A DNA stretch of 64,000 nt from Sialis fuliginosa (taxonomy: Eukaryota; Arthropoda; Insecta; Megaloptera; Sialidae), in assembly GCA_961205875.1 (NCBI GenBank), contig OY540810.1, positions 1,240,001-1,304,000 of the forward strand. The letters are read 5' to 3'. The translations under genes and the position numbers were made by a program. This document shows, piece after piece, positions 1-64,000 of the stretch (positions are counted from its first letter, which is position 1; every line of letters starts with the position of its first letter). The notes under the pieces were generated by a model, which saw nothing but the letters and a program-made list of their open reading frames with translations, did not search any database and had not been told where the DNA came from.

Positions 1-350
1 TAGAACATAAATTATAGATAACAACATTCTCTACAGCTTGTATTTGAAACATTTTTTTCAAATATGTACCATTTAAAAAATAATTCGAAAAATTCAAAAA
101 TTAAAGAAAATTGATTATTCCCTAAACAAAATTTTTGGTGGAAAAATGAACAGAACATAAATTATAGATAATAATATTATCTACAACTTTAATCTTAAAA
201 CATTTTTTTCTGCTATTAAATATAAATTCCGTGTTTGTAAGTCTCGCCGTTTTGACTGTAGAGCGATCACAGATACACACAGATGTAATTGAAATAATGG
301 TTGTGCGGCATTCAGGAACCCTCAAAACGTGTAATTGTGTTAAAATCTAG
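1..350. repeat. Dispersed repeat, second copy at 22917-23345
   Basis: This stretch, the intron upstream of the first SORL1 exon in the window, is recognisably similar to 22917-23345. Both contain ACATAAATTATAGATAA, a run reading AATAATTCGAAAAATTC, a segment ending in GTTTTGGCTGTAGAGCG or GTTTTGACTGTAGAGCG, and ACTCAAAACGTGTAATT. No protein-coding signal is visible. The short open frames here look like chance. The class of the element is unknown to me. Confidence 0.6.
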
Positions 351-408
351 AGTTTTTTTTTTTTTTTAAGAATTTATTTTATAATTTATATTACTTTTAC
401 GTTTTCAG

Positions 409-665
409 AACAATTTGGATTTATACATTTCGTATAAACGCAATCCGTTTGTAAAAGCCCAGTTCAATTCTGAGTTAGACCGTCAAGATTTCCACGTAGC
501 CGACATAACAAATGACCGCATCATGCTTGCCGTATGTCACAGAGAAAGCTACTCCCATCTGTACGTATCAGATGGAGCCATCAACGGCAGCGCAAAGTTC
601 ACTCTATCACTCGAAAACGTTCTTGCGTTTTTCCCAAACACTACGTTCAAACATTCTTGGTTACA
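409..665 (+). CDS. SORL1: SORL1 exon a: VPS10 propeller blades
   Basis: The acceptor is TTTTCAG at 402-408 and the donor is GTGAGT at 666. The exon reads in frame from 409 (phase 0 start, phase 2 end). The encoded [10 protein letters not shown] and [11 protein letters not shown] segments match the VPS10 repeat pattern of SORL1. This is the first exon in the window; the gene continues upstream. Confidence 0.9.
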
Positions 666-3600
666 GTGAGTGCATTTTAAATTACTTTACGTAATGTATT
701 TGTTTACGGTTATCATTTTACAGGCACGTAGCAGACGAGACTTTCGCCGACGTTTATAAGGTACAGGGGCTTCGGGGAATTTATATAGCATCGTGCGTCA
801 GTGGGGGAAACAGTGGCAGTACCGGAAATACAGGATCTCCAGGACTTATAACCCCAGAACACCTCGTGTCTCTTATTACGTTCGATCACGGCGGAGAATG
901 GAAACCGATAAAGCCTCCGAAGTTCAATAACGACGGGCAACCGATCAACTGCACCCAGGCGAGCGGGTGTTCTCTCCATCTCTCTCAGCGCTTCAACCAG
1001 CTCTTCCCGGAGACGCGGCACGTGTCTATCATGTCGTCTAAGTCAGCCCCGGGTATTATTCTAGCCACGGGAGTGATCGGATCTAACCTCAAAGGACACC
1101 CGGGCGTTTATATCAGTCACGACGCTGGGCTTACGTGGAAACAGGTATTTGTGTTTATATTGTGCGGTGGTTTCAGTAATTGATTTGTTGTTTTTATTTG
1201 CAGGGACTCAAAGATAACTATTTCTTCAACATGGGCGACCACGGAGGTGTTTTAATCGCGGTGAAATATTTCAAAACCCGCGGAGAAACTCGACATATCT
1301 ATTATTCGATCGACGAAGGTGAAAACTGGTTCCAGCATGCGTTCAACGATGATGAATTGAAGGTCTACGGGTTGATGACGGAGCCTGGAGAAAATACTAC
1401 GGTCTTTACGATGTTTGGGTCGGCCAAAGGACATCACCAATGGCTGATTATTAAAATAGACGTGAGGAACGTTTTCGCCCGGAATTGCGAGCCGAAAGAT
1501 TACAAGGTTTGGTCGCCGAGTAGTGATAACGGGGAAGACAGTCGTATGCCGTGCGTGTTGGGAAAGGAAGAAATCTACCAGAGGCGTATTCCGAATGTTA
1601 ATTGTTTTAATGGTCGTGATTACGACAGACCGGTTCAAACGTCGATTTGTGAATGCGATGCGGAAGATTTCGAATGGTATGTTTTTATAAAAATTGTCCA
1701 TTTACAAATATGTTATTTAATTTATTTTATTTAATTTTTAGTGATTTGGGATTTCTTCGTGCAAGTCAATCGTCACATTGTGTCAGAAACAAAACTCTCA
1801 ACTTTGATCCTTACACGATTCCAGCGTCATGCAAACCTGGTAGATTTTACAGCCGAACTAAAGGCTACAGAAAAATCGACGGGGACGTATGTATCGAAGG
1901 TTACGCCAGCCGATATTTACCCGATTTGATACCGTGTCCTTTCAACGAAGTGCAAGACTTTTTAATCGTGGCACGTCGTGATCAAATAGTTAGAATCAAT
2001 CTTCAGAACAACTCTCAAGATGTTTTGCCTATCACCGGATTGAAAAACGTCATCGCCGTTGAATTCGATTTAAGAAACAACTGCGTCTACTGGGCTGATA
2101 TCGTTCAGGACGTTATCGGACGCCAGTGTCTCGGAAATGGAACTAGCAACCTTGAACTTCTCGTAGAATCAGGCTTGGCCTCGATAGAAGGGATGGCGCT
2201 CGACTGGGTATCGAACGTTCTGTATTTCGTCGATGGGATGCACGCAAAGATTGAAATAATCAGAACAGACATTTCGCATACGGGACGGATGAGAAAAACT
2301 ATCGTAGGTCCTGAACATCTCGTGAAGCCTAGAGGTATAGCAGTCCATCCGATCGCCGGGTATTTATTCTGGACGGATTGGGCCGAGAATCCTTCAGTCA
2401 GTCGGTCGAATCTCGATGGAACAAACATCAAGATGCTGTTTACGAAACCTATTGTCGAGTGGCCCAATGGCATTACTATTGATTACATAGCTGAGCGTAT
2501 CTATTGGGTAGATGCAAGAGAAGATTACATTGCTAGTTCTGATCTGAACGGGCAACACTTCAAGAAGATAATAGCGAACGATGAAAGAGTATCGCATCCA
2601 TTTGCCGTAGCTGTCTTCAAAGACAGTATCTACTGGGACGATTGGAAACAGAATGCGATTTTCACCGCAGATAAAGATCACGGCGTTTCTATTCAAACGA
2701 TCGAAGGGAACCTCCTCGGGTTGATGGATTTGAAAGTGTTCGCGCACAGTATCCACGAAGGGACGAACCCGTGCGGAAACAACGGCACGTCTCTCTGCAC
2801 CCACATCTGTCTGGGTGCTCCGAAGGGGAAACACGTGTGCCTGTGCCCGGACGGCATGCAGATGGGCAACGGTACCTGCCTGTGTCCGATGGGCGTCAAA
2901 CCGTACGACAACCAAACGTGCCCGAAGAGTAACAACACGTGCTCGCCCGAGCAGTTCGGCTGTAAGAACGGGCTGTGCGTTCCGAAAGGGTGGGTGTGCG
3001 ACGGTGATAACGATTGCGGCGATGCGTCCGACGAGAAGGACTGCTTGGACACGACGTGCGCTCCGAATAAGTTCAGGTGCGGCGACGGAAAGTGCATACC
3101 GAGTTATTGGAAGTGCGATTTTGAAAAGGACTGTAAAGACGGTAGCGACGAGGCGAAATGTAACTATCCTAATTGCACGAGTACGCAGTTCGCTTGCAAG
3201 AACGGGAAGTGTATTTTGAGTTCGATGAAGTGCGACGGGGAAGATGACTGCAAGGATGACTCGGACGAGGCTGACTGTTTTAATAAATCTTCGTTGTCGT
3301 GTCGAGGTGAAGTTTAATCAATTTATAAAATGTTTTGCTTCCTCGCAATATCGAAGATACGAGAAGCTATGTGATCGTTTCAGGCTGAGACAAAAAAAAA
3401 GTTCTCCAATTTCAAAATTTTAAATTTATTTATCCGTTTCACGTCAAGACAAACACTTTTCGTTCCGTGTCTGTCCGTGTGTCCGTCCGTCCGTCCGTCT
3501 GTCCCCTGAATCCTTGTCACACGCATAACTCATGAACCACTGAACCGATATTATTGAAACTTGGTCGGATGGTTGGGTTTGGTTTGAGGACGGTCCCATT

Positions 3601-6600
3601 TCAAAATCATCAAAATCGTGTGTAAGGGGGAGGGGTGACACCCCAAAATATTTATTTTTTCAAGATATCTCAAGAACGACACATGTTACGAGAAAATTTT
3701 ATAGAATATTTTTTGTAGAGAATTAAATTTCCTATAATATGGGTCTACTACGTTTGTTGTAAAATATTCCCTTACAAAGATTTATCTAAATTAATTTTAA
3801 AAATTCGTGTTTTGTTTTTCTAAATTGATATTTGATTGGATATATTAAGGCTATGTTCCGATATACACTGCGAGCACTGTGACTTCTGACGTCACTCCAC
3901 TTTACTGGTTTGATCGTTCCGTTTTAGATTTTGCAGTTACTGTAGACCGCCATTTTGAAACTAATGTCAAAATAAAGACCAGATATATTTATAACGATGA
4001 AGTGGCCAGATTCATAGTATTTCTATGCATGACATCACTTTTAATGTCCTCTGATCATATAAAGTACAATAATAAATAAATAATTCAAATATTATTTTCA
4101 ATAATGAAAAAAATAGCAATTCAAAAAATTTATATTGTCGCGTCAATTTGCTTAATTATATTAGTGCATTTCAATTAAGGCTAAATTATTTATTCTTATT
4201 TATACTTACTTTTGATTATATATACCATAAATGTTATTAATTCATCTTCAAATAACCTGATAATAAAAAATACATCGAAAGTTAACCTTAAATGCATATC
4301 TGCTTCTGTCAGTTGCATTCAAATTTTGATCACGTGATCAGAGTACTGTGAGCACAGATGCAATAAAGCTACAGTACTGCGGCAGTAGTAAAATGGCGGC
4401 GATCAATGACGTCATCACCACTGGCCAGTGCTCACAGTGTATATCGGAACATAGCCTAAATGTCACTTTGACGTTTTAAATGTCACTTTGGCGTTTTAAA
4501 TGTCACTTTGACGTTTTAAATGTCACTTTGACGTTTTAAATGTCACTTTGGCGTTTTAAATGTCATTTTGACATTTGCATAAATTTAGATTTAGATTGAA
4601 ATTGTCAAAAAATTAAAAATATATGAAAAAATATTCAGGTGCGTTTTAAGAAAAAATTCGAACTAAGATTTTTTAGTAAAATTTGTATAAAAATTAAATG
4701 GTTAACCAATGCCATGCAGGTAATTTATCTGAACACTATCGGTTTTAGTGAATTTAGCACGAGGAAGCACTGTGCATTTACTTGGCAGATGTTTTTATTA
4801 TTATTATTATTACAATATTATTTATTTGCAGCCGACGAATTCCTATGCAACAGTACGAACAAGTGTATACCGTCAGCGTGGAAGTGCGACGCAGAGCTGG
4901 ACTGCAAGGACGGGAGCGACGAAACCGAATGCAAGAACCACACTTGCAACGAGAACGAGTTCATGTGCCTGAACCATCGGTGCATCTATAAGACTTGGGT
5001 TTGCGACGGAAACGACGACTGCATGGACGGTACAGGCTCGGATGAGAAAAACTGTCAAATCACGCCTTCCAGAACTGATGCTCCGGCTCCGTTCCCGACT
5101 GTAAGTGTTTATCCTATTTTTTTTTTTTTTTTAATTCATATACAGTGTGTTAAGTAAGAGCGTGTTCGGCAATAATCGCAGTCGGTAAGTTATATAAACC
5201 TAAATCTTATTACATCAGGTTCAGGGAACCTCCGTCTTTGGCGCTTTGATGAAAAAATTTAAATTTATGTCTATCTTCTGTCAGAGAAACACAAAAACCG
5301 CGAAGAGTGATGTGTACGCGAAATGTTTCGCAGTCGTGTTTCTTTGCACGCACCCAAAAGGGCCAAAAATGTCTCATTCAGTGGCGGCCAAGTGCATTAA
5401 AAAGTCGAAGGCATTTGTTCAGAAGTGGGTGAATCGATTTAAGGAGAAAAAATGTTGACGACTTTCCAGATCGTGGTTCAATAGGAAAAGTGACTAAAAA
5501 GGAGGAAAAACAGATCGTGACATTCTTTTTGCGTAATCCTGGCTTGTCCTTGCGTCAAGGGTAAGTGAAATTGAAGCAAAAAGGACTGGACGTATCGCAC
5601 GTTACTATTCGTGAACATTTGTGTGCAAATAATTTTAAATGGCGAAGTACATTGAAGAAACCACTACTGTTTGAAAAACAAGCTGCCAAACGACTCGCCT
5701 GGGCACACGAAAATATTGATCGTGATTGGAGTAATGTACTTTTCTCTGATGAAGCTTCTGTTTGGGGTTTTGTGATTATTCCACGGGTATGTTGTTCCTC
5801 CCTAAGCCAGTTCGTACAAACGCACCGTCAAACATCCAATTAAAGTGCATCTTTGGGGCTAATTCTCAAAGAAGGGGTTTGGCGTTTTACACCTCTTTAC
5901 CAGCGACTTCAATGCTCTCAAGATGGTCGAAATTTACAAGAAAGCCTTGTTACCGACTGCCGAACGTCAATTCATCACAAAATACGAAGAATGGATCTTG
6001 CAAGAGGACAACGATCCTAAACACAGGAGCCGACTTTGCACTGACTGAAAATGGGGCAATGGCATCATTACACTTGATTGGCCTTCACAATCACCTGATG
6101 CTAATCTCCATCGAAAATGTCTGGGCCTACATAAAGCAGAAGCTTCGAGGAAAACGTGTCTGCACTTTGCAGCAGCTTTCCCGAGAAATTCGAGCCATTT
6201 GGAAGGTACTTACCCTCGAATACGCCGAAAATTTAGTGAATAGTATGCCTCGGAGATGACAAGCGATTATCGATGCTGGTGGTGATTGGACTCATTATTA
6301 ACACAATTGCGCATTGCCTTGGAACATGTCAAATGTATGGATGTGAAAGAAAAATTTGTTAAATAATTTTTTTACGAATAACGCCGAACACGCTCTTACT
6401 TAACACACTGTATAGATATGTTCTTTGGCCAGGTTTTAATGTATATTTTGTTACGTTAGGTAACATAAGGAATAAGCAGTGACGATAATAGTAAATTATG
6501 TCTATACGTTGTTGCGTAGTAAAGAATTGTGTAGAACGAAAAGATCTAAAATAAAAACGAGAGCGCAGCTAGGCAGCTAGTATAATCTAAGCCTCAAGTT

Positions 6601-9600
6601 TTTCTAGATTATTAATAAAAAAAACTTGTACAGGAAACCTGCAATGACTGGATGTTCATGTGCGAGAACAAAAAGTGCATCCCGACTTGGTGGAAATGCG
6701 ATAACGTGAACGACTGCGGCGATAACAGCGACGAGAAGGGGTGCGGGTACAACACGCCCACCAATACGCCTGCGCCCGTGACGGCGCGGCCGCAGCCCCA
6801 CGTCTGCAACCATAACGAGTTCCAGTGCTATTCAGGTATTTATCTAAACGTATAGCCGTCGAATTATTACGCTATGAAATATTTAGGCTACAATACCTTT
6901 TAGTATAGGAGCCAGCTGCAAAATCGGTGTAGATTTAACAACCGTCTGCCGTTGTGGTTTTTTTGAAGTACTCACTCAGACAAAGCTTGGACGATGAGTC
7001 CGGTCCACTAGCTTGTAGGGATTTAATAGATAGGGCCCACGAAAAATACGCACAAAAAAATCACGTAACAACCGTTTCAATGAGACGGTTGCTTATAGTA
7101 GACCCCAATTAAAGATGTTTTGGATATACGGCAGAAATTTTTGCGTAGGGGTTTAATTACAGGGGCCTCTCAAAATTTCGACCCAAAAAAATCAGATAAC
7201 AACCTGACCAGACCTGGTGCAAAATGTTTATTTGGACGTATACTTACATAAAAACATAATGGCAGAATTTTTTATGTAGGGACTTCGGTGCTATATGGCC
7301 TACAAATGGCCAGAATTGGGCCCCAATCTTAAAAATGCTGTAAAATCTAAAATACCGAATGAAAATTTCTGCCGCGCGGTGTATGCCTTCGTTATGAACT
7401 ATAAAATAGATATATACCCATGGCAGAAGTTTTTATTCATGCAGTTCCCCCTCCCAGCTCCCCCAAAAGGTAAATTTGGGTTAGTAATAAAATGCACTAA
7501 AAAAATCATAACAAATAAGCCTATAGAGGCTTATAAACTGGCTCCTATACTATTTAGAATGTGTTCTAGAAATACTGTTTTCGGTTTTTAAGGGGGGGGG
7601 GGGGGGGGTAAGGTTTGTTTCGTCGAAAAAAGACCTTTTTTCATGAATTTTTTTAGAAAAAATTATTACTGTAGGTTTATTTGACTTATTATTATATGAA
7701 AGTACAACATTTGAAGAATACTTAAAAAAAAATTTGTTCAAAAATAGCGAGGAATAACGGATTTATCGTAGATCTCCGCAGGCGCCTCGAAAAAAAGTGT
7801 TTGTGCGGTGACCAGCCTACAGCATCACTGGATCATTTGAAACCAAAAAATCAAAATGCTTTCTCCAGTTTATTACTTTATCTTTCAATTGACGTCGAGT
7901 TTTTTTTAATTTTTCAATTTTTCAATTTTTGGTACCATTTTGAAGCCAAAATGACGATTTTAGACGAAAAAATCGACCTATTTGTTATTGTAAAATTGTT
8001 AGTAATTAAATTTTTTTGAAAAACTCGACGTCACTCGTGAGCTATATATATGTAGAGTATTTGTACAAAATTTCAAAACGATCGGTTCAGTAGTTTTTTC
8101 TGTAGGCTGGTCACCGACTTTAAAAATGACGTGTTTGGGAAAGTTAGAGGTACGGTTATTCAACCTACTGTAACTTCGTTAGTTTTGCTCCGAATGACCT
8201 AAAACTTTAATACAATATTCTTGAGATGTTGTAGGTTCAGAAAAAAAAATAGAAAAAATAGAAAAAAAAAGTTGTCAAACCTTAACCCCCCCCCCCCCCC
8301 CCCCCTTAACATGTTGAACACCAACTGTGTTTCTTTGTTTTTAAATTTTGTTTAATAGAATATAATTATTTTATTTATTTTGGTGCATTTTTGTACGAAA
8401 TTATTAAGTGTCAGGCATTTTGTCAGTCATCTTTCTCGCTTCGATTAATTTTAATTATTATTTATATACATTAATAGCATTTTATACATTTAAGGTATTA
8501 CCATCGCGACAGTCGCAGCAAAAAGTTTATGCTTTTATACAGTACAATCAGTATTGGAATCGTTATTTATAAGCTTAAAACTTTTTGCTGTTTATGTACA
8601 ATTTCTAGCCAATCCCGAACGAGTATTATCCACTATGCATATAGAGCGTCGTACTCGAAATGTTACATTGTTTGTTAAAATATAAAGTATTTTCGTATGC
8701 CGTTCTATATAGATTAATACTAATGCGGACCACTTAAGTAGTCAATATTTCGTCGCGACGTTCTATTCAGTATTTGTTTGGATGACCACATTCAGCAACT
8801 CAGTGGTGGCGTTCGAAAAAAAAAGTTTAAAAAAAATAATTTATACACAAGCTGATTGTAAAAATAACAATACGATTTTTATGAAATAAATATTGTTATT
8901 TATTTTTTTTATAAATAAATTTAATGCAGAAAATAATTTTTTAGGCACAATCTTAGGTATAAAGTATGTTTAACAAGTCTTACAAAGATAATATTATAAT
9001 TCTATCATATATAAATTATATAAATAACAGTCATAAGAACAAAGTAATCACATTTTTTTTAAATTATTCTTGCATAGATTAAACGAAAGTAATTAAATAA
9101 TTATCAAATTTAACTAGTATAAATTGAAAATGTTATCAATAAAATATATATCTAAAGAATACAATAATAATTATGCAGTAAATCAACATAAAATCTAATC
9201 ACTAATTGTTTTTGAAAAACATAACTATGTTGTTGATAATTTTAGATCGGTTAGTTAATCGAGGTTTACTCTTTTACTTTTTCTGACAAAAAATGACTTA
9301 ATTCGGCTTGACCTTTTTCAATAAAAATTTCTCTTAAATTATTAGAAGACAGTTTAGTCAAAGCCATTTTTTAATGGTACCATCAGTGACCGTGTTTTTT
9401 ATAATGCACTTTATCAGACATTTCAATAATATTTCTAAATGAATTTATGTACGCAAATTAATAACACAAGTGGCAATACAACTCATTAAAATACAATTCA
9501 TTAAAATCTGACATTACTTTCTTTCATTGTCATAAAATAATAAAAAAATCACGTGCTTTCGATAAACATATTGCATTGATGTGAACGACAATTAAAATTT

Positions 9601-12600
9601 AAATATGTCATTGTAGTATATTCTATAAATGTATTTGTATTTGACTACGCCTATGGACTGATATCGTTCAGTCCATTTTGTTCCCGCCCATTCCGGTTTT
9701 TTTTCTTTATATATTAATTAATATCTCGGAAACTGTGTTGTAACTATGAATTAAACTATTCTTAAAAAATTGCTTAGTTGCTATTGAATGTTACTTTAGT
9801 TTTTTATAAAAATCGTAAGAAAATTTTCTGAGATAAAATTATATATGTGGGTAAATATTTTGGTTTCCCATATAGCGCAATGTATAAAAGTCTCAAAAAC
9901 TCAATTTTTAGAATTTAATATCTCCGGAACTATATTGTTCATAAATTTCATTTTGCACCAATCGATGCAGATTTATTTGAAGATTAATCTGTCCAAATTT
10001 TAAAAAAATCCTAAGAAAACCCATTTGGCGATGGTACTACCTTAATAAAACAACTGAAAGGTAGATATTCTGTGACTGACATGGCGTCAGTCAATGTGTT
10101 AAAGTTAGGTTATGTTATAAAGCATTTTATTACTTGTCATAATACTTTATTAATTTTTATGTATGTATATTTTTTTCCATCTAATATTGGATTACAGCAG
10201 GTAAATAATTATATAAGATTTTTAGACTTGTTTATAGTTGCACGTTTTTTGTAATAGAAAATCATATATCTGTGGTTCTTAACCTTTTCATTACAGGATT
10301 TTTTTTGCTTTGAAATTGAATTTTCAAAACAAAAAACACAGTAGCCGTGTTCAGTGAATATAATATATGCCCGATATTCTTTAATAAATTGATTTTATAT
10401 TTTCATTTTTAGGTTATGTTGGTTTTTTTTTATAGCTTTTTTACTTATGGGGCATTTCACGTGAAGCGGACAACGAAAAAAAAGTGAGGTTCTGAAATTC
10501 GTTCATATTGGGCATATTTGTACTACTAACTACACATAATATTTTTTTTATTTGAGGTTTAGTTGTCAAATTATGGGATTCTAAAGATTGACCTGATTGA
10601 CGGAAGGGTTTTTTTGGAATTTTTTTTTCATATTGACGCCGGTTTTAATAAAATAATAAATGTAGTATTTTGAATCGAAAATTTACTGTTCTTTTTGATT
10701 TTTAAATCAGATTCCAAATTTGAACTTTTTTTCTAGTGTTAAACCGGAAGTAAATATTTCAAATAAATTTTTTTTTAACTTCGACCATTTTAATTTCAAT
10801 TTTTTTTACTTCAAAAGAAAGCTTAATATATATAAATTTTACCGTAAAAATTTCAGAATGGGATCTATATTAGTTTAGGAGATACATTAATTAGAGTACG
10901 TACATGTCGCACTGAGGGAGGTACCTGTAGCCCAATCATTTTAGATTTTTTCACGAAAAAAACTGCCGAGTTGAAACTTTTGACGCAGTTGTGTGTCCCC
11001 GGTGAAGTAGATGATGAAATCACATTCTTGCCATAATTAATTACCGGAAGTGTCCGCCATCTTGGATTTTGTGTTTTTGTCGATTTGAACGCGTATTTAG
11101 CATTTCTCGATAAAAACATTAATAACAATTTTGTAGAGAATTTAATTCTCTGCAATCTTTATATACTCAATATTGTTGAAAAAACATTATTTGTTGCTAA
11201 TAATAAGCAAAAAATGTTAAAAATTAGAAGAGTGGTGCAGTTTTTTCAACTTTTGTGCCATTTTTATTGAAAATAAATGGCACATTTAAATGACAAAGTT
11301 GTAGAGGATTCAATTTTCAACAGCTTTTGTATAAACAAATTTTTCGTACGACGTGTAGATGACGGCCGAGAATGCGCTTAACACAGCGGTATAGAGGAAC
11401 TCGCGCTGTTGAACACAATACGCATTCTCGGCTGTCATCTACACGTCGTACGAAAAATTTGTTGATACAAAAGTGTTGGAAATTGAATCCTCTACAATTT
11501 TGTCATTTAAATATGCCACTTATTTTCAATTTTCAATAAAAATGGCTCAAAAATTGAAAAAACTGCGCCACTCTTCTAATTTTTAACACTTTTTGCTTAT
11601 TATTAGCTATAAATAATGTTTTTTCAACAATATTGACTATATATAGATTGTAGAGAATTAAATTCTCTACAAAATTGTTATTAATCTTTTTATCGAGAAA
11701 TGCAAAATACGCGTTGAAATCGACAAAAACACAAAATCCAAGATGGCGGACACTTCCGGTAATTAATTATGGCAAGAATGTGATTTCATCATCTACTTCA
11801 CCGGGGACACACAACTGCGTCAAAAGTTTCAACTCGGCAGTTTTTTTCGTGAAAAAATCTAAAATGATTGGGCTACAGGTACCTCCCTCAGTGCGACATG
11901 TACGTACTCTAATTAATGTATCTCCTAAACTAATATAGATCCCATTCTGAAATTTTTATGGTAAAATTTATATATATTAAGCTTTCTTTTGAAGTAAAAA
12001 AAATTGAAATTAAAATGGTCGAAGTTAAAAAAAAATTTATTTGAAATATTTACTTCCGGTTTAACACTAGAAAAAAAGTTCAAATTTGGAATCTGATTTA
12101 AAAATCAAAAAGAACAGTAAATTTTCGATTCAAAATACTACATTTATTATTTTATTAAAAACGGCATCAATTTGAAAAAAAAATTCCAAAAAAACCCTTC
12201 CGTCAATCAGGTCAATCTTTAGAATCCCATAATTTGACAACTAAACCTCAAATAAAAAAAAAATTATGTGTACATGTTCATATCCTCTAGTAGTACAAAT
12301 ATGCCTAATATGAACGAATTTCAGAACCTCACTTTTTTTTTCGTTGTCCGCTTAACGTGAAATGCCCCTTATCTAAAATTTGTCAGCCGTACACAAATGT
12401 TCTCAAAATTTGTTTTCATTGAATTTGTTTTCTATTTTTATCGGTGTTCCTAATATTTCTTATACCTATATGAAAATATTCAAAGTTGAAAATGGTTTTA
12501 GGGTAGAGAAAATTTTCTCACTTCTGATTGTTAGTAATTTTTTTTATTGTTACCTTATATAAACGTTATTAATTAATTTAATTTGTCGAAACTATAAAAA

Positions 12601-15600
12601 GGTTACAAACCACTGTCATATACAAGTTAGATATACATTTTATAATAAAAATATATTATTTTATATCGTTTTTAAACTGAAACAGGTGACTGTATTCCTG
12701 AAGCTTGGGTCTGCGATGGCACACACGACTGCAATCGAGGAGAAGACGAAACATCCTGCGATAAGAACAACATGCCGCCACGTTGCACAGACAAACAGTT
12801 CAAGTGTAAAATCGACGGCACTTGCATCGGCATTAACAAAGTATGTGACGGTCGACCGGACTGCCCCGACGGAAGCGACGAAGTCTCCTGCAAACCAGAA
12901 CACAACGAACCAAGTACGTCGAAATAACCGATCTAACGTTCTTTTTATTACAGTCGGGACTCGTTTATTTTAACTCTCGTTTATCGTAAATGCCGACTTT
13001 CGTTTATTGTAAATTTTGTCTCCTCCTTCACCTCCCACCATTCTCGAGTCATGGCTACTTGACCAATCAGCGTTGACATCACAGAACGTATTGCCAACTT
13101 AAGAATAGTAAAAAATGACACTTCCCGATTAGACAAAATTGTCTGCGATAGCTTTTTCATGATTTTGCAATGTCGAATTTGTACTTCTTTGATTGTATAT
13201 CAGTGGCGTAGGAACGGGGGGGGTTTTGGGGTCGAAACCCCCCCCCCCGAAATTTTAAAATATATGAAATTAGTATAACAATTTTGAATTTTTGTGATAA
13301 TAACCCCCCCCCCCCCCGAAATTTTCAATGCTGTTAAAATATGCGAAATAAATATAAAAATTTTGAACCAAATGACCTTTTTTTTTTTTTGATCATATAA
13401 TTCATCAAAAAAAATAATAATTATAATTTTCAATTGTGACCTTTTTTTTTTTAGTCAATAAAAGTCATAATAAACTAAAATTTTTGCTTTTTCAATAAAA
13501 AAAAATTCGCATATTTTTTGGAATATCAAAACCCCCCCCGAAATTTTTTCTTACTACGCCACTGTTGTATATGTTGTTAAAATATCAAAAAATACGAAGA
13601 CAAGAATAAATAAAGGATTTCTTGTATTTGATATTCTATTATACATTTATAACATTTGAATACATCTTCGTGGTGATGTCAATTCCCGCGCCAACGCTGA
13701 TTGGTCAAGGATCTACACATAACTTGGTGTGAGCCCCTCTCGACTTGAAATAAACGCGCGTCATATGATTCAGAAGGTTTAAAATAAATGAGTCCCGACT
13801 GTATATAGCAATTGTTATTATTCTAGACGGTAATCCGGCCACTGTGAGTTGCCAAACGGGCACGTTCCCGTGCGACAGCTTCAGATGTCTGCCTCTGGTA
13901 AAATACTGCGACGGCACCCAAGACTGCCACGACGGGTTCGACGAGACAAACTGCGACAGCCCCCGCATCTACCAAGTGCTGCAAATGGGCGTGGACGAGC
14001 GTAGCGTCAACAGTTCGAGCCTGCTCCTGTACTGGTGGATACCGATACCGCAGAACATCAAGTTCGAGTTCCTTCCGTCGATAAAGAAGGCCGGCGTCGT
14101 CAACGCCCCGTGGAGAAACCACACGTCGTGGATCGAGGAGACCGATTTCAGGTTTAGTAATTTGGAAGCGTTCACGGAATACAACATGACAGTTTATGTG
14201 AGGGTTAAAGGCCGGCCGACCGTTTTCCCGCCTGTTAAGTATTTTAATGCAGTTACCGGAGAAGGAGGTAAAGATTAAATTCAACCTAACCTAACTTTTC
14301 TACAGTTATTGTCGTTTCAGTTCCGAGTGAACCTGAGAATCTAACGGTACGTCAGTGCAATGGGTCGCACGTTGAATTAAAGTGGAGTCCTCCGAAACAG
14401 CCGAATGGAAAAATAATGTACTACACGATAAGTCTGACGCCGCCAATACCGCCAGTGAAATTGCGTCATAACGGGCCTGTTACTATGTACATGGTTACAG
14501 GAAACTTCGAACCGGAACAGAACTATTCATTTTGGGTAAATATTAAATATATTAACGGGAGAGATCCCTTTATATACTTTTTTTTTTTTTTTTCAAGGTC
14601 TCTGCATGGAACAACGCATACGAAAGCAACAATTCTAAAGTAGCCTCAATACAATTCGACGGCGACGCAGATCTCGACTTAATCGAGAACATCTACCTCA
14701 AAGCCGTTACCAACAGATCGGTGACGTTAGAATGGAAATCTGTGAAAACGGCTGAAGGCTACCGCGTAACACCTCACGTCGACATACCTTACCCCGTGCA
14801 CGACGTAGTAACAACGCATACGAACAAAATTACCGGTAAGTAAAAAATTTAACACCCGCAGAAATCAAAACAAAAATTACTTCTTTTTTTTTTCAGTTTC
14901 GAATCTTTCGCCTGGAACGTCGTACATATTCAAAATAAGTGCCTACAAGAAGACGTATAACGGACAAGAAGTCAACTTCAAAGTTAAAACTAGCGGAGAT
15001 CCTTTGCCTTCGTTGGCTAACATGCAGGCGTACTTGGTGCCTGGCGTGGCTACGACCGTCAAACTTAGCTGGGACCATCCTAAAGATCTGCGTAAAGTTC
15101 AGTGGACCTATGGGGTATATTACGCTCTGAATGCTGAAGATCTGTTCAAACGTGAGTGTTAATTTATGTTAATTTGTGTGATTTCAAATGATAATTATTA
15201 CTTTTTCAGAAACAAAAACAACGACAACTAATAACACGGCCGTTGTACTAGACCTTGAACCTTGTGAGAAATACTTATTCGCTGTAGGAATCGTCGGGCC
15301 TTTGGGCTTAGGCCCCCTGAACAGACAGCCCGTGATGATAATGACAAGTGTGAAAGATACTGCACCTCCAAAGAACGTTACAGTATCTACGGACAAACAC
15401 AACGATACTAATATGATTATCGAGTGGTCTCCATCTTGTTCGGCTAGCATTTCCCATACTGGCTACATGGTAAGTTATAAGTTGATAAAATGAATGATAG
15501 ATTGCATTTTAGGTGATTTAGTAGTTTTTTTTTAAGATAACCTGGTTAGGTTGTCATTTTTGACACTTTTAGGTTAAAAAGTGTCAAAAATGACAATTTT

Positions 15601-17684
15601 AGCAATGTTTAAGAATTTATTACCAAGTAGATAATTTTTTTGTAAAGTTTATGTTTCCTCTTTAAAATGATTTTTTACTTTTTACTGTACGATTTTTTTT
15701 TTATATAATAAATTCTTAAAAATTGCCAAAATCGTAATTTTGACACTTCTAGGTTAGGTTATCTTCAAATTAGTATATCTCTGTGAAAAAAAATCGTACA
15801 GTAAAAAGAAAAATTCATTTTAAAGAAGAAAGACAGTACTATTTCTTACCGTGAATGAAAACTTTAGAAAAAAATTACCGGCTTTGTAAAAAAAATCTTA
15901 AACATTGCCAATATTGTCATTTTTGACACTTCTAGGTTAAGTTATCTTAAAACTAGTATATCTCTGAGAAAAAAAATCGTACCTACAGTAAAAATTAAAA
16001 ATTCATTTTAAAGAAGAAAGACAGTATTATTTCTTACCATGAATGAAAACTTCAGAAAAAAATTTTCTACCTGGTAATAAATTCTTAAACATTGCCAATA
16101 TTGTCATTTTTGATACTTCTAGGTTAGGTTATCTTCAAACTAGTATATCTCTGTGAAAAAAAATCGTACAGTAAAAAATAAAAATTCGTGTTAAAGAAGA
16201 AAGACAGTATTATTTCTTACCATGAATGAAAACTTTAGAAAAAAATGACCAGCTTGGTAATAAATTCTTAAACATTGCCAAAGTCATCATTTTTGACATT
16301 TTTAGGTTAGGTTATGTCAAACACATGAAGTAATTTGGGCATTATTCAATTAGAAACAACTAAATGATATTTTTAATTTTTAAAAGATTTTGTGCCCCGT
16401 AAACTCTTAAAATTAATTTAGCCACCGTGCTAATCTGTTTTATATTTATTTAAATCCCAGATCTCGATAACCGAACTGAACCTGAAGATACCCAAATCGG
16501 TGACTTTACTTCCGCCGCCGAAGGGAAGCCGTCTGACGCACACGGTTGCCGTGCACTACGGAGGCAGGTACGGCGTGTCCGTGCGTTCCGACGTGGCCGG
16601 AGCCATCGCCAGCGCACCTGTCGTGTATTACGCGCCTCCACTCGTGCCACCGCATCAGGTCGAGGTCTGGCCGGAAAAGAACGGAAGCTTCATTCTGTTC
16701 TGGCAGGAGAGGGATCTTCCCGAGCCGTTGAGGAATAAAAGGATAGAGTGAGTTTGTTTTATTATCTATTTTATATATTTTATATTAATGGTATTGACGT
16801 TTCCGTTCACAGATTCGAATATGAAATTTTCGTTTCCGAGGGTAGCAACTTGAACGAGTCGACTGCGATAGTTTACAAGGTGGGCTCGCCTCCGTTCATA
16901 CTAAACGAAATCAAAGACGGAATTATATATTCGTTTGCTGTTAGACTTAGAACACTGGATGGCTACACGTCGGTTTTATCGGAAGTCTACAGTATACAAG
17001 TTCCCGGTATGTCTAATTCTAATATCTTGTTGAAGTTATACTTCTTTATGTGCATTGAGGCACATTTAACAATTGACAGAAATTTTCTGGTAATATATTT
17101 GGTATATATGTTCTTTAAGGGTTGAAGGTAAAAGCCAGTGAGCCTTTTTGGTACTTGTGAGAAAAAGACAGTAAAGTAAGTATACAGTTACAGTAAAACT
17201 TCAAACATTTGAAAGACAACTACACAAATTCAAATAAAAGGGTGTGAAAATCTTCTGATTAAAATAATTAAGCTTAATTTTTCGTAGTAGTTTTTCGATC
17301 AAGCCAAAGAAGTATAACTTCTAGTGCACATAAGCGACGTGTAATTTATTTATAAACGATTGCAGGAAAATGGGAGGCCGTTTTAGGACCCAACAGTTTG
17401 GTCGGAGTGATCATACCAGCTGTGCTAATCGTTCTGGCCCTGTCGGCGGCTTTGACGTTCTTTATAATGAGGCACCGCAGGCTGCAGCAGAGTTTCGTGC
17501 GGTTCGCCAACAGCCACTACGATACCCGTTCGGGCGCTACGACTTTCGGAGGTGAAGGTCTAGGTAAGTGATATTTTTCTTTGAAATTTTGGTGGTTAAT
17601 AACGGTAAATGTTTAATTTCAGAAGAAGACGAAAGTCCTGTAATCCGTGGTTTTTCAGATGATGAGCCTCTAGTCATCGCGTGA
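409..17684 (+). CDS. SORL1: Sortilin-related receptor (SORL1/LR11-like), 3' part, 16 exons
   Basis: Type I membrane sorting receptor. In the known family it cycles between trans-Golgi network and endosomes and carries cargo through its VPS10 and LDLa modules. The exons are 409-665, 724-1144, 1204-1676, 1742-3306, 4832-5100, 6634-6835, 12686-12913, 13827-14267, 14321-14535, 14598-14835, 14897-15151, 15210-15469, 16461-16747, 16813-17006, 17366-17563 and 17623-17684. Each junction is GT-AG and all phases agree, giving 5565 coding bases (1854 residues plus TGA). The domains run end of VPS10, 10CC, YWTD propeller, EGF-like, nine LDLa, six FN3, membrane span, and a tail with FANSHY and GFSDD. The combination of VPS10 with LDLa and FN3 is diagnostic of SORL1. 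The human protein has 11 LDLa, so two appear to be absent here. The first exons (signal peptide, propeptide, early VPS10 blades) lie left of the window. Confidence 0.95.
724..1144 (+). CDS. SORL1: SORL1 exon b: VPS10 propeller
   Basis: The exon lies between TTTTACAG and GTATTTG. It encodes [12 protein letters not shown], an Asp-box-like blade motif, followed by [13 protein letters not shown] and [11 protein letters not shown], a second Asp-box. Phase is 2 in and 0 out. It contains a Gly/Ser-rich loop ([12 protein letters not shown]). Confidence 0.9.
1204..1676 (+). CDS. SORL1: SORL1 exon c: last VPS10 blades and start of the 10CC module
   Basis: The acceptor is TTTGCAG and the donor is GTATGT. 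It encodes [15 protein letters not shown] (Asp-box), [13 protein letters not shown] and [11 protein letters not shown], with the first cysteines of the VPS10 C-terminal (10CC) module. Phase is 0 in and 2 out, and the split codon restores a Cys with the next exon. Confidence 0.9.
1742..3306 (+). CDS. SORL1: SORL1 exon d: 10CC end, YWTD propeller, EGF-like, LDLa 1-3
   Basis: This is the largest exon, 1565 bases. The 10CC module ends near 1940. Next come five YWTD-type blade motifs (CVYWAD, VLYFVD, LFWTDW, RIYWVD, IYWDDW), then a cysteine-rich EGF-like stretch (about 2770-2910), then three LDLa modules with the calcium-binding D-SDE signatures (DASDE, DGSDE, DDSDE). Phase is 2 in and 1 out. Several blades that are separate exons in vertebrates appear fused here; this is inferred from the unbroken frame. 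Confidence 0.92.
3849..4456. mobile_element. MITE with 22-bp terminal inverted repeats and TAA target duplication
   Basis: The element is 608 bp. The termini are GGCTATGTTCCGATATACAC plus two more bases, and the right end is the exact inverse complement. TAA flanks both ends (3846-3848 and 4457-4459). A related repeat at 57421-57450 lacks the element and has a single TAA at the same point, so the empty site is present in this window. A three-base TWA duplication suggests PIF/Harbinger. No transposase is encoded. Confidence 0.85.
4461..4560. repeat. Five tandem copies of a 20-bp unit
   Basis: Five units of TGTCACTTTGACGTTTTAAA differ only by an A/G at one position. A partial sixth follows at 4561. 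The related repeat at 57437-57490 has only about two such units, so this is a local expansion inside the SORL1 intron. Confidence 0.9.
4832..5100 (+). CDS. SORL1: SORL1 exon e: LDLa modules 4 and 5
   Basis: The acceptor is TTTGCAG and the donor is GTAAGTG. It encodes two LDLa modules: CIPSAWKCD through DGSDETEC, then [16 protein letters not shown] through SDEKNC. A Pro/Thr/Ala-rich linker follows. Phase is 1 in and 0 out. Confidence 0.92.
5143..6410 (+). mobile_element. Tc1-like transposon, 1268 bp, with inverted repeats and TA duplication
   Basis: Terminal repeats of about 28 bp begin CAGTGTGTTAAGTAAGAGCG and the right end is their inverse complement. TA flanks both sides (5141-5142 and 6411-6412). 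The size and TA target match Tc1/mariner. It sits in the SORL1 intron at 5101-6633 in the sense orientation. Its transposase is broken (separate entry). Confidence 0.93.
5246..6300 (+). pseudogene. Broken Tc1-type transposase (DD34E)
   Basis: The homologous stretches fall in different frames. There is an N-terminal DNA-binding part (5246-5455), a middle part (5565-5780) with [11 protein letters not shown] carrying the first catalytic Asp near 5748, the second Asp in EDNDPKH near 6007, and the third acidic residue in IENVW near 6112. The spacing of the last two fits DD34E, which points to Tc1 rather than mariner. An in-frame TGA at 5456 and several frame changes between these blocks mean that no functional enzyme is made from this copy. 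Confidence 0.88.
6634..6835 (+). CDS. SORL1: SORL1 exon f: LDLa module 6 and first part of module 7
   Basis: The acceptor is TTGTACAG and the donor is GTATTT. It encodes [16 protein letters not shown] with SDEKGC, then a Thr/Pro-rich linker, then the first half of the next LDLa ([11 protein letters not shown]). Phase is 0 in and 1 out; the module is completed after a 5.85 kb intron. Confidence 0.92.
6901..7553. mobile_element. Inverted-repeat element A (TAGTATAGGAGCCAG termini)
   Basis: The element is 653 bp in the SORL1 intron at 6836-12685. Its 15-bp termini TAGTATAGGAGCCAG are exact inverse complements. Flanks are TTT on each side, too AT-rich to be sure of the target duplication. It has no coding capacity. 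Confidence 0.7.
7592..8305. mobile_element. Inverted-repeat element B with poly-G/poly-C ends, TTAA-flanked
   Basis: It opens with about 18 G followed by TAAGGTTTG, and closes with CAAACCTTAA followed by about 22 C. TTAA flanks both ends (7588-7591 and 8306-8309). It is 714 bp. The G run lengths may be unreliable in the assembly. No transposase is present. Confidence 0.78.
8494..10041. mobile_element. Inverted-repeat element C, TTAA-flanked, 1548 bp
   Basis: Termini GGTATTACCATCGC (left) and GGTAGTACCATCGC (right, inverse complement) differ by one base. TTAA is present on both sides (8490-8493 and 10042-10045). The interior is AT-rich with no open frame above 60 codons and no visible transposase, so it is non-autonomous or decayed. 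Confidence 0.75.
10449..12368. mobile_element. Foldback element: two inverted arms of about 935 bp, short spacer
   Basis: From GGGGCATTTCACGT at 10449 the sequence reads into the centre near 11380-11425 and then returns as its inverse complement to 12368. By eye the arms differ at scattered single bases and small indels only. The spacer is about 45 bases. TTAT flanks both ends (10445-10448 and 12369-12372). The mirrored 87-96-codon open frames in the arms lack any motif I recognise. Transcribed as part of the SORL1 intron, it would form a very long RNA hairpin. Confidence 0.88.
12686..12913 (+). CDS. SORL1: SORL1 exon g: LDLa module 7 (end) and module 8
   Basis: The acceptor is GAAACAG and the donor is GTACGT. 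It completes LDLa 7 ([20 protein letters not shown]) and adds LDLa 8 ([20 protein letters not shown]). Phase is 1 in and 1 out. The acidic calcium ligands are present in both. Confidence 0.92.
12951..13801. mobile_element. TA-flanked inverted-repeat element carrying a nested hAT MITE
   Basis: Termini CAGTCGGGACTC followed by G or A and TTTATTTTAA are inverse complements with one mismatch. TA flanks both ends (12949-12950, 13802-13803). Inside, CTTGACCAATCAGCGTTG near 13057 and its inverse near 13690 form subterminal repeats. It resembles a non-autonomous Tc1/mariner or pogo element. The hAT-like MITE at 13201-13564 is inserted in it. Confidence 0.83.
13201..13564. mobile_element. hAT-type MITE with perfect 8-bp target duplication
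   Basis: It starts CAGTGGCGTAG and ends with the inverse CTACGCCACTG. The eight bases TTGTATAT occur directly on both sides (13193-13200 and 13565-13572). An 8-bp duplication with CAGTGGCG ends is the signature of the hAT superfamily. It is 364 bp and noncoding. The several C/G homopolymers inside may be imprecise. Confidence 0.92.
13827..14267 (+). CDS. SORL1: SORL1 exon h: LDLa module 9 and first FN3 domain
   Basis: The acceptor is TTCTAG and the donor is GTAAAG. It encodes the ninth LDLa ([25 protein letters not shown] replaces the usual DGSDE) and the first fibronectin III domain, with predicted N-glycosylation sites (NSS, NHT, NMT). Phase is 1 in and 1 out. Confidence 0.92.
14321..14535 (+). 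CDS. SORL1: SORL1 exon i: FN3 domain 2
   Basis: It lies between GTTTCAG and GTAAAT. The start [12 protein letters not shown] followed by [14 protein letters not shown] is the typical FN3 B-C strand pattern with its conserved Trp. Phase is 1 in and 0 out. Confidence 0.9.
14598..14835 (+). CDS. SORL1: SORL1 exon j: end of FN3 2 and start of FN3 3
   Basis: The acceptor TTCAAG follows a T-rich tract and the donor is GTAAGT. It encodes [10 protein letters not shown] (end of an FN3 domain), then [14 protein letters not shown] and YRVTPHVD. Phase is 0 in and 1 out. Confidence 0.9.
14897..15151 (+). CDS. SORL1: SORL1 exon k: end of FN3 3 and FN3 4
   Basis: The acceptor is TTTTCAG and the donor is GTGAGT. 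It encodes [17 protein letters not shown], the F-G strand signature of FN3, then [10 protein letters not shown] and [13 protein letters not shown] of the next domain. Phase is 1 in and 1 out. Confidence 0.9.
15210..15469 (+). CDS. SORL1: SORL1 exon l: end of FN3 4 and start of FN3 5
   Basis: The acceptor is CTTTTTCAG and the donor is GTAAGT. It encodes [18 protein letters not shown] (F-G strands), then [13 protein letters not shown] and [11 protein letters not shown]. Phase is 1 in and 0 out. Confidence 0.9.
15525..16320. repeat. Tandem repeat of about 190 bp in a SORL1 intron, first unit partly inverted
   Basis: Three direct units (about 15745-16310) each hold CTAGTATATCTCTGTGAAAA, AATCGTACAGTAAAAA, AAAGAAGAAAGACAGTA and CATTGCCAATATTGTCAT. 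An inverted partial unit precedes them (15525-15740). A second cluster of the same family lies in the intergenic region at 24850-25385. Confidence 0.8.
16461..16747 (+). CDS. SORL1: SORL1 exon m: end of FN3 5 and start of FN3 6
   Basis: The acceptor is AATCCCAG and the donor is GTGAGT. It encodes [28 protein letters not shown] and [18 protein letters not shown] followed by FILFWQER. It is noticeably more GC-rich than its surroundings. Phase is 0 in and 2 out. Confidence 0.9.
16813..17006 (+). CDS. SORL1: SORL1 exon n: FN3 domain 6
   Basis: The acceptor is TTCACAG and the donor is GTATGT. It encodes [17 protein letters not shown] and [16 protein letters not shown], the last FN3 before the membrane. 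Phase is 2 in and 1 out. Confidence 0.9.
17366..17563 (+). CDS. SORL1: SORL1 exon o: transmembrane helix and FANSHY tail motif
   Basis: The acceptor is GATTGCAG and the donor is GTAAGT. A hydrophobic segment of about 24 residues is encoded at about 17398-17470 and ends at the basic RHRRLQQ stop-transfer. FANSHY at 17503-17520 is the known retromer (VPS26) recognition motif of SORL1. Phase is 1 in and 1 out. Confidence 0.94.
17623..17684 (+). CDS. SORL1: SORL1 last exon: acidic cytoplasmic C-terminus
   Basis: The acceptor is ATTTCAG. It encodes the final [20 protein letters not shown] and a TGA at 17682-17684. In the known family the acidic cluster and the terminal DD-P-VIA segment bind AP-1 and GGA adaptors. 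Both are preserved. Confidence 0.94.
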
Positions 17685-18080
17685 ACTTATATAATATTCA
17701 TGTACAGTTATTAATAGAAATTAGATATTCCAAAACGGACGATAATGTAATATATATATACACAAATGTCCAAAGAACTGAAACATATGTCTGAATCTGT
17801 CCATCCACCGTAATGTACACAGTTTGTTGATAAAAAACAAAACACTCAACACGTTATGTTCTTTAAATGTTTTAATAATCGTAAACTTAGAAGTAGTAAA
17901 TTTTTTGACGTGCGATGATATATCTTTGCTAAATGTAAATTTATTAGTTCTTGATGTAACGTTATTTAAAATCTGACAGAATCGTTTTAAGAAGTAGAGG
18001 CTTTATTGTGTTATATTTTAAAAATGTTTTTATTTATTTTTTGGTTATTTACATGTTTTTAGTTTATTATGAATAAATAC
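17685..18080 (+). other. SORL1: SORL1 3' UTR with AATAAA signal
   Basis: AT-rich sequence follows the stop codon. AATAAA lies at 18072-18077 and is a plausible polyadenylation signal. No other transcript feature is visible. The true cleavage site cannot be read from sequence alone. Confidence 0.55.
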
Positions 18081-18938
18081 TCCAGATATTTATCTTTGAT
18101 TCTATTAGATTTTTTTTTTTAATAGTAAATATATCAGATCTCCTTCAAGTGAATCCTTTCTGAATATTTCAAAAACTGTTAATTGAAGATCGGAAAATTA
18201 TCAACAAATGTTTTTTTCTTAGAAGTATTAGTTTCCAAATTAAAAAAAAAAACCTCATCCAAATCGGTTGAGTAGTTATTTTTCCATGAAGTGAACGTAA
18301 AGAGATAGATTTATTTTAAAATTTTAGAGCGAAATTCGCAGTCCTTCTTATTTGAATTTTTGCACACTTATAAATAACATAATTGACTTCGATGTGAACG
18401 TAAACTTCTTTGAAATTTATTTTTAAAAAAAACACTTTTTCATTTATAACAAATATAGTAAAAATTACGTTGTTTTTTTTTAGAATTTTCCCCTTTTATT
18501 TAGATTTTTTTGGTTCACGTTATCTTTTTTCTAATGTTTACACCGTGGAATAATTAACGTTTTTGAAGCAAGTTGTTTTTAAAAATTAAAAGATATAATA
18601 ATATGGATTCTCTCGATCGTTTTCATCAGATTTTAAATCGAGAAATAGAATCAGAAATAAAAGGATGAGCGTTTATTCTAAAAACTGATTTGTATTTGAA
18701 TTCAACGATTGTTGAAACCATACGTGACAGTAACAATGAAATTAATTTCAGGTTAAATATCGTTTTAGTGCTCCAAATTATTTAATTGAAAATCTGTTTT
18801 ATTTTAATGTTAGGTTAGGTGATCAAAGAATTAAAAAAAATAATTATTACAACCTTAGACAAGGAAAGATAAAGGACAAATAACACATTACCTAGCGTTG
18901 TTTTCTTGTGAAAAAGAAAGACGTGCACTAGCGAAAAA
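18081..18938. other. Intergenic, AT-rich; left inverted flank of the PRC1-like copy
   Basis: No open frame of interest. From about 18745 to 18890 the sequence matches, in inverse orientation, 20255-20375 beyond the PRC1-like fragment. Shared blocks are GTTTTAGTGCTCCAA and CTTAGACAAGGA(A/G)AGATAAAGGACAAATAA. Confidence 0.6.
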
Positions 18939-19995
18939 CTACCTGAAATCGAAGCCGTTAGGTGTAATCTTTTGAGAAGCACCTGAAGATATACCGGTTT
19001 TTCTGGGGGTTATTCTTTGATCGTGTGCCTGCTTTCTAGCTGACAGTTTTGTACGTTTATCTTGTCGAAAACCGGCCCAACTCGTCTTTATTATGTCGCT
19101 CATCGGCTCCCCGAATACCAAAAATGGGACGTTATTGATTTCTTCGTATTCGTCGATCTTTTGTTGAAGCTCGACTTCAATTTCGGGTAGTTTTTTCGCA
19201 AGTACCCGTCGTTCTTTTTCTTCTTTCAGTAGCTGACCGCCGCGGTTTTTATAGCGGTCAGGTTTTTCAGAACATTCTTCGAGCTCTAGCATCTTAGCCC
19301 AGAGTTCTTCACGCTTTGCTAACATTTCGAAAATCTGTTTATTTTCTTCGTAGAAATGACGAAGTTTATCAACTTTCATCTCGTGTAATGTGAGTAAATT
19401 TTCGGTGAAGCAGTTTAAATGGAAAACTTTGAATTGTATTCTCTGGTCTTCACCGACTTTGCATTTGTCCCACCATTCGAGAAGTTCGTTTTGTAACTTT
19501 TCTACGTAAAATTAATATTTGCTCTGATTTTACTCTTGCATCTTGATATTTCCTTTCTCAGGGCTTCCAACGTATCCAAACTATACCCAGGGTAATTCTC
19601 TAGAAATTCACTGCGTACTGCTGGGTTCTCTTCGAGCCGTTCCCACAATAAACTCAACTGCTCTCTTAGTTCTGTGACCAACGTCTTTGTTTCATTTAAC
19701 TGAACCTTCAACGAATCGTGCAGCTCTTTTAGCTTCTTCATGTTCTCCGGAGTCACTAAAAATTCCTCGTTGCTGCCTTCGTAAATCTGTCTTTCAAAGT
19801 CTAAACAAGGCTCTATCTTTAACTCGTGCATTATTTTCCTTATGACGTTTCTTTTTCTACTCTCTTCTTCTTCAATTAATATACTCGTATCTTTCAATTC
19901 ATTTATTATGTGGTTTTGTATTGATTCGAAACGAGTATTTATGGTCTCTCTGTCTAAACTGACCATATTCCACAATTCTTCAAAAGTGTCAATGT

Positions 19996-19999
<4 letters not shown>
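18939..19999 (-). pseudogene. PRC1: PRC1/Ase1/MAP65-like fragment, intronless, one frameshift
   Basis: PRC1 (fascetto in flies) bundles antiparallel microtubules in the central spindle. Two - strand frames (19999-19502 and about 19501-18939) give coiled-coil sequence ending in a spectrin-like region with KNRGGQLLKEEK, the family's most conserved microtubule-binding motif, then a short basic tail with ITPRKTG. Several features argue for a degraded retrocopy. It has no introns. The N-terminus is replaced by a 44-base A run (sense strand). Roughly 90 residues appear missing internally relative to vertebrate PRC1. One frame break lies near 19500. The break could be a single missing T in TTTT near 19502, that is, a sequencing error. 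A truncated but expressed gene is the alternative. Confidence 0.75.

Positions 20000-20042
<43 letters not shown>
19999..20042. repeat. Homopolymer T tract, 44 bases
   Basis: A pure T run directly abuts the 5' end of the PRC1-like reading frame, where it reads as A on the sense strand. A retrocopy would carry its poly(A) at the 3' end, so this is not a simple insertion tail. Confidence 0.95.
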
Positions 20043-20043
<1 letters not shown>

Positions 20044-21115
20044 TATAAGGAAACAACATTACAAAAACTAAAATCTGGCCATCCTAATGATAACGTATAA
20101 CGTATTTCAACAATAACTTTTTCTTGTTTGAATGTAACAGCTGAAGTAAAAAATCGTGCGAGGGCTTTTACCAACCTCATTTGACAAAAAAAATCCTATA
20201 CGGAACACACCCATTCAATTTCAGCCATCATGTCTGACTTATCTTCAGTCCAGCCATGTCAATGCATTATTTGTCCTTTATCTCTCCTTGTCTAAGATTT
20301 TATCCATAGATAAGAACACATTTAGATTTTTCATAAAATAATTGGAGCACTAAAACATAACCTAATTTCTTTTATAAAATGTGACTGATAAAATATTAAG
20401 ATTGTGTACAAAGTAAACTGTATGAAATACCTATAACAATACCAAATATGTATTTTTAGAGTGTGGAATGATTAAATTTTATACAAAGTATTTATGAATA
20501 CATATATTTTTTGTCTCTGTTGGCCGAGGGTGCTAGATTTTTTGTTTGTGTTTTTTTAGGTTAAAAATATACATTATAAATGTTCAAAATATTGAGATGT
20601 AATTAGTTCGATAGTTGGATAATGGAATTAAAATCTAATCGAACTGAAACTGTTTGTTTAAAGTTATTATTTTATTAAATCTGGTGTCAAGAAAATATGG
20701 TAGAATTTTGTTATCCACGTTCATTGTCAATATATCTTTCTTACCTATAAAAAAACTATATTTTAAATAAAATTAATGTTGACGATGAACATATTTCAAG
20801 TTGTTCCAACGGCCTCATTGGCCATTAGTCGTAAATTGATTTGTCGTAAATACGTATCTATTATATTATAATGTTGGGATTACTTGTAGGATACTTTTTA
20901 GATCATCACGAATATTTACTATGTCAAATTTCTGTGATAGCTTATAGGTACAGTAACGTAACGTAGGCTCTAGACACTATCGTATTATATTTACCTACCT
21001 GTTTAATTACAATATTTTAAGAAATTTGACAAGTTTATTGTTTTATTTGTATTAAAATAAAATTACAATGTTTTTGAATTGTTTTTTTTTTAATTATATC
21101 CTATAGTAATCATAT
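20043..21115. other. Intergenic, no gene seen
   Basis: It includes the right inverted flank (about 20255-20375) of the PRC1-like fragment. Otherwise it is AT-rich unique-looking sequence with no supported coding region, RNA gene or element boundary. Confidence 0.5.
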
Positions 21116-21119
21116 GGTT

Positions 21120-22190
21120 ATTAAGAATTAAATTCTCTACAATTTCTTCCAGTTACAGCGTCGAAAAGTTTTCGAAAAGTAATTTTTGCAAATTATCTCG
21201 TAAAGTACTGATTTTACATTAAAATGTTAAATGGCAATCTTGTAGAGAATTAAATTCTCTACAATTTCTTCCTTAGGCGTCGTTCTGTACGACCAAAAGT
21301 TTACGAGTTACAGCGCCGAAAAGTTTTTAAAAAGAAGTTTTTACAAATTATTTCCTAAAGAATTGATTTTACATTAAAATATTAAATGGCAATCTTGTAG
21401 AGAATTAAATTCTCTACAATTTTTTCCTTAGGTGTCGTTCTGTACGACCAATAGTTTACGAGTTACAGCGCCGAAAAGTTTTTAAAAAGTAGTTTTTGCA
21501 AATTATCTCGTAAAGTACTGATTTTACATTAAAATGTTAAATGACAATCTTGTAGAGAATTAAATTCTCTACTATTTCTTCCTTAGGCGTCGTTCTGTAC
21601 GACCAATAGTTAACGAGTTACAGCACCGAAAAGTTTTCAAAAAGTAGTTTTTACAAATTATCTCGTAAAATATTGATTTTACATTAAAATGTTAAATGAC
21701 AATCTTGTAGAGAATTAAATCCTCTACAATTTCTTCCTTAGGCGTCGTTCTGTACGACCAATAGTTTACGAGTTACAGCGCCGAAAAGTTTTCAAAAAGT
21801 AGTTTTTACAAATTATCTCGTAAAATATTGATTTTACATTAAAATGTTAAATGACAATCTTGTAGAGAATTAAATTCTCTACAATTTCTTCCTTAGGCGT
21901 CGTTCTGCACGACCAATAGTTTACGAGTTACAGCGCCGAAAAGTTTTCAAAAAGTAGTTTTTGCAAATTATCTCGTAAAGTATTGATTTTACATTAAAAT
22001 GTTAAATGACAATCTTACAGAGAATTAAATTCTCTACTATTTCTTCCTTAGGCGTCGTTCTGTACGACCAATAGTTTACGAGTTACATCGCCGAAAAGTT
22101 TTTAAAAAGTAGTTTTTGCAAATTATCTCGTAAAGTACTGACTTTATATTAAAATGTTAAATGACAATCTTGTAGAGAAGAATTAAACTC
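21120..22190. repeat. Tandem array of a 155-bp unit, about seven copies
   Basis: The phrase TGTAGAGAATTAAATTCTCT recurs at about 21241, 21396, 21551, 21706, 21861, 22016 and 22171 (the last two with small changes), a constant step of 155 bases. A shortened first unit starts near 21120. Each unit has the palindrome GTAGAGAATTAAATTCTCTAC, then a GGCGTCGTTCTGTACGACCA block, then AGTTACAGCGCCGAAAAG. Extra copies lie at 23370-23560. Confidence 0.93.
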
Positions 22191-22916
22191 TAAAATTTCT
22201 TCCACACAACAATGACGCCGTGTATATACAATAATTTTATAAATAAAAGGTAAGTAATTTTCAATAGTACCTAGTGAGTTCGCAAATATGCCTGAAATAC
22301 CTGTGTAGATAAACAAGTATATTATAAAATTAAATCGCACTATATTAGATACAATTTATATATTTTAAATTCATTCGCGTTTTAAATTTCATTTCATTTT
22401 TTTCAGAAGTCATTCCAACTAAGTCCAATTTTTTTTGTTGAATTCGAGTCCTTATCGTATGTATTGATTCCAAGTTTGCGCATAAAAAGTTGTACTTGAA
22501 TCGATAACAGTAAAAATAAACTGCCCTGGTCGGCACAAGACATCATTATACAGAAAAAATTACATAAGTTAACATTTACTGCTAGAAATTGAATATAATT
22601 AACTATATTACATTAATTGTTTTTGTTGATGTTCGAGATATATTTTAATTCTATTCTGTGGTTTTATTTCAAACGTTTTTATTACAAATCGTTATAATAG
22701 TTTTCCTGTTTAAAAAAATGTTGTTTTGTCAATGGTTTCTTATTTGTTTGATATTTCAACAGTTCAACACGTTTTATATATTTAATTGACAGTTGTAACA
22801 AAAAATGCTTTTAATATCATAGGTAACTAGATTATTCAGATATATTAATAAAATTAATTTTAAATAAAAACTAAAATTATTATTTTTTGGTCAATTTAAA
22901 AGATACAAAAAAAAGA
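22190..22916. other. Intergenic, no gene seen
   Basis: AT-rich sequence between the 155-bp array and the copy of the window-start repeat. No supported feature. Confidence 0.5.
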
Positions 22917-23345
22917 ATAGGGCATAAATTATAGATAATAATATTGTATATAACACATTTTTAGTTTAAAAAATAATTCGAAAAATTCCAAAAAATTAAA
23001 GAAAATCGATTATTTCCTTGGGGGGGGGGGGGGGGGGGTGAACACAACATAAATTATAGATAAGAGCATTTTCCTATAACTTTAATCTAAAACATTTTTT
23101 TCTATTGCGCACCGTTTCAAAAATAAATCGAAAAATTCAAAAATTGACATCAGGTTTTCAAAAATAGGAGGTGCACATCTAGAGTATACAAGAACCTTAA
23201 GTTTAAAATTTGATGTCTGTAAGTCTTACCGTTTTGGCTGTAGAGCGTTCACAGCAGACACACACACACACAGACGTCATTGAGATAATGGTCGGACGTG
23301 ATTCAGGGACACTCAAAACGTGTAATTCCGTTAAAATCTCGAGTT
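22917..23345. repeat. Second copy of the repeat at 1-350, lying between 155-bp units
   Basis: It matches the window-start repeat in order and orientation and has 155-bp-type sequence on both sides (up to 22190 and from 23370). It includes a G tract of about 20 bases near 23020. It may be part of the same composite element as the array. Confidence 0.65.
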
Positions 23346-23369
23346 AGAATTTTTTCATGATCACTATAC

Positions 23370-23560
23370 TTATATTGATTTTACATTAAAATGTTAAATG
23401 ACAATCTTGTAGAGAATTAAATTCTCTACAATTACTTCCATAGGCGTCGTTCTGTACGACCAATAGTTTACGAGTTACAGCGCCGAAAAGTTTTTAAAAA
23501 GTAGTTTTTGCAAATTATCTCGTTAAGTATTGATTTTACATTAAAATGTTAAATGTTTCA
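23370..23560. repeat. Detached copy of the 155-bp unit
   Basis: One full unit and part of another, in the same orientation as the array at 21120-22190, ending at AAAATGTTAAATG. Confidence 0.88.
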
Positions 23561-24849
23561 TGTATGTATAAAAAAGTAAAATTGTTGAAATTTTTAACCA
23601 GGGAATGAATTTAAAATTTCATTTTATAACATCAATAATACTTCCAAATTCGTAAAGGGTGTATTTTTCAGTACAAAAATTGATACACTCCTTGTATTTA
23701 ATAATTATATAATTATTATATATTTAATAATAATTGTATTAAATAATATGTATGTGCGATTTGATTTTATAATATACCTGTTTATCTACACAGGTTTTAC
23801 AGGCATATTTGCGAATTGATTCAATTGGCATCTATTTATCTACATAGATCTTCTTAATTAGTTTTATGTTACCTGTTTATCTACACAGATATACAGTTTA
23901 TATTATAATAATAATACTTACCTAATATATATAAATAATTAAATACATAGAAATTGCTGAAAATGGAATAAAAACAAAATAACAATGCCAAAACCGAAAA
24001 TACTAAATATTATTATTAATAATACTGATGATCACTTAACATTTTGTATCAGGAACTCATAAATGGCCAACTAGTCATGTTCTCCTAATCCTTTCGCGCA
24101 CTATTTTGGTCGCACCTCCACCATATGGAAGAGTCACGGACTAGAAAAATTTGTTTTACCGACATGTCGTTTATACAGAAACCTGTAATCGGTAATACAT
24201 GTATCTACTTATCATTTGATTAATAGATGGCGCCAAACGTCTAAACTGAATTATTGTTTTTAACCCTTCACTGCTTAATTTTTTACAAAAAAATGTATTT
24301 GATGTGTATATATAACTTTTTGATGTCGAAAAAACAGTGTTTATTATTTTACATGTTTACAATTTGATAAAAACAGTTTAATTACTCACCTGTCAAATAT
24401 AATTGGCAGAAAAAATGTCAACAAAAAAAACTAATTCGTTCATATAAATATCATTTATTCTGTATCAATACAATATATTACAAGTTCAATAATAACAATA
24501 TCATAAAAACAATTTCAAGATATATTATAATTATAACATTACACATCGTTATGTTTAGGCAGGTCGTGGAAACAAATGTTTCTTTGGCTTTGCAAAGTTT
24601 TTCCGTGTGATTTCTCTATTTCCCCTCCCAACAATATTATAAAATACAGTATAAACTTGAATCTTTTGTTTGGAAACGTAAAATTTGTTAATTTGTTTTT
24701 AAACTAACTTTAACCACATTAAAAATATTAAACGGTATCTGTTTCTGAGTTTAAGCCTTGTCTTTATCAATTAACTCAAATTGAGAATCCAATATAACAC
24801 AGGCCGACATCATTTTGTTGTAGAAATTTACCCAAATGTTAGGTTTTTG
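23561..24849. other. Intergenic, no gene seen
   Basis: AT-rich with low-complexity TAATTATTATAT sequence near 23700. CTGTTTATCTACACAG recurs near 23778 and 23873 and resembles the inverse near 22300. No coding signal. Confidence 0.45.
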
Positions 24850-25385
24850 AGATAACCTAACCTATAAGTGTAAAAAATGACGACTTTAGCAATGTTTAAG
24901 AATTTATTACAAAGTAGGTAATTTTTTTCTAACCTTTTTTTTCACGGTAAGGAATAGTACTATCTTTTCTCTTTAAAATGAATTTTTACTTTTTACTGTA
25001 CGATTATTTTTCGCCGAGATATGCTATTTTGAAAATGTGACATTTTTATTAATAATTTAAAACTTGGTGAAAAAAAATCATAAGAGTAAAAAGTAAAAAT
25101 ACATTTTAAATAGGAAAGATAGAATTATTTCTTACTGTCAACGAAAACTTTAGAAAAAAATTGCACCAAAATCGTCATTTTTAATATTTTTAGGTTAGGT
25201 TATCTTCAAACTAGTATAAATCGGTGAAAAAAAATCGTACAGTAGAAAATAAAAATTCATTTTAAAGAGAAAAGGTAGTACTATTTCTTACTGCAAACGA
25301 AAACTTGAGAAAAAAATTATCTACTTGGTAATAAATTCTTAAACATTGCACCAAATCATTTTTGACACTTTTAAATAACCTAACG
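24850..25385. repeat. Second cluster of the 190-bp family seen in the SORL1 intron
   Basis: It repeats AGGTTAGGTTATCTTCAAAC, AAAAAAATCGTACAGTA and TTTCTTACTG blocks in the same arrangement as 15525-16320, again with an inverted unit at one end. Confidence 0.75.
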
Positions 25386-26496
25386 TGATGAAGCAATTTG
25401 GGTAACAGATTCAGTCCAACATGCTGAAAACAACAAACAACAGAACGTCGGCCAGTGTAATCTATCAAGCTTATACTGTATTATATTTTAAAAACGTTAA
25501 TAAAAGTATTTCATTAATAATTAAGACATTTCTTAAAACTGAAACTTAAAAAAAATAATCAATTGCACATTATTTAGTTTATTTGTTGTTGTTTTAAATG
25601 GCAGTACACGATCTCATTAAAATTAATAAAGAAAATAAATTTACAGGCATATAAAAAAAAAAGGTATCGTTATTTAATATTCTTCTTCTTCTCAAATTGT
25701 GATATTTTATTATACAACGTACTTGCGATTGTTCATTAAAATTATGCATATATTCATTTATATTATTTCTATTTTGTTATTTAAAGGATTAATATCTTTT
25801 TAATTAAGTATTATAACGTCTACAGGAAAAAGGACCATAACCTCATTTTTAATATTTTTTTGGTTCTAAAACCTTTTTCAATCTATTTAATCGCTAAAAT
25901 TGTAAAAAGGTAAGTACAAGCCGCATATAATATAAAAAAATTGCCTGGTGAGAAAATTTAACGCATTATACAGGAAACTGTAATTGTTAAATTTTTTAAT
26001 ACGTCTATGGATATCATATTATTGTTCCGTTAACGAGCCTAAAGACAACATACATCTTTCGTGATATTTAATTTACAGAATATTTTTCTTTAAACTAACA
26101 TATTTACAAAAAACGTTGAAATAGATCTAGATAGAATAAAATTACAAATCTATTTCTTCGAACGTGAAATTATATTAAATAAATATTAACTAACGGCCCT
26201 TTTTCCGTTGACAACTATTTTAATACAAGCATTATAATTATCTTTATACGAAACCACTTTCTGTATCAAAACGTATTATTAAATGTCACATAGAACTTTA
26301 TATCGACATTAACCGTAGTTCTCATCAGACGGAACAATCGCAAGCACGCCGTACCACGTATTATTTAAAAAGAAACGTTTTCCATCGATTCATTTGATGA
26401 GATCGATTGTATTACTAACAATAATAATTATAATAATAAGCATAGCAAAATAACTACTGTCGTAAAAACAGAGAAGGTCTGTACAATTCACATCGG
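25386..26496. other. Downstream of PPP4R1; probable 3' UTR, no other gene
   Basis: AT-rich sequence 3' of the PPP4R1 stop on the - strand. The 3' UTR must lie here, but I could not choose a polyadenylation signal with confidence. Confidence 0.45.
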
Positions 26497-26633
26497 CTAG
26501 CTGACGACGGGGAACAAGCCGTGTCTGAATAGCGCCGCCTGTCTCACGTCCCTGTCCTTGTCCGCCTGCAGTCTCCGTATCACCATGAACAACTGTTCGT
26601 GGCTCTTGTTATGTGCCGGATCATTAAAGTACT
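26497..26633 (-). CDS. PPP4R1: PPP4R1 last exon
   Basis: The acceptor is TTTGACAG on the - strand. It encodes EYFNDPAHNKSHEQLFMVI through DRDVRQAALF and ends with TAG at 26497-26499. Phase is 1 in. The C-terminal tail after the last HEAT helix is short. Confidence 0.9.
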
Positions 26634-29600
26634 CTGTCAAACGAAACAATAGATAATAACGTTCATCTTTCTCCGATACATCTTGAAAACGTGCCGCTAG
26701 AAGATTCACTTAAAAAATTCAGACTTACCGTGGTTCATAACGTCGTTAATGATGGCCCTGGCCAGGCCGAGGCGCACGTTGGCGACGGGGTCCCAGCACA
26801 GGTCGAGCAGGTGCGGCATCAGCTCGCGCGAGATCCTCTCCGGGGAGAGCGCCCGGTGCGACACGAGCCTGGCGCACGCGGTGACGAACGCCTGCCGCCG
26901 CGTCCACTTCTTCGAGTGCGCGAACTGCTGCGCCAGGTCGGCCAGGAAACGCGACGTGTCGCTCGTGTCCGGCTGGATGTGTTGGATGATGCCCACTACC
27001 TGGAATATCCGACAATTATTACATATACTGTTCATAAAACATGTAACGTTTGTTTGGTTGCAACTGACAATTTAAATAATTAAGGGGAACATACATAGAG
27101 ATAATATAACACAGAGAAAGTGGGAGCGTTCACGTCTGACCAAAAAACGGAAAAATGACACTGTTTTTTGAAAATAAAATTCCCTGACTCCCTGGCCACT
27201 GATTCAAAATTTCCTGACTTTTCAAAAAGTGGACACCCTGAATGAGCTTTGATTGGTTGATTCATGGAATTTCTGGTGGAATGTACCAGAAATTCAAATA
27301 ATGTCATTTTTTAAGCGTGTAAGAAAGTGAGAAAAAAGTAACTAGAAAGAGATAGAAATTAACGATCAGGCTAACCAAAGAACTTTTATGTTCACTTTAT
27401 CTGCCAGAACACTCTTTCTAGTTACTTCTTTCTCACTTCCTTACACGCTTAAAAAATTATATTCTTTTAATTTCTGGTACATTCCACCAGAAATTCCATA
27501 AATCAACCAATCAATCAGTCGTAACAATACGTAGGGGACGGAGGTCCAAAAATTCTAGAAAAAAACGATATGTTGTCTAGGTACAAATAGTTAAAATATT
27601 AATATCTCAAATGTAACTAAACTGTGTATTGTACAGTTATTTGCTATAGGAACTGCAAACATAGCGAGTTTAGTCGTAGATTACTTTCCACAGTAATAAA
27701 CGCCACGGCCGGTATCGAAACAAACGCAGCGTGGAGCTGGGACTGTGGCGCGAACATTAACAGCAAATTTAATAGAAAAAACTCACAAGCATGATGGCGT
27801 TGTTTCTGACCGCAGCTATCTTATCATCAAGCAGCTGCAAGGCGATCGGGGAGATGTAATAACTGACGTCTTTGGGTGACCATAATGTTACAGACTCCTC
27901 TAACTGTTCGGCCAGCACTGCGCGGAACCTCCAGTTCAGCTCGGCATCATTCACTAAGAACTCGTTCAGCCGCGGTAAGTACTGGTCCCTCTTCTGTGTA
28001 TTTATTAACTGAAACGTTACGAAAAATAAATAATAATAACGGTAAGAAAAAAAACAAAAAAACGCTTACCCTAAAAAATTTTGCCATGTATTTTAAAATT
28101 CCAATCCGCACTTCGTCTAAATCTTTAATAAAATCATCAAATATTGGTGTTAAGTGTTCAGTCGCTAATTGTTCACCGAGAATGGCCGCTATCTTGTGCA
28201 ACGATACCGCAACAGTTCGGCGAACCTGTAACAAATGTAAACAGTGCTTACTAGACGGCTCTAATAGGAATTTTCTGGAATTTATCACATTTTCTTTGTC
28301 GGTATAAAACAAATTTATAAATTTGCAGTTTATTTTTTTTTTAAACCCATTGTTGCCTATTTTTTGATTGTTAAAGTACAATTTGAAGAATTAGGTTAGA
28401 AAATTTGAATACAAATGTAAATAATGCTTACTAGACGGCTCTAATAGGAATTTTCTGGAATTTATCACAAACAAATGAGAATTCTTTATAAATTTGCAGT
28501 TTAATTTTTTAAATCCATTGTTACCTATTTTTTGATTGTTTACAATTCAAAGAATTAGGTTAGAAAATGTTGTAACAAACATAAATAATGCTTACTAAAT
28601 AGTTTTAATAGGAATGTTCCAGAGTTTTTCACTTTTTCTTTGTATCGGTTTAAAACAAGTGAGAATTCTTTAAAAAGCAGTTTATTTTTTTTTTTTTAAT
28701 CCATTGATGTCTATGTTTCTTTTGATTGTTAACAATTTGAAGAATTAGGTTAGAAAAATTTGTAAGAAACGTAAATAATGCTTACTAGATGGCTCTAATA
28801 GGAATTTTCTAGAATTTATTACTTTTTCTTTGTGTCGGTTTAAAACAAGTGAGAATTTTTTTACAAATTTGTTTATTTTTTTTTAAATCCATTGTTACAA
28901 TTCAAAAAATAAGGTTAAAAAATGTTGTAATAAACATAAATAATGCTTACTAAATAGCTTTCATTGGAATGTTCCAGAGTTTTTCACTTTTTCTTTGTAT
29001 CAGTTTAAAACAAGTGAGAATTCTTTAAAAGGCAGTTTATTTATTTTTTAAAATCCATTGCTGGCTATGTTTCTTTTGATTGTTAACAATTTGAAGAATT
29101 AGGTTAGAAAAATGTGTAAGAAACATAAATAATGTTTAATAGACAGCTCTAATAAGAATGTTGACTTTTTAATTGTATTGGTTTAAAACAAGATAATTCT
29201 TTATAAATTTGCAGTTTATTTTTTTAAAATCCATTGTTGTCTACATTTCAATTGTTTACAATTCAAAGAATTAGGTTAGGAAAATTTTCAAAGAAATATT
29301 TGAAGAACATATTATATCTTGTATGTATTCAAGGTAGTTTAAAGTAAATAATTTATGCAAAGTAAGTTTAAATAACAATAAATATCCTAACCTTCCACTG
29401 GAAGTTGCCGGCCAGATTGCAGTATGTATCTCGCAGCATTTCCCAGTTGTCTCTGCCGAGTGTGAGGGCTACGGCGGGGAAGCTGAAGGCACAATGGTAA
29501 CAGAGATCCGCTTCAATGCTGTCCGACAGGACAGAGCTAGTCATCGAAACGTAATGGTCCAGCAGACATTGGGGCACTATGTGTTGTATGGGTATCTCGC

Positions 29601-32600
29601 GTTTCGTGCTCATGCTCTTTCTTTTAGGTTCTGAAAATTAAATATACATGGTCAGGTTATACAAAAAATAAAACGCTGGTTAGGTTATGTAACAAATTTA
29701 TAAGTGTTTTTTGAAAATAAAACTCCCTGACCACTAGAGTCTTGGGACAAGAAGTGATCGAGGGGCTCCCAGAATGTGCAAAAAAATTTGAAGACTTTTT
29801 TGCTCGTCAACTTAAATTTTTTTTCTTCTTCACTGACTTTCCAGAATTTATAATAAATTCTCTGACTCCAAAATTTTTTTTTATAAATTCCCTGACTGTT
29901 TCTTTTCGACATTTTCTAATATAAAAAATAATTTTGACTTATAAAATTATTTAAAAAAAAAGTATTCCCATGTCCTCTAAAATAAAAATCGTCACAAAAG
30001 GGTTAAAGTTAATGTAATTATGGTATAAAATTGTTATAGATTTAAAAATTGAGACTTTATTAATTAAATGTATAAGTAATCTAATTTTAGCTTCAAAATG
30101 CCTTTTTTAGATTTGATCGACAATTTCTTTACACAAATTTATTCGGATATCTAAAAAAATAAAAATATCAACTCACCGTTAACATTCTGTATATCGAACT
30201 GGTCGTACACGTTAAACGCGTTGGTAATATTTTTGTTTATACTATTATAAACAAACACCGGTTCGTCTAATTGATTCTGATCACAGCCGTTTGAGTTTTG
30301 TGTGTCGGCACGTACTATATCGTCGTCCAGCGGCATGTCCGGACTGATATACCAATACTGGTACGTATTGTATTTATCTAGGCACTCGTCTCCTTCCCTC
30401 GCACTACTACTACAACCTACTATATCACTAACAACGTTATCTCTATCACAATTCTCTTCCGCAGTCTTCTCATCGACGAACATCAAGTCTAACGACTTCA
30501 TTATCGAAGACAGCGACATGTTATCTGTCTTTTCCGTACACCCCATATCCATTTCCGATTTCGTAGAGTTCACCGCGGGGTTTTGATCGGTTTCTTCTTC
30601 TTTCTTGTCTAAATTGTTTATATCTTGTTGTTCTTCGCTATTGTTGTGGTGGTAGTTTACAGTCGAGTTGTTTCCGGAACTGCTTTTTCTGTTGTACATG
30701 TCGAAGTATATTTGATCGTCGTTTTCGTCGTCGTCGTCATCTACTAGGTTGTCCTTCGATCTACTTTTAAGGTCGTCTATTTTCTCACATTGTCTTTTTT
30801 TAAATTCGTATAGTTTTTGATATGACGTTGGTTCCCGAATGTCGTGAGTTAAGGCAGGTGAATTTATTCTGGAATAAGAGAAATAATTATTAATTTCATG
30901 AATACAATATTGTACACCCCAAGCAAGCAAAATCTCATCTTTTTTACGTATGTATAAAATTATCATTATACATATATAAAATTTCTTTAGTAATCCATTT
31001 AAAAGTTTACATTTTCTGAAAGAGAACGTTACAGTCTTCGTATTTACTTAATTTAATATCGATTGGTTTTAATTTTCTGTTATAAAAATATAAACAAAGT
31101 TCAATTTGTCATAAAATTGAAATTTTTAAGTGATAGCAACACACTACAGGTCGCAAATCATAATAAACTAACATAAATCCTTTTGAATTCGCTTCATCTA
31201 TTATCAGAATAGAATCCTATTAAAATTCAGCCAAATCGGATAACTAGATGTAAGAAAATTTTCAGTTTACTTAAAAGTACCATATTTTGCCCACAGGTCA
31301 ATTTTTATTTTTAAATGTGTTTTTTAGCCGTTTTTTTTCCACAATACAAAGTAGCCTATGCCCTTCTTCAGGATGCAAGCTATCTCTTTGCCAAATTTCA
31401 TCAAGATCGGTTCAGCAGTTTAGCTTAACACACTTGAATGAGCATAATAGATAAAATAGCAAAACTATGCAATGAAAATGTTTCCTGGCTAGGTATATAT
31501 ATAATATGAATTTATGTACTGTAAAAACAAAAACAAAAATTGTACTTGAATTTGAATGATAAATATGAAAAAAGCAGTGAACTATGAATATTTATTGTAA
31601 CGCTATCTATTATATGTAAATAATTGTAAAACAAATTATTGGGGCTCACTCTGTTGATAATAAATAAATATTATGTGTATATCAGGTACTCACTTAAACT
31701 CATATCCGTCCGAATCCACCAGCACGAGCATTCTGTTATTGTCGTAGGCGAGTTGCGTGATCTTAGGCTCGGCAAACGTCGAAATGAACGGCCCGAGCAC
31801 CTGGAACGCGGACGTGCGTACCCAGCGCGACTCGTCGTCCAGCAGCGGCAGAAACGCGTCCGCCAGCTGCGTGCGACGCTGCTCCTGCGAACAGACGCAC
31901 GACACCGACATTACCGTCTCGGCGCACGCCTTGCGCACGTACCATATGTCGTCCGAGCATAACTCGAGGAAGCGAGGCAACTGAAAGAAACAACGCGCTT
32001 GTTAAAACGGAATTCAAAAATAGAAAAATAAGTCAACACTTACCAGAATGTATTCGAAAGCTTCGGGACCGACAGCGCAGAACTCTGCTATACTAGAAGC
32101 GCACATTTTTCTTATCGAAAGAGTGGACGAACGGCACAATTCAGAGAACCGTTGGAGAAACAATCTCTCTGTGGCTTCCTGTCCAAGTAACGATACCATT
32201 TTTGACATAAGCTGAAACAACCATCAACAAAAAAACATCGTTTAGATAAAATCAAAAACATTAATTCACATAACCTAAAAATGTCACTGCGGACGTTATT
32301 ATATTGGCGAAATGATGCATCTTTACGCTCATCAAAGCTGGCTGTGATATGAATCATGACAACATTTCACAACCAGTTGAAGAGAGTAACAACGCAAACT
32401 AACACACCTGAAAATGATAAATATATTACAGGTGGATTAAAAAAAAAAATGGGTGTGCCTATGTCGGGATGCACAGTCGAGGGATTGACGTGAATACGTC
32501 GAACTGGGGTTAAATAAAACTCACTAATTTCTTATGATTTGTATGAACATAAAAATATTACACACAAAATTAATTTTTTTTTATAATATGAAGTTTTTCA

Positions 32601-35600
32601 ATCATTAAAACTGGTTAAATATTTTGATTTTTAGTTATACCTCGTAGATCTAATTAAGATCTATAATTTGAGACAAAAACTAGCACAGTAGCTGCTCTAA
32701 GTGTCGAGATATACTGATTTTAAATTTACGCTAACGCGCAAACCGATTTCTGCACGTTACATCAAGTTTCTGAAATAACTGTAGATGGGGGGAGGGGTCA
32801 AAAGTTAACATTAGATATAGAAAATCACGTAAATAATACATCAAATAAACCAATAAATGAATCTTCAGTTTGTCTTCGGAATGTTGAATTCACCATCCGT
32901 TATCGCTCATCAAAGCTGGCTGTGATATGATTCTACAAATAAACATTCCACATCCAGCTGACGAGCGACACCGAGACGAAACGCTTCTTCAGAACACGCA
33001 GACAGTAACGTGTAACCCAACTCGTCAAAATGGCTGTGATATGTGTCTATAATAAACATTTCGCACCCATTTAGACGACTGGGGTACAGTTAAATTGCTG
33101 TAGAACACTAAAAAGTTAACATATATCATGGTAACAAACACACAAATTAGTTACAGATAGGTCAAATACATAACCCAAATCCGATGCGGTTCTCTTGAAG
33201 TTTGAACTTCGACCAAGCTCATCAAAGTGGCTGTGATACGAATACAACATTACATTTCACATCCAGTTTGATGAGATGGGCAAAGCAATAGCAGCAGTCT
33301 GACCAACACGATGATGTTAAGTTCTTGCGTAGTCACTTTTGCATTAATAATAATTATAGGCGATATATTATGTTATAATTATCGATGATAGCCAATAACA
33401 TTTTGCTCATCAAAGCTGGCTGTGATAGAAATAAAAAATACCTACGACAGCCAGATCGGATGGCAAAATATTACCGAGTTAACATAAACTATTTGTTGTC
33501 GTTTTAAACATGGTGCACCATTGCAGATGTATCAGACCGCTCCATGAAAGACAAGGTAGTGAGACGAGTAGGGAAGACATCTCACTACCCATGTCTTTCA
33601 CAAAGAAACCCGAAATTGTGTACACAAATATTATTAAATTGTTAACAATTACAAAAACAATATAAATTATTTATTATATATTATTATAAAACAATATGTG
33701 GTTTTTTTAAGAACCTTAAGTATCTATAGGATGACCACTCTTACTTGGGAAGAAATTTCCCAATTTTCCAGATGAATTTTTACGTTTTCCCATGTTTAGG
33801 TGAAGTTAGGATAGGTTATATTTAAAAAAAAAAACGAAAAATTCGTAGTTTTCACTTTTTATAAGTGAAATAAATTACCTGAATCTTTCACGAAATTAAT
33901 TATGTATAAATAAAAATATTATCATCAATAACAAATCACAAAATAAATTAATATTAACATTGTTTAAATAAAAACCATTGATGTGTTCAACAATCGAACC
34001 AAAGAACAACATGAAGTGCGTCGCACTTCTGATTGGTTAGAGAACTAAAAATAGATCACGTGATACAACAGAATTGTTTGTTGACAATAGAACTTTTTTG
34101 AAAATTTTACACGTTTTCTTCTAAACTTTATTCATTTGCGGAAATTTCTATGAAATAAACGGAATTATTTTTACATTGTTACAAGTGGCGACCCTGATTA
34201 ATGAATAAATACACATAATTTTTTGTCAACAATGAAGTCGAGTTAAAAAACAATTGTTGACAAAATTTGCTGATACCATTGTGCAAAAATATAAAAACAT
34301 GTAACTTACATTAATAGCATTAGGAACAATATCATCTTTAGAATCAGCATGCGTCAATTGGAGCACCATCGGACAGACACGCTTCTCTACGTCGTAGTTA
34401 GAGACCAGGTTATGTTTCATCAGTATCAGCAATGCGACTTGTGCCGTCTTTCGTACCTGGGGGTCTGCGTCGGCAAGGCAGAGCGCTACAAGCGGTAACA
34501 GCTGTTCCGAGGCAACTGACGCTACGGAAGGGACGCGCGAGTCCGCACAGACCATTGCCATGTGAGGTATTTGATCTAGGATTTCAGAACGGACTACCGA
34601 TTCTGAAAAAACAAAAAAAAAACTACTATAAAACTCAAATTCAACCCTTTGGACGCGAAAATTGAAAAAAGTCGATTTGATTTTTTTTCTTTCCGTGCAA
34701 AAATTGTAACTTTAATTAATATTTTAGCTATACAGAAAGTTATGTGCAAAGAATTAAAATTTAATTCACACGTTTTGACATCGACTAACAGGGAAATCTG
34801 TAGGGGTGACACATCACTTTTTAGGCGTTTTAACAAACCTTTAATGATGATGTCAGTTTTTATAATTCTCCTATAAACAAATTAGTTTTTTAGTTGAAAG
34901 CTTGTTTCACTTTTACCCCATTTTTTTGGTGTTTCATATTTACCCCGCTCGACCCTACTTACTTTTTTTCGAAAATAAATATGAAAAGTTACATATCGTT
35001 GTAAAGTAGAGTAAAAAAAAACACGTTCAAATATGCTATAGCCAACTTAGTGGCCCATAAGAAAAACTACATTTAGGGCTAGTAACTTGAAAACTAAAAG
35101 TGACATAAAAATTCTAAATACACCAATCAATTCTACACAAAAAGTGCTTTCAGAAACCGCAAACGAAAAATTGCCTATCTACTTTGACAAAAAAGTTACA
35201 GCCATTTAAAGAATTTCCTAATTTTCAGATTTTTGGGTATACCGCCTAAACCAAGCTTGTCCACATCCGGCCCTCGAGGATCCTTGGTTTATTTTATTTT
35301 TCCTAATTTAACTCTTTATTTATTCAATAAAATTAGAAATTGAAATTGACGAGATCAAAAAAAAAAGTCGTCAGTTTTATATTCTGGCCTGCGGCCCTTA
35401 GTAAATTAAATTAAATAAAATTTCTGCTATGCGGCCCAGAAGGTTCAAAAGGTTGGACAAATGGACACCTATGGCCACATAGAATTATTAATATTTATTG
35501 ATGTAGCAATACCCACCCCTTCTTTACAAATAATACATCTCATTTAACCGAATCTGTACCGGCCGCGGGTTGGCCAGCCCTGATTTAGGAAATCCCCATG

Positions 35601-38600
35601 CGTTCCACGCCTACCTTGGATATAACCCAGAAGCCGAGAACCCACCACAAGATAAACCAGGGCGCGAAAACCAAAGCACCCACAAACCCACAATTCACGT
35701 GCATTTGTTGTAAATTGCAAATCCAATAATATGCAAATCAACAGGCTACAGGCAACAACAAACGGTACTGTCCCCTCCCTCCGTCCCTACCCCTCCCCCC
35801 CCTTCCACCAGAACAACTTGTGGCGACAATAATAATAATATCAACAAATTCACTCAATGCAATCTAGATAATCAACCAGCGACGTATTTACAAAACACCG
35901 GGAATAATAATCAAATTAAAACTAGTTACACATCAAATATATAACACCTTCTCACCCTCTCTGCCCCCCCCCCTTCCCCCACTCCAATCACTAACCGCCA
36001 TTACACACAGTTTAATATCTATACTCTATTTCGGTAAAATGCACGATTCGTACCGTCAAAACCTCGGCAACCACTGCATTCTTAAGGGGGTATTCTGGTC
36101 TAGAAATTTGAAAAAATCAATTTTTTTTTTGCATATTTTCAAAGTTTAGACCCTTAAGAATATGTCCTTAAATGGATTTTTCAAAATTCGAATTATTTTC
36201 GGAGATACAGTGGATTTTGTGACGTAGCATCTAAGCCGGCCGAGTGGAACGAATCACACAATAAACGCGTTTTTCTCGAAACTACTTTTTTTGAAGTGGT
36301 TGACATGATATCTCAAGTTGTACCCCACCGATTCCTTTGAAATTTGGTGGAAATCTTTTTTATATATCTCTCTATCGCGTCTGCCTTGGATTTTAAAAAA
36401 TTTCAATTTGGAGTATTTTTAAAAAATTCGAAAAGATCAAAAAAAAAGGTAAAAAAAAATTTTTTTTTCATGTCGACGCCATTTTGTGATTTTTTTTTTT
36501 TGGTTAAGGTCAATACGATTTACAAATTTTTTTGTTTCAGATCACTACAAGGGCTGGAATCATGTCAACCAGGGTGCACCGTTTTTTTTGTAGCCCCCAC
36601 TTGTCGAATTTTTGATTATTTTTTTACAATTTTTTTTTTATGTTCTTAAAATGTCAATAAATATCATACCAAAAAATGGATACTAAAAATGTTTTTCATT
36701 TTTTTTTTAATGTTAGTTTGAAAAATGCCTAATATTTTGGCTTCTAGACCAGAATACCCCCTTAAATTAAGGGGGCAGACCCAGTTAGAATTTTGAAAAA
36801 ATTCACGTTTTTTTTGCATTTTCTCAAAGTAGAATATTTCAAAAGTATTCTCTGAAAATTTCAGACAAATGTCCTGTCCATAGACGATTCAGTGTAAGTT
36901 CCAAAATAAATTTTTTATCTGCATGCAAATCGTACTCAAAAACTTTAAACGCGTTTTTCTCGAAACCATGTTTGTGATCACTGTAACTTGAGAACGGCTT
37001 TGCGGATCGGTTTGAAATTTTTCTCACTTATTCTATACATAATTGTCCTCCGGATGAACGAAGGATTTTTTTTGACGATTATTACTTTTTTATAGCCGAA
37101 AATGCGAGTGAAATTTTAGTCGCATAAAGAATTTTGACTTTCAATATCCGCCATTATGTGAAAATTCAAAATTTTTTAAATCCCTTCGATCATCCGGAGC
37201 ATTATGTCATTAGCTAATGATCCCTTATGTTTTTTTTTTATTTCAGATGATCTAGTGACGAGCAGCAGTGATCACGGCAAAACACTTTTTTTAAATAAAT
37301 GCTGCCAAATGTACCTCATAAAATCCATAGCATTTACATTACTATACATTTGTTACCACTGCTTTAAAATATCGAGAAATTTCATTACAATTCTACACCT
37401 AGTAGATAGCGTTAGCTGGGAGCTTATTTGCTTTTGCATTCAAGCAAATTCTTTATAATACGTAATAGGGTCTATTTTTAATGGTAGTCCATTTCTGAAT
37501 ATTAATCTATATACATTTAACTGTCTTACAGCGTGATTTGATGACCATCGGCCAATAGGTGTCAAAATGGTGGACATTTAAACTAATTATTAGTATAATT
37601 TATTTATTAATTATTATATTATCATAGCAACTGCTTTACATTGATTTCAAATTTGACGATTCTTTTGTGTCGTAGTACTTATCATTAGCAAGTGTCCATC
37701 ACTGCGTGCTCATTACTGGTTTTGCTTACTTACTGGAGAAAATACATAAACAAAATAAAAGGCTATAATTTAAAAAACAAACTATCTTTGCGGACTTAAA
37801 AAATTGATAAAATAAAAAGTTACTTGTTTTATTAGTAACATGAGTTCATGAAAATTACAAAAAAACCAGGCCCATTAGTCTAAAAATTCGAAAACTTGCT
37901 CTTATACCGGCCATAACTGGTGCCTTTACCTTACTCTCTTTCAGCATATTTATTTAATTAATTATAATAATTGAAAAAGAAAAAAATAATTATATCATAA
38001 AATTAGCTACAGATTTTTAAACAGTTCAAATTAAAATCAAAACAATCTGAGAGAAAAAACACGTCCGATCGAGTGTGCGATGATGGGGGAAGGGGGGGGG
38101 GGTATTCCGGTACCGGCTTCCGGCGTGCTGCCGACAACCAGCACGTGGCCGACCGGAAACGGGTCCCGCAGCCAATAAACATGGACTGAAATAGAACTTG
38201 TTCCGTTTCAACATGTAACCATGTTTTACTACTATTAAAGGGCACCTTCCCCGATTATATGTACTTTTTGTTCAGCGGTTGTAAACATTTTTACCTTCTC
38301 GTATCTCGTTTTTAAATTGAAACAGCTATTTTATAAAACTGGCTTAAGGGGGCAGACCCAGTTAGAATTATGAAAAAAATCCATTTTTTGCATTTTCTCA
38401 AAGTAGAATATTTCAAAAGTATTCTCTGAAAATTTCAGACAAATGTCCTGTCCATAGACCATTCAGTGTAAGTTCCAAAATAAATTTTTTATCTGCATGC
38501 AAATCGTACTCAAAACTTTAAATGCGTTTTTCTCGAAACCATGTTTGCGATCACTGTAACTTAAGAACGGCTTTGCCGATTGGTTTGAAATTTTTCTCAC

Positions 38601-39274
38601 TTATTCTATACATGATGAACAAAAGATTTTTTTTGGACGATTATTATTTTTTTTCTAGCCGAAAATGCGAATGAAATTTTAGTCAAATAAAGAACTTTGA
38701 CTTTCAATATCTGCCATTTTGTGAAAATTCAAAATTTTTCAAATCCTTTCGTTCATCCGGAGCATTATGTCGTTATTATAAATAATTATATAAACCTGCG
38801 AAAAAAATTCCCAACCAAAAACTGTGAACAACGAGCTTTGATTGGTTGATTCATGAAATTTCTGATGGAATGTACCAGAAATTTAAAGAATATCATTTTT
38901 TAAGTATGTAAGGAAGTGAGAAAGAGAGTAAATTAGTGTTCTGGCAGAAACGCTTAACATGAAGTGAACATAAAAGTTCTTTGGTTAGCCTGGTCACATT
39001 CTTTTAATTTCTGGTGGTACATTCCACCAGAAATTCCATGAATCAACCAATCAAAGCTCGTTGTTCCGTTTTTTGGTCAGACGTGAACGCTCCCAATGAC
39101 TTCCCCTTTAGTGTTCTCACACTATTAGTTTGAGAACCGCTGTAAGTGGTATATAATTTACCTGTATCGTGTGCAACTGTGTATATCACGTTCATAAGAG
39201 CTGGAATATCCGGAGCCAGGGCGTTTGGCGGTGTCTCCCGGATTACCTGGACCATCACTCGACCTACCATTTGT
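26497..39274 (-). CDS. PPP4R1: Protein phosphatase 4 regulatory subunit 1, ten exons, 5' incomplete
   Basis: HEAT-repeat scaffold that binds the PP4 catalytic subunit. The exons on the - strand, 5' to 3', are 39274-39162, 34602-34310, 32211-32044, 31980-31694, 30868-30177, 29630-29392, 28225-28070, 28008-27787, 26999-26729 and 26633-26497. All junctions are GT-AG and in phase, giving 858 residues and TAG at 26497-26499. HEAT repeats fill exons 1-4, then an acidic low-complexity insert (exon 5), then C-terminal HEAT repeats (QWKVRRTVA, DLDEVRIGILK, WTRRQAFV). This two-block layout is that of PPP4R1 (human 950 residues). About 70-90 N-terminal residues are missing, so the first exon or exons lie further right or were not recognisable. 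The introns host the miR-71/2/13 cluster and many MITEs. Confidence 0.93.
26729..26999 (-). CDS. PPP4R1: PPP4R1 exon: C-terminal HEAT repeats
   Basis: The acceptor is ATTCCAG and the donor is GTAAGT. It encodes KKWTRRQAFVTACARL, LMPHLLDLCWDPVANVRLGL and RAIINDVMNH. It is strikingly GC-rich for this window. Phase is 0 in and 1 out. Confidence 0.92.
27243..27515. mobile_element. Palindromic MITE in a PPP4R1 intron, relative at 38821-39065
   Basis: Left CTTTGATTGGTTGATTCATG and ATTTCTGGTGGAATGTACCA recur inverted at the right end, with a second internal inverted block (AAGTGAGAAA / TTTCTCACTT). The copy at 38821-39065 has the same ends. Sequence beyond the left end (GGGAGCGTTCACGTCTGACC near 27123) also recurs inverted near 39095, so the complete element may be longer. 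Confidence 0.78.
27787..28008 (-). CDS. PPP4R1: PPP4R1 exon: HEAT repeats
   Basis: The acceptor is CGTTTCAG and the donor is GTGAGT. It encodes QYLPRLNEFLVNDAELNWRF, EQLEESVTLWSPKDV and IALQLLDDKIAAVRNNA. Phase is 0 in and 0 out. Confidence 0.92.
28070..28225 (-). CDS. PPP4R1: PPP4R1 exon: HEAT repeat with DLDEVRIGILK
   Basis: The acceptor is TTACAG and the donor is GTAAGC. It encodes VRRTVAVSLHKIAAILGEQL and IKDLDEVRIGILKYMAKFF, closely matching the conserved PPP4R1 core. The intron to the next exon is only 61 bases. Confidence 0.93.
28230..29290. repeat. Degenerate tandem repeat of about 160-195 bp in a PPP4R1 intron
   Basis: Six units each contain AATAATGCTTACTAGACGGC (or a variant), TTTTCTTTGTATCGGTTTAA and GAATTAGGTTAGAAAA. 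Spacing varies because of indels. The first unit lies right at the splice acceptor of the 28070-28225 exon. Confidence 0.82.
29392..29630 (-). CDS. PPP4R1: PPP4R1 exon: VPQCLLDHYVSM region
   Basis: The acceptor is TTTTCAG and the donor is GTTAGG, a weak but valid GT site. It encodes IVPQCLLDHYVSMTSSV, FSFPAVALTLGRDNWEMLR and NFQWK. Phase is 1 in and 0 out. It is strongly alike to the family's VPQALLDQY and ALTLGR motifs. Confidence 0.92.
30177..30868 (-). CDS. PPP4R1: PPP4R1 exon: acidic low-complexity linker
   Basis: The acceptor is TATTCCAG and the donor is GTGAGT. It has about 230 residues, mostly disordered: DDDDDENDD, SSSGNNST and DKKEEETDQ, with YQYWYISPDMPLDDDI near the end, which resembles the FHFW-P-EIDLDI segment of vertebrate PPP4R1. 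It links the N- and C-terminal HEAT blocks. Phase is 2 in and 1 out. Confidence 0.88.
31694..31980 (-). CDS. PPP4R1: PPP4R1 exon: HEAT repeats
   Basis: The acceptor is TTTCAG and the donor is GTGAGT. It encodes LPRFLELCSDDIWYVRKACA and DDESRWVRTSAFQVLGPFIS, matching the PPP4R1 signature very closely. Phase is 0 in and 2 out. The upstream intron is 63 bases. Confidence 0.94.
32044..32211 (-). CDS. PPP4R1: PPP4R1 exon: HEAT repeats
   Basis: The acceptor is GTTTCAG and the donor is GTAAGT. It encodes LMSKMVSLLGQEATERLFLQ and LSIRKMCASSIAEFCAVG. It is 168 bases, phase 0 in and 0 out. It is the exon immediately downstream of the microRNA-bearing intron. Confidence 0.93.
32320..32392 (-). ncRNA. 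mir-2: pre-miR-2 (third copy, last in the cluster)
   Basis: The mature 3' arm is 32349-32327 on the - strand (23 nt, begins UAUCACAGCCAGC, ends GAUGAGC), identical as far as I recall to fly miR-2a. The opposite arm (about 32366-32389) reads CUCUUCAACUGGUUGUGAAA and pairs well. The separation from the other hairpins (about 550 bases) is the largest in the cluster. Confidence 0.93.
32898..32972 (-). ncRNA. mir-2: pre-miR-2 (second copy)
   Basis: The mature 3' arm is 32927-32905 on the - strand with the same 23 bases as the other miR-2 copies. The 5' arm near 32943-32966 reads GCUCGUCAGCUGGAUGUGGA and forms an imperfect stem with it. Confidence 0.93.
33013..33085 (-). ncRNA. mir-13b: pre-miR-13b
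   Basis: The mature 3' arm is 33041-33020 on the - strand (22 nt): UAUCACAGCCAUUUUGACGA plus two more bases, matching fly miR-13b. The 5' arm near 33057-33083 (GUCGUCUAAAUGGGUGCGAA) pairs with it. Confidence 0.94.
33211..33283 (-). ncRNA. pre-miR-13a-like (miR-2 family)
   Basis: The mature 3' arm is 33238-33217 on the - strand, 22 nt, beginning UAUCACAGCCACUUUGAUGA. It has the family 5' end but differs from both miR-2 (CAGC) and miR-13b (CAUU) at positions 11 onward. By position it corresponds to the miR-13a or miR-2c slot in other insects. The 5' arm near 33253-33280 includes CUCAUCAAACUGGAUGUGAA. Confidence 0.9.
33398..33474 (-). ncRNA. mir-2: pre-miR-2 (first copy)
   Basis: The mature 3' arm is 33427-33405 on the - strand and is identical to the other two miR-2 copies. 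The 5' arm (about 33445-33470) reads UUGCCAUCCGAUCUGGCUGU; the lower stem UUUUGC / GCAAAA is well paired. Confidence 0.93.
33535..33610 (-). ncRNA. mir-71: pre-miR-71
   Basis: The mature 5' arm is 33600-33578 on the - strand (begins UGAAAGACAUGGGUAGUGAG). The 3' arm at 33564-33544 begins UCUCACUACCUUGUCUUUCA, also as in known miR-71. The two arms form a near-complete duplex with a short loop. It is the first hairpin of the cluster. Confidence 0.96.
34310..34602 (-). CDS. PPP4R1: PPP4R1 exon: HEAT repeats
   Basis: The acceptor is TTTTTCAG and the donor is GTAAGT. It encodes VVRSEILDQIPHMAMVCADS, LCLADADPQVRKTAQVALL and DVEKRVCPMVLQLTHADSKD. Phase is 1 in and 0 out. It lies immediately upstream of the miRNA-bearing intron. 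Confidence 0.94.
35256..35600. repeat. hAT-like repeat fragments (CGGCCC ... GGGCCGC)
   Basis: CTTGTCCACATCCGGCCCTC near 35265 and GGTTCAAAAGGTTGGACAAA near 35443 are partly inverse. A further fragment at 35560-35585 (GGCCGCGGGTTGGCCAGCCC) has a counterpart at 61490-61512. These resemble the ends of insect hAT MITEs. Boundaries and target duplications were not found. Confidence 0.45.
36086..36761. mobile_element. TTAA-flanked MITE, GGGGGTATTCTGGTCTAGAA termini
   Basis: It is 676 bp. The left end GGGGGTATTCTGGTCTAGAA has its exact inverse at the right end. TTAA flanks both sides (36082-36085, 36762-36765). It lies in the PPP4R1 intron. The internal block CGCGTTTTTCTCGAAAC is shared with the neighbouring GGGGGCAGACC family, suggesting common ancestry. 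Confidence 0.88.
36771..37235. mobile_element. GGGGGCAGACCCAG family element, left part only
   Basis: TTAA (36767-36770) is followed by GGGGGCAGACCCAGTTAGAA. The body matches 38348-38780 and 51556-52178. The only right end seen in the window is at 52160-52178 (CCCCAACTGGGTCTGCCTCC then TTAA), so this copy is truncated near 37235. Confidence 0.78.
37490..37935. mobile_element. CACCAGT-family MITE, reverse-oriented copy
   Basis: It shares TGTCTTACAGCGTGATTTGA, AATAGGTGTCAAAATGGTGG and GCCATAACTGGTGCC with copies at 46888-47405, 50578-51062, 54985-55515 and 58737-59303. It lies in the PPP4R1 intron at 34603-39161. Confidence 0.7.
38348..38780. mobile_element. GGGGGCAGACCCAG family element, second partial copy
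   Basis: TTAA at 38344-38347 precedes GGGGGCAGACCCAGTTAGAA. It is close to 36771-37200 by eye. It ends near CGGAGCATTATGTCGTTAT without the right terminal repeat. Confidence 0.78.
38821..39065. mobile_element. Palindromic MITE, relative of 27243-27515
   Basis: The ends AACAACGAGCTTTGATTGG and the inverse CCAATCAAAGCTCGTTGTT match over the terminal 50 bases or so. It lies just 3' of the first PPP4R1 exon found here (- strand sense). Confidence 0.82.
39162..39274 (-). CDS. PPP4R1: PPP4R1 first exon found in the window
   Basis: The acceptor is TTACAG and the donor is GTAAAT. It encodes QMVGRVMVQVIRETPPNALA and ALMNVIYTVAHDT. QMV matches the family's RQMVARSLLD start of the HEAT region. Because it begins with an acceptor, at least one 5' exon must exist to the right. 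Confidence 0.82.
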
Positions 39275-39366
39275 CTGTAACAAATTAAAATATAATTATT
39301 AGTATATTAAATTTCAATTAATCAACAATAATTTAGTTTTATATGAAAAAAAAATGTTACAAGGAG

Positions 39367-39518
39367 ATAGTAGCTAACTTTTCGGGCTGTTGTCCACGTT
39401 GTCGTATTTTGGAAACTGGTTTCAGAATCACTTCTGAAGAAGACTCCGACATGAGAGTCGAAACGTCAAGTGTAAAAATACGACAACGTGGACAACAGCC
39501 CGAAAAGTTAGCTACTAT
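39367..39518. repeat. Foldback with 43-base arms and a hammerhead-like core in the loop
   Basis: Arms 39367-39410 and 39475-39518 are inverse complements (TAGTAGCTAACTTTTCGGGC and onward). The loop contains CTGAAGA (39434-39440), a GACTC/GAGTC stem and GAAA (39460-39463). That order is the catalytic core of hammerhead ribozymes (CUGANGA, stem II, GAAA). Stems I and III could not be convincingly drawn. A second locus with the same layout is at 44831-44967. Confidence 0.6.
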
Positions 39519-39594
39519 GGACAACGGCCACGAAAATCTACAGAAGAAAATGTTACGAGGAGAGTTTAGAATTGAATAACATTAAAAGAAACTT

Positions 39595-40100
39595 AAATAT
39601 CGGTATGGAGAACTATACATGACTTCCATGTTCTTTCTATCTTCTTAAATAATTTTTTAAAATATTTTATTTATATAACCTACTACTATGAATATAAATT
39701 TCGTAAAACATAAAAAAACATATATGTTTACAACGATTACAGCTGTTATTGCCATTTGTATATAAATATTAGTTTTCTTATGTCCTAATGTCAAAAACAT
39801 AATACAAATTCGTAGAACAACAATTTGAATTTAGTTGCATTTGTTTCCAAGGCAACATACATTATTAATTAGTATTTAAAATTAAAATTTTGAGTGTTTT
39901 TCACCCCTTCAATGGCTGTTATTTAGGCACGTACAAATAATAAATGTTCCTTAGGTTCAATTGAACTACAAATGTACCAAGTCTTATAAAAATTAGTGAG
40001 ATAATACTCGCAATGTTCACTTTTTAGACAAAATTTCGAATATTTCCAAAACCCCTAATCCGATTAGCACCAAAATCAATAGGTCTGGAGTACTCACTGA
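39595..40100. repeat. Dispersed repeat, second copy at 63237-63770
   Basis: Long direct match in the same orientation: CATGACTTCCATGTTCTTTC, AACATAATACAAATTCGTAG, TTTCACCCCTTCAATGGCTG and ATCAATAGGTCTGGAGTACT occur in the same order at both places. The class is unknown. Confidence 0.85.
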
Positions 40101-40729
40101 TAAAAAAAAATTAAAAAAAAAAATTAATCACTCGAAGTTGAACCGAAAATTGAAAAACTGTTATTATTTTCAGAACGATAATAGGAAAAACCGATATATA
40201 TATTTTTTTACTCGAACGAAAACCAAAACGAAAAAAATAACGGTTCGAAGCCCAAAAAATAATTAAATTTAACAGTTTTTAAACATAATTTAATTTTTTT
40301 CTCTCTAAAAAAAGTTTTTTAATTGGCTATGCACCGATATCAAAAACGATTAAATTTAATTTTTATATATTTTTCAGTTTTTAGGGTTTTTTTGAAGTTG
40401 GTTATATTTTTTCTTTTTTTCCGTAATCTATGGTCAAATTTAGATAAAAATTATATGTGACCTCCTCGAGAGTATACTCTTTCAAACAAACAAAAAAAAA
40501 TCAAAACATACATACAAAAAAAATTTTTTTCAGTCAGTAAAAAAAAACAAGTAAAAAGAAGTCAAATCATAAACTAAATAACTTTTAAAAAATAAACTAA
40601 TTTTTCCCACATTTCAAAGAAAATTAAAAAAAAACCGCAATTTCAAATTTCCCGCCAAATTCCAGAACCACGCCTACCAACATCCGAGTTAAATTTCCAT
40701 GAAAATCCCTTAAAACAACATCCGCCGTT

Positions 40730-40990
40730 TTCCAGACAGTCAGCGAGCGCGGCCAGCCATGTTTTCGCGGTGGGCGTGTTTTAGCAATACCGCGGACCAA
40801 TCGAATCACGGACTGCCCCCACCACTATCGCGAAAAACCGGCTCAGTAAGTTCGCGAAACTGTCTCAATCACATGGGGTTCACTCTGTTCGAGATGCGTC
40901 ACTATTGGTTTTTAAAATGGGCGATTAGTCACTCGCGAAACTGCTTCATTTGTTTCTGAGAACATATCGACAAAATGGCCGCACAAATTA
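40730..40990. promoter_or_regulatory. CpG-rich patch with three TCGCGA sites, candidate promoter
   Basis: This patch is GC- and CpG-rich against a very AT-rich background. TCGCGA occurs near 40828, 40851 and 40933, and CCAAT near 40798. A strong + strand donor (TCAGTAAGTT) lies at about 40846. It lies 1.5 kb upstream of the first PPP4R1 exon found and could be its promoter or a bidirectional one. No start codon with family similarity was found. Confidence 0.3.
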
Positions 40991-41029
40991 CGCGTTATTT
41001 CAAGATTTTAAAACAAAATTATTTTTACG

Positions 41030-42040
41030 TATTTGATTTATAAAATTTTCTGATACGAAACTTTCTTATACTATTGAAAATAATAGAAAATTATTGCATT
41101 GTATAAATATGATTTTTTTTTATTTTTTGCTTATTTTGACGAATTATTTTTAGATTTATAAAATTACTACGAAACTTTCTTATACTATTCAAAATAATAG
41201 AAAATTATTGTATTGTATAAATATGATTTTTTTTTTATTTTTTGCTTATTTTGGCGAATTATTTTTATAGATTTATAAAATGACTACGAAACTTTCTTAT
41301 ACTGTTCAAAATAAGAGAAAATTATTGCATTGTATAAATATGATTTTTTTTTAATTTTGCGTATTTTGGCGAATTATTTTTTATAGATTTATCAAAATTA
41401 CTACGAAACTTTCTTATACTATTCAAAATAATAGAAAATTATTTCGTTGTAGAAATATGATTTTTTTTAAATTTTGCGTATTTTGGCGAATTATTTTTTA
41501 TAGATTTATCAAAATTACTACGAAACTTTCTTATACTATTCAAAATAATAGAAAATTATTGCATTGTATAAATATGATTTTTTTTATTTTTTGTTTTTTT
41601 CGGCTTATTATTTTTATAGATTTATCAAAATTACTACGAAACTTTCTTATACTATAAAATAATAGAAAATTATTGTATTGTATAAATATGATTTTTTTTA
41701 TTTTTTGCTTATTTTGGCGAATTATTTTTTATAGATTTATAAAAAAACTTTCTTATACTATTCAAAATAAGAGAAAATTATTTCGTTATATAAATATGAT
41801 TTTTTTTATTTTTTGCTTATTTTGGCGAATTATTTTTATAGAATTATAAAATTACTACGAAACTTTCTTATACTATTCAAAATAAGAGAAAATTATTGTA
41901 TTATATAAATATGATTTTTTTTATTTTTTGTCTTTTTCGGCTTATTATTTTTATAGATTTATAAAATTTCTGACGTCATTACTACGAAACTTTCTTATAC
42001 TATTCAAAATACACCAAATAATAGAAACTTATTTCATTAT
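41030..42040. repeat. Tandem array of about 113-119 bp, about nine copies
   Basis: TACGAAACTTTCTTATACTA recurs about every 115 bases from about 41055 to 41985, each copy followed by AATAGAAAATTATTGCATTG and ATAAATATGATTTTTTTTAT. Small indels vary the period. No open frame is conserved. Confidence 0.88.
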
Positions 42041-42099
42041 AATGTAAATATGAAATTTATTTTATATATTTTATTTAACAATTCTTTTCCGAAAAAAAA

Positions 42100-42940
42100 T
42101 TCAACTAGTAACTATTTCATTGAAAATAACAACTATTTTTCCAATCTTTAATCATTATATAAGAAAATATTACATATGTTAAAAGGAATGTATTTCAAAA
42201 CAAAAAAAAAACAATAAAGGACAAAAATAAAACATATTATGTACAAATATTTATATAGCAATCTAAAATTAAACCAAAACCTAACTAATTATAGATGCTT
42301 TTTTATAAAAATAGCACTGTCTGATAAAAGTAGGCCGCTTGTCTAAAATATCCAGTTCATAAATGTCATTTAATTTTTCATAGATTTCAGAATCTCTATC
42401 GCAAATAAATACATTTTTTAGAATCTGTTTAACCTATTTCATTATTTAAAATCATAATTTCAGTGATACTTTGTTAGTGGCATCATACCTATTAGATATA
42501 ACTGAATACTCGTAAATTTCTTTTAATAAAAAAAAAATCAATAATATCTTAACCCATTACGTCCCAGTGTTCTATTTATAGGACATCATAATTCATGTTT
42601 CTACAGTTGTAAAAATGAAAAATGCAGTTGTAAAAGCTAATTTGTGTAGTGAAAAAAATCGAAACAATGTTTAATAAATAAAATCATAAAATGTGTGGAC
42701 AAAAGGTCATTGCAGTTGTAAAACCAAAAAAAGTAAGAAATATAGAGCAAAAAAAGGTCATTGCAGTTGTAAAAACAAAAAATGTAATGCAAAAAACAGT
42801 TGAAAAGAAAAAATTGTATGTAAGTATGGAGCAAAAAATAAGGTCTTGCAAAAAAATAAAAATAATTTTATTAAAACGGATTTTTTTCATTACACGTTAA
42901 TTTTCTTCACGGCTAAACCGATCTTTATTAAATTTGGCAG
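42100..42940. other. Intergenic, low complexity
   Basis: AT-rich sequence. TTAACCCATTACGTCCCAG near 42550 resembles the piggyBac-like terminus at 48076, but no matching right end was confirmed. AAAAGGTCATTGCAGTTGTA occurs twice near 42700-42770. Confidence 0.4.
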
Positions 42941-42959
42941 GAAGATAGCTTGCATCCTG

Positions 42960-43830
42960 AGGAAGGATTGTCTCTGATTATTATTATATCTCGTAATGAA
43001 TTTATCTTTTTGGTCATATTTTCAACAAGAATTGAGAACATAGTAAAAAAACTCGAAGAAATAAAAAGTCGAGAAGAAATGGGTTAAATAACAACTGCAC
43101 TAATAAATTGTGAAAGTTGCATCGATTGAGGGGGAAGTTTGTCTCTGATTATTATTATATCTTGTATTGAATTTATCTTTTCGGTCATATTTTCAACAAG
43201 AATTGAGAACATGGCCAAAAAATTCGAAGAAATAAAAAGTCGAGAAGAAATGGGTTAAATAACAACTGCACTAATAAATTGTGAAAGTTGCATCGATTGC
43301 GGGGGAGTTTGTCTCTGATTATTATTATATCTTGTATTGAATTTATCTTTTTAGTCATAATATTTTCAACAAGAATTGAGAACATGGCCAAAAAATTCGA
43401 AGAAATAAAAAGTCGGGAAGAAATGGGTTAAATAACAACTGCACTAATAAATTGTGAAAGTTGCATCGATTGCGGGGGAGTTTGTCTCTGATTATTATTA
43501 TATCTTGTATTGAATTTATCTTTTCGGTCATAATATTTTCAACAAGAATTGAGAACATGGCCAAAAAATTCGAAGAAATAAAAATTCGAGAAGAAATGGG
43601 TTAAATAACAACTGCACTAATAAATTGTGAAAGTTGCATCGATTGCGGGGGAGTTTGTCTCTGATTATTATTATATCTTGTATTGAATTTATCTTTTCGG
43701 TCATAATATTTTCAACAAGAATTGAGAACATGGCCAAAAAATTCGAAGAAATAAAAATTCGAGAAGAAATGGGTTAAATAACAACTGCACTAATAAATTG
43801 TGAAAGTTGCATCGATTGCGGGGGAGTTTG
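42960..43830. repeat. Tandem array of a 173-bp unit, about five copies
   Basis: Units repeat CAACAAGAATTGAGAACATG, GAAGAAATGGGTTAAATAAC, AGTTGCATCGATTGCGGGGG and TTGTCTCTGATTATTATTAT. The last three spacings are 173 bases each and an earlier one is 170. The array ends abruptly at 43831, where a GC-rich GAGA-containing segment begins. Short - strand frames here are repeated copies of each other, not genes. Confidence 0.92.
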
Positions 43831-44420
43831 TCTCCGCGCGAGGTGACCGCAAGGAGTGTCCGTCGCGACGTCGGCACCGGAGAGAAAGAGAGACAGATAG
43901 AGAGAGAGAGAGAGGCCGTCACAACACACCGTTCTAACGCAACCGGCATGCTATATATGACAATGTCGATCGGGCGGTTGTATAGTTGCAATCATAGACA
44001 TAGAGAATGGACAGTGCATTCTGTATTAACACAATGGTGTAACATCTGTTCAAAAAAGTGAGAGAGAGATACAGTGTAGTTTGGAATATATCTATCTCTT
44101 TTTCTATGAATCTGATTGGTAGCTTACTACAGATTTTCGTGCAATAAGTTTTTTATTAGAAAAGTAAATAATATAAACAATAAACATACTATAATGGTTC
44201 ATATTTCATCGAGGAAATTAAAAAAAAAAAACATTTGCAAAATTATGAACGGATATTCCGGGAAAATAACATTTTCGCTATCAAAAATATTAAATATATA
44301 TTAATAAAAAATAGTTTTAAATCAATTCCCATGTGGTTGCTACAAAATGATGCACTTACAAGATTTACTTAACAAAATTTTAATTTTTATTAGGTTACAT
44401 TACGAAGCTACGAAAAAGGA
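43831..44420. repeat. GC/GAGA-rich segment joined to one arm of a dispersed inverted repeat
   Basis: About 43990-44400 recurs inverted at about 53275-53735: CATAGACATAGAGAATGGAC, ACAATGGTGTAACATCTGTT, TTTCATCGAGGAAATT and CCGGAATATCCGTTCATAAT (or inverse). The first 150 bases are GC-rich with (GA)n. Confidence 0.75.
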
Positions 44421-44580
44421 AGAACAAGCTATTAAAATTGGGTTAAAAAATTCGAAACTTATATTATTTATTTCGAAAAAAATCGGCTTCACTATACTTA
44501 CTTATACTATATGTATATTTCATATACATAGTATAAGAAAGTAAAAACAGTATATCAATTTGATTTAATTTTATATAAAA

Positions 44581-45106
44581 CAGTGGCGTAGATAAGGGAG
44601 GGGGGGGGTAAAGGTGACCAATCACCCCCCCATGAGTCTACTTTATGAGAAAACTCAGACATTTTTTTAAACTTTCTTAGTATGAACAAAATAGTAGAAA
44701 AATTGGGTAAATTAAGAATAAAAAAAAAAGTTTTGTTATTTTTCAATTGATGAATGACCTTTTTTTTAGTAGTAATAATTATACTAACTATAGTTTATAT
44801 GATCAGAAAAAAAATTATAATTTTTAAAATAAAATATACACCTTTTAACCACAATAAAACAATGTCACTCGACACGTGTTTCGACTTCACAAGAAGTCCT
44901 CATCAGGAGCCTAACAGTTCCAGACTGATACAGTGGTTGTTTTATTGTGGTTAAGGTGTATATTTTAGTTTAAGTGACTAGAAACCACAGTTTCTCCGTT
45001 TTTCCAGTAACAAAATTTTTAATTTTGCATATTTTAGCTGCTTCTAGTTGCGGTCCTGGTCATATCCCCCCCCCCCCCCCATCGCAAAAAGCTATCTACG
45101 TCACTG
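44581..45106. mobile_element. hAT-like element with CAGTGGCGTAG ends
   Basis: It starts CAGTGGCGTAGATAAGGGAG and ends GCTATCTACGTCACTG. The termini match the hAT MITE at 13201-13564. No 8-bp target duplication is seen (ATATAAAA against ACGCACAT), so the ends may come from different insertions. It contains the foldback at 44831-44967. Confidence 0.6.
44831..44967. repeat. Foldback with hammerhead-like core, second locus
   Basis: Arms of about 30 bases (TTGTTTTATTGTGGTTAA and inverse) enclose, on the - strand, CTGATGA (44906-44900), a perfect GACTTC/GAAGTC stem with a TTGT loop, and GAAAC. It has the same layout as 39367-39518 with unrelated arm sequence. Confidence 0.6.
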
Positions 45107-45282
45107 ACGCACATGTATGTTTACTATTTCCTTTACAAGGCCGTGACAGACATAATTACTGACGTAAACACGCTGCAAAAAACCGCACAGTATTTTCCGG
45201 TACAATTCATCCGTTTATGACGAAGTAATATGTGTAATCATTAATATCGAGTCACCACTTTCACACTCTTCTATTCAACGTA

Positions 45283-45674
45283 CAGTCGCCTGTATTAATG
45301 GTCTTGCAGTTTGTATTCATTTTCGTTTATCACAAACTTAGTAGGCTCCTCCCATTTGTGCAATTATAATATTCAAATCATTTCTCCATGTATCAAACAA
45401 AGACAGATATTTTGAAATTCATTTGCTAGATAAAGAACTACTCTTCGTTTATAATAGGTACTCATATATATTTGTGCAATTAAATTATTATGTAATCTAT
45501 TGAAAATTGTATACGTAAATTTTGTGGCAATAAATATTTGATATTCCGAATTTTAGTATTTAAATATATTAAATTTGATAGAAAAAGATAACCGATGATT
45601 TTTGTCTTTAAATTTGGAATCTGTTGTAAGCGATTCTAGCCTTTAGGGTGCCAGACGAGTTCTGCAGGCGACTG
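45283..45674. mobile_element. TA-flanked MITE, CAGTCGCCTG termini
   Basis: Left CAGTCGCCTG and right CAGGCGACTG are inverse complements. TA flanks both sides (45281-45282, 45675-45676). It is 392 bp with no coding capacity. It is probably a Tc1/mariner-type non-autonomous element. Confidence 0.8.
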
Positions 45675-45929
45675 TACACGGTCCGTGTTAAACACCTTTA
45701 GAATCTTTCGCGGTCATTCACGATTATAACTATTTTTAAATTTTTTATCGTTTTTAATTTTTTCTCACTTACAATATTTTTTTAAGCGGGCTGGGGGGGG
45801 GGGTGTTGTTGTTTTATCCTTAGTTTTTTTTGTTCAAGTTAGTAACGCAATTTTTGAAATAAAATGGAAAAAAATGCAAAAATCTGGCTAGCCCCTAAAG
45901 AGTTACCTTTATATTAAAAAAAAAAAAAA

Positions 45930-46470
45930 AACATCTGGCAAGTAAATGCACAGAGCTTCCTCGTTGCAAAATTATTAATTAATTATTAGTTAATTATCAA
46001 ACAATTTTAATATTTGACATTTTCAATCTAAGTTGTAAAAAACAAATTTTTTAAAGCAAATTGAGATAAATCTTTGTAGGGAATATTTTACAATAAACGT
46101 TGTAGACCCATATTATAAAAAATTGAATGTACTGCAAAAAAGATTCTATAAAATTTTCACGTAACATGCGTCTTTCTTGAGATATCTTTAAAAAATAAAT
46201 ATTTTGGGATGTCACCCCTTCCCCTTACATAATTTTGAAATGGGACCGTCCTCAAGCCAGACCCAACCAGCCAGCCAAGTTTCATTAATATCGGTTCAGT
46301 GGTTCATGAGTTATGCGTGTGACAAGGATTCAGGGGACAGACAGATAGACAGACACGGAACGAAAAGTGTTTGTCTTGACCTGATTGATCAAGTTAAAAT
46401 TTTGAAATCGAAGAAAATTTTTTTTTTCACATCTTAAAACGATCACAAAGCTTCTCGTATCTTCGATATT
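45930..46470 (-). repeat. R1 dispersed repeat, reverse copy
   Basis: Inverse of the SORL1-intron copy: CTGGCAAGTAAATGCACAGA (end) through CAGTGGTTCATGAGTTATGC and AAGCTTCTCGTATCTTCGAT (start). Confidence 0.82.
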
Positions 46471-46887
46471 AACATTAATTCTGAATAACACTTTCAAAGT
46501 TATCTTCTAAAAATTGACGTAACTTGCAACCGACAAAAATTAAAAGGTATTATTAACAAACTCGAAATTCCCTAAATTCAGATGAAAAATTCACCGTGTA
46601 CCCCTTAAGCTCTTTCGCCTACCGCTTTTTGGGAAACACTGTTATAAAAATATATAATATGCCATATACATATATAAAATTTAGTTCCCACAAAAAATAA
46701 GTGTCTTAGCAAAATTTCAGGTAAAATATGCATTCAAAATGGTAAATCTTTTAAAAGGATTTTTTTTTTGGGTAGCCGTGACTTTTAACAAAAGGTAAGA
46801 GATTTATTGGGTTTTAAGAAAAATAAAGAAACATGGAAGGTATTTCAACTGAAAATAGTTCCAAGAAACATACAATTAAATCGAATA

Positions 46888-47405
46888 ATGGCACCAGTCT
46901 TGGACAATACTCTAATTGTTAAATTAAATGTTCTAAATTAGAATTATTTATTATTATATTTGATTACATATATACTGCAATTACTGAATCATAATCTATA
47001 AACACTTAACTGCAAAACAGCTTAATTTAATGAGAAACGGCTAATGGGTGTCAAAATTCAAAATGGTGGACATTTAAACTAATTATTTAGTGTAATCTAT
47101 TTATTAATTATTAAATTATCATAACATCTGCTTTACATTGTATCAAATTTTACGATTTTTTTATTTTATAACTTTTAATTATTAGCAAATGTCCATCAAT
47201 GGGTTTCCATAGCATAAACAAAATAAAAGGCTATAATTTAAAAGCCATACTATATATTTGCGTACTTTGGTAAGTAAATTGATAAATAAAGAGTTACTTG
47301 TTTTATTAGTAACATGAATTCATGAGAATTACAAAAAATAAGCCAATCGATCCCAAAAAACTGTATACCTTGCTTTAAAAACGTCTAAGACTGGTGCCAG
47401 TACCT
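46888..47405. mobile_element. CACCAGT-family MITE
   Basis: TGGCACCAGTCTTGGAC at the left and the inverse-like CTAAGACTGGTGCCAGTACC at the right define a unit of about 515 bp. Internal blocks (GTCAAAATGGTGGACATTTA-type) match the other copies. A clear target duplication was not found. Confidence 0.72.
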
Positions 47406-48075
47406 AACATGTTTTATTAGCATGATGCCAGTAAAAGAAATTATGATTTTAAATAATGAAATAGGTTAAAAAGATTCTAAAAAATGTATTTATTTTTATA
47501 TTAAAAGCGAGATTAATATGATTTTTGTTAAAATAAAAACACAAAATACAGCAATCCGCCATGTTAGATAAAACACCGATGACGTCATGGCTAAGTAAAC
47601 ATAATTTTTGTTTGATTAATATCTGCACACTGTTTATAAATTATTTTGTGGTTTTAAATTATCAATTTGCTCAGTTTTGTGTTACCAAAACTAAAACCGA
47701 GAAACGTTAGCGATGGAACAAGGATTTATTATTGTTGACAAGGAGTGACGTCACAAATGCGCCATGACACCTGCGAGCGTTTTGGCGTCAAATTCAAAAT
47801 TAGTTTTAAAAGAGTCAATTTTTGTGATTAAACCAGAAATAAGTATTTTTTTGGAAATAGGAGACACGTAATATCACCACATAAAATAGTTTAAAAAAAA
47901 AAAATTCATGGAAATTACAAAAATTAAAAACTGGTGCCAGTACCTTAATATATAATTTAAAATTTATAATATTAGTTTTAAAATATTAATATGATCCCAT
48001 GAATGGCAACACCGATTCATTCATAAAGAAGTATTATTTGTAAATAAACATATTAGATAAAACAGGGTTATCTTG
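47406..48075. other. Intergenic, no gene seen
   Basis: AT-rich sequence with an isolated CACCAGT-family end near 47930 (ACTGGTGCCAGTACCTTAA). No supported coding or RNA feature. Confidence 0.45.
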
Positions 48076-48079
48076 TTAA

Positions 48080-48385
48080 CCCATTAATCCCCAATGTTGC
48101 GTAAACGAAACATTTAAAAACAATTGTTTTTTTTTTTAAATATGCCATTGAATGGAATGTATGCCAAGTATCAAGAGCATCTACACACAAACTGTTGAAC
48201 TATTTCACACTAAGTAATAAGTTCTGATTTTCCAACGTTGCGTAAACGCAACATTTTGTCATAAAAAAAATAAAAACATGTAATTTTTTTTAACTTCATA
48301 AACAGTTATTTGAGTATATGTTTAGTAATAAAATGCATTAAAAACATCGAATCAGTTTTATTTTCTAGCCTTGGGAATTAATGGG
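48080..48385. mobile_element. piggyBac-like MITE, TTAA-flanked
   Basis: Termini CCCATTAATCCCCAA (left) and CCCATTAATTCCCAA (inverse right) with TTAA on both sides (48076-48079, 48386-48389). TTAA plus a CCC start is typical of piggyBac. The subterminal repeat AACGTTGCGTAAACG occurs twice. It is 306 bp and noncoding. Confidence 0.82.
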
Positions 48386-48589
48386 TTAAGTCAGTTGACC
48401 CGTTTCAAAAATAAGATGACACATAATATACTGCGGCCCCAAAAAACAACGAAAGTATATGCAATATTTGTACGACAGATCACTTACGTGCCAATTTAAC
48501 TTTCTTAGATCTGGATCTTAAACACTAGATATACCAAAATTTAATCAATTAATGCAAAGGGTAGGAAAAAAGAGCTTCGAGAAAAAATT

Positions 48590-49250
48590 TAAATCGTAGT
48601 GAGAATGACTACGGAACCCTATCATGTGCGTGCCCAACACGCACTTGGCCGTTTTATTAGGGTTCCGAAGGAACCCTAATAATCTCACTTTGTCGTCCGT
48701 CCGTCCGTCCTTTTCACTCAAAGCTAAATAGCTCGTAAACTATATTAGCTAGAAACTTGAAATTTTTACTGAACATATAAAATGGTGCCCTCTAGTTATT
48801 TTAAATTTTGGAATAGGGAGGGGTCATAGAATTTTTTATTTTCATATTAAGGCATGTGGGGTGTCAAAATGTACATCTCAATTAGTAGAAAATGACCATA
48901 TTTTTTATTTTTTTTCTAACTCAAAAATGGCGCCTGTAAGGGGCTAAAAGTACTGTTTTATATTGTCCCCAGTCCATCTAACTTTGTAACTACTGGCTCA
49001 AAAAATCTGAAAAAAATTGGTAACTAGGCTTTGGTGGGACTACCAACGACAAATACTAAAGTCAACAATATAATTTTAAATTTTGGAACTATAGGAAGGG
49101 GTGTCATAGAATTTTTTATTTTTATTTTCATATCAAGGCATGTGGGGTGTCGAAATGTACATCTCAATTAGTAGAATACGACCATATTTTTTTTTTTCTA
49201 ACTCAAAAATGGCGCCTGTAAGTGGCTCCAAACACTCGTATATGGCATAA
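48590..49250. repeat. GGGTTCCGAAGGAACCC palindrome and a duplicated downstream segment
   Basis: TTAGGGTTCCGAAGGAACCC at about 48656 is followed by (CCGT)n at 48690-48712. The segment at 48815-48960 recurs at about 49080-49225 (GGGTCATAGAATTTTTTATT-like, CATGTGGGGTGTCAAAATGT, CTCAAAAATGGCGCCTGTAA). The class is unknown. Confidence 0.6.
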
Positions 49251-49889
49251 AATTATTTAAGATTCGTTTTTTGTTTAATAATTAAATAATATAAATTTCC
49301 AAACATTACATATAGCAAAAAAAATATCAGAAAGATAAATGTACCCTTAAAAAATAATATACCCAAGTAAATATAACAATTACAATAAAGGTAGAATATT
49401 TATACGAAAACATAAAGTTTTACGGCCAGAAGCACTGACTAAAGAACAAGAATAAGGAAGAAGCAGGCTCTTTGATTACAACATTTGGTTGGGTGGTAAA
49501 TGGGGGAAATTAGGGGGGGGGGGGTAGCTCTTACACGAAACACACAATTTACACGGAAATTTAATTTGGTATTAACCCCGTGGATCTTTAGTGAAATAAA
49601 TTACACATACATAAGGATTAAGGATCGTAATTCTGTCACTTAACAAGTATGAAAATCGATGCCACCTAAAAGGGAGGAAAATTACAAAATCACCATATAT
49701 ATTACCTACCAACGCGTGTAACAGGTAGGTAGCTTCTATGGAAGTTCATACGCTTCGAAGGAATTCAGTTAATTTTATAAGCGAGTTTGTGTATTAACCC
49801 ATTCATGCCCAGAAAAAAAAACAACAAAAAAAGGCAGAATATTTTTTTTTAAATTAAATTAAGTACACATGCAATGTATTACAATATAT
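49251..49889. other. Intergenic, no gene seen
   Basis: AT-rich; TTAACCCATTCATGCCCAGA near 49796 recurs near 49946 as part of a short direct duplication. No supported gene. Confidence 0.45.
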
Positions 49890-50375
49890 ATATTATTACC
49901 TACCAACGCGTGTTCAGTTAATTTTATAAGCGAGTTTGTGTATTATTAACCCATTCATGCCCAGAAAAAAAAATGCTGAAGTTTTTTTTTTAAATGATAA
50001 ATAAATGAATACAATATATGTTTTAAATTTAGAAAAAAAAATCTGCCAAGTAAATGTACAGTGCTTCATCGTGCTAAATTCACAATTGAACAATTTCAAT
50101 AAAAACCGATGCTCAGATAAATTGGTTAACCATTTAATTTTTATACAATTTTACTAAAAAATATCAGTTTGAAATTTTTTTAAATTTTTTCGTATATTTT
50201 TAATTTCTTGACAATTTCAATCTGAATCTAAAATGCAAACGTCAAAAGACATTTAATATGTCCAAGCAAATATCAATTAGAAAAACAAAACACGAATTTT
50301 TAAAATAAATTGAGATAAATCTTTGTAAGGGAATATTTTACAACAAACGTTGTAGACCCATATTATAGGAAATAG
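49890..50375 (-). repeat. R1 dispersed repeat, reverse copy
   Basis: ATCTGCCAAGTAAATGTACA, TTAACCATTTAATTTTTATA and TACAACAAACGTTGTAGACC are the inverse of the R1 copy in the SORL1 intron. The element end lies near 50035. Confidence 0.8.
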
Positions 50376-50577
50376 GTTAATACAATAAAAAAATAAAATT
50401 TGAAGACCTTTTTTTTGCTCGTCAACTTCAATTTATACACTTTTTTCCCCGACTTTCCAATTTTTTTTATAAATTCCTTGACTTTTCAGAATTTTAAATA
50501 AATTCCCAGACTTTCCAGAAAGTGGACACCCTGTAGAATTACGTGATTAAATAATAATTAAAATAACAGAAAGGTAT

Positions 50578-51062
50578 TGGGCCAGTCTTGGTCGCTTTAA
50601 GAGCGAGGTTTACTGTTTTTTGGGATTGACGGGCTTATTTTTTGTAATTTTCACGAACTCATGTGACTCTTTATTTAATCAATTTAATTACCAAAGTTTG
50701 CAAATATAGTTTGTTTTTATAAATGTTAAGGTTTTTTTTTCTCCAGTAATGGACAAAAACCAATGATTACAAAATGATAAGTACTACGATACAAAAGTTA
50801 TAAAATTGTAAACAATGTAATGCAGTTGCTATGATAATATAATAATTAATAAATAAATTACACTAATAATTACTTTAAATGTCCACCATTTTGAATTTTG
50901 ACACCCATTGGCCGATTGTCATCAAATTAAGCTGTTTTGCAGTTAAGTATCTATAGATTATGATTCAGTAATTATATTGTAAAAAGTAATCAAAGATCAA
51001 CAAATATTTTTAATATAGTACATTTAATAAAATTGTCCAAAAGTGTCCAACACTAAGGTATT
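50578..51062. mobile_element. CACCAGT-family MITE
   Basis: Direct copy of the unit at 54985-55515: TCATGAACTCATGTGAC-like, CTCTTTATTTAATCAATTTA, AGTTGCTATGATAATATAAT. Ends are eroded (GGGCCAGTCTTGGTCGC; AACACTAAGGTATTATC). Confidence 0.68.
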
Positions 51063-51324
51063 ATCTAAGATAGTTATTAATAGTTATTCAATTACACTCC
51101 CCCTTCTCCCCCCAATGCATAAAATAAATTTTAGATAAGTTATTTATTCGTAAGTTTTCAAATTGAATGTAAATGATTCAAAAATATGAAATGATCGAGG
51201 TATTATGCAAAACAAAATGGCGACCCGCCAATTGCTCGTAAATTACATTGATTTTCTGATACTGTTTATTTAGATTCCACTAGAGATCGTCAATAATAAA
51301 TAATAATAATGTATTTTACACGGA

Positions 51325-51480
51325 GAAAAATGAAACTCAAATTTTAGGAAAAATTACAATTCCTAAATAAAAATTTACTATTCGTATTGTATTTTTAAAT
51401 AAATAAATTTTTGCAATACGGATAGTAAATTTTTATTAAAAAATTGTAATTTTTCCTAAAATCTGAGTTCCACTTTTCTG
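51325..51480. repeat. Small inverted repeat (foldback)
   Basis: TTTTAGGAAAAATTACAATT and the inverse AATTGTAATTTTTCCTAAAA enclose a second inverted pair (TTTACTATTCGTATTG). It is about 150 bp. It may be a tiny MITE. Confidence 0.7.
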
Positions 51481-51555
51481 TGCTTTTTTCATTCAAAATT
51501 ATTCAAAAATCTTATTATTTCTGTTTTTGGGTGCGTATACCAAATTTCATCTTAT

Positions 51556-52178
51556 GACTCAATTAGAATTTTGAAAAAATCCATTTTTTTTGCATTTTCT
51601 CAAAGTAGAATATTTCAAAAGTATTCTCTGAAAATTTCAGACAAATGTCCTGTCCATAGACGATTCAGTGTAAGTTCCAAAATAAATGTTTTATCTGCAT
51701 GCAAATCGTACTCAAAACTTTAAACGCGTTTTTCTCGAAATCATATTTTCGAAGTCGGTGATCACTGTAACTTGAGAACGGCTTTGCCGATCGGTTTGAA
51801 ATTTTTCTCACTTATTCTATACAGTATTGTCCTCCGGATGGGCTAAGGATTTTTTTTTATAGTCGAAAATGCGAGTGAAATTTTAGTCGAATAAAGAACT
51901 TTGACTTTCAACATCCGCCATTTTGTGAAAATTCAAAAATTTTCAAAATCCCTTCGTCCATCCGGAGCATTATGTCATTAACTAATAATCCCTTTTGTTT
52001 TTTTTGGACCCCTCCCAAATTTGCTGTATCCCACTTATTTTTTAATAATTTGCCATAAAAAAATTATAATATTTTCTGTAAATACATATCTTTTATGTGG
52101 AAAAACATTTGTTATTAATTATTTTAATGCGTGGCCAAAAAAAATCCTTAAAAAAGAGCCCCAACTGGGTCTGCCTCC
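51556..52178. mobile_element. GGGGGCAGACC family element, right end present
   Basis: The body matches 36771-37235 and 38348-38780, and the right terminus CCCCAACTGGGTCTGCCTCC is followed by TTAA (52179-52182). The left terminus is eroded (CAATTAGAATTTTGAAAAAA). Confidence 0.78.
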
Positions 52179-52214
52179 TTAAAAACTACAATTTGATTAA
52201 CACTGTCGTATATA

Positions 52215-52663
52215 CAGTGTAACCTTAATATAACGATTTCCTCGATTTAACAAATTTTTCGAAATTCCCTAGAACTGCCCATAAGAGCTAATGCAAAATA
52301 TACCTTTATATTACGAATACGTTTGTCAACAACCTCTTTATAACGAATTTTTCGACAGGTTCAGACACGTAAAATTTTTCGTAAGACAATCATTATTGTT
52401 TTTTGACTGTTTGTCACTGTTGTTAGTTTTAAAGTTGCAATGGCTAAAAAACAAAAAAGGTGTTCCTTAACCGTCGCAAAGAAACGAGAAATCATTAAGT
52501 ATGTAGACGAGAATCCTACAACGAAAAAAATAGACATCGCTACATTCTTACCTTGTTATAACGAATTGTAAACCTTTATATAACAAACCTCACTGTAACA
52601 AATTACTTGGTATAACGAATATTTTCTACTTCCCTTCAGTTTTGTTATATCGAGGTTGCACTG
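52215..52663 (+). mobile_element. pogo/Tigger-type element remnant, TA-flanked
   Basis: Left CAGTGTAACCTTAATATAAC and right inverse CAGTGCAACCTCGATATAAC are flanked by TA (52213-52214, 52664-52665). It is 449 bp. Repeated TATAACGAAT-like motifs are typical of Tigger ends. It still holds the N-terminal DNA-binding coding fragment. Confidence 0.87.
52440..52571 (+). pseudogene. 43-codon CENP-B/pogo N-terminal helix-turn-helix fragment
   Basis: ATG at 52440 and TAA at 52569-52571. The translation begins MAKKQKRCSLTVAKKREIIK and continues with YVDENPTTKKIDIATFL, the pattern of the first helix-turn-helix of pogo/Tigger transposases and CENP-B. The catalytic DDE domain is absent, so this is an internally deleted copy. 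The frame is intact over the helix-turn-helix. Confidence 0.82.
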
Positions 52664-52966
52664 TAGTATAAACAAATTCATAAAAATTTTAAATCCCTTA
52701 TACACATTTATCTACCCCACCCCCCGGTTTATGAACTGCTGATTTAAAGTCAAGATAAACTGATAATTTCCTTGTACATACATATAATTCCGGTACAACA
52801 ACATGGTAAAAACAGCGAACATATGATCCGAACAGTATTATCAGAATTTGATCAGTGCAACATAAGCAAAATCCAGCGATATTAAACCAGAGACCTGCAT
52901 GCGGAGAGATATTATAGCTAGCTCACACGTGTTTGTGTGTACAGTGTGTCCCAGGATAGATGTAAC

Positions 52967-53731
52967 CATAGACATAGAGAATGGACCACGCATCTGACTC
53001 GAACACAGAGCCGTGTCAAAAGAAAGAGATAGAAACAGGTTTGGAATATACTTGTCCTTTTTATAAACAGGAGTGTAACTATTTCATTCTTCGTCCCGAA
53101 CATTAAAAATAATCATAGATATTATCATATATTAATCTACTGTTGATTAATATATATTATTATACTATAGTGGTTAAAATAAATAACGTTATATTTTAAA
53201 AAAGAAACAATTATTGATTTCTAAATAATATAAGTTTCGAATTTTTTTAACTAATTTTAATATCTTGTTCTAATATTTAAAAAAAAATTAAGTAAATCTT
53301 GTATGTGATGTTTGTAAGTGTAGCAATCCACCTCATCATTTTGTAGCAAAGCAACCACGTGGGAATTGATTTAAAACTATTTTTTATTAATATATATTTA
53401 ATATTTTTGGTAGAAAAAATGTTATTTTCCCGGAATATCCGTTCATAATTTTGCAAATTTCTATCAGATCAATTGATGTTTTTTTTTTAAATTTCCTCGA
53501 TGAAATATGAACCATTATAGTATGTTTATTTACTTTTCTAATAAAAAACTTATTGCACAAAAATCACAAGATAGATATACAAAAATATATCTGACAGAAA
53601 TACTACCAATCAGGATCTTAGAAAAAGAGATAGATATATTCCAAACTACACTGCATCTCTCTCTGACTTTTTGAACAGATGTTACACCATTGTGTTAATA
53701 CAGAATGCACTGTCCATTCTCTATGTCTATG
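52967..53731. mobile_element. Inverted-repeat element, CATAGACATAGAGAATGGAC termini
   Basis: The left end CATAGACATAGAGAATGGAC and the exact inverse at the right end enclose 765 bp. The inner right part (53275-53731) is the inverse of 43990-44400. Target duplication is not evident (GATGTAAC against ACATCGAT). Confidence 0.72.
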
Positions 53732-53799
53732 ACATCGATATAATTTTTACAACAATGTTTTTTCTCGTTAAACGCCGAGATTTAACCCGACCCGCCAGT

Positions 53800-54083
53800 A
53801 CTAGACCTAGACGTACGGGGAGGGGTAAAGGGGGGGGGAAGGGGTTAAAGAGGGGGGGGTTACACACAGACAGTGTGTGACCGTTCGCGGCATTCCGCGG
53901 CTTGTTTGCTATTTGAGAATTATGCAATCACAGCACGGCGACAAGTTCAAGTATTCAGACAACCGTTATGTTGTAACTGCAGTCAACAACAATATATACA
54001 TATATATATATATATATACAACAACATCTGGGCATGTGTGTCAGAGACATTCGCTCGACCGGATGTCAGAAAAAAAAAACAAT
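53800..54083. other. Purine-rich GGGG tracts and (TA)n microsatellite
   Basis: G-rich sequence at 53817-53865 and TATATA repeat at about 53995-54020. No coding evidence; the overlapping short frames conflict with each other. Confidence 0.5.
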
Positions 54084-54089
54084 ATTACG

Positions 54090-54740
54090 TTTTTTGCTTC
54101 CTCGCAATATCGAAGATACGAGAAGCTTTGTGATCGTTTCAGATTGAGACAAAAAAATCCGATTTCAAAATTTTAAATTGTCTGTCCCCTGAATCATTGT
54201 CACACGCATAACTCATGAACCACTGAACCGATATTATTGAAACTTGGTAGGATCGTTGAGTCTGGCTTGAGGACGGTCCATTTTTAAAATCATTGAAATC
54301 GTGTGTAAGGGGGAGGGGTGACATCCAAAAATGTTTATTTTTTCAAGATAAATATTTTTTGTAGAGCATTAAATTTCCTATAATATGGGCTTACAACGTT
54401 TGTTGTAAAATATTCCCTTACGAAGATTTATCTCAATTTATTTTAAAAATTCGTGTTTTATTTTTCTAAAATGATATTTTGACGTTTGCATAAATTTAGA
54501 TTGAAACTGTCAAAATATTAAAAATATTTAAGTTTTAATAAAAAATATATCGAACTAATATTTTTTAGTAAAATTGTATAAAAATTAAATGGTTAACCAA
54601 TTCCAGGCAATTTATATAAACACTATCGGTTTTTATTTAAATTGTTGAATAATTAACTACCTTCGGTGCATTTAGCACTAGGAAGCATTGTGCATTTAAT
54701 TGGCAGATGTTTTTTAAAAATAATAATCAAATTGGAATTC
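54090..54740 (+). repeat. R1 dispersed repeat, forward copy
   Basis: TTGCTTCCTCGCAATATCGA, GAACCACTGAACCGATATTA and TGTGCATTTAATTGGCAGAT follow the same order as 3333-4797, without the MITE. Confidence 0.85.
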
Positions 54741-54984
54741 AATCTATGCCGGCCCTGGTGTTTGTGTATGTGTGTGTGTGTGAGAGAGAGGATGCCTATG
54801 AACTATGTCAACATAAGAATGTTTACAAAATGTAAAACAAATGGAAAATTCCTTATCATTTTGAATGGTCAAGTCTTATAAGATTTTTATTTCAAAAATA
54901 CACAAATAAAATCGGTGCGTACGATTTATGATAGATTTTAGTTTATAATACATTCATCTATAATCCAAAAGGAATTGATATATG

Positions 54985-55515
54985 GTAAAGGCACCAGTTA
55001 TGGCCGCTATAAGAGAAAGTTTTTTTTGGATTAATGGGCTTGTTTTTTTGTAACTATCATGAACTCATGTTACTAATAAAACAAGTAACTCTTTATTTAA
55101 TCAATTTAATTACCAAAGTCCGCAAATATAGTTTGTTTTTTAAACTATAGCCTTTTATTTTGTTTATGTTTTTTCTCCAGTAATGGATGAAGTAAAACCA
55201 GTAATAAGCACGCAGTGATGGACACTTGCTAATGACACAAAAGATATAAAAGAAAGAATTGTCAAATTTGAAACAATGTAAAGCAGTTGCTATGATAATA
55301 TAATAATTAATAAATAAATTATACTAATAATTAGTTTAAATGTCCACCTATTGGCAGATTGTCATCAAATCACGCTGTAAGACAGTTAAATGTATATAGA
55401 TTAATATTCAGAAATGATAGTAATCAAATATCAACACATATTTCTAATTCAGTACATTTAATTAAAAATTTACCATTACTGGCGTCCTCATCAAGACTGG
55501 AGCCACTACCTTAAT
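54985..55515. mobile_element. CACCAGT-family MITE, most complete forward copy
   Basis: It runs from AAAGGCACCAGTTATGGCCG to GACTGGAGCCACTACCTTAA. The termini are inverse-like (AAGGNANTGGCNCCAGT). Part of it (55330-55615) is tandemly duplicated at 55745-56030 and again in part at 56035-56095. Confidence 0.78.
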
Positions 55516-55642
55516 GACTTCATAGATAATCATTTTTATATTAATAAATATAACTAATATAATAAAGAGGGAAATTGGGAAGAAAAAAAAATTTAAATTA
55601 TTTTGTAGTATTTTATAGAAATAAAAGTTAACTAGTAAACAT

Positions 55643-55739
55643 GATTACACTGGGCGAGTTTACTAGCAGCTAGTCAACTCGCCGACCTGTTGCCAGTAAA
55701 CTCGCCAGCTTCTAGCTTGAAAACTCGCTCAATGTAATC
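55643..55739. mobile_element. Short inverted-repeat insertion between duplicated MITE pieces
   Basis: GATTACACTGGGCGAGTTTA at the left and the near-inverse AAAACTCGCTCAATGTAATC at the right, under 100 bp in total. It contains repeated ACTCGCC motifs. Confidence 0.6.
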
Positions 55740-56092
55740 GACGTATTAATGTCCACCATTTGGACACCTATTGGCCTCATGTGATCAAATCACGCTGTAA
55801 GACAGTTAAATGTATATAGATTAATATTCAGAAATGGTAGTAATCAAATATCAACACATATTTCTAATTCATTACATTTAATTAAAAATTTACCATTACT
55901 GGGGTCCTCACCAAGACTGGTGCCACTACCTTAATGACTTCATAGATAATCATTTTTATATTAATAAATATAACTAATATAATAAAGAGGAAAATTGGGA
56001 AGAAAAAAGAATTTAAATTATTTTGTAGTAATGTCCACCATTTTGACACCTATTGGCCTCATGTCATCAAATCACGCTGTAAGACAGTTAAG

Positions 56093-56695
56093 GTAGTTCT
56101 CGTGCTACAGTACCAACAAAAAGTTACGCTCATTATACCATAGTAAAATATCGAAAATAATTGCGTTGCTACAGAGAATTTTTGATCAAGTCTATACCCA
56201 AAGCCGTCTATACAGATTATTATAAACACAATCAGACTATGAATATATTTTCAATATTTTATGACTACACGCTTCGACAGATTTTGATAAAAAACTACCA
56301 GACAGTAAAGGGTTATTATTATGATATGTGATAAAAAATTCAAAATGATTGACCGTTTTGTTTTTGAAATATAATTAAATTTCAAATATGAAACGGTCAA
56401 TCATTTTGTTTTTGAAATACAAGGTCAATCATTTGGAATTTTTTATCACACATCAGAATAATAAACCTTTATTGTTTGATAGTTTTTTTATCAAAATCTA
56501 TCGAAGTTTTAGTCATGAAAATGGACATAATACGAACTTGATATAGCGGATACGTACAAAAGTGGCAAACTTTGATGACAATTATCTCGAGTTTAAAACG
56601 GTCGATCTCTTTAAAATTTCACGATTGGATAGATATCATTATTCTTTTTATGCCCTGATTTTTTTTTAAAATTCTATCGAAATGACGTTTGCATA
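56093..56695. mobile_element. Insertion of about 600 bp containing a 245-bp foldback
   Basis: The MITE sequence reading ACAGTTAAATGTATATAG at 55385 and 55805 is interrupted here after ACAGTTAA and resumes at ATATATAGATTAATATTC near 56695. Inside, 56276-56520 is a palindrome (GATTTTGATAAAAAACTA with inverse; TTTTTTATCACA with inverse), centred near 56395. The class is unknown. Confidence 0.7.
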
Positions 56696-57055
56696 TATAG
56701 ATTAATATTCAGAAATGGTAGTAATCAAATATCAACACATATTTCTAATTCAGTACATTTAAATCACATTTAAATTAATTAATAATTAAAGTTTGACACG
56801 TATCAGAAAAAATGCATTTTGAAATTATTTGATTTACGATTTGTTTCCAGTTATTTGATATTATTTATTTTTTCGGGTACACATTGTACATCCCTGTACG
56901 CACAAGTGTGTGTGTGTGTGTATGTGTGTGAGTAAACGTCAATGGCCGCTGGAATGTCGCGCGTCTGCCGACGAGAGCACGATGGCTATGACGGTGTTGA
57001 GTTAGACAACGCTCTCTATAATCAATGCACCTGTTACGTACTAGAATTTGTGCAC

Positions 57056-58030
57056 TCTAATATACTAATATCATTCACACACGTTTACATATCATATTAT
57101 ACAGTAACGCATCGTCGAATCGATTAAATTAACTAACGAAAAAATAAATTAAATTGTCAATTTTTAGGGTCGATCCAATCAAATATACTGGAGTAAAAAT
57201 GAAACAAAATACAAATCTGTCATACAAAAATTCTTACTTTAATTTTGTCAAGATATCTCAAGAACGACACATGTTACGAGAAAATTTTATAGAATATTTT
57301 TTGTAGAGAATTAAATTTCCTATAATATGGGTCTACAACGTTTGTTGTAAAATATTCCCTTACAAAGATTTATCTAAATTAATTTTAAAAATTCGTGTTT
57401 TGTTTTTCTAAATTGATATTTGATTGGATATATTAAGTGTCATTTTGACGTTTTAAATGTCACTTTGACGTTTTAAATGTCATTTTGACATTTGCATAAA
57501 TTTAGATTTAGATTGAAATTGTCAAAAAATAAAAAATATATGAAAAAATATTCAGGTGCGTTTTAAGAAAAAATTCGAACTAAGATTTTTTAGTAAAATT
57601 TGTATAAAAATTAAATGGTTAACCAATGCCAGGCAATTTATCTGAACACAATCGGTTTTAGTGAATTTAGCACGAGGAAGCACTGTGCATTTACTTGGCA
57701 GATGTTTTTTCTACTAGATGCGCTTATGAATAACCATTTTAAATACTTACGTTATTTGAACTGTACGATACAACACGGACTTTAAAAATCTAAAAAGTGT
57801 GTTTTATTTTTAACCTCTAATTTGGGAAAAAGTGAAACATATACTAATATCATTCACACACGTTTACATATTATATTATACAGTAACGCATCGTCGAATC
57901 GATTGAATTAACTAACAAAAAAATAAATTAAATTGTCAATTTTTAGGATCGATCCAATCAAATATACTGGAGTAAAAATGAAACAAAATACAAATCTGTC
58001 ATACAAAAATTCATACTTTAATTTTGTCTA
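57056..58030. repeat. Direct duplication interrupted by an R1 copy
   Basis: 57056-57250 is repeated at about 57840-58028 (ATTCACACACGTTTACATAT, GGTCGATCCAATCAAATATA or GATCGATCC, TACAAATCTGTCATACAAAA), as is the following CTACTAGATGCGCTTATGAA. In the first copy an R1 repeat lies in the middle; in the second it is absent. Confidence 0.85.
57250..57713 (+). repeat. R1 dispersed repeat, 5'-shortened copy with empty site nearby
   Basis: It begins at AAGATATCTCAAGAACGACA and ends at CTTGGCAGATGTTTTTT. The paralogous site at 58021-58030 reads TTTTGTCTACTAGACG without it. It is shorter at the left than the copy in the SORL1 intron, and it lacks the MITE found there. Confidence 0.85.
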
Positions 58031-58736
58031 CTAGACGCGCTTATGAATGACCATTTTAAATATTTACGTTATTTGAACTGTACGATACAACACGGACTTT
58101 AGAAATCAAAATAGTGTGTTTCATTTTTAACCTCTAATTTGGGAAAAAGTGAAACAGGCCTCTAATGGAAAATATTTCTCGAAAAATTAAAAGAGGCAAG
58201 TTTGATTTATCTTCTTTGTGGCATATCAATGTGAAATTGTAACTTTAATTAATATCTGAGTTATACAGAATTAAAATTTAATTCACACGTTTTGACATCG
58301 ACTAACAGGGAAATCTGTAGGGGTGACACATCACTTAAGATAATACATTCTTAGGAATATCTTAAATTGTTCGTGTACGATTTTCTCAGTAACTACTGAA
58401 CGGATTTTATTCCGGTTTTCACTGATGGAAAGAGTGTTTCACGAGGAAGTTCTAGGTGTATAATTTATATAAATTTCATGAAGTCTGAGAGATATCTTCG
58501 CGAAATACGTGAAAACAATGTTTATTACATATTAAATTTAAATCCCTGAGTAATAAATGTCGGAAGGTCTACTATCAAACTCCACTCATCGAATTGTAAC
58601 AATTCTTGTGGTGTTAGCGAATCCTTACATATTAATATAGCACATTAGTTATTTGAATAGATGCATAGAAAACAACTCCCAAAAAATATAAACTATGTGC
58701 ATAAAAAAACTATTCAATTTTTTTAAAGTAGGTAAA

Positions 58737-59303
58737 GTAAAGGCACGTTTTCGTTTTTTTTTAATTTTATTAATGGGCTTCTTTTTTGTAATTTTCATGA
58801 ACTCATGTTACTAATAAAACAAATAACTCTTTATTTAATCAATTTAATTACCCAAGTCCGCAAATAGTTTGTTTTTTAAATTAAAGTCTTTTATTTTGTT
58901 CATATTTTTTCTCCAGTACTGGCAAAAGTAAAACCAGTAATAGGCACGCAGTGATGGACACTTGCTAATGATTATAATATACAAAATGATAAGTACTACG
59001 ACACTAAAGTTATAAGATAAAGAATCGTAAAATTTGAAACAGTGTAAAGCAGTTGCTATGATAATATAATAATTAATAAATAAATTACACTAATAATAAT
59101 TAGTGTAAATGTCCACCATTTTGACACCTATTGGCCGATTGTCATCAAATTAAGTTGTTTTACAGTTAAGTATCTATAGATTATGATTCAGTAATGGCAA
59201 TATTGTATATGTAATAAAATATCATTAAATATTTCTAATTTGGTACATTTAATTAAATAAGAGGTATGAATATGATCCAAGACTGGTGGCAGTATCTTAA
59301 ATT
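58737..59303. mobile_element. CACCAGT-family MITE
   Basis: It runs from GTAAAGGCACGTTTTCG to GACTGGTGGCAGTATCTTAA with the family body in between (CTCTTTATTTAATCAATTTA, GCAGTTGCTATGATAATATA). Confidence 0.75.
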
Positions 59304-59865
59304 GAAAATAGTTCTATAGTTTAACATGGCGTTGAAACTAACTCGACTAAAAAAGATTGGTGCATGTATGTATTTGTATATACATACATATGAGATAGTA
59401 TTATTTTTATTATTATTATATTTCTGAACCAATTCGAATAAGACGAAGTTAGCGGCATCGTTTCAAACAACGTACGGGCTTGTGGTAAACAACACTCTGC
59501 CAGGTAGATAGACCACAGCGGTATTCAACACGTGGTGGGCAACCCCCAACCCGGGTCATTCCACAAATAAAAAATCACTTTTCAGGTCAACCTCGAGGAT
59601 TTTCATATACTATAAAGGCTTTTGTAAGGATATTTTTCAGCATAATTTTATATATATAATATTTTGTCTCAAAAAGATTTTTTTTATATATAATTCTGTA
59701 TTTTGTCGATCAAAAAGTTGTCTTGATAATTTTGCGTAAAATGCAGTTTGTTGATCTGAAAAGTGATTTTTTTATTTTTGGAAAACCAGAACCGGGTACA
59801 ACTTCAGGAAGATTTTGACACAAGAGATACAGGTATATAATGGCGACCTTGTTGTCTTTTTTTTG

Positions 59866-60165
59866 CAAAATGTATTTTTTACATTATGGCGGATAACCTT
59901 TTTCATCACAACCCCCTTGACATGCGTATCAAATGAAAGAGTTTGACGAGTAGAAAACGAAAAGCAATGCGACGTCATTCTAAACCCAATATGGCGGCCT
60001 TAAATAATAAAAGCATGTTTGCAAAAAGTATCATTTACATTATGGCGGATTACCTTTTTCATTACAACCCCCTTGACATGGACATCAAATGAAAGGGTTT
60101 GACGAGTAGAAAACGAAAAGCAATACGACGTCATTCTTAACCTTATATGGCGGCCTTAAATAAAT
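59866..60165. repeat. Two tandem copies of a 150-bp unit
   Basis: ACATTATGGCGGATAACC / ACATTATGGCGGATTACC, CACAACCCCCTTGACATG / TACAACCCCCTTGACATG, GACGAGTAGAAAACGAAAAG and TATGGCGGCCTTAAATAA occur in both. It begins inside AT-rich intergenic sequence; the flanks are not informative. Confidence 0.85.
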
Positions 60166-60359
60166 AATTTTTGTTATTTCTGAAGTCAGGATTGAAATAT
60201 TAAATTTTCAAAAGACAAAATTCTTAGTACCTGTCAATTTAGCATCTACCGTATTTTTTGAACGATTTCTTTTTTAGTACCGCTGTAGTTTATACACACA
60301 GGTAGAGGTGGAGCGGATATTGCCGCATACCAAAACGTTGGAATGCGGTCCTACGCTAC

Positions 60360-60415
60360 GCGTGATGTCTACATACATACATACATACATACACACACAC
60401 AGTAACACATCATCA
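60360..60415. repeat. (ACAT)n/(CA)n microsatellite
   Basis: ACATACATACATACATACAT is followed by ACACACACAC. Simple repeat. Confidence 0.95.
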
Positions 60416-60524
60416 TCTCTCTGTATCGCGGCCACGCCTCCAACTATAACCTTACCTACCAGCACGAGCTAGGGCTGATATAGGGACGAGAACATGTTCG
60501 CAAAAATAAGTACACAGATAGCAG

Positions 60525-61035
60525 ATTTTGAAAATAAAATTCCCTGATTTTTCTCTGACACAGATTTTAAATTCCCTGATCACTAGAGGCTCGGGAATAT
60601 GGAATAAGTGTAAAATTGTAGTTGAGAAGCAAAAAAAAAGGTCATGTAAGTATAACTCCTTGGAAAAATACCTGACTTCCCAGAATTTATAATAAATTCC
60701 CTGAATTTCCAAAATTTTAAATAAATTTCCCAACTTTTTCTTGATTTTCCAGAAAGTGGGCACCCTGGTTACTAATTCAGAGTGTCCACTGGTTTTTGAA
60801 AATAAAATTACTTGACTTTCCCTGACCACAGATTCAAAATTCTCTGACTACTAGAGGCTCAGGGGCTAGAAGTGATCGCGAGGCCCCCAGAATGTGCAAA
60901 AAAACTTTTTTTGCTCGTCAACTTAAATTTATACGTTTTTTCTTCTTCATTGACATCCCAGAGTTTATAATAAATTTCCTGACTTTTTCTCTGACCACTT
61001 TAGGCTTCTCTGACTTTCCAGAAAGTAGACACTCT
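60525..61035. repeat. Dispersed TTTTTGAAAATAAAATTCCC repeat, tandem-like fragments
   Basis: Pieces reading GAAAATAAAATTCCCTGA, TTTATAATAAATTCCCTGA and TTTCCAGAAAGTGGACACCC or variants recur here two to three times and also at 27165-27240, 29705-29900, 50400-50535 and 63035-63080. The segment at 29705-29900 lies in a PPP4R1 intron. The class is unknown to me. Confidence 0.7.
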
Positions 61036-61098
61036 GAATATTACATCTTTCGTCATAATATGAAATAGCTCTTGATACGTATTATCAAATAAAGCATA

Positions 61099-61512
61099 GG
61101 TATCCAACGTTTTTAATATTTTGGGCCGCATAGCAGAACCTCAATCTACCAAGGGCCACACAGTTTTTGAAATCGGAGCCAAGCCAGTAAAAAACTTTTT
61201 AATGAAAAAAGAAAACCAATTTCAAAAACTGTTAAATTTAATTATTAGATATACATTTCAGTGTTTTTGTTTTATTTTTTAAGTTTTGAAAGCTAAATCT
61301 ACCAACCAATTATAATCTTCCAAATAATGTACCTCTAGTTTTTTTGTTTTGATTCTAAAAACATTGTATTTTATTTTTTAAATGGTAGAATCCTTTTAGC
61401 GTTGTATTATGTGCTATATTCATTATTTTGTTATTATAAGATTTTTTTTTTTAATTATCCGATGAGGGCCGCACCAAAAATACTCGCGGGCCGCGGGTTG
61501 GACAAGCTTGAA
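61099..61512. mobile_element. hAT-like repeat with GGGCCGC-rich ends
   Basis: AGGTATCCAACGTTTTTAAT and GGGCCGCATAGCAGAACCTC at the left, and CGCGGGCCGCGGGTTGGACA at the right, are partly inverse. They resemble the 35256-35600 fragments. Boundaries are approximate. Confidence 0.45.
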
Positions 61513-61699
61513 GTAGAGAATGTTAGTGAGAATTGCTACGGAACCTAGCTATTTCAATTTTTATAATAAACTTTAGTTTCATGAGTTAATAATTATTTTT
61601 TTATAATTTGGTATAATGGTAAATTTATTTTACTCAACCCTACCGCACACAACGCATTTAACTAACTATTGCTGATATTGACACTAGTGAATAAAAGCG

Positions 61700-61725
61700 A
61701 GTGTGTGTGTGTGTGTGTGTTTGAA
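61700..61725. repeat. (GT)n microsatellite
   Basis: Pure GTGTGTGT run. Similar tracts occur near 54765 and 56905. Confidence 0.9.
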
Positions 61726-62044
61726 TCCTCGTTAAGATTCGCAATGGTTTTATTAACACGTGTACGAAAAAATGTCGAAAGAATTTGCATTTATAAAAAC
61801 GTTAAAGAATGTTTCGAAACTGTATTTTCATAGCACACTGGATACCCGTGCGCCTATTCAGGGGCACTCCTCACTTTTTGTTTTTCTATTTTATACATCA
61901 CCAGTTAGATTATACTATTTGTTTCTTATGAATTAATTTTTTTAAAACAACGAAAAATATATTTGCATCTTTTTTAATTGTTATTTATATTATAAGACCC
62001 TATGTTCAAATATTTTGTTAGTAGGTTTTTCTCATTAGTACGAG

Positions 62045-62310
62045 TCTGGTTTGAGGACGGTCCCATTACAAAATCATCAAAATCGTGGTTAAGGGGGAGG
62101 GGTGATATCCCAAAATATTTATTTTTTCAAGATATCTCAAGAACGACACATGTTACGTGAAAATTTTATAGAATATTTTTTGTAGAGCATTAAATTTCCT
62201 ATAATATGTATGGGTCTACAACGTTTGTTGTAAAATATTCCCTTATAAAGATTTATCTCAATTTATTTTAAAAATTCGTGTTTTGTTTTTCTAAATTAAT
62301 ATTTGCTGTC
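62045..62310 (+). repeat. R1 dispersed repeat, internal fragment
   Basis: GGACGGTCCCATTACAAAAT, AAGAACGACACATGTTACGT and TACAACGTTTGTTGTAAAAT follow R1 order. It lacks both R1 ends. Confidence 0.82.
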
Positions 62311-62569
62311 ATTACTGTCAATTAAGAATATTTTTAATTCTTATACTTTAGACAACGAAAGAAATAGAACGAAATCTATTAAAATTAATAAACATTTGAC
62401 ATAAAAACGAAATTAAAAACGGTAATTTGTTGGTACAGAACAATTAAATGCAATATTTAGTACTCAAGTACGAGTTATTTTCTGCTTTTTAGTCGGGTTT
62501 TAAAAGGCAAATTGTTTTTAAAAAAAGTTTATTTTATATTTTTTATTTAAATAAATTCCATAGATACTA

Positions 62570-63035
62570 GTACAGAATTAATACCCTATTTGAGAGTGGT
62601 TGCAAGCTCCAAAGGGATAGGTACATAAATACACATATTATGGCGCATAATTTCATACACAATAATAATAATAATATATCCGAAAAGGATACGGCATTTG
62701 TCGCCGCGTACGTACACACATTGGAAGTATGTATGAATGGCGGGCTTACGACACGGCTCCGCGTGCGAGAGAGACACCGACACACCGTGGCACGCCGGCA
62801 TCTCTGTCGCACGTGTGCCGCGCGCGATCCGGCGTCCACAGAACTGCGTAGAGAAGAGAAGAGAGAGAGAACAAGCAAGCTAGCAATGCGGCCGGCCCGC
62901 TCATTGATATCAAGGACGTGTATAACGTAAAACACTGTGTGTGTGATGACGCGTTTGTACCGGTTGCACATGTGCGTCCCTGCGTGGTGTAAAAAGGCGT
63001 GCACGATAAGACAGTATGTAACTATAGCAGCACCA
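62570..63035. other. GC-rich island, unassigned
   Basis: CpG- and GAGA-rich sequence at about 62740-62900. Long overlapping frames on both strands are a by-product of high GC and have no family similarity I recognise. A promoter or noncoding first exon is possible. Confidence 0.25.
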
Positions 63036-63236
63036 GGATGCCCACTGGTTTTTGAAAATAAAATTCCCTGACCACTAGGCTCTACTTATAAGCTATCTGA
63101 AATACAGATAAACCTAACAATTTCAAATAAGTGCGAAAATTTCAGGTTATAGTAAAAATATAATCTATTGCATGGCAAGATATGGCATATCTTTATGGGA
63201 AAATGTTATGTTACTTCTTAACAATAGATATACCAA

Positions 63237-63770
63237 ATATCGATATGGAGAACCATATATGACTTCCATATTCTTTCTATCTTTTTAAATAATTTTTAAA
63301 TATGAATTTTTTTTTAAATATTTTAATTATATAACATACTACTATGAATATAAATTTCGTAATAGTTAAAAATATATATACTTACGACGGTTACAGCTGT
63401 TATTGCCATTTGTACTTATATAAATATAATCTAATGTCAAAAACATAATACATATTCGTAGAACAACTAATTTGACAATTTGAATTTAGTTGCATTTGTT
63501 GCAACATAAATTAATGACGTATTAATTAGTATTTAAAATTAAAATTTTGAGGGTGTTTTTCACCCCTTCAATGGCTGTTTAGGCACGTACAAATAATAAA
63601 TGTCCCTTAGGTTCAATTGAACTATAAATGTACTAAGTCTTATCAAAATTAGTGAGATAATACTCGCAACGTTCACTTTTTAGACGATGAGTACAAACAA
63701 TCGAATATTTCCAAAACCCCTTATCCGATTAGCACCAAAATCAATAGGTCTGGAGTACTAACTGAGACAA
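63237..63770. repeat. Dispersed repeat, second copy of 39595-40100
   Basis: Same order and orientation as the other copy. The two diverge after GGTCTGGAGTACT. Confidence 0.85.
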
Positions 63771-64000
63771 ACATTTTCCCCAAAAATAATTAAGATCGGT
63801 GCATTTTTCCAGTAGTTATCGTGAACGAAATAAAATTCTAAATCCGCACAGCCGGCATACGGAAATTAACTTTTCTTTAAGTTTTGAAGTTAGTACATTC
63901 AGAATCTGTTATTATCTCGGACACGATTTTTCGATGGTATTACAATACTTTTTCACTAAAATGTTTATACACGATATGATAAATGGTATTAATAGCAATT

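Follow-up and report, generated by a model that had tools for sequence, protein, structure and literature searches.

A mir-71/mir-2/mir-13 microRNA cluster nested in a PPP4R1 intron of Sialis fuliginosa

Six microRNA hairpins lie together in the 64,000-nt stretch of Sialis fuliginosa DNA analysed here (the window), and we accept them, in order, as mir-71, mir-2, mir-13a, mir-13b, mir-2 and mir-2 (Table 1). With a probability that we put at roughly 0.85, they are six microRNAs nested in one ordinary intron of PPP4R1 and made by ordinary biogenesis. In the usual route for intronic microRNAs, hairpins are cropped from nascent RNA by the Microprocessor, with Dicer-1 and then Ago1 acting afterwards.

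Table 1. Features of the microRNA cluster and its host gene, in window coordinates.
Feature	Positions	Strand	Mature arms or basis	Score
mir-71 hairpin	33538-33606	(-)	5p arm 33577-33600, 3p arm 33543-33564	RF00832, 70.9 bits
mir-2 hairpin, first copy	33401-33467	(-)	mature 3p arm from 33427	RF00047, 29.7 bits
mir-13a hairpin	33213-33278	(-)	3p arm 33216-33238	RF00047, 62.9 bits
mir-13b hairpin	33016-33082	(-)	3p arm 33020-33041	RF00047, 49.2 bits
mir-2 hairpin, second copy	32901-32968	(-)	23-mer 32905-32927	RF00047, 48.4 bits
mir-2 hairpin, third copy	32323-32387	(-)	23-mer 32327-32349	RF00047, 56.4 bits
Cluster-bearing host intron	32212-34309	(-)	GT-AG, phase 0, 2098 nt	
Candidate promoter, lead only (CACGTG, MEF2-like, CCAAT, palindrome)	34014-34062	(-)	motifs 5' of mir-71	
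Most upstream PPP4R1 exon found	39162-39274	(-)	frame, splice sites, weak guide match	E 0.15
PPP4R1 exon directly upstream of cluster intron	34310-34602	(-)	open spliced frame	44% identity to the human PPP4R1 guide
PPP4R1 exon directly downstream of cluster intron	32044-32211	(-)	frame, splice sites, guide match	
PPP4R1 exon with HEAT repeats	31694-31980	(-)	Pfam HEAT, guide match	6.3e-10, over cut-off
PPP4R1 exon, acidic insert	30868-30177	(-)	frame and splice sites only; no guide match	
PPP4R1 exon	29630-29392	(-)	frame, splice sites, guide match	
PPP4R1 exon	28225-28070	(-)	frame, splice sites, guide match	
PPP4R1 exon	28008-27787	(-)	frame, splice sites, guide match	
PPP4R1 exon	26999-26729	(-)	frame, splice sites, guide match	

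Six hairpins and their mature arms

Rfam covariance models give five matches over gathering score in the whole window, all on the minus strand, the gathering scores being 50 bits for mir-71 (RF00832) and 45.5 bits for mir-2/mir-13 (RF00047). Four of the five mir-2/mir-13 hairpins exceed the latter value; the first mir-2 copy falls below it and surfaced in a permissive Rfam scan of 30000-36000. When folding is compared with that of dinucleotide shuffles, this same copy has the strongest z-score of the six (-9.4), followed by mir-71 (-7.5), mir-13a (-5.8), the second mir-2 copy (-5.4), mir-13b (-5.3) and the third mir-2 copy (-5.2), and for each hairpin 0 of 200 shuffles folded as well.

Exact mature arms of miR-71-5p, miR-71-3p, miR-13a and miR-13b, and the exact miR-2 core, occur on the minus strand and none occurs on the plus strand, the reference arms being the sequences printed for Bombyx, Daphnia and the western corn rootworm. 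For example, miR-71-5p matches at 24 of 24 letters, the dvi-mir-13a and dvi-mir-13b mature arms are matched letter for letter, and the miR-2 core is found at 33406-33425, 32906-32925 and 32328-32347. Each of the five mir-2/mir-13 hairpins is stable, moreover, and carries the UAUCACAGCC seed region on its 3' arm. A 23-mer miR-2 arm pattern allowing up to three mismatches, which misses the mir-13 arms because they are one base shorter, has three matches in the window and none in 100 shuffles. The mature 23-mer of the first mir-2 copy is identical to that of both other mir-2 copies, and it is on this mature arm and its fold, not on the Rfam cut-off, that we accept it as mir-2, the sole copy accepted in this way. 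Rfam, fold z-scores and exact arm matches thus bear out the original prediction of six hairpins with recognisable mature arms.

A fold scan of the host intron in 80-nt segments (step 6), with z-scores for the 22 places of lowest energy across both strands, found six minus-strand places with z below -4, the other six tested on that strand being at -2.39 or weaker; among the 22 places there was no seventh minus-strand hairpin. Six plus-strand places had z below -3, all of them mirror images of the six minus-strand hairpins. We rejected the plus strand as the main hairpin strand, as these mirror images score lower in Rfam (49.4 versus 70.9 bits for mir-71). The plus-strand mirror at 33010-33089 is slightly better in fold energy (-32.2 versus -31.3). 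The permissive Rfam scan returned 33 matches, two of which fell off the six hairpins and were judged to be chance: a mir-87 match at 32396-32442(-), with 23.7 bits against the 49 needed, and a mir-44 match at 32609-32690(+), with 19.7 bits against 54.

We also searched the genome, which comprises 392 Mb in 20 contigs. A mir-71 model, with 60 of 36342 first-look candidates scored, found one locus and its plus-strand mirror, and the same model had matches in 0 of 14 control genomes. The mir-2 model (60 of 98947 first-look candidates scored) found four strong hairpins and one mirror, with a match in 1 of 14 control genomes that was under the cut-off; because this model missed the weak copy at 33401-33467, further weak copies could exist elsewhere in the genome. 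With up to three mismatches, the miR-2 arm matched three times in the whole genome, always in the cluster, and a second miR-2 pattern returned those three matches again, likewise without reaching the mir-13 arms. TTAGG-type repeats, the common arthropod telomere repeat, stand at the start of three of the four contigs examined, and the fourth begins with N.

The host intron and its gene

The cluster-bearing intron interrupts the host frame after ...DDIVPNAIN and before LMSKMV..., with 703 nt from the donor to mir-71 and 111 nt from the last hairpin to the downstream exon. An intron of 2.1 kb, with the cluster sense to the host, had been claimed, and both points hold, as the hairpins and exons are all on the minus strand. 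The host model has nine exons, running from 39274 to 26729 on the minus strand, with GT-AG at every border and an open frame of 813 aa. Our comparison guide, which we take to be the human PPP4R1 protein sequence, matches eight of the nine exons, one weakly, and covers both halves of the protein with aligned stretches of 38-56% identity. The exon directly upstream of the cluster also has Cnd1 and HEAT matches under Pfam cut-offs. Among solved structures in the PDB, PP2A A scaffolds come closest (best E 9.7e-16), and there was no PPP4R1 chain among the 22 PDB matches listed. HEAT repeats, guide similarity in both halves and the PP2A A scaffold structures together uphold the earlier naming of PPP4R1 as the host.

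When the genome was searched with a 287-residue N-terminal query, four matches were obtained, all at four exons of the host model. At the other end of the gene, a C-terminal piece with a stop near 26,500 was placed by eye, and its acceptor is not set. Across 85 kb (39001-64000 and 60 kb beyond), a search for the first exon or start of the host did not locate either and yielded a known exon, chance matches and a repeated element resembling LTPIGRL; because the first exon was not found, the intron is given no number here. A guide tblastn match at 19848-19979(+), with E 0.93, was dropped as chance.

Transcription of the cluster

Because the cluster lies on the same strand as its host, shared transcription is possible, and co-transcription of the cluster with PPP4R1 is plausible. 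Some of the microRNA RNA probably comes from the host pre-mRNA, and a further share may well start at an intronic promoter ahead of mir-71, as the 703 nt of intron before mir-71 leave room for one, as in C. elegans. The arrangement that we favour, at a little under even odds, is that the host transcript and an intronic promoter would contribute together. The proposed regulatory tie between host and microRNAs stays a hypothesis with evidence pointing both ways, and the targets of the microRNAs may have no relation to PP4.

The PPP4R1 promoter alone could instead drive all six hairpins, making PP4 scaffold and miR-2/71 levels move together, which we consider somewhat unlikely. The shared strand, the single intron and the short distance from the last hairpin to the downstream exon are consistent with such an arrangement, as are the Pacific oyster, where mir-2 correlates with its PPP4R1 host, the largest r among the six copies being 0.93 (PMC4138081), and the corn rootworm, where cluster members co-vary across six life stages (PMC9170749). 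Strong host co-expression was, however, reported for only 21 of 76 intragenic microRNA-host pairs in the oyster (PMC4138081). By contrast, mir-71 and mir-2 of C. elegans are driven by intronic promoters, and the GFP expression that these give is different from that of the host gene ppfr-1 or coincides with it only in part, the mir-2 promoter reporter being earlier work cited in the same paper (PMC2835999), and deletion of the first ppfr-1 exons does not have the effect of mir-71 deletion in an AWC neuron assay (PMC3410857). The authors of the promoter study nevertheless note that intronic promoters do not exclude extra production from the ppfr-1 transcript (PMC2835999). Clustered mir-2 paralogues of Bombyx are unequal in level, which also argues against a single host promoter, although the cause may be post-transcriptional.

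Alternatively, the cluster could be an independent nested gene, started by a promoter of its own within the 703-nt stretch leading up to mir-71, for which the PPP4R1 intron would be merely a shelter. The C. elegans intronic promoters provide a precedent (PMC2835999), but we regard this arrangement as distinctly unlikely in Sialis. CpG observed/expected is 1.41 at 34000-34199, yet it is 1.52 at 32800-32999, off any proposed start. A group of motifs that we take to be CACGTG, MEF2-like and CCAAT elements, lying ~430-460 nt upstream of mir-71, would suit a promoter, and none of 2000 shuffles contained all three; because the motif set was chosen after inspection, however, this shuffle result is no test. 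By itself, CACGTG turns up in 132 of 2000 shuffles, and an equally long palindrome arm in 54 of 200. Finally, a feedback loop, with the host mRNA repressed by the microRNAs that its gene carries, is highly improbable: elsewhere, intronic microRNAs can influence pathways of their hosts, but no miR-2/miR-71 seed site (TGTGAT, TCTTTCA or TAGTGAGA) is present on the coding strand in the 3.5 kb from 26500, past the host stop, a weak argument given that the 3' end is assumed and there is no background count.

The same nesting in other animals

The nested arrangement is already known, and Sialis adds a good further case of it, not a discovery; the novelty implied by the original prediction does not stand, as the honey bee case was in print in 2007 (PMC2394756). 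In the bee, three mir-2 genes, mir-13a and mir-71 occupy intron 3 of GB15727, a Ser/Thr phosphatase gene that has been lost from Drosophila (PMC2394756). We infer that GB15727 is PPP4R1. As in Sialis, mir-71, mir-13a and three mir-2 genes thus share one phosphatase-gene intron; unlike in Sialis, the available part of the bee paper does not include mir-13b in its cluster description and does not name the host PPP4R1 (PMC2394756), and one bee mir-2 is on the opposite strand (PMC9170749). A non-exhaustive literature search found no paper tying PPP4R1 by name to the cluster in an insect, which is a matter of naming. The portions of the snail, spider and Daphnia papers that were available likewise yielded no host name for the cluster, the snail copies of mir-71 and mir-2 being tabulated as intronic.

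The cluster itself follows a known plan. In four arthropods, the scaffold order is mir-71, mir-2, two mir-13 and two mir-2 genes (PMC9170749), and Sialis has this same order, which supports the claim that its cluster is complete when judged against that scaffold. Variants of the scaffold include a gap of more than 15 kb in the silkworm and the reversed mir-2 of the bee (PMC9170749). The western corn rootworm shares the Sialis order, and its printed arms for mir-71 (3p), mir-2 and mir-13a/b equal those of Sialis; unlike here, no host gene is given in the available part of that paper (PMC9170749).

Outside the insects, the Pacific oyster resembles Sialis in having several mir-2 copies, six in number, in a PPP4R1 intron, but it is a mollusc for which expression data exist and for which the part of the paper available does not mention mir-71 (PMC4138081). 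The same paper reports an intergenic location of mir-2 for most of the animals studied and proposes the PPP4R1 position as possibly ancestral (PMC4138081). C. elegans has the same microRNA families on the sense strand of an orthologous host (PMC2835999, PMC3410857). In contrast to Sialis, it has a single mir-2, its mir-71 and mir-2 lie in two different ppfr-1 introns, and GFP reporters assign them promoters of their own (PMC2835999).

Drosophila shows another outcome. It too has intronic genes of the mir-2 family, with a mir-2 cluster in spitz and mir-13 in CG7033 (PMC4138081), but here the cluster is divided, one mir-2 cluster having given rise to two, the hosts are different, and both mir-71 (PMC3763532) and the bee-type host phosphatase (PMC2394756) are lost. 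The coincidence of host loss and mir-71 loss in Drosophila is a lead. One unlikely but broader reading is that PPP4R1 is the ancestral cradle of mir-71 and mir-2 and keeps the cluster from breaking up: in the nematode, the mollusc, the bee (with its host as inferred above) and Sialis, the microRNAs remain in PPP4R1, whereas in Drosophila, where the host is absent, mir-71 is gone and the mir-2 genes have split and moved. If this were general, loss of the host would predict breakage of the cluster, and the nesting would be under selection and not a relic.

More generally, the Sialis cluster leaves the known function of miR-2 and miR-71 unchanged, and its exact coordinates now offer a basis for looking for a transcript common to host and microRNAs. 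Located on a 40 Mb contig, it is a further intact case of a nesting common to nematode, mollusc and insects, and supports the view that this nesting is ancestral for protostomes, in line with the proposal made from the oyster (PMC4138081).

A dispersed repeat in the search for the PPP4R1 start

A stretch coding for roughly ILTPIGRLSSNHAVRQLNVYRLIF recurs several times in the region searched for the missing PPP4R1 exon, both in window 39001-64000 and in L010-L015, stretches from the 60 kb beyond the window. It is a dispersed repeat, present in several copies, that imitates the missing exon and was rejected as such.

Neighboring genes and tandem arrays

Past the 3' end of PPP4R1, and on the same strand, lies a MAP65/ASE1 family gene; its Pfam match (E 9.7e-51) belongs to the open frame 18939-19511. 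One tandem array (28227-29060) sits inside a PPP4R1 intron, immediately adjoining the exon at 28070-28225.

Features located in the window
Feature	Position	Strand	Basis
Large receptor, exons	385-17125	+	Pfam repeats; ORF list by eye
MAP65/ASE1 family protein, PRC1 type	18939-20083	-	Pfam
Long tandem array, unit 155 nt	21151-22203		
Long tandem array, unit about 165-190 nt	28227-29060		
Long tandem array, unit 117 nt	41054-41968		
Long tandem array, unit 173 nt	42968-43834		

Mobile-element-like frames and a large receptor gene

By eye, broken frames in the ORF list at 5565-6259 (+) have a Tc1/mariner-type transposase look. The same list holds a near-identical pair of open frames in opposed orientation, 10865-11158 (-) and 11654-11938 (+), perhaps the two arms of a single inverted mobile element.

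Among the receptor exons, a Pfam search places LDL-receptor repeats of classes A and B within the open frame 1653-3317, and visual reading of the ORF list adds Vps10- and fibronectin-like stretches; the exons may belong to a sortilin-related receptor gene.
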